Shown here one piece after another: positions 1 through 33,397 of a stretch of 33,397 bases of DNA. The stretch is from positions 1 through 33,397 of IMG/VR virus record IMGVR_UViG_3300050821_005361; one strand, written 5' to 3'. This DNA comes from a virus. The notes under the pieces were generated by a model, which did no database searches, was not told where the DNA came from, and saw only the letters and a program-made list of their open reading frames with translations. The position numbers were made by a program, and so were the translations under genes. Each line of letters opens with the position of its first letter. The stretch's first letter is position 1.

Positions 1-819
1 AGCGGAGCGCCCAACGCCCGCGCTGTAACGCCCTGGACTAGAGGCTGGCTGACTCGTTTTCCGTTTGACCGTGGACCACATAAGCTTATCGGCGGTCAGC
101 AATTTTACGAGAATTTGTCTGCGAGAACGATGAGAACTTTCAGCTTGGACACCGAGATTTGGTATGACGCCCCTGTCCAGATCGGCCCTGGAAACGGGAC
201 TGGACATGGGGATTTCGAGTTCGATTACAATTACTACTGGAACTTTTTCACTACAAGCGATTACGGCGTCGGTCTGGTCCGGCCCCATTTTTACATGGTG
301 AATCAGATCAGCGTTATCAACGCCCAGAGCATGTGGGGCTGGCCTACAGTTCCGCAGATGACGCTGAACCTATTAAACGGAACCAATCCAGCCATGACGG
401 CTGGATTGTACAACGATTTGTTTACCCCGGCAGCGGAGGAAGGGGAGGTTTTTGGGCAGATCGGGCAACTATGGGCCACGATGTTTGCCACCGGGAGCAC
501 TGCTGACTGGCAGGCGGCGGTCAACATCGGCAGTTGCCATACGACAGATTACACGGCGGTCAATGCTAGTGTTGGTTTTCTCTCAGGAAGTTGCCTTGCC
601 GACGGGCAAGCCTACTTCCTGTCGGTGCTCGCGTATTATGGTGTATCTAGCACAATCCTGAATGCAATAACTACCAAGCTGGATGCCGTTTGGACTGCCT
701 ACGTAAGCGGCGGAGGGACGTTCACGAAGTACACCAACCCGACGAATATAGCGACATGCTCGTTGATTAACGCCGGCGGGCACCCACCAGCTACTGTAGC
801 GTGTACGTTTTGGCCGTGA
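1..819 (+). CDS. 5'-truncated protein of unknown function
   Basis: The reading frame is open from the first base of the window with no stop, so this is the 3' part of a longer gene and the internal TTG or ATG near 115-130 need not be a start. About 272 residues are visible. They are rich in Tyr, Trp, Asn, Gly and Thr and include an aromatic stretch (DFEFDYNYYWNFF), with four Cys in the C-terminal half. No catalytic motif or membrane segment is recognised. The composition suits an extracellular or virion-surface protein, but that is a guess from composition and from its place just upstream of a lipase and the terminase. The stop overlaps a possible tiny ORF (TGATG). Confidence 0.6.
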   Translation, partial: SGAPNARAVTPWTRGWLTRFPFDRGPHKLIGGQQFYENLSARTMRTFSLDTEIWYDAPVQIGPGNGTGHGDFEFDYNYYWNFFTTSDYGVGLVRPHFYMVNQISVINAQSMWGWPTVPQMTLNLLNGTNPAMTAGLYNDLFTPAAEEGEVFGQIGQLWATMFATGSTADWQAAVNIGSCHTTDYTAVNASVGFLSGSCLADGQAYFLSVLAYYGVSSTILNAITTKLDAVWTAYVSGGGTFTKYTNPTNIATCSLINAGGHPPATVACTFWP

Positions 820-899
820 TGAGCGATAACGTGGTGAGCCAGACAATCTTCGTCCACACCGAACACCCGCTGCCGGGAGCGATCGCGCAACTTGGATAA
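819..899 (+). CDS. possible 26-aa small protein
   Basis: An ATG overlaps the preceding stop codon (TGATG) and opens 26 codons ending in TAA three bases before the lipase ATG. It thus fills exactly the gap between two genes in this gene-dense genome. No motif is seen. The stop-start overlap is the only real support, so it may instead be untranslated spacer. Confidence 0.35.
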   Translation: MSDNVVSQTIFVHTEHPLPGAIAQLG

Positions 900-902
900 T
901 AT

Positions 903-1613
903 ATGAGTTTTGATCCTTCACTCTGCCTATCGACGACTTTGCCTCTGGCGAAGGCCGCATACGACAAAAGCCTTCTCCCGACCGGCTGGGAGATCGTCGC
1001 CGCAATTGAGCCTGATGATTTTGGCTTTGTCTTTCGCAAGATAGATCCGGCCACGGGCGATATCATCGTCGCCATCGGTATTCCAGGCACTCGCAATCTT
1101 GAGCAGTGGCTATGGGACTTCGACAATCTACCTGTCGGCGGGCTTTACGGAGTCCTTGGGCATGTCCACAAAGGTTTCCAAGATGCCTACAGCCGGATTC
1201 GAACAAGCCTATTTGCAGGGCTCGCTGGCCTCGATTACGATGAATTGTGGGTGATCGGGCATTCCTTAGGTGGCGCACTGGCCCAATTATTAGCTCGGGA
1301 ACTGGCAATGCGGTTCAAACTCGCTATGACCGATGGGCCAAAGATCCTTTGCGATCCGGTTCTCTGGACATTCGAGAGCCCTCGACCATGGTGTGTCGAT
1401 GCCGTGGCTTGCTTCAACCAGACGGTTTCGACCGCTTGGCTGATCGAAAATCATGCCGACATCGTGCCACGGCTCCCCCCGGAAGCTGAAGGCTTCAAGA
1501 CGGGCAATACGGTCATACTCCTTCAGCCGCCTATGTCTACCGATGCCCATGTCAACCACGCTCTTGCCACCTGCGCGCAGGGCTTGCAAAAGCTGATTGC
1601 GGCTACATCTTGA
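903..1613 (+). CDS. class 3 lipase-like alpha/beta hydrolase
   Basis: The 236-residue protein resembles the class 3 lipases (Lipase_3 family), which hydrolyse ester bonds in acylglycerols or phospholipids. The nucleophile elbow GHSLGG is at residues 119-124 with Ser121 as the likely nucleophile. The oxyanion-side segment PGTRNLEQWLWDFD is near 61-74, the likely acid Asp186 lies in NHADIVPRLPP, and the likely catalytic His is 216 or 219 in DAHVNHA. No signal peptide is seen, so it may act in the cytoplasm, at lysis, or as a virion part. It lies between an unknown protein and the packaging genes. The stop codon falls inside a copy of the dispersed palindrome. The fold call is firm; substrate and role are unknown. 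Confidence 0.85.
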   Translation: MSFDPSLCLSTTLPLAKAAYDKSLLPTGWEIVAAIEPDDFGFVFRKIDPATGDIIVAIGIPGTRNLEQWLWDFDNLPVGGLYGVLGHVHKGFQDAYSRIRTSLFAGLAGLDYDELWVIGHSLGGALAQLLARELAMRFKLAMTDGPKILCDPVLWTFESPRPWCVDAVACFNQTVSTAWLIENHADIVPRLPPEAEGFKTGNTVILLQPPMSTDAHVNHALATCAQGLQKLIAATS

Positions 1614-1622
1614 TCAAGACGT
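1605..1622. repeat. dispersed palindrome copy 1
   Basis: ACATCTTGATCAAGACGT. It spans the stop codon of the lipase gene and ends 15 bases before the next ATG. Confidence 0.8.
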
Positions 1623-1637
1623 GAGATACTGGAAACC

Positions 1638-2051
1638 ATGGAAGCCGCCATTGAAGCCGCCGCTCAGCAATCCGAGAGCGCTTCACCTCCAAAACGTAAG
1701 GCTCGGCGAGTACGCTCCAAAGAAGCCCTGGTCAAGTTTGCTGAAAAGCAGATGATCGACCAGGGGCCAGAGATCCTACAGGAGTTCGCCGCACAACTCC
1801 TGAGCGGCGTCAAAGCGCGCGATAAAGTATCCATGGAAATGGTAGCCCGTCTTTTCTATGGCGATCGTGGTCCCGGCGCTACCAGCGTTTTCAACCAGAC
1901 TGTAAACATCAAGGCCGAGCAGGGCTATAAGCCGCGTGGCACCGAAGCCATCATTCGAGACTTCGAAGAACGTGATCGACTGAACCGAGCCTTGCCGGAA
2001 CCGACACCTATTCGAACAGCCTCACAGATCATAGACGCCGAGGAGGTCTGA
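1638..2051 (+). CDS. possible small terminase subunit or DNA-packaging accessory protein
   Basis: This 137-residue protein sits directly upstream of the large terminase with a 3-base gap, the usual place of a small terminase subunit, which binds the packaging site and regulates the large subunit. The N-terminus is Ala/Gln-rich, followed by a basic patch (KRKARRVRSKEA, near 19-30) and a mainly helical middle. No helix-turn-helix can be named by eye. The call rests on position and on size and composition, not on a recognised family. An ATG start follows a spacer that holds a dispersed palindrome. Confidence 0.45.
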   Translation: MEAAIEAAAQQSESASPPKRKARRVRSKEALVKFAEKQMIDQGPEILQEFAAQLLSGVKARDKVSMEMVARLFYGDRGPGATSVFNQTVNIKAEQGYKPRGTEAIIRDFEERDRLNRALPEPTPIRTASQIIDAEEV

Positions 2052-2054
2052 GCC

Positions 2055-4343
2055 TTGGCGGATTACACGCCAATCCCAATAGTCGGCACTCCGAAGGCTA
2101 CCCCTCCGTTGGTCATGCCGGCGATCAGGCTTCCGCGCCAAACATGGCAGCGCGACCCTGGCGTCTCCGAATTCATCGACCACCTGAACCAACCGGCACT
2201 ACTCAAGATCAAGAAGATCCCCGAGCGCTGGGCTATGCTCGATAAGTCGGATGTAGGCGAAATCGGAAAAATTCTAGGCCGCTGTCGGGGAGAGTTTCAG
2301 TTCGCGGCTCGCAATTTCTTTTGGATCACGACCAAAGATCGCGGTGACAAACTGTTTTCCCTCTGGGAAGCCCAGGAGCTAATTTTAGAATACTGGCTAC
2401 GCCTGAAGCTACGCGGAGTTGCCCAACGCCTCCAGATAATCAAGAGTCGCCAGCTCGGCTGTAGCACAGTCATCGAGGCCCTGATCGCTTGGCGCACGAT
2501 GTTCTTCAACAACGTTATGGCCTTTGTGATTGCTGACACCGCAGAAAGAGCCGCAAAGTTATTCGGCATAATGCAGTATATCTACGATAGAATTCCGTGG
2601 TGGCTGAAGCCCATGATCGCCTCGCGAGAATACAAGGACGGCCTATTATTTCAAAATCCAGAGGAGAGTGAGCGCGAACAAAACCCCGGCCTTAATAGCC
2701 AAATCGTCGTTAATTATGCTACCAAACTGAGCGGCATCGGACAGGGATATTCCGTAAATTGCTGCCACTGCTCAGAGTATCCATCGTACGATCCCAGGAA
2801 AGCGCGCGAGATTATTGAAGAGGATCTTGGCAACGCGCTCGCCGACAATGCAGAGACTTTTGCATTCCTGGAAGGAACGGCCAAAGGAGCCGGAACTTTC
2901 GCTCACAAGCTTTGGATCAAGAATGTCAATCTAGGCGAAGATGCCCAGTGGGTTCCCGTCTTCCTACCATCGTTCTTCGACATGGGCCACCGTTTGCCGG
3001 TACAAGAAGGCTGGACTCCTGATCAGGCAGAAATAGAATTGCGCGAACGGGCTGCTAAAGACTGGCTCCGGTGTAACAACCAAGAGTGTCGCCAGTATCA
3101 TGAACGGTACTTCTGTGGGCGTGATCGCGAGACGGAACAATGCCCAACCTGCAAGACTGGCCTCTTAGACACGCACATTGTTAGCGATGAATTCCTGGCG
3201 TGGATGGCGCATCAGCGCAAGAATACTCAGGACGATTTGGAGTCGCAAAAGGCTTTGCAACAGGAACAATGTTGCACGGCCGAGGCCGCTTTCGTGGCTA
3301 GCGGTCACAAGACTTTCAGTGATCAGGCTCAGAACTGGGCTCACAAACACATCGAAGAGCCGACTATGGGGATGATCGACAAGGCCATTCGCTTCCATGG
3401 TTGCTGCATGGTTAAGAAGCGCCAAGCTGCGATCCCTGGCGAGTTCTGGTACGCATGCTTTCAGCCAGATTGTGATGCGAATCACCAGTTCGATAAGTCG
3501 CCGATTGCAGTTTACCGCTGGCCGCAACGTGGTGCTAGGTACGTCATTGGCGTGGACGTCTCAGAAGGCCTCGGCGGCGATAACAACTACAGTGTCGCGT
3601 CTGTTCTCAGGGTAGACAATATCCATGAGCCAGATGAGCAAGTCGCTGTCTTTCGGAGCAATTCGATTGACCGGCTAGGCCTTGCCGAAATCGTGATTTG
3701 GCTGGGCTATTGGTATAACACAGCTCTGATTGCCGTCGAGAGTAACCGCTACGATACTGTTGCCAATGCAGTCCAGAACACGTATCTGTACCCGAATTGC
3801 TATCGATCAACGCTGGCATCTGGCAACATCTCTAACAAGCTTGGCTGGGAGACAACGGAGAAGAGCAAGGGCGCGCTTTACGACACGATGTACCGCTGGC
3901 TGGAGTATAAGCAATTAATCATTCACTCTCGCAATCTGGCCGAAGAGATGAAGACCTTCAAGCGCCATGACAGCCTGAAGGGCGGCGGTCGCGGAACGTA
4001 TTCGGCCGCGAAAGGCTTCAGTGATGACGAATTGATGGCAACGGCCATTGGGCTCTTCGTGGCCCATAAAGGCGACTACGATGAGAACCTAGGATATGTC
4101 GTAATGCGTGCCGAATTGAGCCTGGAGAACGCCCTGTGGCACATGCAGTGCTTGGCCTGCAATACACGCTGGCCGGCGAATAGCCTTCAAGGTACAGGCA
4201 ACTGTCCACGATGCCGATCACTTCAGATCACGGGAACGAAGAACGCCAACTATATCGCGCCACTGAAAGAAGATCCGCAGCTTGACCTGATGCAAGTCGA
4301 AGCCGAGCCGCCGCAGGAACCACCCGATTACGATATGCTATGA
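2055..4343 (+). CDS. terL: terminase large subunit (packaging ATPase-nuclease)
   Basis: The large terminase pumps DNA into the prohead and cuts it. The ATPase part holds KSRQLGCST (about residues 131-139), a terminase-type P-loop in which the usual GK(S/T) lysine is Cys, as in the RQxGxST forms. An acidic Walker B-like SEYPSYD lies near 237 and EGTAKG near 273 fits the coupling motif. The nuclease half has the RNase H-like first strand VIGVDVSEGLGGDN (about 497), AVESNRYD (about 559) and a late SDDELMA acidic site. Two Cys-rich knuckles are extra: CNNQEC...CPTC near 340-370 and CLAC...CPRC near the C-terminus. At 762 residues it is longer than many homologues. The start used is TTG at 2055, 3 bases after the previous stop. 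Confidence 0.92.
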   Translation: MADYTPIPIVGTPKATPPLVMPAIRLPRQTWQRDPGVSEFIDHLNQPALLKIKKIPERWAMLDKSDVGEIGKILGRCRGEFQFAARNFFWITTKDRGDKLFSLWEAQELILEYWLRLKLRGVAQRLQIIKSRQLGCSTVIEALIAWRTMFFNNVMAFVIADTAERAAKLFGIMQYIYDRIPWWLKPMIASREYKDGLLFQNPEESEREQNPGLNSQIVVNYATKLSGIGQGYSVNCCHCSEYPSYDPRKAREIIEEDLGNALADNAETFAFLEGTAKGAGTFAHKLWIKNVNLGEDAQWVPVFLPSFFDMGHRLPVQEGWTPDQAEIELRERAAKDWLRCNNQECRQYHERYFCGRDRETEQCPTCKTGLLDTHIVSDEFLAWMAHQRKNTQDDLESQKALQQEQCCTAEAAFVASGHKTFSDQAQNWAHKHIEEPTMGMIDKAIRFHGCCMVKKRQAAIPGEFWYACFQPDCDANHQFDKSPIAVYRWPQRGARYVIGVDVSEGLGGDNNYSVASVLRVDNIHEPDEQVAVFRSNSIDRLGLAEIVIWLGYWYNTALIAVESNRYDTVANAVQNTYLYPNCYRSTLASGNISNKLGWETTEKSKGALYDTMYRWLEYKQLIIHSRNLAEEMKTFKRHDSLKGGGRGTYSAAKGFSDDELMATAIGLFVAHKGDYDENLGYVVMRAELSLENALWHMQCLACNTRWPANSLQGTGNCPRCRSLQITGTKNANYIAPLKEDPQLDLMQVEAEPPQEPPDYDML

Positions 4344-4346
4344 GTT

Positions 4347-4364
4347 ACGTCCGGATCAAGATGT
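4347..4364. repeat. dispersed palindrome copy 2
   Basis: ACGTCCGGATCAAGATGT, two bases off the consensus. It starts 4 bases after the terminase stop, and its last base is the first base of the -35 box of the tRNA-array promoter. Confidence 0.7.
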
Positions 4365-4393
4365 TGACTTCTCAAACGCAGCTATGTTAGAAT
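4364..4393 (+). promoter_or_regulatory. sigma70-like promoter of the tRNA array
   Basis: TTGACT (4364-4369), an 18-base spacer and TAGAAT (4388-4393). The next base triplet in range of the start site is ATG at 4400. It would drive the leader ORF and the first tRNAs. Confidence 0.7.
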
Positions 4394-4399
4394 CTGAAT

Positions 4400-4483
4400 A
4401 TGGACCGCTTTAAGCTATCCTCTATCCCGTTGCTCCTCTGTAGTTCGTACCTCTTGCACTCATCGTTATCTTATTCCCTGTAA
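4400..4483 (+). CDS. possible 27-aa leaderless leader peptide of the tRNA array
   Basis: The ATG lies 6 bases after the -10 box, so the transcript would begin at or next to the start codon. The 27 codons encode a hydrophobic Ser/Leu-rich peptide (MDRFKLSSIPLLLCSS at the N-terminus) and end with TAA 6 bases before the first tRNA. The fit between promoter and tRNA and the leaderless pattern seen elsewhere in the window are the support. It could instead be untranslated 5' spacer removed by RNase P. Confidence 0.4.
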   Translation: MDRFKLSSIPLLLCSSYLLHSSLSYSL

Positions 4484-4489
4484 AGTTTT

Positions 4490-4576
4490 GGAAGGGCTGG
4501 GCATTGTGGTGAGCCCAATCGCCTGCTAAGCGATAGCGGTAACACGCTTGTGGATTCGAATTCCACCCTTTCCGCC
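4490..4576 (+). tRNA. tRNA-Ser(GCT)
   Basis: Acceptor GGAAGGG pairs with CCTTTCC, followed by G73 and encoded CCA. The anticodon loop is CTGCTAA and there is a long variable arm, as expected for Ser. It is the first tRNA of the array and reads AGC/AGU. Confidence 0.93.
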
Positions 4577-4599
4577 AAAGTTATTTTGATCTTTGACAT

Positions 4600-4676
4600 G
4601 CCCGGCTAGGAAAATTGGCAAACCGCCTGACTTAGGATCAGGACTTCTCCGAGTTCGAATCTCGGGCCGGGTACCA
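4600..4676 (+). tRNA. tRNA-Leu(TAG)
   Basis: Acceptor GCCCGGC pairs with GCCGGGT, then A73 and CCA. The anticodon stem-loop CCTGA-CTTAGGA-TCAGG gives TAG, reading CUA/CUN. The D-loop AATTGGCAAA is Leu-like, but the variable region is only about 6 bases, short for Leu. Confidence 0.88.
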
Positions 4677-4684
4677 TTTTGTAT

Positions 4685-4769
4685 GGAAGGGATGGGCAAG
4701 CTGGTAGCCCACCAGTCTCGAAAACTGGCGTCCTCGGACATAGGAGTTCGAATCTCCTCCCTTCCGCCA
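4685..4769 (+). tRNA. tRNA-Ser(CGA)
   Basis: Acceptor GGAAGGG/CCCTTCC with G73 and CCA. The anticodon loop CTCGAAA gives CGA for UCG codons. A longer variable arm follows, as usual for Ser. Confidence 0.92.
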
Positions 4770-4770
4770 T

Positions 4771-4847
4771 GTACGCGTAGCCAAGACGGTAAGGCGTGCG
4801 ATTGCAGATCGCATCATACGGGAGTTCGATTCTCCCCGCGTACTCCA
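4771..4847 (+). tRNA. tRNA-Cys(GCA)
   Basis: Acceptor GTACGCG/CGCGTAC with encoded CCA. Stem-loop TGCGA-TTGCAGA-TCGCA gives anticodon GCA. The T-loop is standard (TTCGATT). Confidence 0.92.
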
Positions 4848-4848
4848 T

Positions 4849-4938
4849 GGGCATCAGGCGGATACGGTTAGCCGCGCCTGTCTGTAAAACAGAGTTCCCC
4901 TCGCGGGAGTGCTGGTTCGAATCCAGCGATGCCCACCA
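4849..4938 (+). tRNA. tRNA-Tyr(GTA)
   Basis: Acceptor GGGCATC/GATGCCC, A73 and CCA. The loop CTGTAAA gives GTA. A long variable arm is present, as in bacterial Tyr tRNAs. Confidence 0.92.
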
Positions 4939-4945
4939 ACTTTTT

Positions 4946-5025
4946 AGGCCGGTAGAGGAATTGGCAAACTCGGCGTCCTCAAAAGACGTTATTCATTGTG
5001 GGTTCAAATCCCACCCGGCCCACCA
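4946..5025 (+). tRNA. tRNA-Leu(CAA)
   Basis: Acceptor AGGCCGG faces CCGGCCC, leaving an A-C mismatch at the first pair; CCA is encoded. The loop CTCAAAA gives CAA for UUG. The variable region is about 8 bases, again short for Leu. Confidence 0.85.
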
Positions 5026-5035
5026 CTTTTTCCGC

Positions 5036-5064
5036 TTGACAGCAGATGAGTAAAAGCATACAAT
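5036..5064 (+). promoter_or_regulatory. strong sigma70-like promoter of a small RNA
   Basis: TTGACA (5036-5041), a 17-base spacer and TACAAT (5059-5064): a perfect -35 box and a near-perfect -10 box. Transcription should start near 5071, inside the tRNA array. Confidence 0.8.
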
Positions 5065-5070
5065 TATTTC

Positions 5071-5217
5071 TGACATGATACGCGGATTCCAACACGGTAG
5101 AAATACATGGGCCATCGATACGGTCATGCCGACCGCGCAGGAAGGTCCATGAATCCCGCCTGAGAATCTGTTTGGTTTTTCAGGCCGGGATCGAAAGATT
5201 CCGGCCTTTTTGTTTTT
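5071..5217 (+). ncRNA. structured small RNA unit with its own promoter and terminator
   Basis: The interval from the predicted start to the terminator folds as nested helices. GCGGATTC (5082-5089) pairs with GAATCCCGC (5151-5159) with one bulge. ATGGGCC (5107-5113) pairs with GGTCCAT (5144-5150). CGGTC (5121-5125) pairs with GACCG (5131-5135). The two outer 3' strands are contiguous, so the helices could stack. No known RNA family is recognised, and no tRNA shape is present. As an alternative, ATG at 5075 opens a 25-codon ORF ending at 5152, which lies 10 bases after the -10 box and could be translated without a leader. Confidence 0.6.
5182..5217 (+). terminator. Rho-independent terminator with GAAA tetraloop
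   Basis: GGCCGGGATC (5183-5192), the tetraloop GAAA, and GATTCCGGCC (5197-5206) form a 10-bp stem with one G-U pair. It is followed by TTTTTGTTTTT. It ends the small RNA one base before tRNA-Pro. Confidence 0.9.
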
Positions 5218-5740
5218 ACGGGGTATAGCTCAGTCTGGAAGAGCGCTCGGCCTGGGACCGAGAGGCCGCAGGGTCGGTGCCTGCTACCCCGACCACTTTT
5301 TCTGGCGATGGCTGTTGGTAGAGTTCATTGGTTTTGATGGTGTGAACAGTGGTTTTTCCAATTTTATATTCGGCGGCGATTGCACGCTCGGGAATTCCAG
5401 CCGCGAGCTTGTCGCGGATTTCGGATACGGTTGAATTGTCCAGTTTTCGACAAGCTAAATTTGGCTTTCCGGTCATCAATTCTTTGCAGTACAAAATACT
5501 TTTTTGCTTGTGGCACTCATGGCAAAGAATTTGGCACTTTTTGATTTCATCGAGACGCTTTGTTAGAGCCCATGTCCAGATTGAACTGGCTACTTTTAGG
5601 GCAGGGTCGATATGGTCAAGCTCCAGGCGCTCGACACTGCCACATCGTACGCATGATTTACCGGCAAAGAATTGTTTACGCCGGTTAGCTACCCAGACGC
5701 GAGCGTAAGTTCGCATATAAAGCTTGCGGGATTCAGTCAT
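5216..5740 (-). CDS. HNH endonuclease, antisense, in the tRNA array
   Basis: A 174-residue protein with a homing-type HNH nuclease core: CVRCG...LELDHIDP...CQILCHECHKQKS, with zinc-type Cys pairs and the DH catalytic motif. A helical segment near IPERAIAAEYKIGKTTVHTI fits a resolvase-like helix-turn-helix for target binding. The start chosen is ATG 5740, 7 bases after a -10 box; an upstream in-frame start is less likely. The last 26 or so codons and the stop lie antisense to tRNA-Pro(TGG), so the C-terminal tail is the mirror of a tRNA. Such genes usually cut an empty site and copy themselves. Confidence 0.85.
   Translation of the reverse strand: MTESRKLYMRTYARVWVANRRKQFFAGKSCVRCGSVERLELDHIDPALKVASSIWTWALTKRLDEIKKCQILCHECHKQKSILYCKELMTGKPNLACRKLDNSTVSEIRDKLAAGIPERAIAAEYKIGKTTVHTIKTNELYQQPSPEKVVGVAGTDPAASRSQAERSSRLSYTP
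5219..5295 (+). tRNA. tRNA-Pro(TGG)
   Basis: Acceptor CGGGGTA/TACCCCG, A73 and CCA. The loop CCTGGGA gives TGG. The T-stem GCAGG/CCTGC closes an atypical loop GTCGGTG. The HNH gene on the other strand runs through this tRNA. Confidence 0.88.
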
Positions 5741-5747
5741 AGGTGTT

Positions 5748-5776
5748 AGTATAAGTGAGTCCCCGACCAAAGTCTA
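5748..5776 (-). promoter_or_regulatory. promoter of the antisense HNH gene
   Basis: On the minus strand TAGACT (5776-5771), a 17-base spacer and TATACT (5753-5748). The start ATG follows 7 bases after the -10 box, predicting a leaderless mRNA. Confidence 0.55.
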
Positions 5777-5804
5777 GTTCTTTGACATCGGAATAGCTTC
5801 AAAC

Positions 5805-5878
5805 GCGGGTGTCGTCCAATGGAAGGGCCTCAGTCTTCCAAACTGAAGACGCCGGATCGTTACCGGCCACCCGCTCCA
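5805..5878 (+). tRNA. tRNA-Gly(TCC)
   Basis: Acceptor GCGGGTG/CACCCGC with CCA. The loop CTTCCAA gives TCC. The T-stem GCCGG/CCGGC closes an unusual loop ATCGTTA. Confidence 0.88.
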
Positions 5879-5888
5879 TTTTTCCAAT

Positions 5889-5961
5889 GGGCCGAATGCT
5901 CTGAGGGAGTACATCAAACTTCTAATTTGACCGGTTCTCTCTCTAATTTTTGTCGGCCCGT
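5889..5961 (+). pseudogene. decayed tRNA-Arg(TCT)
   Basis: The acceptor GGGCCGA/TCGGCCC, D-stem GCTC/GAGT and anticodon arm TCAAA-CTTCTAA-TTTGA (TCT) are intact. The T-stem 3' strand is not: ACCGG is followed by TTCTCTC, but the expected CCGGT is replaced by TCTAATTTTTG. The 3' end reads GTCA rather than CCA. An apparently intact tRNA-Arg(TCT) is present at 7885, so this copy looks redundant and degenerating. A functional T-arm-reduced tRNA is less likely. Confidence 0.6.
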
Positions 5962-5964
5962 CAT

Positions 5965-6039
5965 TCTCTGCAAGCATTGCCGGCGATGCACAGGTTTCGT
6001 AAGCCTGGGAATTCGGTTCAACTCCGAAGCGGAGATCCA
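5965..6039 (+). tRNA. tRNA-Thr(CGT)
   Basis: Acceptor TCTCTGC/GCGGAGA (one U-G), T73, CCA. Stem-loop CAGGT-TTCGTAA-GCCTG gives CGT. It is similar to the next tRNA, which begins on the very next base. Confidence 0.9.
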
Positions 6040-6114
6040 GTCGAGCAAGCATTGACGGCGATGCGCGTGGCTTGTACCCATGATAAGCCGGTTCAACTCC
6101 GGCGCTCGGCTCCA
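6040..6114 (+). tRNA. tRNA-Thr(TGT)
   Basis: Acceptor GTCGAGC/GCTCGGC, T73, CCA. The loop CTTGTAC gives TGT. It shares its D-arm layout with the preceding Thr tRNA, suggesting tandem duplication and anticodon change. Confidence 0.9.
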
Positions 6115-6115
6115 T

Positions 6116-6190
6116 TCTGGGCAAGGATAGATGGCGATCCGCAGCTTTGGTAAGGCTGATAGAGGCGTTCAAGTCGCCTGCCCAGATCCA
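6116..6190 (+). tRNA. tRNA-Thr(GGT)
   Basis: Acceptor TCTGGGC/GCCCAGA, T73, CCA. Stem-loop CAGCT-TTGGTAA-GGCTG gives GGT. This is the third consecutive Thr tRNA, separated from the previous one by one base. Confidence 0.9.
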
Positions 6191-6191
6191 T

Positions 6192-6267
6192 CCCGATCTA
6201 GTTCAACGGCTCAGAACCCACGCCTGATGAGCGTGTGACGATTGTTCGACTCAATCGATCGGGACCA
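6192..6267 (+). tRNA. tRNA-Ile(GAT)
   Basis: Acceptor CCCGATC/GATCGGG, A73, CCA. Stem-loop CACGC-CTGATGA-GCGTG gives GAT for AUC/AUU. Confidence 0.9.
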
Positions 6268-6277
6268 AAACGTTTCT

Positions 6278-6351
6278 AGCGGGCACGCAAGGTGCGAGCG
6301 AGGTCTCATAAGCCTACGCGCGGTTCGGTTCAATTCCGAAGCCCGCAACCA
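6278..6351 (+). tRNA. tRNA with CAT anticodon (Met, or Ile2)
   Basis: Acceptor AGCGGGC faces GCCCGCA, leaving an A-A mismatch at the first pair, then A73 and CCA. The loop CTCATAA gives CAT. A mismatch at 1:72 recalls initiator tRNA, but the anticodon stem lacks the three G-C pairs of initiators. Elongator Met or an AUA-reading Ile2 form is therefore possible; modification cannot be read from DNA. Confidence 0.8.
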
Positions 6352-6352
6352 T

Positions 6353-6427
6353 GGGTGACTAGTGATAACGGGAGCACTGATGGCCTGCAACCATCAAGTC
6401 GGGGTTCGACTCCCCGGTCATCCACCA
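6353..6427 (+). tRNA. tRNA-Ala(TGC)
   Basis: Acceptor GGGTGAC/GTCATCC (one G-U), A73, CCA. Stem-loop GATGG-CCTGCAA-CCATC gives TGC. Confidence 0.9.
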
Positions 6428-6433
6428 CTTTTC

Positions 6434-6451
6434 ACGTCTTGATCGAGACGT
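6434..6451. repeat. dispersed palindrome copy 3
   Basis: ACGTCTTGATCGAGACGT, a symmetric copy with 6-bp perfect arms. It lies between tRNA-Ala and tRNA-His, 2 bases before the latter. Confidence 0.85.
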
Positions 6452-6453
6452 AT

Positions 6454-6531
6454 GGTGTCCGTAGCCGAGTGGCTTCAGGCGGCTGGCTGTGAACCAGTCC
6501 TACGAGTGTTCGATTCACTCCGGGCACCCCA
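6454..6531 (+). tRNA. tRNA-His(GTG)
   Basis: Acceptor GTGTCCG/CGGGCAC with an extra 5' G-1 opposite C73, the hallmark of His tRNA, and CCA. The loop CTGTGAA gives GTG. Confidence 0.93.
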
Positions 6532-6539
6532 AGCTTTAT

Positions 6540-6615
6540 GGCCCGTTGGTCCAATGGATCACGACGCAACTCTACGAAAGTTGAAATTTGGGTTCGAGTC
6601 CCAAGCGGGCTTCCA
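6540..6615 (+). tRNA. tRNA-Arg(ACG)
   Basis: Acceptor GGCCCGT/GCGGGCT with wobble pairs at both ends, T73, CCA. Stem-loop CAACT-CTACGAA-AGTTG gives ACG, normally edited to inosine to read CGN. Phage use would then depend on host adenosine deaminase. Confidence 0.88.
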
Positions 6616-6616
6616 T

Positions 6617-6692
6617 CAGCCTTTGGTCTATTAGGAAAAGGCGCAGGCCTCCGAAGCCTGAGAGTCGGGTTCGAACCCCGAGAGGCTGACTA
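6617..6692 (+). tRNA. tRNA-Arg(CCG)
   Basis: Acceptor CAGCCTT/GAGGCTG, A73. Stem-loop CAGGC-CTCCGAA-GCCTG gives CCG. The gene ends CTA instead of CCA, so CCA must be repaired by the host enzyme. Confidence 0.88.
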
Positions 6693-6700
6693 TAGTTTTT

Positions 6701-6776
6701 CTGCCTTTGGTCCAACAGAATCGGGCGCAACTCTCCTAAAGTTGAGATTCCGGTTTGAGTCCGGAGAGGCAGACCA
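6701..6776 (+). tRNA. tRNA-Arg(CCT)
   Basis: Acceptor CTGCCTT/GAGGCAG, A73, CCA. Stem-loop CAACT-CTCCTAA-AGTTG gives CCT for AGG. Its acceptor closely matches the preceding Arg tRNA. Confidence 0.9.
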
Positions 6777-6777
6777 A

Positions 6778-6855
6778 GGGGATGAAGACGAAGCGGTCGA
6801 GTCGCCGGCCCGTCACGCCGGAAATCAGCGGGTTCGAGTCCCGTCATCCTCGCCA
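6778..6855 (+). tRNA. tRNA-Asp(GTC)
   Basis: Acceptor GGGGATG/CATCCTC, G73, CCA. Stem-loop CCGGC-CCGTCAC-GCCGG gives GTC. G73 is an Asp identity base. Confidence 0.92.
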
Positions 6856-6862
6856 AGTTTAT

Positions 6863-6939
6863 GTCCACATACGCAAGAGGCTTAAGCGGCCTGACCCTCA
6901 ATCAGGAGATACGCCGGTTCGAATCCGGCTGTGGACGCC
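6863..6939 (+). tRNA. tRNA-Glu(CTC)
   Basis: Acceptor GTCCACA/TGTGGAC, G73. Stem-loop CCTGA-CCCTCAA-TCAGG gives CTC. The gene ends in CC and abuts the next tRNA, whose first G takes the place of the terminal A. Confidence 0.9.
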
Positions 6940-7014
6940 GGGTCCAAAGCTTTTCAGGTGAAGCAGTCGGCTCTTAACCGACAGAACAGAGTTCGATTCT
7001 CTGTGGACCCACCA
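6940..7014 (+). tRNA. tRNA-Lys(CTT)
   Basis: Acceptor GGGTCCA/TGGACCC, A73, CCA. Stem-loop GTCGG-CTCTTAA-CCGAC gives CTT. Confidence 0.92.
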
Positions 7015-7022
7015 AGATTTAT

Positions 7023-7096
7023 TCCCGGCTAGCTCAAGGGAAGAGCGTTCGGCTGTTAACCGAATGATCGGGGTTCGATTCCCTGGCTGGGAGCCA
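7023..7096 (+). tRNA. tRNA-Asn(GTT)
   Basis: Acceptor TCCCGGC/GCTGGGA, G73, CCA. Stem-loop TTCGG-CTGTTAA-CCGAA gives GTT. Confidence 0.92.
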
Positions 7097-7101
7097 AGTT
7101 T

Positions 7102-7194
7102 GGTCGTGAGATGTATGGTGCATGGCGCGTCTTATAAACGCGATAATCCCTAGATCGGGGTACTGGCTGAGTTCGAATCTCAGCACGACCACCA
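7102..7194 (+). tRNA. tRNA with TAT anticodon and a long variable arm (Ile by anticodon)
   Basis: Acceptor GGTCGTG/CACGACC, A73, CCA. Stem-loop CGCGT-CTTATAA-ACGCG gives TAT, which reads AUA. The variable region is about 24 bases and forms its own stem (ATCCC/GGGGT), the class II form of Ser, Leu and Tyr tRNAs and not of Ile. The D-arm is very small (ATG/CAT). The amino acid is therefore uncertain. Confidence 0.8.
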
Positions 7195-7200
7195 AGTTTT

Positions 7201-7274
7201 AGCCCGTTAGTTCAATGGTAGAACCGATGGCTTACATCCATCTGACGAGGTTTCGATTACTTCACGGGCTACCA
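7201..7274 (+). tRNA. tRNA-Val(TAC)
   Basis: Acceptor AGCCCGT/ACGGGCT, A73, CCA. Stem-loop GATGG-CTTACAT-CCATC gives TAC. Confidence 0.92.
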
Positions 7275-7281
7275 AAGTTAT

Positions 7282-7357
7282 GGGATCTAGGGCGAGATGG
7301 CGCGCCACCTGACTTTTAATCAGACAAAGCGGAGTTCGAATCTCCGAGGTCCCACCA
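7282..7357 (+). tRNA. tRNA-Lys(TTT)
   Basis: Acceptor GGGATCT/AGGTCCC, A73, CCA. The loop CTTTTAA gives TTT. Its CCA ends 4 bases before the ATG of the next HNH gene. Confidence 0.92.
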
Positions 7358-7361
7358 CTTT

Positions 7362-7883
7362 ATGCCACTGAACGTGCCCGTCCTGAACAGGCTAGTCTTG
7401 CAACTGAATGCGGCGTATGAACCGGTCGCGATTATCTCCGCGAAGCGGGCGCTGACACTCGTGTTCGGCGGGAAGGCCGTCGTGGAAGAAGTGTCGGCGC
7501 ACGTCGTTAGGACTTCGAAGATAACGATTCCGCTTCCGAATGTGATCCGGCTAATCCGGTACCGGCGTGTGCCACGGATAAACCGAAGCGTCTCTCGAAA
7601 AGGCATTATCCTGAGGGACCTGAGCACCTGTCAGTACTGCGGCCAGAAGTTCCCGGTTGGCGAATTAACGATGGATCATGTGATTCCGCGATCGCGCGGC
7701 GGCGGATCGACATGGGAGAATCTGGTCGCGGCTTGCTTTGAGTGCAACAATCGCAAGTCGCAACGCACACCGGCCGAAGCTGGGATGCCGCTGTTGAAGC
7801 AGCCAAGCAGGATTGGAATTCACGCGAAGCATAGGCTTATGGCCGGAGATTCTGTGGTATGGGACAAGTATCTCTTCGTGTAG
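7362..7883 (+). CDS. HNH endonuclease (McrA-like, 173 aa)
   Basis: The N-terminal half (LNAAYEPVAIISAKRALTLVF, then VIRLIRYRRVP) matches the common bacterial and phage HNH protein of about 170-180 residues. The nuclease core is CQYCGQKFPVGELTMDHVIPRSRGG...NLVAACFECNNRKS near residues 88-128, with two zinc Cys pairs, the DHV catalytic His and the terminal N. The ATG is 4 bases after the CCA of tRNA-Lys, with no ribosome binding site. The stop is 1 base before the next tRNA, so the gene fits exactly between two tRNAs. It differs in N-terminus from the two shorter HNH genes of the array, so it is a separate acquisition. Confidence 0.9.
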   Translation: MPLNVPVLNRLVLQLNAAYEPVAIISAKRALTLVFGGKAVVEEVSAHVVRTSKITIPLPNVIRLIRYRRVPRINRSVSRKGIILRDLSTCQYCGQKFPVGELTMDHVIPRSRGGGSTWENLVAACFECNNRKSQRTPAEAGMPLLKQPSRIGIHAKHRLMAGDSVVWDKYLFV

Positions 7884-7884
7884 T

Positions 7885-7960
7885 GGGCGCGTCGTCTAAG
7901 AGGATAAGGCCTCGGTCTTCTAAATCGAGAATGGCAGTTCGAGTCTGCCCGCGCCTACCA
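7885..7960 (+). tRNA. tRNA-Arg(TCT)
   Basis: Acceptor GGGCGCG/CGCGCCT (first pair G-U), A73, CCA. Stem-loop TCGGT-CTTCTAA-ATCGA gives TCT. The dispersed palindrome starts on the base after CCA. Confidence 0.92.
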
Positions 7961-7978
7961 ACGTCTGGATCAAGATGT
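7961..7978. repeat. dispersed palindrome copy 4
   Basis: ACGTCTGGATCAAGATGT, directly abutting the CCA of tRNA-Arg(TCT) and 8 bases before tRNA-Trp. Confidence 0.85.
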
Positions 7979-7986
7979 AAAAATGC

Positions 7987-8060
7987 AGGAGCGTTGCCGA
8001 TGGTGAGGCTAGCGGCCTCCAAAACCGCGATTCGGGGTTCGAATCCTCGCGCTCCTGCCA
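7987..8060 (+). tRNA. tRNA-Trp(CCA)
   Basis: Acceptor AGGAGCG/CGCTCCT, G73, CCA. The loop read as CTCCAAA gives CCA with T33 in place; the alternative framing (TCC, Gly) would lack T33. The base pair closing the loop is a C-A mismatch. Confidence 0.85.
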
Positions 8061-8067
8061 AAAAGTT

Positions 8068-8274
8068 ATGCAACCGAAGCTGATCACAGATCGCGTAACA
8101 GTTGAACCGTGCAATATCGGCATGGGATACTTCTACCGTGGTGAATGCTTTGCTTATGTGTGGGCGTGCAAGGCGTTTTCCAGCCAGTGGTGGAAGAACC
8201 TTCTGGTCCATGCCGGAAGGTCAACGCAGGATCTGTTGAAAGCTGGGGCTATTGCGAGAAAGGTAAAACGATGA
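8068..8274 (+). CDS. small protein of unknown function between tRNAs (68 aa)
   Basis: The ORF fills the space between tRNA-Trp (ends 8060) and tRNA-Gln (starts 8281). Its ATG is 7 bases after the CCA, with no ribosome binding site. The protein is rich in aromatic residues (GYFYRGECFAYVWACKAF, WWKN) and ends in a basic helix (LLKAGAIARKVKR). No family is recognised. Its close fit to the tRNA borders and the matching placement of the two flanking HNH genes support it as real. Confidence 0.5.
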   Translation: MQPKLITDRVTVEPCNIGMGYFYRGECFAYVWACKAFSSQWWKNLLVHAGRSTQDLLKAGAIARKVKR

Positions 8275-8280
8275 TTATAT

Positions 8281-8356
8281 TCCCTTGTCGTTCAATTTGG
8301 CAGGACGCCTCACTCTGGATGAGGAGATCGGAGTTCAAGCCTTCGCGAGGGAGCCA
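8281..8356 (+). tRNA. tRNA-Gln(CTG)
   Basis: Acceptor TCCCTTG/CGAGGGA, G73, CCA. Stem-loop CCTCA-CTCTGGA-TGAGG gives CTG. Confidence 0.9.
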
Positions 8357-8364
8357 ATTTCATT

Positions 8365-8823
8365 ATGCCGTATCGAGATAAAGATCGACAACTCGCAGCC
8401 CAACGCGAATGGATGGCCAAACGTAGAGCCGAATGGTTTGCAGCGAACGGACCATGTCGGGACTGCGGAAGTACTGATGACCTAGAGATTCATCATCGTA
8501 ATCAGGCCGATAAGATCTCCAACCGCGTTTGGTCCTGGACGGCAAGCAAACGTATTGTAGAGCTTTCCAAGTGTGATGTTCTCTGTTCGCCTTGCCACAA
8601 GAAGGAGACTGCCCGCCAATATCGGGAGAAACGGCCCGAGCACGGAGCAACTGAATACAGAAACGGTTGCCGATGTGATATATGCATACGGGAAGCCGTT
8701 GAACGAGTTCGCCAATGGAGACAACGCACTAAGGGCCAACAATCGTCCACAGCGCCAAGAATAATCCCCTACTCCGGGGTCCGTCAACTGGCAGGCGAGC
8801 GGCCTTTGAAGTCGCGAATCTAG
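8365..8823 (+). CDS. HNH endonuclease overlapping a tRNA gene (152 aa)
   Basis: The nuclease core is CRDCGSTDDLEIHHRN...SKCDVLCSPCHKKETAR (about residues 31-84), with HH catalytic residues and two Cys pairs. A second Cys-pair region, NGCRCDICIREAVERVRQW, follows. It resembles the antisense HNH gene at 5216-5740 in order and spacing, including the shared RVWSWTASKR/IWTWALTKR block, so the two are probably paralogues. The ATG is 8 bases after the CCA of tRNA-Gln(CTG), with no ribosome binding site. The last 51 bases run in sense through tRNA-Gln(TTG), so the C-terminal tail is encoded by the tRNA. Confidence 0.88.
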   Translation: MPYRDKDRQLAAQREWMAKRRAEWFAANGPCRDCGSTDDLEIHHRNQADKISNRVWSWTASKRIVELSKCDVLCSPCHKKETARQYREKRPEHGATEYRNGCRCDICIREAVERVRQWRQRTKGQQSSTAPRIIPYSGVRQLAGERPLKSRI

Positions 8824-8847
8824 GTTCAAATCCTAGCCCCGGAGCCA
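8773..8847 (+). tRNA. tRNA-Gln(TTG)
   Basis: Acceptor TCCGGGG/CCCCGGA, G73, CCA. Stem-loop GCGGC-CTTTGAA-GTCGC gives TTG. Its 5' half is also the 3' end of the HNH gene. Confidence 0.92.
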
Positions 8848-8848
8848 T

Positions 8849-8923
8849 GGACTGTTAGCTGAGATGGTGTAGCGTCTGGTTGAAGCCCAGAAGACGCGGA
8901 TTCGAGCGCCGCACAGTCCACCA
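8849..8923 (+). tRNA. tRNA-Phe(GAA)
   Basis: Acceptor GGACTGT/ACAGTCC, A73, CCA. Stem-loop TCTGG-TTGAAGC-CCAGA gives GAA. The T-stem has one mismatch next to the loop. Confidence 0.88.
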
Positions 8924-8930
8924 ATTTTGT

Positions 8931-9004
8931 GAGGGCGTCTTCTAACGGTAGGAAGAGAGATTTTCAATCTTTTAATGCGAGTTCAATTCTCGCCGCCCTT
9001 ACCA
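8931..9004 (+). tRNA. tRNA-Glu(TTC)
   Basis: Acceptor GAGGGCG/CGCCCTT, A73, CCA. Stem-loop AGAGA-TTTTCAA-TCTTT gives TTC. It is the last tRNA; the dispersed palindrome starts on the next base. Confidence 0.9.
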
Positions 9005-9022
9005 ACATCTTGATCCAGACGT
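9005..9022. repeat. dispersed palindrome copy 5
   Basis: ACATCTTGATCCAGACGT, abutting the CCA of the last tRNA and 10 bases upstream of a -35 box. Confidence 0.85.
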
Positions 9023-9032
9023 AAACTTGCGC

Positions 9033-9061
9033 TTGACACACGGCTACTTTGTGCGTACACT
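9033..9061 (+). promoter_or_regulatory. strong sigma70-like promoter
   Basis: TTGACA (9033-9038), a 17-base spacer and TACACT (9056-9061). It would drive the gene at 9148 with an 80-base leader. ATG at 9067 in that leader opens a 16-codon ORF ending at 9117, which could be a leader peptide. Confidence 0.8.
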
Positions 9062-9147
9062 TATTAATGTCACTTTGGGGCGAAAAGGGAAACCTGAGTA
9101 GCTCCACCACTATTTAAAGCTAAACCGCACAAGAGAGGATTACCGCT

Positions 9148-9912
9148 ATGTCCAAATTGCACGAATTGCTTGCCGTTGACAGCAATATGAAGAAACAGGC
9201 CGAATCTACCAGAGCCGACCTGATGAACACGTTTGACAAAAAGAAGAACCACTTCACCGAGCGCATCGTTACATTCGAGCCTATCGGCGACGGCGCACCG
9301 CCTCCGTCTACCGAAGAGCAGCTCGATTTGCAAACCACAGTTGCAAAGGAACTGGCCTGGATTAGCGACCATCTGGCTCGATCCATTGACGTGTCTTATC
9401 AGGTGGCTGAAGCCAACACGTCTGCGCGGGCCGATGTCGTCCTGGAAACCGGTGAGATTCTCCTGAAGTCGATGCCGGCAACTTCTCTGCTGGAACTGGA
9501 GAAGCGCGCCGCCGAAGTCCGCGAGTTCGTTGGCGCTATTCCGACGCTAGATCCGGCCAAGGGATTCCAGCCGGATGCCTCTCGTGGCGCTAACATCTAC
9601 GTGGCGCGCGATTCCGTTCGCGTACGTACCGCTAAGATCCAGGAACCATTGACGCTGGCACCGGCAACCGATAAGCATCCGGCACAGGTCCAGCTTGTTT
9701 CGAAAGATGTTCCGACTGGCAACGTCAAGACCCGCGAGTGGTCTGGAATGCTGACGACGGCGCAAAAGGGCGACATGATAGACCGCGTAGAGGCGCTGGC
9801 AAGGGCTATCAAGAAAGCGCGGGCGCGGGCTAACGAAGCCGAGATTGATCCGGCTTCCTACAAGATTGGGAAGACGCTGTTGAGCTACGTGTTCGACGCA
9901 AAACTTCCCTGA
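9148..9912 (+). CDS. DUF7873-like protein of unknown function
   Basis: This 254-residue protein resembles a family found mainly in Actinobacteria and their phages (DUF7873, recalled from memory). The shared pattern is an MSKLHELLAVD-type start, SARADVV in the middle, LLELEKRAAEVREFV, then DKHPAQVQ...KDVPTG...WSGML and a C-terminal RVEALARAIKKARARANEAE helix before a short YVF tail. No catalytic residues are known. It has a purine-rich ribosome binding site (AGAGAGG, about 13 bases before ATG), unlike the leaderless genes nearby. It follows the tRNA array under its own strong promoter, so it is probably highly expressed. Confidence 0.65.
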   Translation: MSKLHELLAVDSNMKKQAESTRADLMNTFDKKKNHFTERIVTFEPIGDGAPPPSTEEQLDLQTTVAKELAWISDHLARSIDVSYQVAEANTSARADVVLETGEILLKSMPATSLLELEKRAAEVREFVGAIPTLDPAKGFQPDASRGANIYVARDSVRVRTAKIQEPLTLAPATDKHPAQVQLVSKDVPTGNVKTREWSGMLTTAQKGDMIDRVEALARAIKKARARANEAEIDPASYKIGKTLLSYVFDAKLP

Positions 9913-10236
9913 CGACTCGGGTAGGCCGGCGCAAGCCGGTCGATCCAGGCTTACGGCTGATGCTAAAGCTGATTAACATGCTCAGGCTTTCACCCGATAG
10001 GCTCACACGCGGCGAAGGACGTTTACAGTGCATGGTTACCACAAATAGGAGTTGCCTGTTCGATGCAGGTCGGCCCCCCATAATAAATCTGGGGCCGTGG
10101 GCAAACGGTAAGCCGCCTAGATTAAGCTCACTAACCGTGGGACTGGTAAATGCCGCAGTAAAGCCGCAACAATGGTCTCGAAAACCATACTAGGGGGCGT
10201 TCTCAGGAACGAGGGCGCTCCCGCTTAAACTACCAC
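9913..10236 (+). ncRNA. structured, tRNA-like non-coding region (possible permuted tRNA/tmRNA-type RNA)
   Basis: No convincing ORF fills this 324-base gap. It opens with a CCGGC-GCAA-GCCGG hairpin (9926-9939). A T-arm GCCTG-TTCGATG-CAGGT (10054-10070) is followed by CGGCCCC (10071-10077) and CCA, but no anticodon arm precedes it. Thirteen bases later GGGGCCG (10091-10097) complements that strand perfectly and is followed by a D-arm-like GGC-AAACGGTAA-GCC (10100-10114). So the 3' half of a tRNA-like fold lies upstream of its 5' half, as in circularly permuted tmRNA genes. GGTAA/ATGC (10145-10153) can pair with GCAT/TTACC (10030-10040). CCTAG (10116) can pair with CTAGG (10190), and hairpins sit at 10172-10188 and 10198-10211. 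The conserved tmRNA D-loop and an AA-ending tag are not seen, and a discriminator base is missing, so the identity is open. Confidence 0.4.
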
Positions 10237-10265
10237 TTGAACTTTTGTTTTCTATCGTGTAGAAT
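10237..10265 (+). promoter_or_regulatory. promoter for a leaderless gene
   Basis: TTGAAC (10237-10242), a 17-base spacer and TAGAAT (10260-10265). The ATG is at 10275, 9 bases after the -10 box, and no ribosome binding site is seen. Confidence 0.7.
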
Positions 10266-10274
10266 TACGACACG

Positions 10275-10868
10275 ATGCAAAAAGATCCACCACGCGACGT
10301 TCTAGTTTCCATAACGGTCCCCCTGAATGCTCAGGAATACGAATACCTGAAGCGCTCTGCCACGGATCGCCCACCCGCTGACAAGCTGGCTTCGTTCACT
10401 AAATGGTTTTTCTCCAGGCAAGTGCGTGGCGGCTTGATGATCGAGCCCGAAGACGTGGACTATCTGGCCGGCCTGAACAAGAACCAGCGGTTCCAGGGTT
10501 CCAAAGATGTTGTCAAAGCCGTCGAGATCGCTCTGAAGCGCGAGCAAGGGCAGTACTCGTTGACTGTTGGCATCGATCCCACCGTTATAGGCCAGTTGAA
10601 AGAAACGGCCGAGTGGATGGGAACCGACACAGAACAGCTTCTGAACGCCGTCGTCAATCAGGTTCTCAGCAACGGCTGGTGCTACGAGTTCACGCCGGCA
10701 ATGGGCCGGTTGATTCCGATGGACGAAGCCCATGTGGAAATCGCCAAGCGAGTGACAGGCAAGTTCGATTTCAACGGCGCAGATATAGCTGCGGCGCTCG
10801 AACGGCTGGCGGTTCTCGAAGCGGCTCAACCAAAGGTCGCGGCGATCGACAAAGGAAAGGCGGCGTAA
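10275..10868 (+). CDS. unknown protein, 197 aa, leaderless start
   Basis: The family is not recognised. The N-terminal 40 residues (VLVSITVPLNAQEYEYLKRSA) and the middle (SLTVGIDPTVIGQLKETAEWMGTDTEQLLNAVVNQVL) each look like a strand followed by two helices, as in ribbon-helix-helix DNA-binding domains. The protein may therefore carry two such units. The C-terminus is Ala-rich and helical. It starts a run of five closely spaced or overlapping genes that leads to the portal. The start codon sits 9 bases after a -10 box, so the mRNA is probably leaderless. Confidence 0.65.
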   Translation: MQKDPPRDVLVSITVPLNAQEYEYLKRSATDRPPADKLASFTKWFFSRQVRGGLMIEPEDVDYLAGLNKNQRFQGSKDVVKAVEIALKREQGQYSLTVGIDPTVIGQLKETAEWMGTDTEQLLNAVVNQVLSNGWCYEFTPAMGRLIPMDEAHVEIAKRVTGKFDFNGADIAAALERLAVLEAAQPKVAAIDKGKAA

Positions 10869-10869
10869 C

Positions 10870-11268
10870 GTGCCGCTCTTCGACTACCAGTGCAAATCTT
10901 GTGGCGTTCGCTTCGAGGCCTATCTGCATCGCCGTGAGAATCCAGACCCAGCGTGCGAGTGCGGCGGGGAAACGCAGAGGATGATCAGCCGATTCGCCGC
11001 TATCTGGACGAAGAGCCTTTCGGATTATGGCGACAAGACCAAGGAAACTTGGAACGCCGATCAGAAGGCCGGCGGCCACTGGGTAGCCTGCAAGCGCAGC
11101 TTTGGAGGAACTCCCGAGAAGCCTATCCGCCGCTTCCTCCGAACGACTCAAGAGCAACGCGAATACTGCAAAGCCGAGGGGCTTTATGACCCATCAGAGT
11201 TAGGGGCGATGGAAATGTCGAAAGATGGTCAGACTTTTTCTAGTCGGTCTTTGCCGGGGTGCTGGTGA
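10870..11268 (+). CDS. zinc-ribbon protein (FmdB-like N-terminus)
   Basis: The GTG start is one base after the previous stop. Residues 1-40 read MPLFDYQCKSCGVRFEAY...CECGGETQRMIS, the pattern of FmdB-type regulatory zinc ribbons with two Cys pairs. The remaining 90 residues are basic and aromatic with no named motif; KPIRRFLRTTQEQREYCKAEGL could bind nucleic acid. The stop overlaps the next ATG (TGATG), so translation is probably coupled. The role in the phage is unknown. Confidence 0.7.
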   Translation: MPLFDYQCKSCGVRFEAYLHRRENPDPACECGGETQRMISRFAAIWTKSLSDYGDKTKETWNADQKAGGHWVACKRSFGGTPEKPIRRFLRTTQEQREYCKAEGLYDPSELGAMEMSKDGQTFSSRSLPGCW

Positions 11269-11483
11269 TGGCCTGCAACCAATCCATAGAACTGCCGCGA
11301 GAGATGTGGGTTTACATCTGGGAAAGGCTTGGGCCAGTGAACCGCTTTTCTGTGAGAGCCAGCGGCGATCCGCGCTTTGCCTTTTACCTGAAGAGTCCTG
11401 AGGGCAACGAGATCTATTTCGTAGACAAGGACGACGCCTACTTCAAGAAGCAGTTGGAAAGAGCAGAGGCGAAAGCGCTATGA
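11268..11483 (+). CDS. unknown small protein (71 aa)
   Basis: The start ATG shares a base with the previous stop, and the stop overlaps the next gene by 4 bases (ATGA), so it is translationally coupled on both sides. The sequence looks like a compact alpha/beta fold (MWVYIWERLG, FAFYLKSPEGNEIYFVDKDD) ending in a charged helix. No family is recognised. Confidence 0.65.
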   Translation: MACNQSIELPREMWVYIWERLGPVNRFSVRASGDPRFAFYLKSPEGNEIYFVDKDDAYFKKQLERAEAKAL

Positions 11484-12040
11484 GCCTACACTGCCAGAAA
11501 TGCCTCTGTGGCCGAACAGGCGATGTCCTAGGTGAGCCATGCAAGACCCCTGGATGCGGCGGTATCATCGAAGAAGAACCGGAGTTCAGCGCACTTGTCG
11601 ATGAATTACCCGAGCCGATGACGTGTGGCCGACGCGCAGAGTCGCTCGTGGCTCATACTTTTCCAGGACCAGATCACTGGCAGAAATTCAAGTCCAACGG
11701 CAATCGGGTTTGCAGCTATTGCGGCTCGCTCCATCCTGATGATTTTTTGGCACTCGTCAAAGCCAGCGCGAACGCACCGGAAGATGCTACCTATCGGTCG
11801 GTTGTGGACATCGAACCGAGCGACAAGAGCTACAAAATCTACGTCAGCCAGCCTGGAGTAAGGAATGCCATGGAAGGCGGCATAAAGTTTTATGTCCAGC
11901 ATCTACCCCGAGATCCGGACGGAAAGTTCGCTGTGACCGATGAGCAGAATGGGGAATATGCGACGGCTGTGCGTAAGACGCGGACGCGCTTTGACCGCTA
12001 CATGGGAATTTTAAGGAGCACGACAGCAAATGTTCAATAG
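11480..12040 (+). CDS. Cys-rich protein of unknown function (186 aa)
   Basis: Five or six Cys lie in the first 30 residues (HCQKCLCG...CKTPGCGG), followed by an acidic linker and a CSYCG knuckle near residue 79. Two metal-binding knuckles are therefore likely. The C-terminal half has GGIKFYVQHLPRD and a basic tail. Such small zinc proteins are frequent in this window. The ATG overlaps the previous stop, and its 3' end overlaps the next gene by 11 bases. Confidence 0.65.
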   Translation: MSLHCQKCLCGRTGDVLGEPCKTPGCGGIIEEEPEFSALVDELPEPMTCGRRAESLVAHTFPGPDHWQKFKSNGNRVCSYCGSLHPDDFLALVKASANAPEDATYRSVVDIEPSDKSYKIYVSQPGVRNAMEGGIKFYVQHLPRDPDGKFAVTDEQNGEYATAVRKTRTRFDRYMGILRSTTANVQ

Positions 12041-12725
12041 ACGCAAATTCGTAACTGGCCTTTTGGCTCTGCCTGGATTGGCATTCGCCAAGTTCGCTCC
12101 AAAGTTGCAACAGCGCGAGGGAATCGGCATCCCCAATCTTGGGTCCTGGAATGGCATGATTGATCGGATCATGGATCAGACCAAAGGCGGCGTCAAGATT
12201 CAGTTTGGGAACTGGCTCGTGATGTGGACTGGTTGGAAGGAACAGCTTCAGACAATCGACATCGCCGGACAGTGGGCTGCGTTTCCCATTGACAATCAGC
12301 TGCTCTTCAATAGTCGCTCTGTCGTCTACGTATCGACGCCTGGAAGCTTTGGGGTAATGAACCTTGGGGATCAAATCAACTTGTCATGGCATTGGCCTCA
12401 GCCAACATCCGAGATCTACCTCAGCGCGCCGACTCGCGCGGCCGGCCTCGAAGCTATGGAGCCCTACCGCCGAATCAGTCTTGAGTCACTCTTGCAGCTA
12501 CTCCACAATGTGGGTAGCAAAGAGGGCATAGGGCAGGCTACCGGCGATCAGGTCTTCAATGCCTGGAACTCGCTTTCTCCACGCTGCCAGTTCTGGCTCG
12601 CCCCTGAGCGTTACATGAAGGCAAACTTTTTCGACCCACGCTCTCTTCCAGATACACACGGCGAATTGGCGCTGCGTTTACATCGCGAGTTACTAGGCCC
12701 TGCCAACATCTTGATCAAGACGTAA
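12030..12725 (+). CDS. Tat-signal-like exported protein upstream of the portal
   Basis: The N-terminus NRRKFVTGLLALPGLAFA resembles a twin-arginine (Tat) signal: RR-K-F-V followed by a short hydrophobic stretch and an Ala-x-Ala type end near residue 20. The rest of the 231 residues is not recognised; it is rich in Trp and aromatic residues (GNWLVMWTGWKE, INLSWHWPQP). Export of a folded protein by the host Tat system is inferred from the signal alone. The last five residues, ILIKT, and the stop are encoded by a dispersed palindrome. An alternative is a membrane-anchored or structural protein that uses this stretch as an anchor. Confidence 0.65.
   Translation: MFNRRKFVTGLLALPGLAFAKFAPKLQQREGIGIPNLGSWNGMIDRIMDQTKGGVKIQFGNWLVMWTGWKEQLQTIDIAGQWAAFPIDNQLLFNSRSVVYVSTPGSFGVMNLGDQINLSWHWPQPTSEIYLSAPTRAAGLEAMEPYRRISLESLLQLLHNVGSKEGIGQATGDQVFNAWNSLSPRCQFWLAPERYMKANFFDPRSLPDTHGELALRLHRELLGPANILIKT
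12706..12723. repeat. dispersed palindrome copy 6
   Basis: ACATCTTGATCAAGACGT, identical to copy 1. It covers the last codons and the first base of the stop of the Tat-signal gene, 15 bases before the portal start. Confidence 0.85.
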
Positions 12726-12738
12726 CTCGGAGACTTTC

Positions 12739-14667
12739 TTGGAATACGCTCCACGCGGCCCTGTCTATCGCGAAAAATCCGGCACCGCCGATTTTTCTGA
12801 CCGGTACGACCAAAAATGTTCGGAATATCGCGTAGCTATGCGCGAGAAGGCCGAGCACATGCAGCGGCTTAATGCCGAGATGAGCCGGGTCGGAAAGTAC
12901 ATCGAGGCTCTTCAGGGGCATCACTGGTCTCCAGGCATCGGCGGCGTGCGCCGACCGAGGTATAAATCGCACTTCGTCGATAACCGCGTAGCAAAGACCC
13001 GCTACGACGATCTGGCGCAGTTGACTGATGCCCGCCCGACGATCGATATCACGACTTCCGTTGACGCCTACCAGGACATCGCCAAGACGCTGGACTTTCT
13101 GATCCACCATGAGTGGGTTCGGAACAACATCGATTTGACACTGGTGACGGCGGCGGATATCTGTAAAGCCTACGGTACGGCGTTTTGGAAAATGGGCGCT
13201 GCGAAACCGGGCATCACTCGGATTCTGCCATGTGGGCCAGATCAAGTCTTGCCTATCAATCCAGATTTCAGCATCCAGGGCTCTTCTGCGGTCCTCTACC
13301 GCACGTGGAAAGACCCGATCAAGCTGAAGCGCCAGTTCCCCCTGTGCGCAGCCTATATCGAACAGGAAGCCGATCAGGCTCCCGTCTTCGGGCTCTCGGC
13401 CGGCGACTCGACGTACCTGAGGCCGGCGCACATCGACCAGTACACCTGGAACGCGCTTAATCCAGGCTTGCAGCTCAGTCTGAGTCGCGGCGTTCGCAGT
13501 GCTTCCGTGCAACCCGGCCCCATGGGGACGATGTTCAACAGCCTGGAGTGCGAAGAGTACTGGATTGACGATCCAACTGAGAACAATTCCCTCAATAGTG
13601 TCATTGTTCGAGATCCCTATCTTAACATTGACGCCCATAACTGGTGGTACGAGGTCTCTCCCGGAAAGCCGCTCTACCCCCGTAAACGACTGATGACATT
13701 CGTGGGCAAGCGGGTGGTCTACGACGGGCCTTCGCCGTTTTGGCACGGTCTCTATCCGTTTCCGTGCTTGCGCCTTAACCCGGTGTTTTATAGCTTTTGG
13801 GGGCTTTCGAAGTATCGTGACCTGATGCCCATAAATCAGGCCATAAACGAGATAGTTGCTGGCATTTTGGACCTAATCAAGCGTGTTTTGAACCCGACTT
13901 CTGTATCGAAAGAAGGCGCAATCCACAGCGCTGCGTGGAAGGAATTCTTCCCAGATATTCCAGGCATGAAGCTGAAGGTCACTGCAAACACGAATCCAGC
14001 AGATGCGGTAAAATTTATGGATTCGCCAGTTATACCCCCGTTCGTTGCGCAATTGCTGATCGAGTTTCTTGGTCCAGAGTACGATCGGATCGCCGGCAAT
14101 GTCGATGTCCAGGCCCTGATGAAGAAAGCACAGGTCCCTGGCGGCGACACGATCGATCAAATGCGCGATGCCATGCAGACAGGACTCCGCCTGGAAGGCC
14201 GCATGACTGAGGTATTTCTTCGGGACGCCGGCGTTCAGGCCATGTCTAACTTTTTGCAGTTCTACACGCCCGAGACAATGTTGGCGCTCATGGGTGAAGC
14301 GGGAATCACCGCCGCGACGTTTAACGGCAATTGGGACTCTGCTATACCTGGACCAGACCATACACGCCCTGATTTCTTTAAGAACTTCGCCCTTGGAATA
14401 GAACCAGGCAGCTTGCACGCTGGAGCGCACGATAAAGCGAAGATGGTAGCAATTACGCTTGCCCAGTCAGGCTTAATTTCTCGCCAGCAGCTTTACCGTA
14501 CCCTTGGATTTACCAACGGCCCACAAATTTTGAGTGAGATAGCACAGGAGAACCAGCCCCATCCAAACGCCGATCCTAATGATCCCGACCCGCCGCCGTT
14601 TGTGCCCCCTGCTAGCGGGCGCAATGCGCGGCAAACGCGTTCGGCGAGAAACGGCGCTCCGGTTTAG
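12739..14667 (+). CDS. portal (head-tail connector) protein
   Basis: At 642 residues, the size, the helical N-terminal region (REKAEHMQRLNAEMSRVGKYIEAL) and the later INQAINEIVAGILDLIKRVLNPTSV segment fit podo- or sipho-type portal proteins. These form the dodecameric ring at the head vertex through which the terminase packages DNA. The conserved-looking middle includes IHSAAWKEFFPDIPGMKLKVT near residue 395 and a stem-like VPGGDTIDQMRDAMQTGLRLEGRMTE near 470. The C-terminus is Pro/Asp-rich then basic. The start taken is TTG at 12739 with CGGAG about 6 bases upstream. It is the last plus-strand gene before a convergent switch, and its stop overlaps that of the minus-strand gene. Confidence 0.7.
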   Translation: MEYAPRGPVYREKSGTADFSDRYDQKCSEYRVAMREKAEHMQRLNAEMSRVGKYIEALQGHHWSPGIGGVRRPRYKSHFVDNRVAKTRYDDLAQLTDARPTIDITTSVDAYQDIAKTLDFLIHHEWVRNNIDLTLVTAADICKAYGTAFWKMGAAKPGITRILPCGPDQVLPINPDFSIQGSSAVLYRTWKDPIKLKRQFPLCAAYIEQEADQAPVFGLSAGDSTYLRPAHIDQYTWNALNPGLQLSLSRGVRSASVQPGPMGTMFNSLECEEYWIDDPTENNSLNSVIVRDPYLNIDAHNWWYEVSPGKPLYPRKRLMTFVGKRVVYDGPSPFWHGLYPFPCLRLNPVFYSFWGLSKYRDLMPINQAINEIVAGILDLIKRVLNPTSVSKEGAIHSAAWKEFFPDIPGMKLKVTANTNPADAVKFMDSPVIPPFVAQLLIEFLGPEYDRIAGNVDVQALMKKAQVPGGDTIDQMRDAMQTGLRLEGRMTEVFLRDAGVQAMSNFLQFYTPETMLALMGEAGITAATFNGNWDSAIPGPDHTRPDFFKNFALGIEPGSLHAGAHDKAKMVAITLAQSGLISRQQLYRTLGFTNGPQILSEIAQENQPHPNADPNDPDPPPFVPPASGRNARQTRSARNGAPV

Positions 14668-14948
14668 TCTATCCGTGACGGTAGGATACAGCCTGTCGTG
14701 GGATGCCAAGACGCTCGAAACGGATTGCGCGAGTAGGTCCAGCGCAATCCAAGTTTTTCATCCGGCCACAAATGCGCGAGATACCAACCATTGGCGTAGG
14801 CTTCTTTGGGGGCTTTCGAGATTCGCCATGCCAACTTGCGAATGCCCACCGCCATTTCCCTGCATAGCATCAGTCGCCTATCTGACTGACGGTGATGAAT
14901 GAACGCTTTGGGTGCCTGCGGCATACCCATGAAATCACTGCGCCACAT
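14664..14948 (-). CDS. unknown small protein (94 aa)
   Basis: The protein is Trp- and Arg-rich (WRISKAPKEAYANGWYLAHLWPDEKLGLRW) and has no recognised family. Its stop TAA overlaps the portal stop TAG on the other strand, so the two genes converge with no spacer. It overlaps the upstream 58-residue gene by 14 bases. It is the last gene of the long minus-strand block. Confidence 0.6.
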   Translation of the reverse strand: MWRSDFMGMPQAPKAFIHHRQSDRRLMLCREMAVGIRKLAWRISKAPKEAYANGWYLAHLWPDEKLGLRWTYSRNPFRASWHPTTGCILPSRID

Positions 14949-15111
14949 AAAATCTTTGCGGTCCCCATGGGAAGTTCAGAACCATGCTCTGGCCCTGCTG
15001 ACGCATCCTGGCATCCAAGAAGAAATCGTCGCCTGTGGGCAGCGGCTTTCCTAGTTGCCGATACTCGGCTGCAAGAGCTTTCCTGTATTCAGCTTCGCTT
15101 AGAAGGGTCAT
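14935..15111 (-). CDS. unknown small protein (58 aa)
   Basis: This ORF from ATG 15111 to TGA 14935 has a clear protein-like sequence (MTLLSEAEYRKALAAEYRQLGKPL, then DDFFLDARMRQQGQSM) with an N-terminal helix. It overlaps both neighbours, as is usual in this block. No function is recognised. Confidence 0.6.
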   Translation of the reverse strand: MTLLSEAEYRKALAAEYRQLGKPLPTGDDFFLDARMRQQGQSMVLNFPWGPQRFYVAQ

Positions 15112-15247
15112 CTTTGCTCAAATAAGCCTCAGGGTGATGCTGGAAGTTGTTCCGACCATCGTTGGCCGCGAAGGTCTCGTGGGGGCAGTAGCAGAGACGG
15201 TATTCGTCTTCAAACAACGTCTGGCAGTTTGGGCATTGGACGATCAT
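15089..15247 (-). CDS. small zinc-ribbon-like protein (52 aa)
   Basis: The start chosen is ATG 15247, giving MIVQCPNCQTLFEDEYRLCYCPHE with Cys/His positions fit to bind one zinc ion. Longer in-frame upstream extension is possible but overlaps the previous gene. The ATG overlaps the previous stop by 4 bases. The role is unknown. Confidence 0.6.
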   Translation of the reverse strand: MIVQCPNCQTLFEDEYRLCYCPHETFAANDGRNNFQHHPEAYLSKDDPSKRS

Positions 15248-15561
15248 GGCTTCAGCAGGCTCCTTACGCCCATCCACCCTCCAGAGTAAAAGTGCCGATA
15301 ATCGGAGTCTTTTAGCCTGAAGAACAACGGGCTTGTTTGGAAGATAGTATCGACACAAACAGGCGTGATACCTTCGACCATGTAAGCAGATAATTCTGGC
15401 AGTGTGATCGGTCCAACCGGCGCTTGCTTCGCCACCGCCGCCATCAAGCCGCCGAATGCCACGCCAAAGAAGAAGCGCCGGCTCATCTTGCGCTCGCAGG
15501 CTTTCTCGTCGTGCTCAGGGCCGAGCGGTTTCTCGCAGCGGGGGCACAGTAGTTCACTCAT
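15244..15561 (-). CDS. zinc-knuckle protein with Tat-like hydrophobic segment (105 aa)
   Basis: From ATG 15561 the protein starts with a CPRCEKPLGPEHDEKAC knuckle, followed at about residue 26 by MSRRFFFGVAFGGLMAAVA. That is a twin-arginine motif (SRRFFF) plus a hydrophobic stretch. The remaining 60 residues include SGGWMGVRSLL at the end. Either the start is the inner ATG and the protein is exported by Tat, or the protein is anchored in the membrane with a cytoplasmic zinc knuckle. The motif and hydrophobic run are seen directly; export is inferred. Confidence 0.6.
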   Translation of the reverse strand: MSELLCPRCEKPLGPEHDEKACERKMSRRFFFGVAFGGLMAAVAKQAPVGPITLPELSAYMVEGITPVCVDTIFQTSPLFFRLKDSDYRHFYSGGWMGVRSLLKP

Positions 15562-15838
15562 AGACTTTAACCGATGGATGACAAAAGCATTCGATGCGGC
15601 CTTTCCACTCGCAGCCCTCGCTGGCGCAAATATTCCGAACACGCACGGAAAATCTGTGGCTCCCCTGGCACTGGAACGTGAATATCCGGCAATTGTCGTC
15701 ATGTAGATGGCCCTCTACTGTAGGCAAATATCCAACGAGTGTTGTCTTGTAGCCTTGGGCGCTACATCCGTCGCCACAAATCGGACAATAAAAGTTGAAC
15801 TCGTCAGCGCCAACATAAAGCTCTAGAGGTTCAGGCAT
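15554..15838 (-). CDS. Cys-rich zinc-binding protein (94 aa)
   Basis: Cys pairs occur at FYCPICGDGC, FQCQGSH, ICASEGCEW and IECFCH, enough for two metal sites. The start taken is ATG 15838; a GTG at 15847 would run next to the dispersed palindrome that lies just upstream (15846-15863). No enzyme motif is seen. It may bind nucleic acid or simply be a small structural zinc protein. Confidence 0.65.
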   Translation of the reverse strand: MPEPLELYVGADEFNFYCPICGDGCSAQGYKTTLVGYLPTVEGHLHDDNCRIFTFQCQGSHRFSVRVRNICASEGCEWKGRIECFCHPSVKVYE

Positions 15839-15845
15839 GACGCTC

Positions 15846-15863
15846 ACGTCTTGATCCAGATGT
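15846..15863. repeat. dispersed palindrome copy 7
   Basis: ACGTCTTGATCCAGATGT in the 32-base gap between the RyR-domain gene and the Cys-rich gene. Confidence 0.85.
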
Positions 15864-15870
15864 TACTAGC

Positions 15871-16224
15871 TCACGCCGCCTCGGCCTCGACGAAAGCCTT
15901 GACGATATGCCGAAACAAAAAGTCTTTGGCTTTCTGCTCGGCCGGCAAGTCGGCGAACGCGACCAAGCATGGGTGAGTCTTGGCGACTGGATCTTTGATA
16001 GGGCCAAGCTTCCAGCCTTCGCGCAGCTTATGTTGCGACCAAGCCTCGTGCTGCGCCAACGGGCCGACATTTGGGTGCGCGATTGCGAACTCCACCCCTT
16101 TCAGGGCCGAGTCTCTTTGCCATTGTTCGGCCTCTTCCCATGACTTCTGGGAGTGATCTCCGATTGATTCACAATAGGCCAAGTTGGCGGCGTGACATAC
16201 GCGAGCGATTTGTTCTATGTTCAT
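15871..16224 (-). CDS. RyR-domain protein
   Basis: The 117 residues match the small phage and bacterial proteins built around one RyR (ryanodine receptor repeat) domain. The start is MNIEQIARVCHAANLAYC, then GDHSQKSWEEAEQWQRDSA and GVEFAIAHP, a GWKLGPIKD loop, and HPCLVAFADLPAEQKAKDFLF at the end. In eukaryotes the domain forms part of calcium channels; in phages its role is not known, though nucleotide-like ligand binding has been suggested for related domains. It lies next to the Acb2/Tad1-like gene in the same operon, which hints at an accessory or anti-defence role (inference). Confidence 0.85.
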   Translation of the reverse strand: MNIEQIARVCHAANLAYCESIGDHSQKSWEEAEQWQRDSALKGVEFAIAHPNVGPLAQHEAWSQHKLREGWKLGPIKDPVAKTHPCLVAFADLPAEQKAKDFLFRHIVKAFVEAEAA

Positions 16225-16252
16225 AGCAGTAGTTTACACCATTTCTGGAACT

Positions 16253-16648
16253 TCACTTTACGTTCGTTCCTTCCACGCCGCGTTTGATTCGCGCGACTGT
16301 TCTCCGCTGGAGCCACATAAGGGCTTCTTCTATGTGAGTCAGCGCGATGGCATTCTCGCGGCAGCGAAACTCGCCTTCCTGGAAAGACCGCAACCGATCA
16401 ATCACGATCGCCAACAGCGCTTCCTGCGTGATACCATTGACGCCGAATTCCTTGATTGGGCCGTTCTGAAATACGACCCCGAGCACGCCGCGCGGCATTC
16501 CAGTCACGCCGCTAGGATTCTTGGTTAGATCCATTCCAGTGATCTGATAGGCGTGATTCGCGCCGCCCTGGCCGGGTTCGTCAGTTACAGAAATCTCCAA
16601 CTGGACGGCCTGATCTCCAGAGACGATATGGTCTGACAGCTGCCTCAC
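16253..16648 (-). CDS. Acb2/Tad1-hairpin-like protein (candidate anti-CBASS/Thoeris sponge)
   Basis: The 131-residue protein has the phage pattern GVNGITQEALLAIVIDRLRSFQEGEFRCRENAIALTHIEEAL, followed by WLQRRTVARIKRGVEGT at the C-terminus. I associate this with the Acb2/Tad1 hairpin-domain family, whose studied members bind cyclic oligonucleotide or gcADPR signals and so blunt CBASS and Thoeris immunity. The N-terminal half (NHAYQITGMDL, VLGVVFQNGPIKE) is a beta-rich extension present in many phage copies. The family call is from memory of the signature, and sequestration by this member is inferred. The gene is in a minus-strand operon beside the RyR-domain gene. Confidence 0.65.
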   Translation of the reverse strand: MRQLSDHIVSGDQAVQLEISVTDEPGQGGANHAYQITGMDLTKNPSGVTGMPRGVLGVVFQNGPIKEFGVNGITQEALLAIVIDRLRSFQEGEFRCRENAIALTHIEEALMWLQRRTVARIKRGVEGTNVK

Positions 16649-16884
16649 TTATCGCTCCTTTTCAGCTTTCTCCAGCGCTTCTTTTGCGCTAAGCTTTGCC
16701 GACGCCGGCGCTCGGGCGTCCATTCGCCAGATCGACTTCGCGTCGGAATGTCGTCATCTTTGCCGCCGCCGCTCGCGTCATTGAGACGCAGCGTCAGTTC
16801 GTCGGACAGTTTTGATAGCCGCAGTGATTCCGAGACATAGTGGTTTCGTGCGGCGATAAGTACTTCAGTTTCGTTCAGTGGCAT
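16645..16884 (-). CDS. unknown small basic protein (79 aa)
   Basis: The N-terminal half is helical (MPLNETEVLIAARNHYVSES, then LSKLSDELTLRL). The C-terminal half has a GGGKDDD linker and a strongly basic tail (RRRRQSLAQKKRWRKLK) that could bind nucleic acid. It overlaps the Acb2/Tad1-like gene by 4 bases (ATGA), so the two are probably co-translated. Confidence 0.65.
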   Translation of the reverse strand: MPLNETEVLIAARNHYVSESLRLSKLSDELTLRLNDASGGGKDDDIPTRSRSGEWTPERRRRQSLAQKKRWRKLKRSDK

Positions 16885-16886
16885 TG

Positions 16887-17069
16887 TTATTTTCCTTCTT
16901 CACTGCAAATTTCCTTGGCGCGCTGACAGGTTGCCAAGCACTTTCGGTAACGCTGCTTCACTGCCTCTTCATCTTCACCGGCTGACAGCCCTTGAGTCAA
17001 TATCAGGAAACAGTGCGAGCAACAGGTTTTGTAATCGGCTTCGCACAAATCTCTGGACACGATGGCCAT
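16887..17069 (-). CDS. Cys-rich small protein (60 aa)
   Basis: Seven Cys are spaced along two predicted helices (CEADYKTCCSHCFLIL and CLATCQRAKEIC). This suggests a disulfide-linked or metal-binding helical hairpin. No family is recognised. It ends 2 bases before the next gene downstream. Confidence 0.55.
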   Translation of the reverse strand: MAIVSRDLCEADYKTCCSHCFLILTQGLSAGEDEEAVKQRYRKCLATCQRAKEICSEEGK

Positions 17070-17136
17070 GTTTATTCATTCCCCTGCTGGCGGGATAGGT
17101 TTTTTCTAGAACCTACCCCCTTACTTAGCCGATCAC

Positions 17137-17217
17137 TTAGCCAAAGATGCTAATGAACAGCAAAGTGAAATCAACCCACAGGTCGCCGATTGGATATGTA
17201 TCGGTAGGGTCTACCAT
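17137..17217 (-). CDS. 26-aa membrane micropeptide
   Basis: ATG 17217 is preceded by a near-perfect ribosome binding site, AAAGGAGGT, about 10 bases upstream, one of the best in the window. The peptide has a soluble start (MVDPTDTYPIGD) and a C-terminal hydrophobic run (LWVDFTLLFISIFG) able to insert in a membrane. It sits next to the two-helix holin candidate, so a part in lysis timing is possible (inference). An imperfect 9-bp inverted repeat lies downstream at 17079-17110. Confidence 0.55.
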   Translation of the reverse strand: MVDPTDTYPIGDLWVDFTLLFISIFG

Positions 17218-17222
17218 TGTTT

Positions 17223-17465
17223 TTACCTCCTTTCTAGCGAAGTCTTCCCGCTAGTGTCTGCCGGTTTTTCGTCTTCCGGCTCTTCTTTCTTCCTTGGCGG
17301 AAACGCCCAAGTCGCTAGCGCATTGGCAACTGGCGAGATCAATATCAGCACATTCGTCAGCCCGTAGCTACTCTTCTCCTCTACGTGGCCAAGGGCAAAG
17401 ATCGCCGCGAGAGCTAGCAAGCCCACCACTAGCACTATGCCGAGGATGAACCTATAGCGATCCAT
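17223..17465 (-). CDS. candidate holin (two transmembrane helices, 80 aa)
   Basis: Hydrophobic segments at about residues 7-26 (ILGIVLVVGLLALAAIFALG) and 38-56 (NVLILISPVANALATWAF) are followed by a highly charged C-terminal tail (PPRKKEEPEDEKP). This is the classic architecture and size of class II holins, which open the inner membrane for the endolysin. An endolysin candidate lies about 1 kb upstream in the same operon. No holin family can be named, and the protein at 18866-19066 is a second candidate. Confidence 0.6.
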   Translation of the reverse strand: MDRYRFILGIVLVVGLLALAAIFALGHVEEKSSYGLTNVLILISPVANALATWAFPPRKKEEPEDEKPADTSGKTSLERR

Positions 17466-17466
17466 T

Positions 17467-17970
17467 TCACGTCTTCGCCGCAGGTATCGGGGATGCTTCC
17501 AGGGCGCTGATTGCGTTCAGTGCCTTGACCGACTTGTCTACTGAATCTGCACTCGCAGTCGGGTCAATCGTGACCGTAGACATCTCACCCATTATTTTCA
17601 GCGCCGCCTGCTTCTTTGAGTCACCAGGAGCCGTTGCGGCCAACTGCTCGACCGTAGCGATTGCATGCAGCCCAGGACCGCCAGCGCCGCCGATAGGTGC
17701 AGATGACCCCAGTAGCTCCAGAATGGACGCCTCCAGGGCTTTTGGGTCCACAGTTGGATGGTTGGCGATCGTCAGTGCCGCCGCCAGGGACGCCTTGGTC
17801 GCGTCCGACGAAGTCGGAATGACCTTGCCAAGCGCCGTGAGGACATTTAGTACCGTGACAGCGATCTGACCACCGGGCAGCGCTGAGAGCACTGGCTCGT
17901 AAGGAGTCAGTAGACGAACACCTACCTGGACATCGCGCCAGAGTGTGCCGAAAAAGGAGGACACTGACAT
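17467..17970 (-). CDS. Ala-rich protein of unknown function (167 aa)
   Basis: The protein is rich in Ala, Ser, Leu and Val with few charged residues. It includes GGQIAVTVLNVLTALGKVI near residue 33 and a GGAGGPG stretch near 95. It seems largely helical. It ends one base before the holin candidate and starts at the last base of the next gene upstream. No family is recognised; a structural or membrane-associated role is possible. Confidence 0.6.
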   Translation of the reverse strand: MSVSSFFGTLWRDVQVGVRLLTPYEPVLSALPGGQIAVTVLNVLTALGKVIPTSSDATKASLAAALTIANHPTVDPKALEASILELLGSSAPIGGAGGPGLHAIATVEQLAATAPGDSKKQAALKIMGEMSTVTIDPTASADSVDKSVKALNAISALEASPIPAAKT

Positions 17971-18440
17971 TAGCCAACCTTCTCCGCTTTCGACCGCTCA
18001 AGCTCTTTGTCATTTTGGGTCATTAGCGCCTCAATGGGAGCCATCCGCGCCGCACATTGCTTACGAAGCGGCAGATCCAATGCCTCCAACGCCTCAGCGT
18101 TCATCGCCACAATGCGCGCATCGGACCTGCGTGGGCCGCGCTTAGTCAGCGTTAGACAATCGGAGAAGTAATGGCGAGGCCCGAGGCGTGTGCCGCCAGT
18201 GGGAACTGCCAAGGTATGCCTCTCAATCCAGGCTTTCTGTAACTTATTAAGTTGATGGTGCTCCTGCGTCGAATGCTTGCTCAGTACAGCACTGCGCTCT
18301 GGGGAGCACAAGGGAATGCCGGCGAGTTCTTGAAAGTCCGGTCGATGGCATTGCCTTATGGCACAATCTGGGCAGTTTTTCCATGTATGTTGATGAGTTT
18401 TACTGACGAGAACGTATCCTATTACTGTTTCCATAGTCAT
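17970..18440 (-). CDS. unknown protein (about 155 aa)
   Basis: The N-terminus reads METVIGYVLVSKTHQHTWKNCPDCAIRQC, with a CPDC-type Cys group. The middle is His- and Gln-rich (QEHHQLNKLQKAWIERHTL) and the C-terminus is a charged helix. Two in-frame ATGs (codons 1 and 3) are close together, and the true start is not clear. No family is recognised. Confidence 0.6.
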   Translation of the reverse strand: MTMETVIGYVLVSKTHQHTWKNCPDCAIRQCHRPDFQELAGIPLCSPERSAVLSKHSTQEHHQLNKLQKAWIERHTLAVPTGGTRLGPRHYFSDCLTLTKRGPRRSDARIVAMNAEALEALDLPLRKQCAARMAPIEALMTQNDKELERSKAEKVG

Positions 18441-18452
18441 TTCGAACCCCTA

Positions 18453-18854
18453 TTACAGCACTATCTCTAAATGCCCAGGATCGAAGGACGACCGCGTCTC
18501 TCCCACTGGCGGCAAGCCGATGTCATGCCAATCCATCCCGCTGCGCATCCCAAGCGCCACGCCAGCCTGCGCGATCTGCCACCAGAGCGGCCCGGTCGGA
18601 TTCCAGTTCTTCATCGTCAAGTACTCGGTCGGACACAGGTCAATCGCGAGAGACTTACCGTCCGGTGGTTGCGGCAAGTGCTTGGAGTTCTGTGTCCAAC
18701 TTACACCGTTAGCAATGTTCTGGGCTTGCTCGACAGGCGTGCGCAGCGTGTCAATCACAACCACCTTAACGCCTGCGTCAGAGAGGTTGGATAGTAACTG
18801 GTCCACAAGTGGTCTGAATCTGGAATCGAGATCATCTAGTGATTTGCTTGCCAT
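18453..18854 (-). CDS. M15-family peptidase, candidate endolysin
   Basis: The 133-residue protein from ATG 18854 has the zinc peptidase pattern of L-Ala-D-Glu or D-Ala-D-Ala peptidases of family M15. VKVVVIDTLRTPVEQAQ is followed by SKHLPQPPDGKSLAIDLCP, giving the first His and Asp ligands, and DPGHLEI, giving the final His ligand. Such proteins cut the peptide bridges of peptidoglycan at lysis. The length is usual for a single-domain endolysin with no binding domain or signal peptide, so it needs a holin. A Trp-rich loop (GPLWWQIAQAG) precedes the active-site end. Confidence 0.88.
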   Translation of the reverse strand: MASKSLDDLDSRFRPLVDQLLSNLSDAGVKVVVIDTLRTPVEQAQNIANGVSWTQNSKHLPQPPDGKSLAIDLCPTEYLTMKNWNPTGPLWWQIAQAGVALGMRSGMDWHDIGLPPVGETRSSFDPGHLEIVL

Positions 18855-18865
18855 GGCTTTCTTTT

Positions 18866-19066
18866 CTATTCTCCCCTTCTCGCCCGTCTCTTTCTCCACC
18901 AGTCCATGAATGAGCTAAATATGAAAGAGGTGAGAAGCCACCACAGAAGCCAAGGCCAGCTAGCCCAGCGCCCCTCGAAGAGCCGGAATGATCCATAGCA
19001 TAATCCGGCTACTAAGATGGCTACGATCCCGTTGGCGATTACCCTCCCGGCAGCTTCCCCACTCAC
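18866..19066 (-). CDS. small membrane protein (66 aa), second holin candidate
   Basis: The start is set at GTG 19066, which overlaps the previous TGA (GTGA) and has AAAAGGAAA about 8 bases upstream. Two hydrophobic segments, NGIVAILVAGLCYGSF and WPWLLWWLLTSFIFSSFM, end in a basic tail (DWWRKRRARRGE). It lies directly upstream of the endolysin candidate in the operon, a usual position for a holin or antiholin. No family can be named. Confidence 0.6.
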   Translation of the reverse strand: MSGEAAGRVIANGIVAILVAGLCYGSFRLFEGRWASWPWLLWWLLTSFIFSSFMDWWRKRRARRGE

Positions 19067-19224
19067 TTTCGTTTCCTTTTCACGTCTTGATCCAGACGTG
19101 GCAACCCGTTTTTCCAGAACGGACTGCGGCATCCCGTTTTCGGGCAACGCTTCGGATCAGTGCCTCCGTTACGGACGGTCCATTCGTGGGCACAGATATG
19201 GCAACGCCGATAGGCAGAGGTCAC
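19063..19224 (-). CDS. small zinc-ribbon protein, paralogue 1 (53 aa)
   Basis: From GTG 19224, which overlaps the ParB-like stop (GTGA), the peptide reads RRCHICAHEWTVRNGG, then CPKTGCRSPFWKN: a CxxC...W...CPxxxCxSxxW zinc ribbon. The same layout occurs at 24059-24343 and 24391-24552, so these are paralogues. The C-terminal LPRLDQDVKRKRK is encoded by a dispersed palindrome. Such ribbons commonly bind nucleic acid or another protein; the role is not known. Confidence 0.65.
   Translation of the reverse strand: MTSAYRRCHICAHEWTVRNGGTDPKRCPKTGCRSPFWKNGLPRLDQDVKRKRK
19082..19099. repeat. dispersed palindrome copy 8
   Basis: ACGTCTTGATCCAGACGT, with perfect 6-bp arms. It lies at the 3' end of the zinc-ribbon gene and 16 bases upstream of the next GTG start on the minus strand. 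Confidence 0.85.
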
Positions 19225-19994
19225 GCCGCTGACTCCGCGTCGTATTGCTTGCCATCAATGGTCGCTAGGAGACGGCCGCAGAAGGCCCGCACGGCTTTAT
19301 TCTCTGTCGTGTCATCGGCGGCGGTCTGGATAGTCGCACGCAGGGTTTTAACGCTGACTCGCTTAGGCGCGTTGGGATCGCGGAGACTTGCGGCGGTAAG
19401 CGGTTTTCCGCTGGCTAGTTTCTCGCGCTGGATAGCGGCAGACAACTTGGCTAGGCGGCGAGCCGCAGGAGCTTTCAGCGATCCAGCGACCAAGGCTTCG
19501 CGGCCCTCCTTACTGAGTCCTACCAGTTCGCGTGTCTTTTTTACCCAAGCGACATCCTCGCCGAATTCTTTGGCAATTTGCTCGTCATCCATGCCAAATC
19601 TGCCCATTTTTACGATATTGTGGGCATCATCTACAGGATTCTTGCCAGTCCGAAATCGATTGGCGCGAACGGCGGCCAGAAATGCTTCCTGCTCATTACC
19701 GTCAAATGGAACACACTCCAGCCGGAACGTGCTGGGCAAGACGCCGCGCTTCATCCCTTCCTGGACCATCTCCCAGCGGCGGTTTCCGTCAACAATCACA
19801 GGCCACCCGCCATCGGATTTGAACTTTATGGGAGTGTCCTGACCGTAGGCAACGATACTGGCCAACAGGTCTTCATTGTCTTTTTGGGTGGCGCGAACAA
19901 AACGCCCGTTGTACTCCGGGTTAGGTTTTAGATCTTTGGGGGCAATCAGGTACGTCGCGCGGCGCGATGATTCGACTTTCAGGGTGATAGCCAT
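19221..19994 (-). CDS. ParB/Srx-fold nuclease-like protein (257 aa)
   Basis: From ATG 19994, the N-terminal domain has the ParB/sulfiredoxin pattern: LIAPKDLKPNPEYNGR, NEDLLASIVAYGQDTPIKFK and VIVDGNRRWEMVQEG (the GxRR box). Then comes a helical region with MDDEQIAKEFGEDVAWVKKTRELVGLS, a KorB/ParB-type helix-turn-helix. ParB proteins bind centromere-like DNA sites and hydrolyse CTP; phage versions can also be nucleases or transcription regulators. No ParA gene is seen in the window. The 11-copy palindrome is an obvious candidate target, but that link is only an idea. Confidence 0.8.
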   Translation of the reverse strand: MAITLKVESSRRATYLIAPKDLKPNPEYNGRFVRATQKDNEDLLASIVAYGQDTPIKFKSDGGWPVIVDGNRRWEMVQEGMKRGVLPSTFRLECVPFDGNEQEAFLAAVRANRFRTGKNPVDDAHNIVKMGRFGMDDEQIAKEFGEDVAWVKKTRELVGLSKEGREALVAGSLKAPAARRLAKLSAAIQREKLASGKPLTAASLRDPNAPKRVSVKTLRATIQTAADDTTENKAVRAFCGRLLATIDGKQYDAESAA

Positions 19995-19995
19995 A

Positions 19996-20421
19996 TTACT
20001 TTTCCGCCTTGTTGGCAGATTCAACGGACTTGACTTCGGCCTTCGCCAAGCGGCTTTGCAATTCTCCAGAAATGAACATATCGAAGTCGATAGCGGCTTC
20101 AACCATGGCCTGCATTGTCGCCGGTTGAATAACAGGGCCGTTATGACGCTCGCGATCATGACTGATCGCATTGTACATTTCGGCGTCTTTAATGATTAGT
20201 TTGTCGTACGCCTGGATTGCCAGTAGCAAAGCGGTCGTGCGGCGTTTTTCCTCTTTGGTGAGATCGAGCGTGGCTTTAGTTGGGTCAAACGCAACATTCT
20301 GGTCTTCCAGTATTTGCATATCGGCCACTTTGCCGTCCTTGCCAACCGCTACAATCTGAGGATATGGTTCCGGTAGTTGCTTTGTCATCTTGTCAGTTTC
20401 CGCCTGCATAAATCTTTCCAT
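19996..20421 (-). CDS. unknown protein upstream of the ParB-like gene
   Basis: The protein is charged and helical (MTKQLPEPYPQIVAVGKDG, LTKEEKRRTTALLLAIQAYDKLI, HNGPVIQPATMQAMVEAAIDF). It is separated from the ParB-like gene by one base, so they form an operon. ATG codons 1, 5 and 12 are all possible starts. A TTGACA at 20440-20435 on the minus strand lies upstream, with only a weak -10 (AAAGAT) at 17 bases, which would favour a later start. No family is named. Confidence 0.6.
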   Translation of the reverse strand: MERFMQAETDKMTKQLPEPYPQIVAVGKDGKVADMQILEDQNVAFDPTKATLDLTKEEKRRTTALLLAIQAYDKLIIKDAEMYNAISHDRERHNGPVIQPATMQAMVEAAIDFDMFISGELQSRLAKAEVKSVESANKAEK

Positions 20422-20471
20422 AGTACGGATTGGTTGTCAAGAACTTTTTGCAGACATCCTAACAACCTTCA

Positions 20472-20801
20472 TCACTCAACGTCCAGTATTGTGATCGGCC
20501 CCTCATCTGTTTCTCGCCAGAGCAGACTCTTGGCCAGCTTCAGCTTTTCTTCGAACTTGGCGATGCGCGCCACCAGCCTGCGCTCTGTGGCCTCGTAGTG
20601 GTCCACGATCCCCTCCAGCCGCGCGGTGGTCTCCTGTTGGGTCGCAAGTAATGCTTTCGTCAGTCTATGCGCCTCTTGATAGCCATCTCGCACGCCCTTG
20701 ACCTCCAATAGTTCGGCTTCAGCTTTCTCGGCGCGGACTTTCCAGTTTGGGCGTGTTGTATGGCTTGCCACCGCATCTGCCCGGCTGAATGATTTACCCA
20801 T
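20472..20801 (-). CDS. coiled-coil protein of unknown function (109 aa)
   Basis: From ATG 20801, the protein begins MGKSFSRADAVASHT. From about residue 20 on it is a long predicted coiled coil (RAEKAEAELLEVKGVRD...RLEGIVDHYEATERRLVARIAKFEEKLKLAK). It overlaps the upstream gene by 8 bases. A 50-base gap follows it. It may serve as a scaffold or adaptor; nothing more can be said. Confidence 0.6.
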   Translation of the reverse strand: MGKSFSRADAVASHTTRPNWKVRAEKAEAELLEVKGVRDGYQEAHRLTKALLATQQETTARLEGIVDHYEATERRLVARIAKFEEKLKLAKSLLWRETDEGPITILDVE

Positions 20802-21426
20802 TCTTCCCCTCCGTTCCAGTGGCGATCGCCTGTTCACATACCCCACAAAGTTCGTTGTCACGACCATCCCGGCAAGATCCAAACCCAGCGCCACCAGAAC
20901 ACTTTCCAATTCCAGCAGCGAGCGCGGCGTCAATGATTGCCTGTATTTCTTGCACGATCGCTATTTGATGTGCAACGCATGGAAATAGTATCTGCACTCC
21001 ATTTTTTGCCTTTTCCAGCGCCTTCCTGAGCGCGTCCCGCTCCTCTACATCCAGTTTCCACATCGTTACTTTGCAGAGTAATTCATGCTTGAGCGCGTCA
21101 CACTCGACGATCAATTCTGAAAGTTCTGTGTCTGAATCGACTTGGCGCTGCCCAACTGAGCGTTTGTATTCATCGAACTCGGCGATCAGTTGCACTGTCC
21201 GCTTACCTGTTCCTTTGCAGGCTGCACAATCCTCGCTAGCGTCACGGTAGCACTCTTTCTCGCCAGATCCCTTACAGCGAGTGCAGGCGTTCTCGGCGAT
21301 CAGTGTGTCGATGTCATCGCAGAGGAGTGGCGCGAGCCTTGCGCACCCCGCTATGTCACTATTGAGCGGAAACAACTTCTCCCCTACGGCCTTGATTTCT
21401 TCCCGCTGTTCGGGCGTGGTTTTCAT
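20794..21426 (-). CDS. DnaJ-type zinc-finger protein (210 aa)
   Basis: The N-terminal region is helical (PEQREEIKAVGEKLFPL). Residues near 48-76 read CTRCKGSGEKECYRD...CAACKGTGK, two CxxCxGxG units like the central zinc finger of DnaJ. A coiled-coil region (ELIVECDALKHELL...RDALRKALEKAK) and a Cys-rich C-terminus (CSGGAGFGSCRDG, LCGVCEQA) follow. There is no J domain, so it is not a full co-chaperone. ATG 21426 overlaps the upstream stop (ATGA). Confidence 0.65.
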   Translation of the reverse strand: MKTTPEQREEIKAVGEKLFPLNSDIAGCARLAPLLCDDIDTLIAENACTRCKGSGEKECYRDASEDCAACKGTGKRTVQLIAEFDEYKRSVGQRQVDSDTELSELIVECDALKHELLCKVTMWKLDVEERDALRKALEKAKNGVQILFPCVAHQIAIVQEIQAIIDAALAAGIGKCSGGAGFGSCRDGRDNELCGVCEQAIATGTEGKNG

Positions 21427-21629
21427 CGCCACAATAATCCCCGGCCCAGAATAACCGCAGCAATCACTGCGAGAAAGCAGGAAATCACAAGTAATTGAAC
21501 GCGAATGCCGCGCAATTCTTGACCCAGTAGCATGCCCTTGTCCTCGGCTATCAAGGCTTTAATCATGTCGCGGACTTCTTGCATGTCCTCGTCGGTGAGG
21601 CTCATGCCCTCGATTTTATCGTCGTTCAT
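21423..21629 (-). CDS. tail-anchored membrane protein (68 aa)
   Basis: The N-terminal 40 residues are acidic and helical (MSLTDEDMQEVRDMIKALIAED). A C-terminal hydrophobic segment (VQLLVISCFLAVIAAVILG) ends in GLLWR. The start taken is ATG 21629, overlapping the upstream gene by 4 bases. It could be an antiholin or another lysis regulator, but no family is recognised. Confidence 0.6.
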   Translation of the reverse strand: MNDDKIEGMSLTDEDMQEVRDMIKALIAEDKGMLLGQELRGIRVQLLVISCFLAVIAAVILGRGLLWR

Positions 21630-22288
21630 CGTCGCCTCCCAATCCAATCCAAATTACCAACAAATAGGGCCACCACGAGTAATAGAAAGAACGTTCCCGG
21701 CTCCGGCGCATTCGTCGGCGGATCGACCACCGCAAACTGCGCCGTAAACGATCCATACCCAGGTGGACATGTCGGGCAGGGCGACCCGCTTAGATGCTGC
21801 AAGTACGTCACATCCGTAACCTGGATAGCCGTGTTGACGATGTGCGCCTCGGCTAGAAGCGCACCCCCCGGCTGCGAGTAGACCTGGACTAATCCTTGCG
21901 GTCCGCCGATGCTACTGAACATGGCAAACCCGCTGATACCGTCGATCACAACGTTGCATATCGGAACAGGCGGGATAGCCATCCAGAACGTACAGCCGCC
22001 GCCAGAATCTAAGATCAACGGACCGGCCGTGCCTAGGTAAAAATCTTGGCCGGTGTCCGGTCCCCATTGCTCAATGTCGGGCGTGTCGATCTGCACTGTG
22101 TCTCTGCCGTGGGAGCCGCTAGCGTGCAGTACAAACCCTAGGCCGCCCAGGCCTTCCCCTCCGAGCGGGCTACCATCTGGATTCGTGATGGTGCCGTAGC
22201 CGACTAGCGAGATAGGCCCCACTTCCAAGGGCGAGGCCGCCAGTTGCAGCGCGAAGAGAATAGCAGTCAAGAACTTCATAAAATTCAC
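21626..22288 (-). CDS. PEP-CTERM-type exported protein
   Basis: A signal peptide (MKFLTAILFALQLAASP) opens the protein. The C-terminus has the PEP-CTERM tripartite tail: PEPGT, a hydrophobic segment (FFLLLVVALFVGNL) and a terminal Arg cluster (GRRR). In bacteria the exosortase EpsH-type system cuts and sorts such proteins to the surface. The 150-residue core is Gly-rich and beta-like (GYGTITNPDGSP, GGQGL) with two CPTCP/CTFW Cys groups, and has no enzyme motif. Start codons GTG 22288 (GTGA overlap) and ATG 22279 are both possible. It would need a host exosortase, which points to a diderm host carrying that system. Confidence 0.8.
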   Translation of the reverse strand: MNFMKFLTAILFALQLAASPLEVGPISLVGYGTITNPDGSPLGGEGLGGLGFVLHASGSHGRDTVQIDTPDIEQWGPDTGQDFYLGTAGPLILDSGGGCTFWMAIPPVPICNVVIDGISGFAMFSSIGGPQGLVQVYSQPGGALLAEAHIVNTAIQVTDVTYLQHLSGSPCPTCPPGYGSFTAQFAVVDPPTNAPEPGTFFLLLVVALFVGNLDWIGRRR

Positions 22289-22788
22289 TTGCTTTCACAC
22301 TGAGGCATCTTCGGAAACGGATGAGCGCGCTCATAATTGCGAACTTTTCTCTCTGTTTCCCGCCGCTCGCGCTCCCACTTGTCCTGCTCATTTTCAGCAG
22401 TACCGGACTTCAGGGCATCACGGTCGTATTTGATCTGGCCTTCATAGTGTTCCAACCAGCCCAACATGGCTTCTTTTTGACACTCATCAGTAAGCGCTTC
22501 TGCCCAAGGACGAAGGCAGGCAATAGACTTCTCTGCCGCCGTAAGTGAGCTAGCCGAAGTCGCATCAATATGCCCTAGCGTTGGGTAGACCACATTCAGC
22601 GCTGCCAAACTTGCTTCATTTGGGCATGGCTTCAGGCTCTCTGCCATCTTGATGATGGCCGATGACTCGCCACCTGATGTCAGCGTGGGAACGTTCTCGG
22701 GATGAGTAGTCGTATCTGGCGGCGTAGGCCGGTTCGACTTACAGCCAGACAAAAGTAAGAGCGCGAAGAGAAAGCAGGCGAGTCTCAT
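22285..22788 (-). CDS. lipoprotein (167 aa), possible spanin partner
   Basis: The N-terminus MRLACFLFALLLLSGCKSN is a lipoprotein signal with lipobox LSGC, so the mature protein begins at Cys16 and is lipid-anchored, probably in the outer membrane. The rest is a Thr/Pro linker, a helical region with several Cys and a charged coiled-coil tail (DKWERERRETERKVRNYERAH). The gene is coupled by 4-base overlaps to both neighbours. An outer-membrane spanin is conceivable but the length is larger than usual and no inner-membrane partner is evident. Confidence 0.7.
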   Translation of the reverse strand: MRLACFLFALLLLSGCKSNRPTPPDTTTHPENVPTLTSGGESSAIIKMAESLKPCPNEASLAALNVVYPTLGHIDATSASSLTAAEKSIACLRPWAEALTDECQKEAMLGWLEHYEGQIKYDRDALKSGTAENEQDKWERERRETERKVRNYERAHPFPKMPQCESK

Positions 22789-23081
22789 AGGCCGCGCGTG
22801 ATCCCCGGTTGCTTCATGCGCTCAAAGTGCTCACGGCGAAACTGTTCGAATGCCGCCATGCGATTCTCGATTCCTGCCATTTGAAAATCGGTGCAGTCGT
22901 CATCTGCGCAGATCGCCCGGTAATACCTCAGAGTTTCCAGCGCGTGCCGGTCGCGTGCGCGAAATAGCATCTTCGGCTCATCGTCGGGGATTGGTTCGCC
23001 GTTGGAAGTCTTCACGATGCTGATAACTGAATCTTCGTCTTCAATGTGGAATTTTGGATCGATTGCTTTTGTGATTTTCAT
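22785..23081 (-). CDS. unknown phage protein (98 aa)
   Basis: The start taken is ATG 23081, just after a dispersed palindrome (7 bases) and with no ribosome binding site. The protein reads MKITKAIDPKFHIEDEDSV, then MLFRARDRHALETLRYYRAIC and a CDDDCTDF site. It ends FEQFRREHFERMKQPGIT. This arrangement recalls small conserved phage proteins of unknown function. An upstream in-frame start is possible but would run through the palindrome and the long hairpin. Confidence 0.6.
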   Translation of the reverse strand: MKITKAIDPKFHIEDEDSVISIVKTSNGEPIPDDEPKMLFRARDRHALETLRYYRAICADDDCTDFQMAGIENRMAAFEQFRREHFERMKQPGITRGL

Positions 23082-23088
23082 AAAAGTC

Positions 23089-23106
23089 ACGTCTGGATCA
23101 AGATGT
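23089..23106. repeat. dispersed palindrome copy 9
   Basis: ACGTCTGGATCAAGATGT, identical to copy 4. It lies 7 bases upstream of the minus-strand start at 23081. Confidence 0.85.
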
Positions 23107-23124
23107 GGGACCTTTTGAACCCCC

Positions 23125-23194
23125 AATAGGCTGGAGAAACGCCGTGCACGGATGGGACGCGGCAGTCCCATTCCCAGTGCTTCGCCAGCCTATT
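23125..23194. other. long imperfect inverted repeat (large hairpin)
   Basis: AATAGGCTGG (23125-23134) pairs exactly with CCAGCCTATT (23185-23194). Inside, GGATGGGAC (23150-23158) pairs with GTCCCATTCC (23165-23174) with one bulged base around a 6-base loop. A GCAC/GTGC helix lies between. No coding sequence occupies 23107-23200. No poly-T follows, so it is not a simple terminator. It could protect or process the mRNA, or be a small RNA. Confidence 0.65.
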
Positions 23195-23200
23195 CGAACC

Positions 23201-23290
23201 TCATGGCCGCCGCCACAGCCTGTACCACCCATAACACACCAGCACAAATGCCATCACAAAACCTATCCCTAACCAGTATGGCCGCGTCAT
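23201..23290 (-). CDS. 29-aa membrane micropeptide
   Basis: ATG 23290 overlaps the previous TGA (ATGA), and the ORF ends at TGA 23201. The peptide is one hydrophobic helix (YWLGIGFVMAFVLVCYGW) with a basic end (RLWRRP), so it is a single-pass membrane peptide. It precedes the long hairpin. It may be a lysis or superinfection factor, but this is only inferred from type. Confidence 0.5.
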   Translation of the reverse strand: MTRPYWLGIGFVMAFVLVCYGWYRLWRRP

Positions 23291-23550
23291 GTTGATTCTC
23301 CCGCCTTGGCCCGCGCGGCGTCTATGGCGGGCCTAATTCGGTAGTCAACACAGTTCGATGTACGCCATCCAGCAATGTCCCATTCAATATCAACTGGATG
23401 CTTGTCCAGCCAATCCAGCCGCTCAGTGTCCCGCTGCGCCTCCGCAAGGGCGGCGTCAATGCGCTCGGCGAGGGCTTCCGCTACACTCCGATCATCAGGA
23501 TCAGCGCACCACTCCCGCACGATGCGGTGGCCGGTGGTTTCAGGCGTCAT
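23287..23550 (-). CDS. unknown protein (87 aa)
   Basis: The start taken is ATG 23550, overlapping the upstream TGA. The sequence holds VAEALAERIDAALAEAQRDTERLDWLDKHP, a helix and short linker common in phage hypothetical proteins, then an acidic DIEWDIAGWR stretch and YRIRPAIDAARA. No activity can be inferred. Confidence 0.6.
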   Translation of the reverse strand: MTPETTGHRIVREWCADPDDRSVAEALAERIDAALAEAQRDTERLDWLDKHPVDIEWDIAGWRTSNCVDYRIRPAIDAARAKAGEST

Positions 23551-23696
23551 TCCGGGTCCCTTTTTATCTCGTCCAACAACTCGCCCTCTAACCTCCACCC
23601 GCCGTCTTGTGTATCTGAGTGTTTCGAAAGCCGGTTTAGCCGATACATCACCCAGAACATAAACCGCCACACAAGCCTTAATTGCCAAGGCGTCAT
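23547..23696 (-). CDS. unknown small protein (49 aa)
   Basis: Both ends overlap neighbours by 4 bases (ATGA), which is the main evidence that it is translated. The N-terminal 20 residues are aromatic and partly hydrophobic (WQLRLVWRFMFWVMYRL), followed by an acidic/basic tail (GELLDEIKRDPE). It may be membrane-associated. Confidence 0.55.
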   Translation of the reverse strand: MTPWQLRLVWRFMFWVMYRLNRLSKHSDTQDGGWRLEGELLDEIKRDPE

Positions 23697-23884
23697 ACTC
23701 GGCTCACCTTCACCACTTTCCCCGCCCCAGGCCGATCCCCGCGCCGCCTCTTGATCTCAAATTGTAGCTCCCGCCTCAAAGAATCCGTGATCCAGGCCTG
23801 TTCTTCTAACCACGCCAGATATGTCACCGGCACATCTGGATCGTCCGTCTCCAGGCCTTTAGATTTCCCAAATTCCAGCCTCAC
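23693..23884 (-). CDS. DUF3820-like protein (63 aa)
   Basis: From GTG 23884, the sequence LEFGKSKGLETDDPDVPVTYLAWLEEQ fits the DUF3820 pattern (FGKxKG, then P..YL.WL), a short domain of unknown function once linked to quorum-sensing-regulated virulence factors and common in phages next to nuclease-type genes. A basic tail (EIKRRRGDRPGAGKVVKV) follows. GTGA overlap with the upstream membrane gene defines the start. The role is unknown. Confidence 0.7.
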   Translation of the reverse strand: MRLEFGKSKGLETDDPDVPVTYLAWLEEQAWITDSLRRELQFEIKRRRGDRPGAGKVVKVSRV

Positions 23885-24069
23885 TTGCCGCCCCTCATCC
23901 CGCCTACAAAGCTCACTACCGACACCAAGACCAGCAGCACCAGCAATACTTTCACTCCCCAAACGGCTATTGCCACATAAAAGACGTACGCTGCCAGAGC
24001 CACAAGGCATAGTATAGCCCACATCCCGAGCATACTCTCAAGACCGGCTTTGAAAGCCTTAGATGTCAT
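23881..24069 (-). CDS. small membrane protein (62 aa)
   Basis: Two hydrophobic segments (SMLGMWAILCLVALAAYVFYVAI in pieces near 12-34, then VKVLLVLLVLVSVVSFV near 39-55) are joined by a short loop and end in GGMRGGK. It has no charged tail like the holin candidates. It overlaps the upstream gene by 11 bases. Possible holin or superinfection-type protein; no family named. Confidence 0.6.
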   Translation of the reverse strand: MTSKAFKAGLESMLGMWAILCLVALAAYVFYVAIAVWGVKVLLVLLVLVSVVSFVGGMRGGK

Positions 24070-24343
24070 TCACCGGCTCCGATCTTATCGTGCCCCCTCG
24101 GTCAACTTCCGAAACCCGCGTTACCGGCTTCCCCTGCTCCGGCGTAACGGCGTATCCCGCGCTGCCGATCGGAATTTTCACCACGCCGCCCCCCGATTCA
24201 CACGCAGCCGCTCTCTTTGTGCGCCACCTCTTACTCCGACACCCCACCTTCGGACACCTCTCCGGCCCATCCCCGCCTGTCTCTCTTAATGTCCACTCCC
24301 ACCCGCATTGCCCACACTTGCAAACCCTTGTCCCTGTGTCCAT
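24059..24343 (-). CDS. zinc-ribbon protein, paralogue 2 (94 aa)
   Basis: The first third, RVCKCGQCGWEWTLRETGG, then CPKVGCRSKRWR, is the same zinc ribbon as at 19063-19224 and 24391-24552. The C-terminal 60 residues are extra (GGGVVKIPIGSAGYAVTPEQG) and not recognised. ATG 24343 was chosen because TAGTAT (24356-24351) ends 7 bases upstream, the same geometry as the other leaderless genes. Upstream in-frame ATG 24361 and TTG 24394 are possible. Confidence 0.6.
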   Translation of the reverse strand: MDTGTRVCKCGQCGWEWTLRETGGDGPERCPKVGCRSKRWRTKRAAACESGGGVVKIPIGSAGYAVTPEQGKPVTRVSEVDRGGTIRSEPVNDI

Positions 24344-24365
24344 TGTAAGGATACTATCCATAGTC

Positions 24366-24394
24366 AGGATATCCGTTGTGCGGATCTTTGTCAA
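24366..24394 (-). promoter_or_regulatory. minus-strand promoter with perfect -35
   Basis: TTGACA (24394-24389), a 17-base spacer and TATCCT (24371-24366) on the minus strand. A second candidate -10, TAGTAT (24356-24351), ends 7 bases before ATG 24343. It would feed the gene block below 24.3 kb. The -35 overlaps the stop of the gene upstream. Confidence 0.55.
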
Positions 24395-24552
24395 GGCGTT
24401 GTATCCACTTTCGCGATTTTTATTTTCTCAGCCCACGCCTCCCGGTCCCACTCCGGTTGCTTACACTTCGGACACTGATCCGGCCGCCCCTCTTTCCTTG
24501 TCGTCCAGACCTTCCCACACCGCAAGCACTTACAAACTTTCCCCTTGGTCAT
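24391..24552 (-). CDS. zinc-ribbon protein, paralogue 3 (53 aa)
   Basis: ATG 24552 overlaps the upstream stop (ATGA). The sequence GKVCKCLRCGKVWTTRKEG, then CPKCKQPEWDRE, is a CxCxxCG...W...CPxC zinc ribbon. It differs from the other two paralogues in a shorter Cys-to-Trp end. Adjacent copies 2 and 3 suggest a local duplication. Confidence 0.65.
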   Translation of the reverse strand: MTKGKVCKCLRCGKVWTTRKEGRPDQCPKCKQPEWDREAWAEKIKIAKVDTTP

Positions 24553-24806
24553 TCCTCAAACGCCTTCCGCGCCTTGTCCGCCCGCAAGATCCAAGCATCC
24601 AATCCCCGCGCCGTCTTCAGAAAACTCCGCAACCCGGCTTCGTACTTCTCCATGTAAGCCCGTCCCAAATGCTCGTAAAAGACTCTAATAAAAGCATCAT
24701 CCCCGTACCCAGCCATGGCCCCTAGCGCCCCCGCCTCCTCTTCCGTCAGCCTGATCGCGATGTCCAGCTTAACTGTTGGTATTCCCTGTATCTTCATAAT
24801 CGTCAT
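24549..24806 (-). CDS. small protein with leaderless start (85 aa)
   Basis: ATG 24806 is 7 bases after a strong -10 box; ATG 24797 (MKIQGIPTVKLDIAIRLTEEE) is the alternative. No ribosome binding site precedes either. The N-terminus looks like a strand and helix typical of ribbon-helix-helix or antitoxin-like proteins (TVKLDIAIRLTEEEAGALGAM), and the rest is helical (YEHLGRAYMEKYEAGLRSFL). A DNA-binding regulator of the divergent region is plausible. It heads the 10-kb minus-strand block. Confidence 0.6.
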   Translation of the reverse strand: MTIMKIQGIPTVKLDIAIRLTEEEAGALGAMAGYGDDAFIRVFYEHLGRAYMEKYEAGLRSFLKTARGLDAWILRADKARKAFEE

Positions 24807-24813
24807 CGTAATC

Positions 24814-24842
24814 ATATTAGTATTAATCTTGACTCTGGTCAA
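24814..24842 (-). promoter_or_regulatory. strong minus-strand promoter, leaderless geometry
   Basis: TTGACC (24842-24837), a 17-base spacer and TAATAT (24819-24814). ATG 24806 follows after 7 bases. It faces away from the plus-strand promoter at 25046, leaving about 200 bases for shared regulation. Confidence 0.75.
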
Positions 24843-25045
24843 GTTTTATGTTTTTTTGGGAACAAGGCGGATTGGCGCTAATCGCCTGCGCCACCTACCT
24901 CTCCGCAGAGGCCCTACCCGCTGTGCCACCTGTTTGCCGTCGCGCCGGGCCGCAAATCCGCTGATGACAAAGCGGAAACCGCCTGGAGCGCGAAACCCGG
25001 CTCGGCGAGAACCAGCCGGCCAACCGTCAATATCCTGACAGGGCC

Positions 25046-25074
25046 TTGCCTTTTCCCTCGTCGCGCCTTATAGT
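25046..25074 (+). promoter_or_regulatory. plus-strand promoter, leaderless geometry
   Basis: TTGCCT (25046-25051), a 17-base spacer and TATAGT (25069-25074). ATG 25082 follows after 7 bases and no ribosome binding site is seen. Confidence 0.65.
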
Positions 25075-25081
25075 CAGCATT

Positions 25082-25297
25082 ATGACACCTCGCGTCAAAC
25101 CGACATCTATCCGGATTCCCCCTGAACTGCGGGCCAAGATTGATCTGTGTCGGGGGCGGCGCGTGTCCTTCTCCACCTGGGTATGCATGGCGCTGTCTCA
25201 TGCTGCCGAACATGCGGCATCCTCCGGTTGCTTCCCCGCGTTACCATCTGCCGATACGTTCCTAAACCTCTCACAACAAAGCGCAAATAATCTGTAA
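25082..25297 (+). CDS. ribbon-helix-helix-like small protein (71 aa)
   Basis: The N-terminus KPTSIRIPPELRAKIDLCRG, followed by VSFSTWVCMALSHAAE, is a beta strand plus two helices, the pattern of ribbon-helix-helix repressors. A short Ser/Ala-rich tail follows. It is the first gene of the plus-strand block and divergent from a gene with a similar N-terminus, so either may regulate this intergenic region (inference). The mRNA is probably leaderless. Confidence 0.65.
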   Translation: MTPRVKPTSIRIPPELRAKIDLCRGRRVSFSTWVCMALSHAAEHAASSGCFPALPSADTFLNLSQQSANNL

Positions 25298-25387
25298 CCT
25301 TGCGGGATATATCCGCGTCCATATACTCTCACCACTCGCGCCTATTGCTTTGATGCTGGCGGGCAGGATGGAAGGCGGGAGATAACG

Positions 25388-25410
25388 ACTGTAGTCAATA
25401 TGACTACAGT
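25388..25410. promoter_or_regulatory. perfect palindromic operator-like site
   Basis: ACTGTAGTCA-ATA-TGACTACAGT: 10-bp arms with a 3-base centre, no mismatch. It lies in the spacer between the RHH-like gene and the next ORF. The symmetry suits a dimeric repressor. It is unrelated to the dispersed palindrome. Confidence 0.7.
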
Positions 25411-25439
25411 GTGTGTGGCGAGAATGAGACGTAGCGCAG

Positions 25440-25652
25440 ATGCTACAGAGTGTGGCTCCAATGAGACAAACGGGATTGGCTAACTTTGGCGAGGGATGGA
25501 TGACGAAAGCGGCGGCGGACCTGTGTCGGGTTCTATTAGTATTCGGGAATGTTGAGCCGATTACTCTTATCAAGGCGCTACCATCCGGCAACCGTCGCAA
25601 GCTGAATATCCGCTCAGTAGAGCACGCTTTGATGAAGCTTCGCGGTTACTGA
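25440..25652 (+). CDS. small protein of unknown function (50 to 70 aa)
   Basis: In-frame ATGs occur at 25440, 25461 and 25500, and the start is not settled; the last gives MTKAAADLCRVLLVF with a GAGGG close upstream. The conserved-looking part is helical, ending NRRKLNIRSVEHALMKLRGY, and may be a small winged-helix or HTH fold. The perfect palindrome lies just upstream, so the gene may be repressed there. Confidence 0.5.
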   Translation: MLQSVAPMRQTGLANFGEGWMTKAAADLCRVLLVFGNVEPITLIKALPSGNRRKLNIRSVEHALMKLRGY

Positions 25653-25711
25653 TTCTGCGGACGATAAGTCCGTGAAACGGCTATGATTCGCCTAAGGGCT
25701 GTAATTGGCTC

Positions 25712-25740
25712 TTGCATTTGGCTTATCTACGTGGTATAAA
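25712..25740 (+). promoter_or_regulatory. promoter, leaderless geometry
   Basis: TTGCAT (25712-25717), a 17-base spacer and TATAAA (25735-25740). GTG 25750 follows after 9 bases. Confidence 0.65.
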
Positions 25741-25749
25741 GTGTTTCGC

Positions 25750-25980
25750 GTGAAACGAGCGCAGCAACATAGATCGAGGTGGGTTGGTCCGGTGGCTGGG
25801 TGTCCGATTGAAGCTCGGCATAGGAGCCGCGATTGTAGGGGGTGTAATGCGGCGCGCAATCGGGTGTGGCGGGCTGATAAGGCTCAGCAGTTAAAGACCC
25901 TGGCAGAGTTGATCTTAGATGGTGACAACGTGCTTAACAATGCTGAGGCGTTGGCAAAGCTGGTATTTGGGATTGAGTAG
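25750..25980 (+). CDS. Cys/Arg-rich small protein (76 aa)
   Basis: GTG 25750 is preferred because the -10 box ends 9 bases upstream; the in-frame upstream codons lie inside the promoter. The N-terminal part is Arg-rich with a Cys group (GPVAGCPIEARHRSRDCRGCNAARNRVW), possibly a zinc knuckle. The C-terminal part is an acidic helix (LKTLAELILDGDNVLNNAEALAKLVF). No family is recognised. Confidence 0.55.
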   Translation: MKRAQQHRSRWVGPVAGCPIEARHRSRDCRGCNAARNRVWRADKAQQLKTLAELILDGDNVLNNAEALAKLVFGIE

Positions 25981-26006
25981 TAAGCCTCTGGGGAGGGGGC
26001 TAAACG

Positions 26007-26315
26007 ATGGTGGTAAGTACAGAAGTTTTCGGGATTCGCAAGTTTCGGGCGACTCCTGGTTATCAGGCTGACGTGATGGTGGTTTATGCGATTCCGGCCA
26101 CTGAAGACTGGCTCATACCTGTGGGGGCTGAGGGATTAGGGGATGGCTCCTGGCGGTTCGTCGTGCGGGTTGGCTATGCCTTTGGTGATGTCAGCTTTGC
26201 GCGCCAACATGCGCTAGCAGTGCTCGCCGATCATCCCACCTGGACAGCTCATTTGTACCGCGTTACCGGCGAGTACATCGGGGCTCTCTTACAGGAGGTT
26301 CCCGCCAATGGCTAG
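26007..26315 (+). CDS. unknown protein upstream of the AAA+ ATPase (102 aa)
   Basis: The sequence is beta-rich (VVSTEVFGIRKFRATPGYQADVMVVYAI, then WRFVVRVGYAFGDVSF). It begins at ATG 26007 after GGGGAGGGG, which may serve as a ribosome binding site, and overlaps the ATPase start by 8 bases. It may act with the ATPase, but no family is recognised. Confidence 0.6.
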   Translation: MVVSTEVFGIRKFRATPGYQADVMVVYAIPATEDWLIPVGAEGLGDGSWRFVVRVGYAFGDVSFARQHALAVLADHPTWTAHLYRVTGEYIGALLQEVPANG

Positions 26316-27492
26316 CCCTTTCAAGACTTTCCCCAGCCGTTTCGATGGCAAATGCGCCTCTCCGACGTGTGAGCGTGGCGGTAAAGTGCGGCGCGGTCAA
26401 TTGATCCAGTGGAATCCGGACGTTAAGGGCTGTGTGTGGCATATCGAATGCCCGGTTCCCGATGCGAATCAACAAGCTAAAGCGGCTGCGGATGAGCGGA
26501 CATCACGCGATCAAGGGCCGTTGCATGAAGCTGCGGCAGAAGCCCAAGAAATCACTCCTGCGGTTCCTGTCAATCGTGGCGATGCTTCTAACCCTCTGGG
26601 GGCCTTCGCAGAGGCTCTCTTGCCGTTCCTGGAGTCGAAGCTACAGGGTCTTGTGAATGAGGCACAGGTTGAAGCAATCCTCAACCGGGCTCTGGGTGGG
26701 ATGGTTCTAACCAAAGTCAATCGGGTTGAACTTCAAGACCATCAAACCGGGACTATTCGGGATATGGGCCTACAGCATGAACTGTTTCCACTGTTGCTTG
26801 GGGCCTGTAATGCCCGTACCTCAGACGGCTTTCGGCTCAATATCTGGCTAACAGGTCCGGCCGGATCTGGCAAAACGACGGCCGCGCAGCGGGTTGCCGA
26901 GGCTCTCGGTATACCGTTCTATTTCACTGGATCTATCGACACCGAATACAAGCTGATGGGGTTCATTGATGCCCAAGGGCGCATTGTGAATACGCAATTC
27001 AGGACAGCTTATGAGCACGGCGGGGTCTTTCTCTTTGACGAAGTAGATTCCAGTCTTCCTGGCGCCCTGTTGGCCTTCAATGCGGCGCTAGCAAACGGGC
27101 ACGCGGCATTCCCAGACGGTATGGTAGCGCGGCATAAAGACTTTGTTTGCATCGCTGCGGCTAACACGTGGGGCATGGGTGCAACTTCAGAGTATGTCGG
27201 ACGGCTCAAGTTAGATGCGGCGTTTCTCGACCGCTTTGTACAAATCGCTTGGACGGTTGACGAGGGTTTAGAGCTCGCGACAGCTGGTAATCCGGCCTGG
27301 GTGCAGCGCGTTCAAGTGCTCAGAACTAACGCCAAAGTTAAAGGCCTGAAGGTCATCATATCCCCACGTGCGAGCTACTACGGAGCGGCGCTGCTGGCGT
27401 CCGGTATGGCTCAATCACAAGTTGAGATTCTGGCAGTTCGTAAAGCCATGAGTGACGATCAATGGCGGTCGATTCAGGACGGTGCAAAGTGA
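26308..27492 (+). CDS. MoxR/CobS-type AAA+ ATPase (394 aa)
   Basis: The N-terminus has a Cys/His zinc-type motif (CASPTCERGGKVRRGQ...WHIEC, about 12-50). The AAA+ core has Walker A GPAGSGKTT near residue 188, an EYKLMGFIDAQG loop, Walker B VFLFDEVD near 243, sensor 1 IAAANTWG near 283 and an Arg-rich DAAFLDRFV element. MoxR/CobS ATPases remodel partner proteins, often a VWA-domain or CobT-like protein. The start has a strong AGGAGG site. The stop overlaps the next gene by 4 bases (GTGA), so the two are co-translated. The role in the phage is unknown. Confidence 0.85.
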   Translation: MASPFKTFPSRFDGKCASPTCERGGKVRRGQLIQWNPDVKGCVWHIECPVPDANQQAKAAADERTSRDQGPLHEAAAEAQEITPAVPVNRGDASNPLGAFAEALLPFLESKLQGLVNEAQVEAILNRALGGMVLTKVNRVELQDHQTGTIRDMGLQHELFPLLLGACNARTSDGFRLNIWLTGPAGSGKTTAAQRVAEALGIPFYFTGSIDTEYKLMGFIDAQGRIVNTQFRTAYEHGGVFLFDEVDSSLPGALLAFNAALANGHAAFPDGMVARHKDFVCIAAANTWGMGATSEYVGRLKLDAAFLDRFVQIAWTVDEGLELATAGNPAWVQRVQVLRTNAKVKGLKVIISPRASYYGAALLASGMAQSQVEILAVRKAMSDDQWRSIQDGAK

Positions 27493-28286
27493 TCGCCCGA
27501 TTCGATTCTCTTGGGGATTTCGCGCGGCGCTGTGAAGGCGTCGCGCGGGTCCATCGGCATGATAGCGCCGGGTCTTCCTGGTACGGCGGAATTAGCTATC
27601 AAACCGCGCTGGATCTGGCTACATCTGGAGACGATACGCTCGTCTCTCAAGCACAGCTTTTATTCGATGCCCTGGAAGCGCAGCTAGACACACCACAGGG
27701 CGAATGGACGGCTAGCCCTATCGGGGCATACCCCATCGTTCCTGAAGCGCTGGCGGGGTTGCCTGACTGTATGCGGCGGCGCGTCGAAGTCTCAAACGAC
27801 CATGCGCCGGTTACGGTCTATGTTTCTACGACGTGTAGCGCCTCTGTTGATGCCGAAGCCATGCTCAAAAGAGGCGTTGCGATTCTGGCTCTTGTGATGA
27901 AGCTTCAAGCCATCAGGCCGGTTAAACTCGTGTTGCTGGCTGAATTGCACGGTTCAAGCGATGGTCAGTGCATCCAAGCGATCGAGGTTAATTCTCAGCC
28001 GCTAGATTTGGCGACTGCTTGCTATGCTCTCACGGCTGTAGGATTCGCCCGGCATTTGACTTATTCACTTGCGCGAGAGTTGGACGGGTTTAATGGTTCA
28101 TGGCCGAATAGTTACCACGGTGGGGGCTCTCGGTGGGAGCGGCATATTCGAGAGTATCTGGACATGCAAGAGCAAGACTTATACATCGGGGCGGCGCGTT
28201 CATGGGATGAAGCGCTATCAAACCCGGTCGCGTGGGTGAATGCCCACATTCAACGATTTACAAACAGCGCTTTGGAGGCGCTATAA
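27489..28286 (+). CDS. DUF7192-like partner of the AAA+ ATPase (265 aa)
   Basis: From GTG 27489, the protein reads MIARFDSLGDFARRCEGVARV, SSWYGGISYQTALDLATSGD, and later DAEAMLKRGVAILALVMKLQAIRPV...LVLLAELHG and GFARHLTYSLARE. I recognise this as the family often placed after CobS-like ATPases in phages (DUF7192, from memory). It could be the ATPase substrate or adaptor, in place of CobT. No metal-binding MIDAS motif of a VWA domain is seen. The pair probably forms one functional module. Confidence 0.7.
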   Translation: MIARFDSLGDFARRCEGVARVHRHDSAGSSWYGGISYQTALDLATSGDDTLVSQAQLLFDALEAQLDTPQGEWTASPIGAYPIVPEALAGLPDCMRRRVEVSNDHAPVTVYVSTTCSASVDAEAMLKRGVAILALVMKLQAIRPVKLVLLAELHGSSDGQCIQAIEVNSQPLDLATACYALTAVGFARHLTYSLARELDGFNGSWPNSYHGGGSRWERHIREYLDMQEQDLYIGAARSWDEALSNPVAWVNAHIQRFTNSALEAL

Positions 28287-28289
28287 AAG

Positions 28290-28538
28290 ATGCCGAATGA
28301 AACGGAAGTAACAGCAGTACCCACGGAAGCCGACCGCAAAGAAGCGGCTATCCACATACGCGAGGCGATTTCCTACATGGTCATGATGTGGGATGCCCTA
28401 CGCGAAGCTGAGACGATCCTAGGCGATGACCTAGAAGAAAGTCAGATCAGCGGCCTAGCTTCCACCTGCGATAGCTCGTGTGACGCCTTCAACATCACCG
28501 ATGAGAACATCTGGGAGGTGCTAGATGCCAAAGATTAA
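28290..28538 (+). CDS. unknown acidic protein (82 aa)
   Basis: The protein is acidic and helical (DRKEAAIHIREAISYMVMMWDALREAETILGDD). Three Cys are present near CDSSCDAFN. It starts 3 bases after the previous stop and overlaps the next gene by 14 bases. No family is recognised. Confidence 0.6.
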   Translation: MPNETEVTAVPTEADRKEAAIHIREAISYMVMMWDALREAETILGDDLEESQISGLASTCDSSCDAFNITDENIWEVLDAKD

Positions 28539-28764
28539 CCGCCGATTTCTACCGGATCGTCCCCCGCGCAATACCCAGCGTCAGCTTACGTTATCTGAAG
28601 TCGCTACAATCCTGCATGGCCTTCGCATGATCCAGTGTGAAGGCCGGATCGAAGGGTGTGCGGCTGGCGATTGCGAGCATTTCGAGGAAGGTGCGGCAGC
28701 CTTGACGAATGACGAAATAGACGAACTGTGCGAGGCAATCAACTGCGGGCAGGTGCGGCTATGA
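28525..28764 (+). CDS. unknown protein (79 aa)
   Basis: A basic N-terminus (KINRRFLPDRPPRNTQRQ) leads into a helical part with a Cys group (CEGRIEGCAAGDCEHFEEG). Its stop overlaps the next ATG (ATGA). No family is recognised. Confidence 0.6.
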   Translation: MPKINRRFLPDRPPRNTQRQLTLSEVATILHGLRMIQCEGRIEGCAAGDCEHFEEGAAALTNDEIDELCEAINCGQVRL

Positions 28765-28976
28765 AACTGCCAATTATCAGGGGTATGTACCGGACTCGCA
28801 ACGGCAAAACCGCTAGCGCCTATTGGGTGTGGGGCTCGAATGGTTGCTACATCCGTGGAGTAATTCAGCTAAAAACGAAGACGGTTGAACGCACCTGGAA
28901 TACAAACGACGGTACAAAAGTGTGCTACAGCAACCACGGCAATAACGGCGACGATCTAATCGAGGGGCCGCTATGA
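28761..28976 (+). CDS. unknown protein (71 aa)
   Basis: The start ATG 28761 overlaps the previous stop. The sequence is beta-rich (YRTRNGKTASAYWVWGSNGCYIRG, then KTVERTWNTNDGTKVCYSNHG), with a small-barrel look. Function unknown. It overlaps the next gene by 4 bases. Confidence 0.6.
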   Translation: MKLPIIRGMYRTRNGKTASAYWVWGSNGCYIRGVIQLKTKTVERTWNTNDGTKVCYSNHGNNGDDLIEGPL

Positions 28977-29248
28977 CCGGCGAACGCTACATCACCGATA
29001 GTCTGGACCGATATCCCATCGGCCTATGTCCGAAATGCGCGGGCTCGATTGGGCATGCAGATCTCACACGTAGGGAAGATTGGGCAAGCTGGCCCGGTGG
29101 GGATGCTGATGTAGCATTCCTGTGGACTGCCGAAGGGGAATTAGTCTGCGCGAGCTGTGAGGCTTCCAGGCCCGTTACTGCCGATGTTCAGAGCGGATCG
29201 GTTCAACAAGTTTTTGCGTCGATGGTGCAAATAAATGCCAATCTGTGA
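28973..29248 (+). CDS. zinc-binding small protein (91 aa)
   Basis: Two Cys pairs, LCPKCAGSIG and CASCEASRP, flank a Trp-rich acidic middle (WASWPGGDADVAFLW), so one zinc site is likely. It is coupled by overlaps on both sides. No family is recognised. Confidence 0.6.
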   Translation: MTGERYITDSLDRYPIGLCPKCAGSIGHADLTRREDWASWPGGDADVAFLWTAEGELVCASCEASRPVTADVQSGSVQQVFASMVQINANL

Positions 29249-29540
29249 CCGCTGCGGGTTCACTTTCGGAGAAGTACCGCGCCGCTGGTATACCGGCATT
29301 CCGCCAATAGACGATGTTGCGGCGCATGAGCGGGATAACCCTGGACCCGTCACTAGAACAGACGGCATCAGGCTAGGACGCATCACGGTTAGCAGGGAAG
29401 AAAACCCCGGTGGCGAATACGTAAACGTTGACAACCAAGGAAAGTTATGCTTGTTGGATCGCGATAGATCGCTATTCGCCTTACTTTTGGAGCTGTCCCA
29501 AGCATCATACGCTTGCGGGTGGTCAATGGCGAGATTCTAA
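29235..29540 (+). CDS. unknown protein with N-terminal Cys pair (101 aa)
   Basis: The N-terminus MPICDRCGFTFGEVPRRWY has one CxxC pair. The rest is mixed, with a hydrophobic C-terminal helix (LFALLLELSQASYACGW). The next ATG overlaps its stop (TAATG). No function is recognised. Confidence 0.55.
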   Translation: MPICDRCGFTFGEVPRRWYTGIPPIDDVAAHERDNPGPVTRTDGIRLGRITVSREENPGGEYVNVDNQGKLCLLDRDRSLFALLLELSQASYACGWSMARF

Positions 29541-29638
29541 TGGCACAAGGCTTTACGTCCTGGCTAACTCTTGCTAGTTGCAAATGGGCTGACCGGGCGA
29601 GTTATTATCCGGTGGGGCCGAAGGGGTTGCCGATATGA
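29540..29638 (+). CDS. unknown micropeptide (32 aa)
   Basis: The ORF uses TAATG and ATGA overlaps at its two ends to bridge its neighbours without a gap, which supports translation. The peptide is MAQGFTSWLTLASCKWADRASYYPVGPK at its core, with no motif. Confidence 0.45.
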   Translation: MAQGFTSWLTLASCKWADRASYYPVGPKGLPI

Positions 29639-29847
29639 GCCTAGGCCACAAAACCCCCAAACGGCCTACGTCTGAATCCAGACGTAGCAGCGTGCGCGTC
29701 TTGGACCTGGACGCCATAGAGCGCCTAGCGCAATCGGCGCTCGTGTTCTCAGGTGATGAGTTTCCCGGCTGCGCCTGTCCCATTGGGGCGCGGTGTCGAT
29801 GCTGGCAGCGATGGGAACGGCAGCGCCAAACGCGGGGGATGCTATGA
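29635..29847 (+). CDS. basic Cys-rich small protein (70 aa)
   Basis: A Lys/Arg-rich N-terminus (GHKTPKRPTSESRRSSVRVLDLD) is followed by GDEFPGCACPIGARCRCWQRWERQRQ, a Cys-rich possible metal site. A dispersed palindrome copy lies inside its 5' part. Its stop overlaps the next ATG. Confidence 0.6.
   Translation: MSLGHKTPKRPTSESRRSSVRVLDLDAIERLAQSALVFSGDEFPGCACPIGARCRCWQRWERQRQTRGML
29668..29685. repeat. dispersed palindrome copy 10
   Basis: ACGTCTGAATCCAGACGT. The central GATC is AATC, the only copy without it, and this copy lies well inside a coding sequence. It may be a decayed or chance copy. Confidence 0.55.
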
Positions 29848-30113
29848 AGCAACCGACGCGATACGTCTTCCGCAACGGTGCAGCCATGAAAGACACAGAC
29901 TTAGCTTATTTTCGGAGACTTGCAAAACGTCATGAACTGGCCGAAGAAACATGTAGGGCCTTTCGGCGCGCAGCGACTAAGCGTGTTTGCGAGGGCACAC
30001 AGCAGGAATGGAGCGAGGCGCTAAGGCTGCTAAGGCGCTGGATGGATCTAGCGGGCAAATCGGGCTATGCCGACCCCAAAAGAAAATCACCTGGGGCGAA
30101 TGTTTTCGCTTGA
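29844..30113 (+). CDS. unknown basic helical protein (89 aa)
   Basis: From ATG 29844 (ATGA overlap), the sequence is mostly basic helices (DTDLAYFRRLAKRHELAEETCRAFRRAATKRVCEG, then EALRLLRRWMDLAG). It may bind nucleic acid. The last codons overlap the first half of the promoter at 30081-30139. No family is recognised. Confidence 0.6.
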   Translation: MKQPTRYVFRNGAAMKDTDLAYFRRLAKRHELAEETCRAFRRAATKRVCEGTQQEWSEALRLLRRWMDLAGKSGYADPKRKSPGANVFA

Positions 30114-30139
30114 CAGGTGGTTGAATTGTGGGATATAAT
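30081..30139 (+). promoter_or_regulatory. promoter with upstream 14-bp box, copy A
   Basis: AGAAAATCACCTGG (30081-30094), 15 bases, TTGACA (30110-30115), 18 bases and TATAAT (30134-30139), then TGTAGAC. Both hexamers match consensus. The box and spacing are the same as at 32832-32890. Confidence 0.85.
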
Positions 30140-30178
30140 TGTAGACAGCAAAACGCCGTTTAAGGAGCGGCGAACAAA

Positions 30179-30409
30179 ATGCAATCTGGCGACAAATTCA
30201 GATTCGATCAAGAGGAGTATCGAATTATCTCCTACGATGCGCGTAAGAACCGTTCCAATGTCGCGATTGATCGCGGCTGTGATTCGAATGGCAACGAGCG
30301 AAGAATTGAGGCCGAGAGAATCGGCGGGAGTTTCACACGACGATTTTCCGAAGCTGAAATTGGCGAGACTGCCACGGTCGAAGGCCCTCAGCCTTTGACC
30401 ATTCCTTAG
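30179..30409 (+). CDS. unknown protein (76 aa)
   Basis: It starts after AAGGAG (30162-30167) and is the first gene after copy A of the twin promoter. The sequence begins MQSGDKFRFDQEEYRIISYDARKN and is beta-rich with a charged C-terminus. Its fold could be a small SH3-like barrel, but this is a guess. Confidence 0.6.
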   Translation: MQSGDKFRFDQEEYRIISYDARKNRSNVAIDRGCDSNGNERRIEAERIGGSFTRRFSEAEIGETATVEGPQPLTIP

Positions 30410-30492
30410 TGGCGTGTGAGGAGCTTTGGTTCTCAAATCTCGGGGGAGGTGGAGACCAGAGCCTCTTGCAAGGCATTAAGGAGGCCGAGTAC

Positions 30493-31134
30493 ATGAGATA
30501 CACATTCAGTTGTGCCGAGCATGAGGAGTTCGGCAATTTAGGCTGGCGGCTGATGAGTCAGCCCGATTTCGATCCGCTTTCGGGCATGGCCGTGGCCCAC
30601 GATATTTTAGAGCATTTCCCGAATGGTGACGGCTCGCCCAAAGATGAATTGTTAGCCTTGGGCGCGTCAATCTGGGTGCGTGATGGCTGGCACACGAACG
30701 GCACAGCAGGCGATAACATAGCTCCTGACCTGCAAGAAGTCTTACGGCATGTGACCTACGAAGACATGAGCCTGCCCGATCCGCCCGCAACGAAACCGCT
30801 TGAGCATTACGCCGAGGACGAAATCACAAAGGCTGTTGAGTGCCTTTTACGTGAATCGAAATACAACGGCGAGAAGTACAGCCCATCAACTCTTTCCGCC
30901 GTTCGCGGGTGGCTTAGGATTGGCTACCGCAAAGGTGTAAGGCGCTACAACGGCTGGTATGCCTGCGACGTACAAACGATTTTCAATGAAATCATGCAGG
31001 CTGCGGACAAAGCACTAAAGCACGCCGAGGCTGGCGACCGGCTTGTAGTGTCTTATGCGATCCAACTTCGCAAGCACAATTATCAGTTGAAGGTCCGCCA
31101 CATTCCCGGTTACGAGCTAGGAGAGGAGTACTAA
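30493..31134 (+). CDS. unknown protein (213 aa)
   Basis: ATG 30493 follows AAGGAGG (about 9 bases upstream); the frame is open further upstream but lacks such a site. Conserved-looking segments are GWRLMSQPDFDPLSGMAVAHDILEHFPNGDG, which holds a possible metal-type His/Asp set, and LRIGYRKGVRRYNGWYACDVQTIFN. The C-terminus is helical. This is one of the longer unknowns in the block. No family is named. Confidence 0.65.
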   Translation: MRYTFSCAEHEEFGNLGWRLMSQPDFDPLSGMAVAHDILEHFPNGDGSPKDELLALGASIWVRDGWHTNGTAGDNIAPDLQEVLRHVTYEDMSLPDPPATKPLEHYAEDEITKAVECLLRESKYNGEKYSPSTLSAVRGWLRIGYRKGVRRYNGWYACDVQTIFNEIMQAADKALKHAEAGDRLVVSYAIQLRKHNYQLKVRHIPGYELGEEY

Positions 31135-31136
31135 AC

Positions 31137-31823
31137 ATGCCTGAAATACAAGAATTGTCAGAGTGGGAAATCAAAATACGGGCAGAGCGCAAAGTCAAAT
31201 ATGACACCTATGAGGCACTCTACAATGGCATCGCCGCGAACCTGGAAAACGGCGTGGGCTGGCGCATGGACGAGCGCCGAGACTCAGACGACCCCAACAA
31301 CTTTAATCGAGCCGAGCACCTTCGACTAGTCTCCACAAGCGACCCGCGCATGATGATTGACTTCAATATGCAGAGCGGCGCGAACCGTGGCAAGGTCCAT
31401 GTATCCGGCCACTGGCCGCAAGGCGGCGACAACATGCCATATGTGAGCCCGCGAGATGTCCGCGAGGAATCGCCGAGCATCAATGTCAGCTATGCCAAGG
31501 GATACCCGGCCATCGCCCGCGACATAGAGCGGCGATTTCTGCCGAACTATCGGCGTATCTTCGCTCTGTGCCTTGCCAGCATCGACGCTCACAATAGCTA
31601 TGAAGCCCGCAAGCTTGCCAACTGGCAGCGGGTAGCGGCTGCAAAATGCCTCAAGCAAGACTACCGGCACGATCAGCAGCGAGCTAGTATCAACCTGCCA
31701 AACTCTTATGGGGATGTCCACATGGAGAGCGCCGACTCGGTACACCTGAACATGCGAAGCGTCCCGGTGGATCTCGCTGTAGCGATCTTGGCCGCGATTG
31801 ATGGGCTGCGGGTGAAGGCATGA
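31137..31823 (+). CDS. unknown protein (228 aa)
   Basis: It starts 2 bases after the previous stop. The N-terminal half is charged and helical (EWEIKIRAERKVKYDTYEALYNGIAANLE), the middle has GHWPQGGDNMPYVSPRD, and the C-terminus ends VDLAVAILAAIDGLRVKA. The composition is soluble. No family is recognised. Its stop overlaps the next ATG. Confidence 0.65.
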   Translation: MPEIQELSEWEIKIRAERKVKYDTYEALYNGIAANLENGVGWRMDERRDSDDPNNFNRAEHLRLVSTSDPRMMIDFNMQSGANRGKVHVSGHWPQGGDNMPYVSPRDVREESPSINVSYAKGYPAIARDIERRFLPNYRRIFALCLASIDAHNSYEARKLANWQRVAAAKCLKQDYRHDQQRASINLPNSYGDVHMESADSVHLNMRSVPVDLAVAILAAIDGLRVKA

Positions 31824-31987
31824 CCTTCATAGTCGCCTCACTTCCCCCGCGCCATGCCGTGAGGCTCCAGCGCTTGTCTTGCGAACTACCGGAGGCCGGC
31901 GATTCTGCCGGCCTTCAAGACTTCAGAGAATTTGTTGATCTGGCGAATGAACTGGAAGCCAGAGCGTTTTACCGGGAGGATTCATGA
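31820..31987 (+). CDS. unknown small protein (55 aa)
   Basis: The ORF joins two neighbours by ATGA overlaps at both ends. Its middle contains an 8-bp GC-rich perfect hairpin (31891-31912) that encodes EAGDSAGL. The rest is a helix (FREFVDLANELEARAFY). Function unknown. Confidence 0.55.
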   Translation: MTFIVASLPPRHAVRLQRLSCELPEAGDSAGLQDFREFVDLANELEARAFYREDS

Positions 31988-32232
31988 GCAAGCCTATCGG
32001 CGACCGGGGCCTACGGCAGTACGCGAAATTCAAAATGCGCTGGCATGGCGTTAGCAGGCTGCAAAGTTCAAGCATTGCTTTCGAGGGGCCTTGCGTATGG
32101 CTGTTTACGGAGTTGGCCTACAGCAATCTTCCGGAGGTAAACCCTCCAGCGCTGCACCTGAACAAGCAGGACGCCCGCAGGCTGCGCGATGGCCTTTCAC
32201 GATGGCTGAAAGAAACAGAGGAGAGCGTATGA
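31984..32232 (+). CDS. unknown small protein (82 aa)
   Basis: The start ATG overlaps the previous stop. The sequence is basic at the N-terminus (GDRGLRQYAKFKMRWHGVSR) and ends in a helix (KQDARRLRDGLSRWLKE). The stop overlaps the next ATG. It may bind nucleic acid. No family is recognised. Confidence 0.6.
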   Translation: MSKPIGDRGLRQYAKFKMRWHGVSRLQSSSIAFEGPCVWLFTELAYSNLPEVNPPALHLNKQDARRLRDGLSRWLKETEESV

Positions 32233-32543
32233 TTACCGCGATTTTGAAACTTCAAGGCTGCACCACAAAGCCAGGACGCAGAGCGTTTGTTGGGAAAGAT
32301 TGGCCGCGTCACGGCATTGCAGCCGGGAACATCCGGCATTACAGAGTAATTGCGCCAACATGGGCCGCGATTCGGCGAACGGTCGCGGGCTATGACTCTA
32401 CCGGCGCGAAGACGATGGGATTCACGGGAATCGGCCCGCTCACTGTCGAGAGTTTCAGTGAGGACGGAAGAACCGGCACAGCCAGCGAGATTAGACCACT
32501 GCCGGTGGGCTTCAAGCCCGCTTCAGAGCCCGCTCAGCCTTGA
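32229..32543 (+). CDS. unknown protein (104 aa)
   Basis: From ATG 32229 (ATGA overlap), the sequence is beta-rich (MITAILKLQGCTTKPGRRAF, RHYRVIAPTWAAIRRTVAGY, GIGPLTVESFSEDG). Its 3' end overlaps the converging helix-turn-helix gene by 32 bases. No family is recognised. Confidence 0.6.
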   Translation: MITAILKLQGCTTKPGRRAFVGKDWPRHGIAAGNIRHYRVIAPTWAAIRRTVAGYDSTGAKTMGFTGIGPLTVESFSEDGRTGTASEIRPLPVGFKPASEPAQP

Positions 32544-32817
32544 CGCCATATCGGCCGGCGTCCAGCTTATAGAGTATGAGTGCTCGAAGGTCTTTTACAT
32601 CTTGATCCAGACGTGCGATTTCTTGTTTCAAAGTCTTCCCGGTTAAATGCTCATGATAACGCCGCGCAATCGTATTGACGTACTTCGGAGTGGCTCCCAC
32701 GATACGAGCGATGTCCACCGCTCGCAGTGGGTTGCCCTGAGCATCTCCCTGCGCCAAGAGATACCGGACCTTCGCGTGTTTCGACCCTGGCATTGGTGCG
32801 CCGGTTGCATCGCCCAT
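32512..32817 (-). CDS. helix-turn-helix DNA-binding protein (101 aa)
   Basis: Residues near 32-50 (LRAVDIARIVGATPKYVNTIARRY) read as a helix-turn-helix with a recognition helix, and the C-terminal half is a coiled-coil-like helix (KQEIARLDQDVKDLRALILYKL). The start is ATG 32817 or 32793. It faces the twin promoter copy B across a 14-base gap, so it is the natural candidate to bind the box and regulate its own region (inference). Its 3' part carries a dispersed palindrome copy and it converges on, and overlaps, the plus-strand gene. Confidence 0.7.
   Translation of the reverse strand: MGDATGAPMPGSKHAKVRYLLAQGDAQGNPLRAVDIARIVGATPKYVNTIARRYHEHLTGKTLKQEIARLDQDVKDLRALILYKLDAGRYGVKAERALKRA
32597..32614. 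repeat. dispersed palindrome copy 11
   Basis: ACATCTTGATCCAGACGT, identical to copy 5. It lies inside the helix-turn-helix gene, where it encodes LDQDV, as copy 8 does in its gene. Confidence 0.8.
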
Positions 32818-32831
32818 GCGCCAATCTTACA

Positions 32832-32890
32832 AGAAAATCACCTGGAACACAAGTTTTTACTTGACAAGGCTCTAGCGTTTGGGATATATT
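32832..32890 (+). promoter_or_regulatory. promoter with upstream 14-bp box, copy B
   Basis: AGAAAATCACCTGG (32832-32845), 15 bases, TTGACA (32861-32866), 18 bases and TATATT (32885-32890), then TGTAGAC. The same box and spacing as copy A at 30081-30139; here the box lies between divergent genes. Confidence 0.85.
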
Positions 32891-32920
32891 TGTAGACGAG
32901 AAAAAGGAGAGTTCGACCGC

Positions 32921-33229
32921 ATGAAAAATAAGACGGCAGTAAAAGCAGATCCAGCGGAACGCGCTGTAATTGTGACCACATCCCATCGAGGGATCTTTTT
33001 CGGGTACACGACCGACACAACGGGCGCAATTATAAAATTGCGGGCATGCCGCAATTGTGTCTATTGGTCTTCGGATTTGCGTGGCTTTATGGGCCTTGCC
33101 AGCCAAGGGCCGAACAAGAATTGCAAGATCGGGCCAGCCGCCGATTTCGAGGTAAGAGATATCACCGGCGTTGTAGCCGTCTCGCCTGAGGCAGTTGCGA
33201 AATGGGAATCGGCACCATGGAACGCCTGA
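32921..33229 (+). CDS. DUF6948-like phage protein (102 aa)
   Basis: ATG 32921 follows AAAAAGGAGAG. The sequence KNKTAVKADPAERAVIVTTSHRGIFFGYTTDTTGAI, then LRACRNCVYWSSDLRGFMGLASQGP, and the end VVAVSPEAVAKWESAPWNA match a conserved phage protein I know as DUF6948. It is beta-rich and has no known activity. It is the first gene after twin promoter copy B, so it is likely expressed early. Confidence 0.7.
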   Translation: MKNKTAVKADPAERAVIVTTSHRGIFFGYTTDTTGAIIKLRACRNCVYWSSDLRGFMGLASQGPNKNCKIGPAADFEVRDITGVVAVSPEAVAKWESAPWNA

Positions 33230-33397
33230 TTCTGCGCGGCGATTCGTCCATCTTTCCGGGGGGCTTCTATGGCGATGGCTCTGGCTATGGCTATGGCTAT
33301 GGCTATGGCTATGGCTATGGCGATGGCTCTGGCGATGGCTCTGGCGATGGCTCTGGCTATGGCTATGGCGATGGCTCTGGCGATGGCTCTGGCGATG
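33202..33397 (+). CDS. Gly-Tyr/Asp-Ser repeat protein, truncated at the window edge
   Basis: ATGs at 33202 and 33217 are both in frame; the ORF overlaps the previous gene in another frame and is open at the right edge. After MERLILRGDSSIFPGGFY, the rest is a run of GDGSG and GYGY units, coded by 12- and 6-base repeats of GGCTATGGCGATGGCTCT type. The repeats contain no charged residues apart from Asp. Such low-complexity Gly repeats occur in some metagenomic phage proteins. A role in adhesion or as a flexible linker is possible. Confidence 0.6.
   Translation, partial: MGIGTMERLILRGDSSIFPGGFYGDGSGYGYGYGYGYGYGDGSGDGSGDGSGYGYGDGSGDGSGD

Follow-up and report, generated by a model that had tools for sequence, protein, structure and literature searches.

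Genes of the window and the promoter cassette

The window is a virus record of 33,397 bp (33.4 kb), a genome fragment of an uncultured tailed phage. It encodes the following proteins.

2055-4340, terminase
12739-14664, portal protein
18453-18899, minus strand, endolysin
19224-20171, minus strand, ParB-like protein, with an HTH_ParB domain above the cut-off
26308-27489, MoxR-like AAA ATPase

Among the window ORFs that were scanned, none was identified as ParA. There are 30 predicted tRNA genes within 4.5 kb (4490-9004), which cover 19 amino acids and include none for Met. An RyR-domain protein is encoded on the minus strand at 15871-16224 (PF02026, E-value 2.8e-10), and a copy 60% identical to it is present in another DUF7873 phage contig (L134). 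A tandem repeat of the GGCTATGGCGATGGCTCT type occupies 33267-33397, the right end where the contig breaks.

The same cassette is found on the same strand at 30080-30146 (copy A) and 32831-32897 (copy B), 2.75 kb apart. It consists of AAGAAAATCACCTGG, 15 bases, TTGACA, 18 bases, TATAAT (copy A) or TATATT (copy B), and TGTAGAC directly after. The elements of both copies and the genes beside them are given below.

30080-30094, plus strand, upstream box of copy A, AAGAAAATCACCTGG, at about -66 to -52 relative to the predicted start, overlapping the 3' end of the ORF at 29793-30113
30102-30109, plus strand, GTTTTnnC of copy A, a proximal A/T tract just 5' of the -35, 6 of 8 columns as in copy B
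30110-30115, plus strand, -35 TTGACA of copy A, 12/12 together with the -10
30129-30146, plus strand, TGGGA, -10 TATAAT and TGTAGAC of copy A, to the predicted start
30162-30167, plus strand, Shine-Dalgarno sequence (AAGGAG) of the first gene after promoter A
30179-30409, plus strand, 76-aa ORF behind promoter A, no family match
32512-32817, minus strand, weakly HTH-like ORF of 101 aa, divergent from promoter B, at most a candidate regulator
32831-32845, plus strand, upstream box of copy B, AAGAAAATCACCTGG, between the divergent genes, with the start codon of the HTH-like ORF 13-14 bases away
32853-32860, plus strand, GTTTTnnC of copy B, just 5' of the -35
32861-32866, plus strand, -35 TTGACA of copy B, 11/12 together with the -10
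32880-32897, plus strand, TGGGA, -10 TATATT and TGTAGAC of copy B
32904-32909, plus strand, Shine-Dalgarno sequence (AAGGAG) of the gene after promoter B
32921-33229, plus strand, 102-aa DUF6948 protein behind promoter B (PF22253, E-value 8e-22)

The first-pass annotation had described twin promoters with a common 14-bp upstream box, identical spacing of this box before TTGACA, and agreement of the TATA-containing box and of TGTAGAC. Both copies were checked base by base and bear this description out. The exact 14-mers are present at 30081-30094 and 32832-32845, the shared word in fact extends to 15 bases (30080-30094 and 32831-32845), and 15 bases separate it from TTGACA (at 30110 and 32861) in both copies. 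The spacer between TTGACA and the -10 is 18 bases in both and ends in TGGGA; the -10 elements agree at five of six positions and TGTAGAC at all seven.

Promoters A and B are the two best sigma70-type matches in 26000-33397, and each is followed by AAGGAG, an ATG and a small ORF. Neither copy has the TG of an extended -10 (TGn). The ORF that ends under copy A has its stop codon inside TTGACA, and no regulator or HTH gene adjoins this promoter.

Conservation of the cassette and a dispersed palindrome

The significance of the repeat was assessed with a search for the best non-tandem self-matches of the window, from which the terminal tandem repeat was left out, with 60 dinucleotide shuffles as the control. 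The cassette is the top ungapped self-match (59/85 identical, score 33), above all tRNA paralogues, and the highest score in the shuffles was 28. The 15-bp repeat alone is at about chance level for a 33-kb sequence (we estimate about one), and the 14-mer with up to three mismatches has four matches in the window against 2.5 expected, which is no excess. It is the in-register cassette which is significant, not the exact 14-mer alone. The downstream block TGGGATATAWTTGTAGAC occurs in the window at these two places only, where 0.03 occurrences are expected with three mismatches allowed. A motif search for further copies, a check that the first-pass annotation had named, confirmed the exact pair but gave no third copy in the window, the next best place having 25 of the 49 conserved columns. 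The record ends at 33397 inside the tandem repeat, so further copies may lie outside the window; there is no genome sequence beyond the 33,397-bp record, and a scan of the phage's own genome is a scan of the window itself.

Identity between the copies is confined to blocks. The box is identical at 15/15 positions, GTTTTnnC at 6/8, the -35 at 6/6, TGGGA at 5/5, the -10 at 5/6 and the discriminator at 7/7, while the remaining columns are at chance level (3/13 in the spacer, 1/5 in the gap between box and GTTTT, 17/60 in the upstream and 34/100 in the downstream flank). If one promoter segment had recently been duplicated, with no common regulatory meaning of the box, this would account for two copies on the same strand 2.75 kb apart that form the best repeat in the window. 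We consider such a duplication very unlikely, because in spacer, gaps and flanks the copies are now no more alike than chance predicts and the box is still identical at every position. Near-invariant blocks separated by columns at chance level argue for selection on DNA elements, and the simplest reading is that function has preserved the blocks. Copy A overlaps an ORF at its 3' end, whereas copy B falls between genes, which indicates that the constraint is on the DNA and not on a protein.

A stem-loop or terminator element beside the promoter, made up of the box and its surroundings, is scarcely credible as the common feature. Copy A does fold well as single-stranded DNA (z -3.3), however copy B does not fold (z 0.14), and so the feature common to both is not a fold. 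The inverted repeat CACCTG...CAGGTG that accompanies the strong fold was likewise rejected as a common feature, being present in copy A only.

The window also contains a dispersed near-palindrome, ACRTCTKGATCMAGAYGT (18-bp consensus), in 11 copies where 0.02 are expected; the copies, of 18 bp each, are at 1605, 4347, 6434, 7961, 9005, 12706, 15846, 19082, 23089, 29668 and 32597. Many lie just after the ends of genes or tRNA genes. One is about 120 bp past the 3' end of the ParB-like gene, and at 9005-9061 a palindrome ends 10 bases before the TTGACA of a TTGACA-17-TACACT promoter, which lies behind the tRNA array and points toward a DUF7873 gene. The promoter cassette does not include the palindrome, of which one copy falls within the HTH-like gene and another about 0.4 kb upstream of promoter A. 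A second phage contig of 78 kb (IMGVR_UViG_3300050821_004255) contains at least 18 copies in the part examined. No homologue of the window ORFs was detectable in that contig with tblastn, and no ParB-like protein was found in it, whereas the window encodes one. The palindrome is also present at the loci L082, L084, L085, L089, L091 and L095-L098, and bacterial genomes have single matches only. It may be stoperator-like or parS-like, and it looks more unusual than the promoters.

The upstream box and its candidate ligands

We consider it probable that A and B are two members of one class of promoters for the host sigma70-type polymerase, a class which most likely switches on small phage genes together. 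Host polymerase would read both promoters, probably early in infection, where 'early' is judged from promoter type and position. Transcription is predicted, from the -10 elements, to start near 30146 and 32897, which would place the centre of the box at about -59, to be contacted from the same face of the DNA as polymerase. The region near -59 is where the alpha-CTD of RNA polymerase or class-I activators act. Two helical turns separate the AAAA of the box (about -61) from the TTTT/GTTTT tract (about -41), which fits a contact by the alpha-CTD or a class-I-type activator, and such a contact would make the promoters strong and co-regulated.

Both copies share the A/T tracts, GTTTT by the -35 and AAAA in the box; the CACCTGG half of the box is G+C-rich, unlike an UP element. 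The invariance of CACCTGG suggests a specific protein. Other TTGACA promoters, beside the tRNA genes (5036 and 9033), are without the box, which therefore marks a class and is not needed for every host-type promoter. It counts against such a class that two copies are visible, in a 33.4-kb fragment, and that, with no relative carrying the box found, it rests on one genome.

A rather unlikely alternative is that a phage regulator uses the box as its operator. The simplest candidate is the product of the ORF at 32512-32817, which would bind at its own divergent promoter as well as at A and B and shut them off or switch them. This ORF looks like a real gene, its codon use being coding-like for its strand (17.6 per 100 codons; two competing frames have -14 and -17). 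It is the only supportable leftward gene among rightward ones from 26 kb on, and 13-14 bases separate its start from box B. A weak promoter on the minus strand (TTGTGT-17-TAAGAT, 7/12 matches by our own count) has the box in its spacer and would give a leaderless mRNA for the HTH-like protein. A second contact could be made at the conserved TGGGATATAWTTGTAGAC block.

Against this, the HTH assignment is below threshold, with marginal matches to Pfam HTH_29 (E-value 0.068, below the cut-off) and phrog_357 (E-value 0.025). A single-sequence model of the protein has five helices (mean pLDDT 73, pTM 0.41), a fold search with this model gave no structural match, and the protein as a single query found no relatives in viral contigs. 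The profiles and model thus lend weak support to an HTH protein. The box is without dyad symmetry, no regulator gene adjoins promoter A, and nothing ties the ORF to the box. A repressor near -59 does not by itself block polymerase and would need a second contact. It is decidedly improbable that a phage regulator, the HTH-like protein or another, bridges the box at about -59 and TGGGATATAWTTGTAGAC across the polymerase, as two-site control of otherwise unaided strong promoters.

The first-pass annotation had placed one copy of the box beside a helix-turn-helix gene and proposed an activator or repressor site. The neighbouring ORF holds up as a gene and its HTH identity is marginal. Conservation in blocks, as in binding sites, and a centre at about -59 make such a site plausible, but the HTH link is weak and the box with a promoter was found in no related contig.

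Boxed promoters in other phages and known systems

The box with a promoter was not found in related contigs. A search of all viral contigs for the box with TTGACA gave two matches (L003 and L004), which are not the cassette and have unlike ORFs, and these were taken as chance. The pattern CTTGACA-N16-19-TATAWTTGTAGAC matched five contigs, all of them without the box. A distant search of 26000-33397 against 50,697 phage records found no DNA similarity. Single-query searches of viral contigs with the MoxR-like protein and the terminase found no relatives; a MoxR alignment search gave 68 loci, which beyond MoxR mainly have a neighbouring DUF7192 gene in common. Neither the boxed promoter nor the palindrome family was found at 22 DUF7873 loci. 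The nearest proteins of named phages are distant: MoxR has 50% identity over 70% to a protein of Sinorhizobium phage phiM5 and 34% identity to one of Tunturiibacter phage Tunturi_4, and the terminase is below 26% against named phages. If the class is real, a phage for which no close sequenced relative was found would gain a defined promoter class with a candidate regulatory word, and so a handle on its temporal gene control.

Upstream sequences of strong promoters were compared within and between 74 loci, with a threshold of at least 26 identical bases in 45. Pairs at this level made up 13 of 451 comparisons within loci (L009, L028, L065 and the window) and 6 of 17,315 between loci. This excess within loci indicates that boxed promoters recur among phages as families, with a different word in each. 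L065 and L028 have three copies each and L009 four or more, most of them shortly 5' of an ORF start. In L065 (9535, 17435 and 17753) and L028 (3958, 4947 and 6187), each an uncultured phage, the three promoters are near-identical and their upstream words are long and well kept. These contigs resemble the window pair in having a conserved upstream word in register, at three or more strong promoters per contig; they differ in that each phage has its own word, none of which resembles AGAAAATCACCTGG.

Paired promoters with a common upstream box are an arrangement of a known kind in phages. In lambda-type divergent repressor/operator regions a small gene is likewise divergent from a strong promoter, as the possibly HTH-encoding gene is here. 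Such operators are dyad-symmetric and overlap the promoters, whereas the window has one non-palindromic box per promoter at about -59, 15 bases 5' of the -35, and no repressor family match. In T4 middle promoters the MotA box replaces the -35; both window copies have a perfect TTGACA.

The early promoters of T4 have near-consensus -35 and -10 elements, UP elements and extra conserved positions (PMC2988021), and of the 57 early promoters predicted in RB69, 13 precede novel ORFs (PMC1524935). The window pair resembles these T4 and T4-like promoters in its near-consensus -35 and -10, in the sequence kept 5' of the -35 and around the start, and in being repeated before small or novel ORFs. It differs from T4 early promoters in that it has no TGn, a box further upstream, a fixed word containing G+C and an 18-bp spacer; two copies are visible in the window fragment, and the phage shows no relation to T4. 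By analogy the pair would work like T4-type early promoters, but we do not assign it to that family. Strong host-type promoters that recur with an upstream word particular to the phage are a familiar design, seen again here in other phage contigs.
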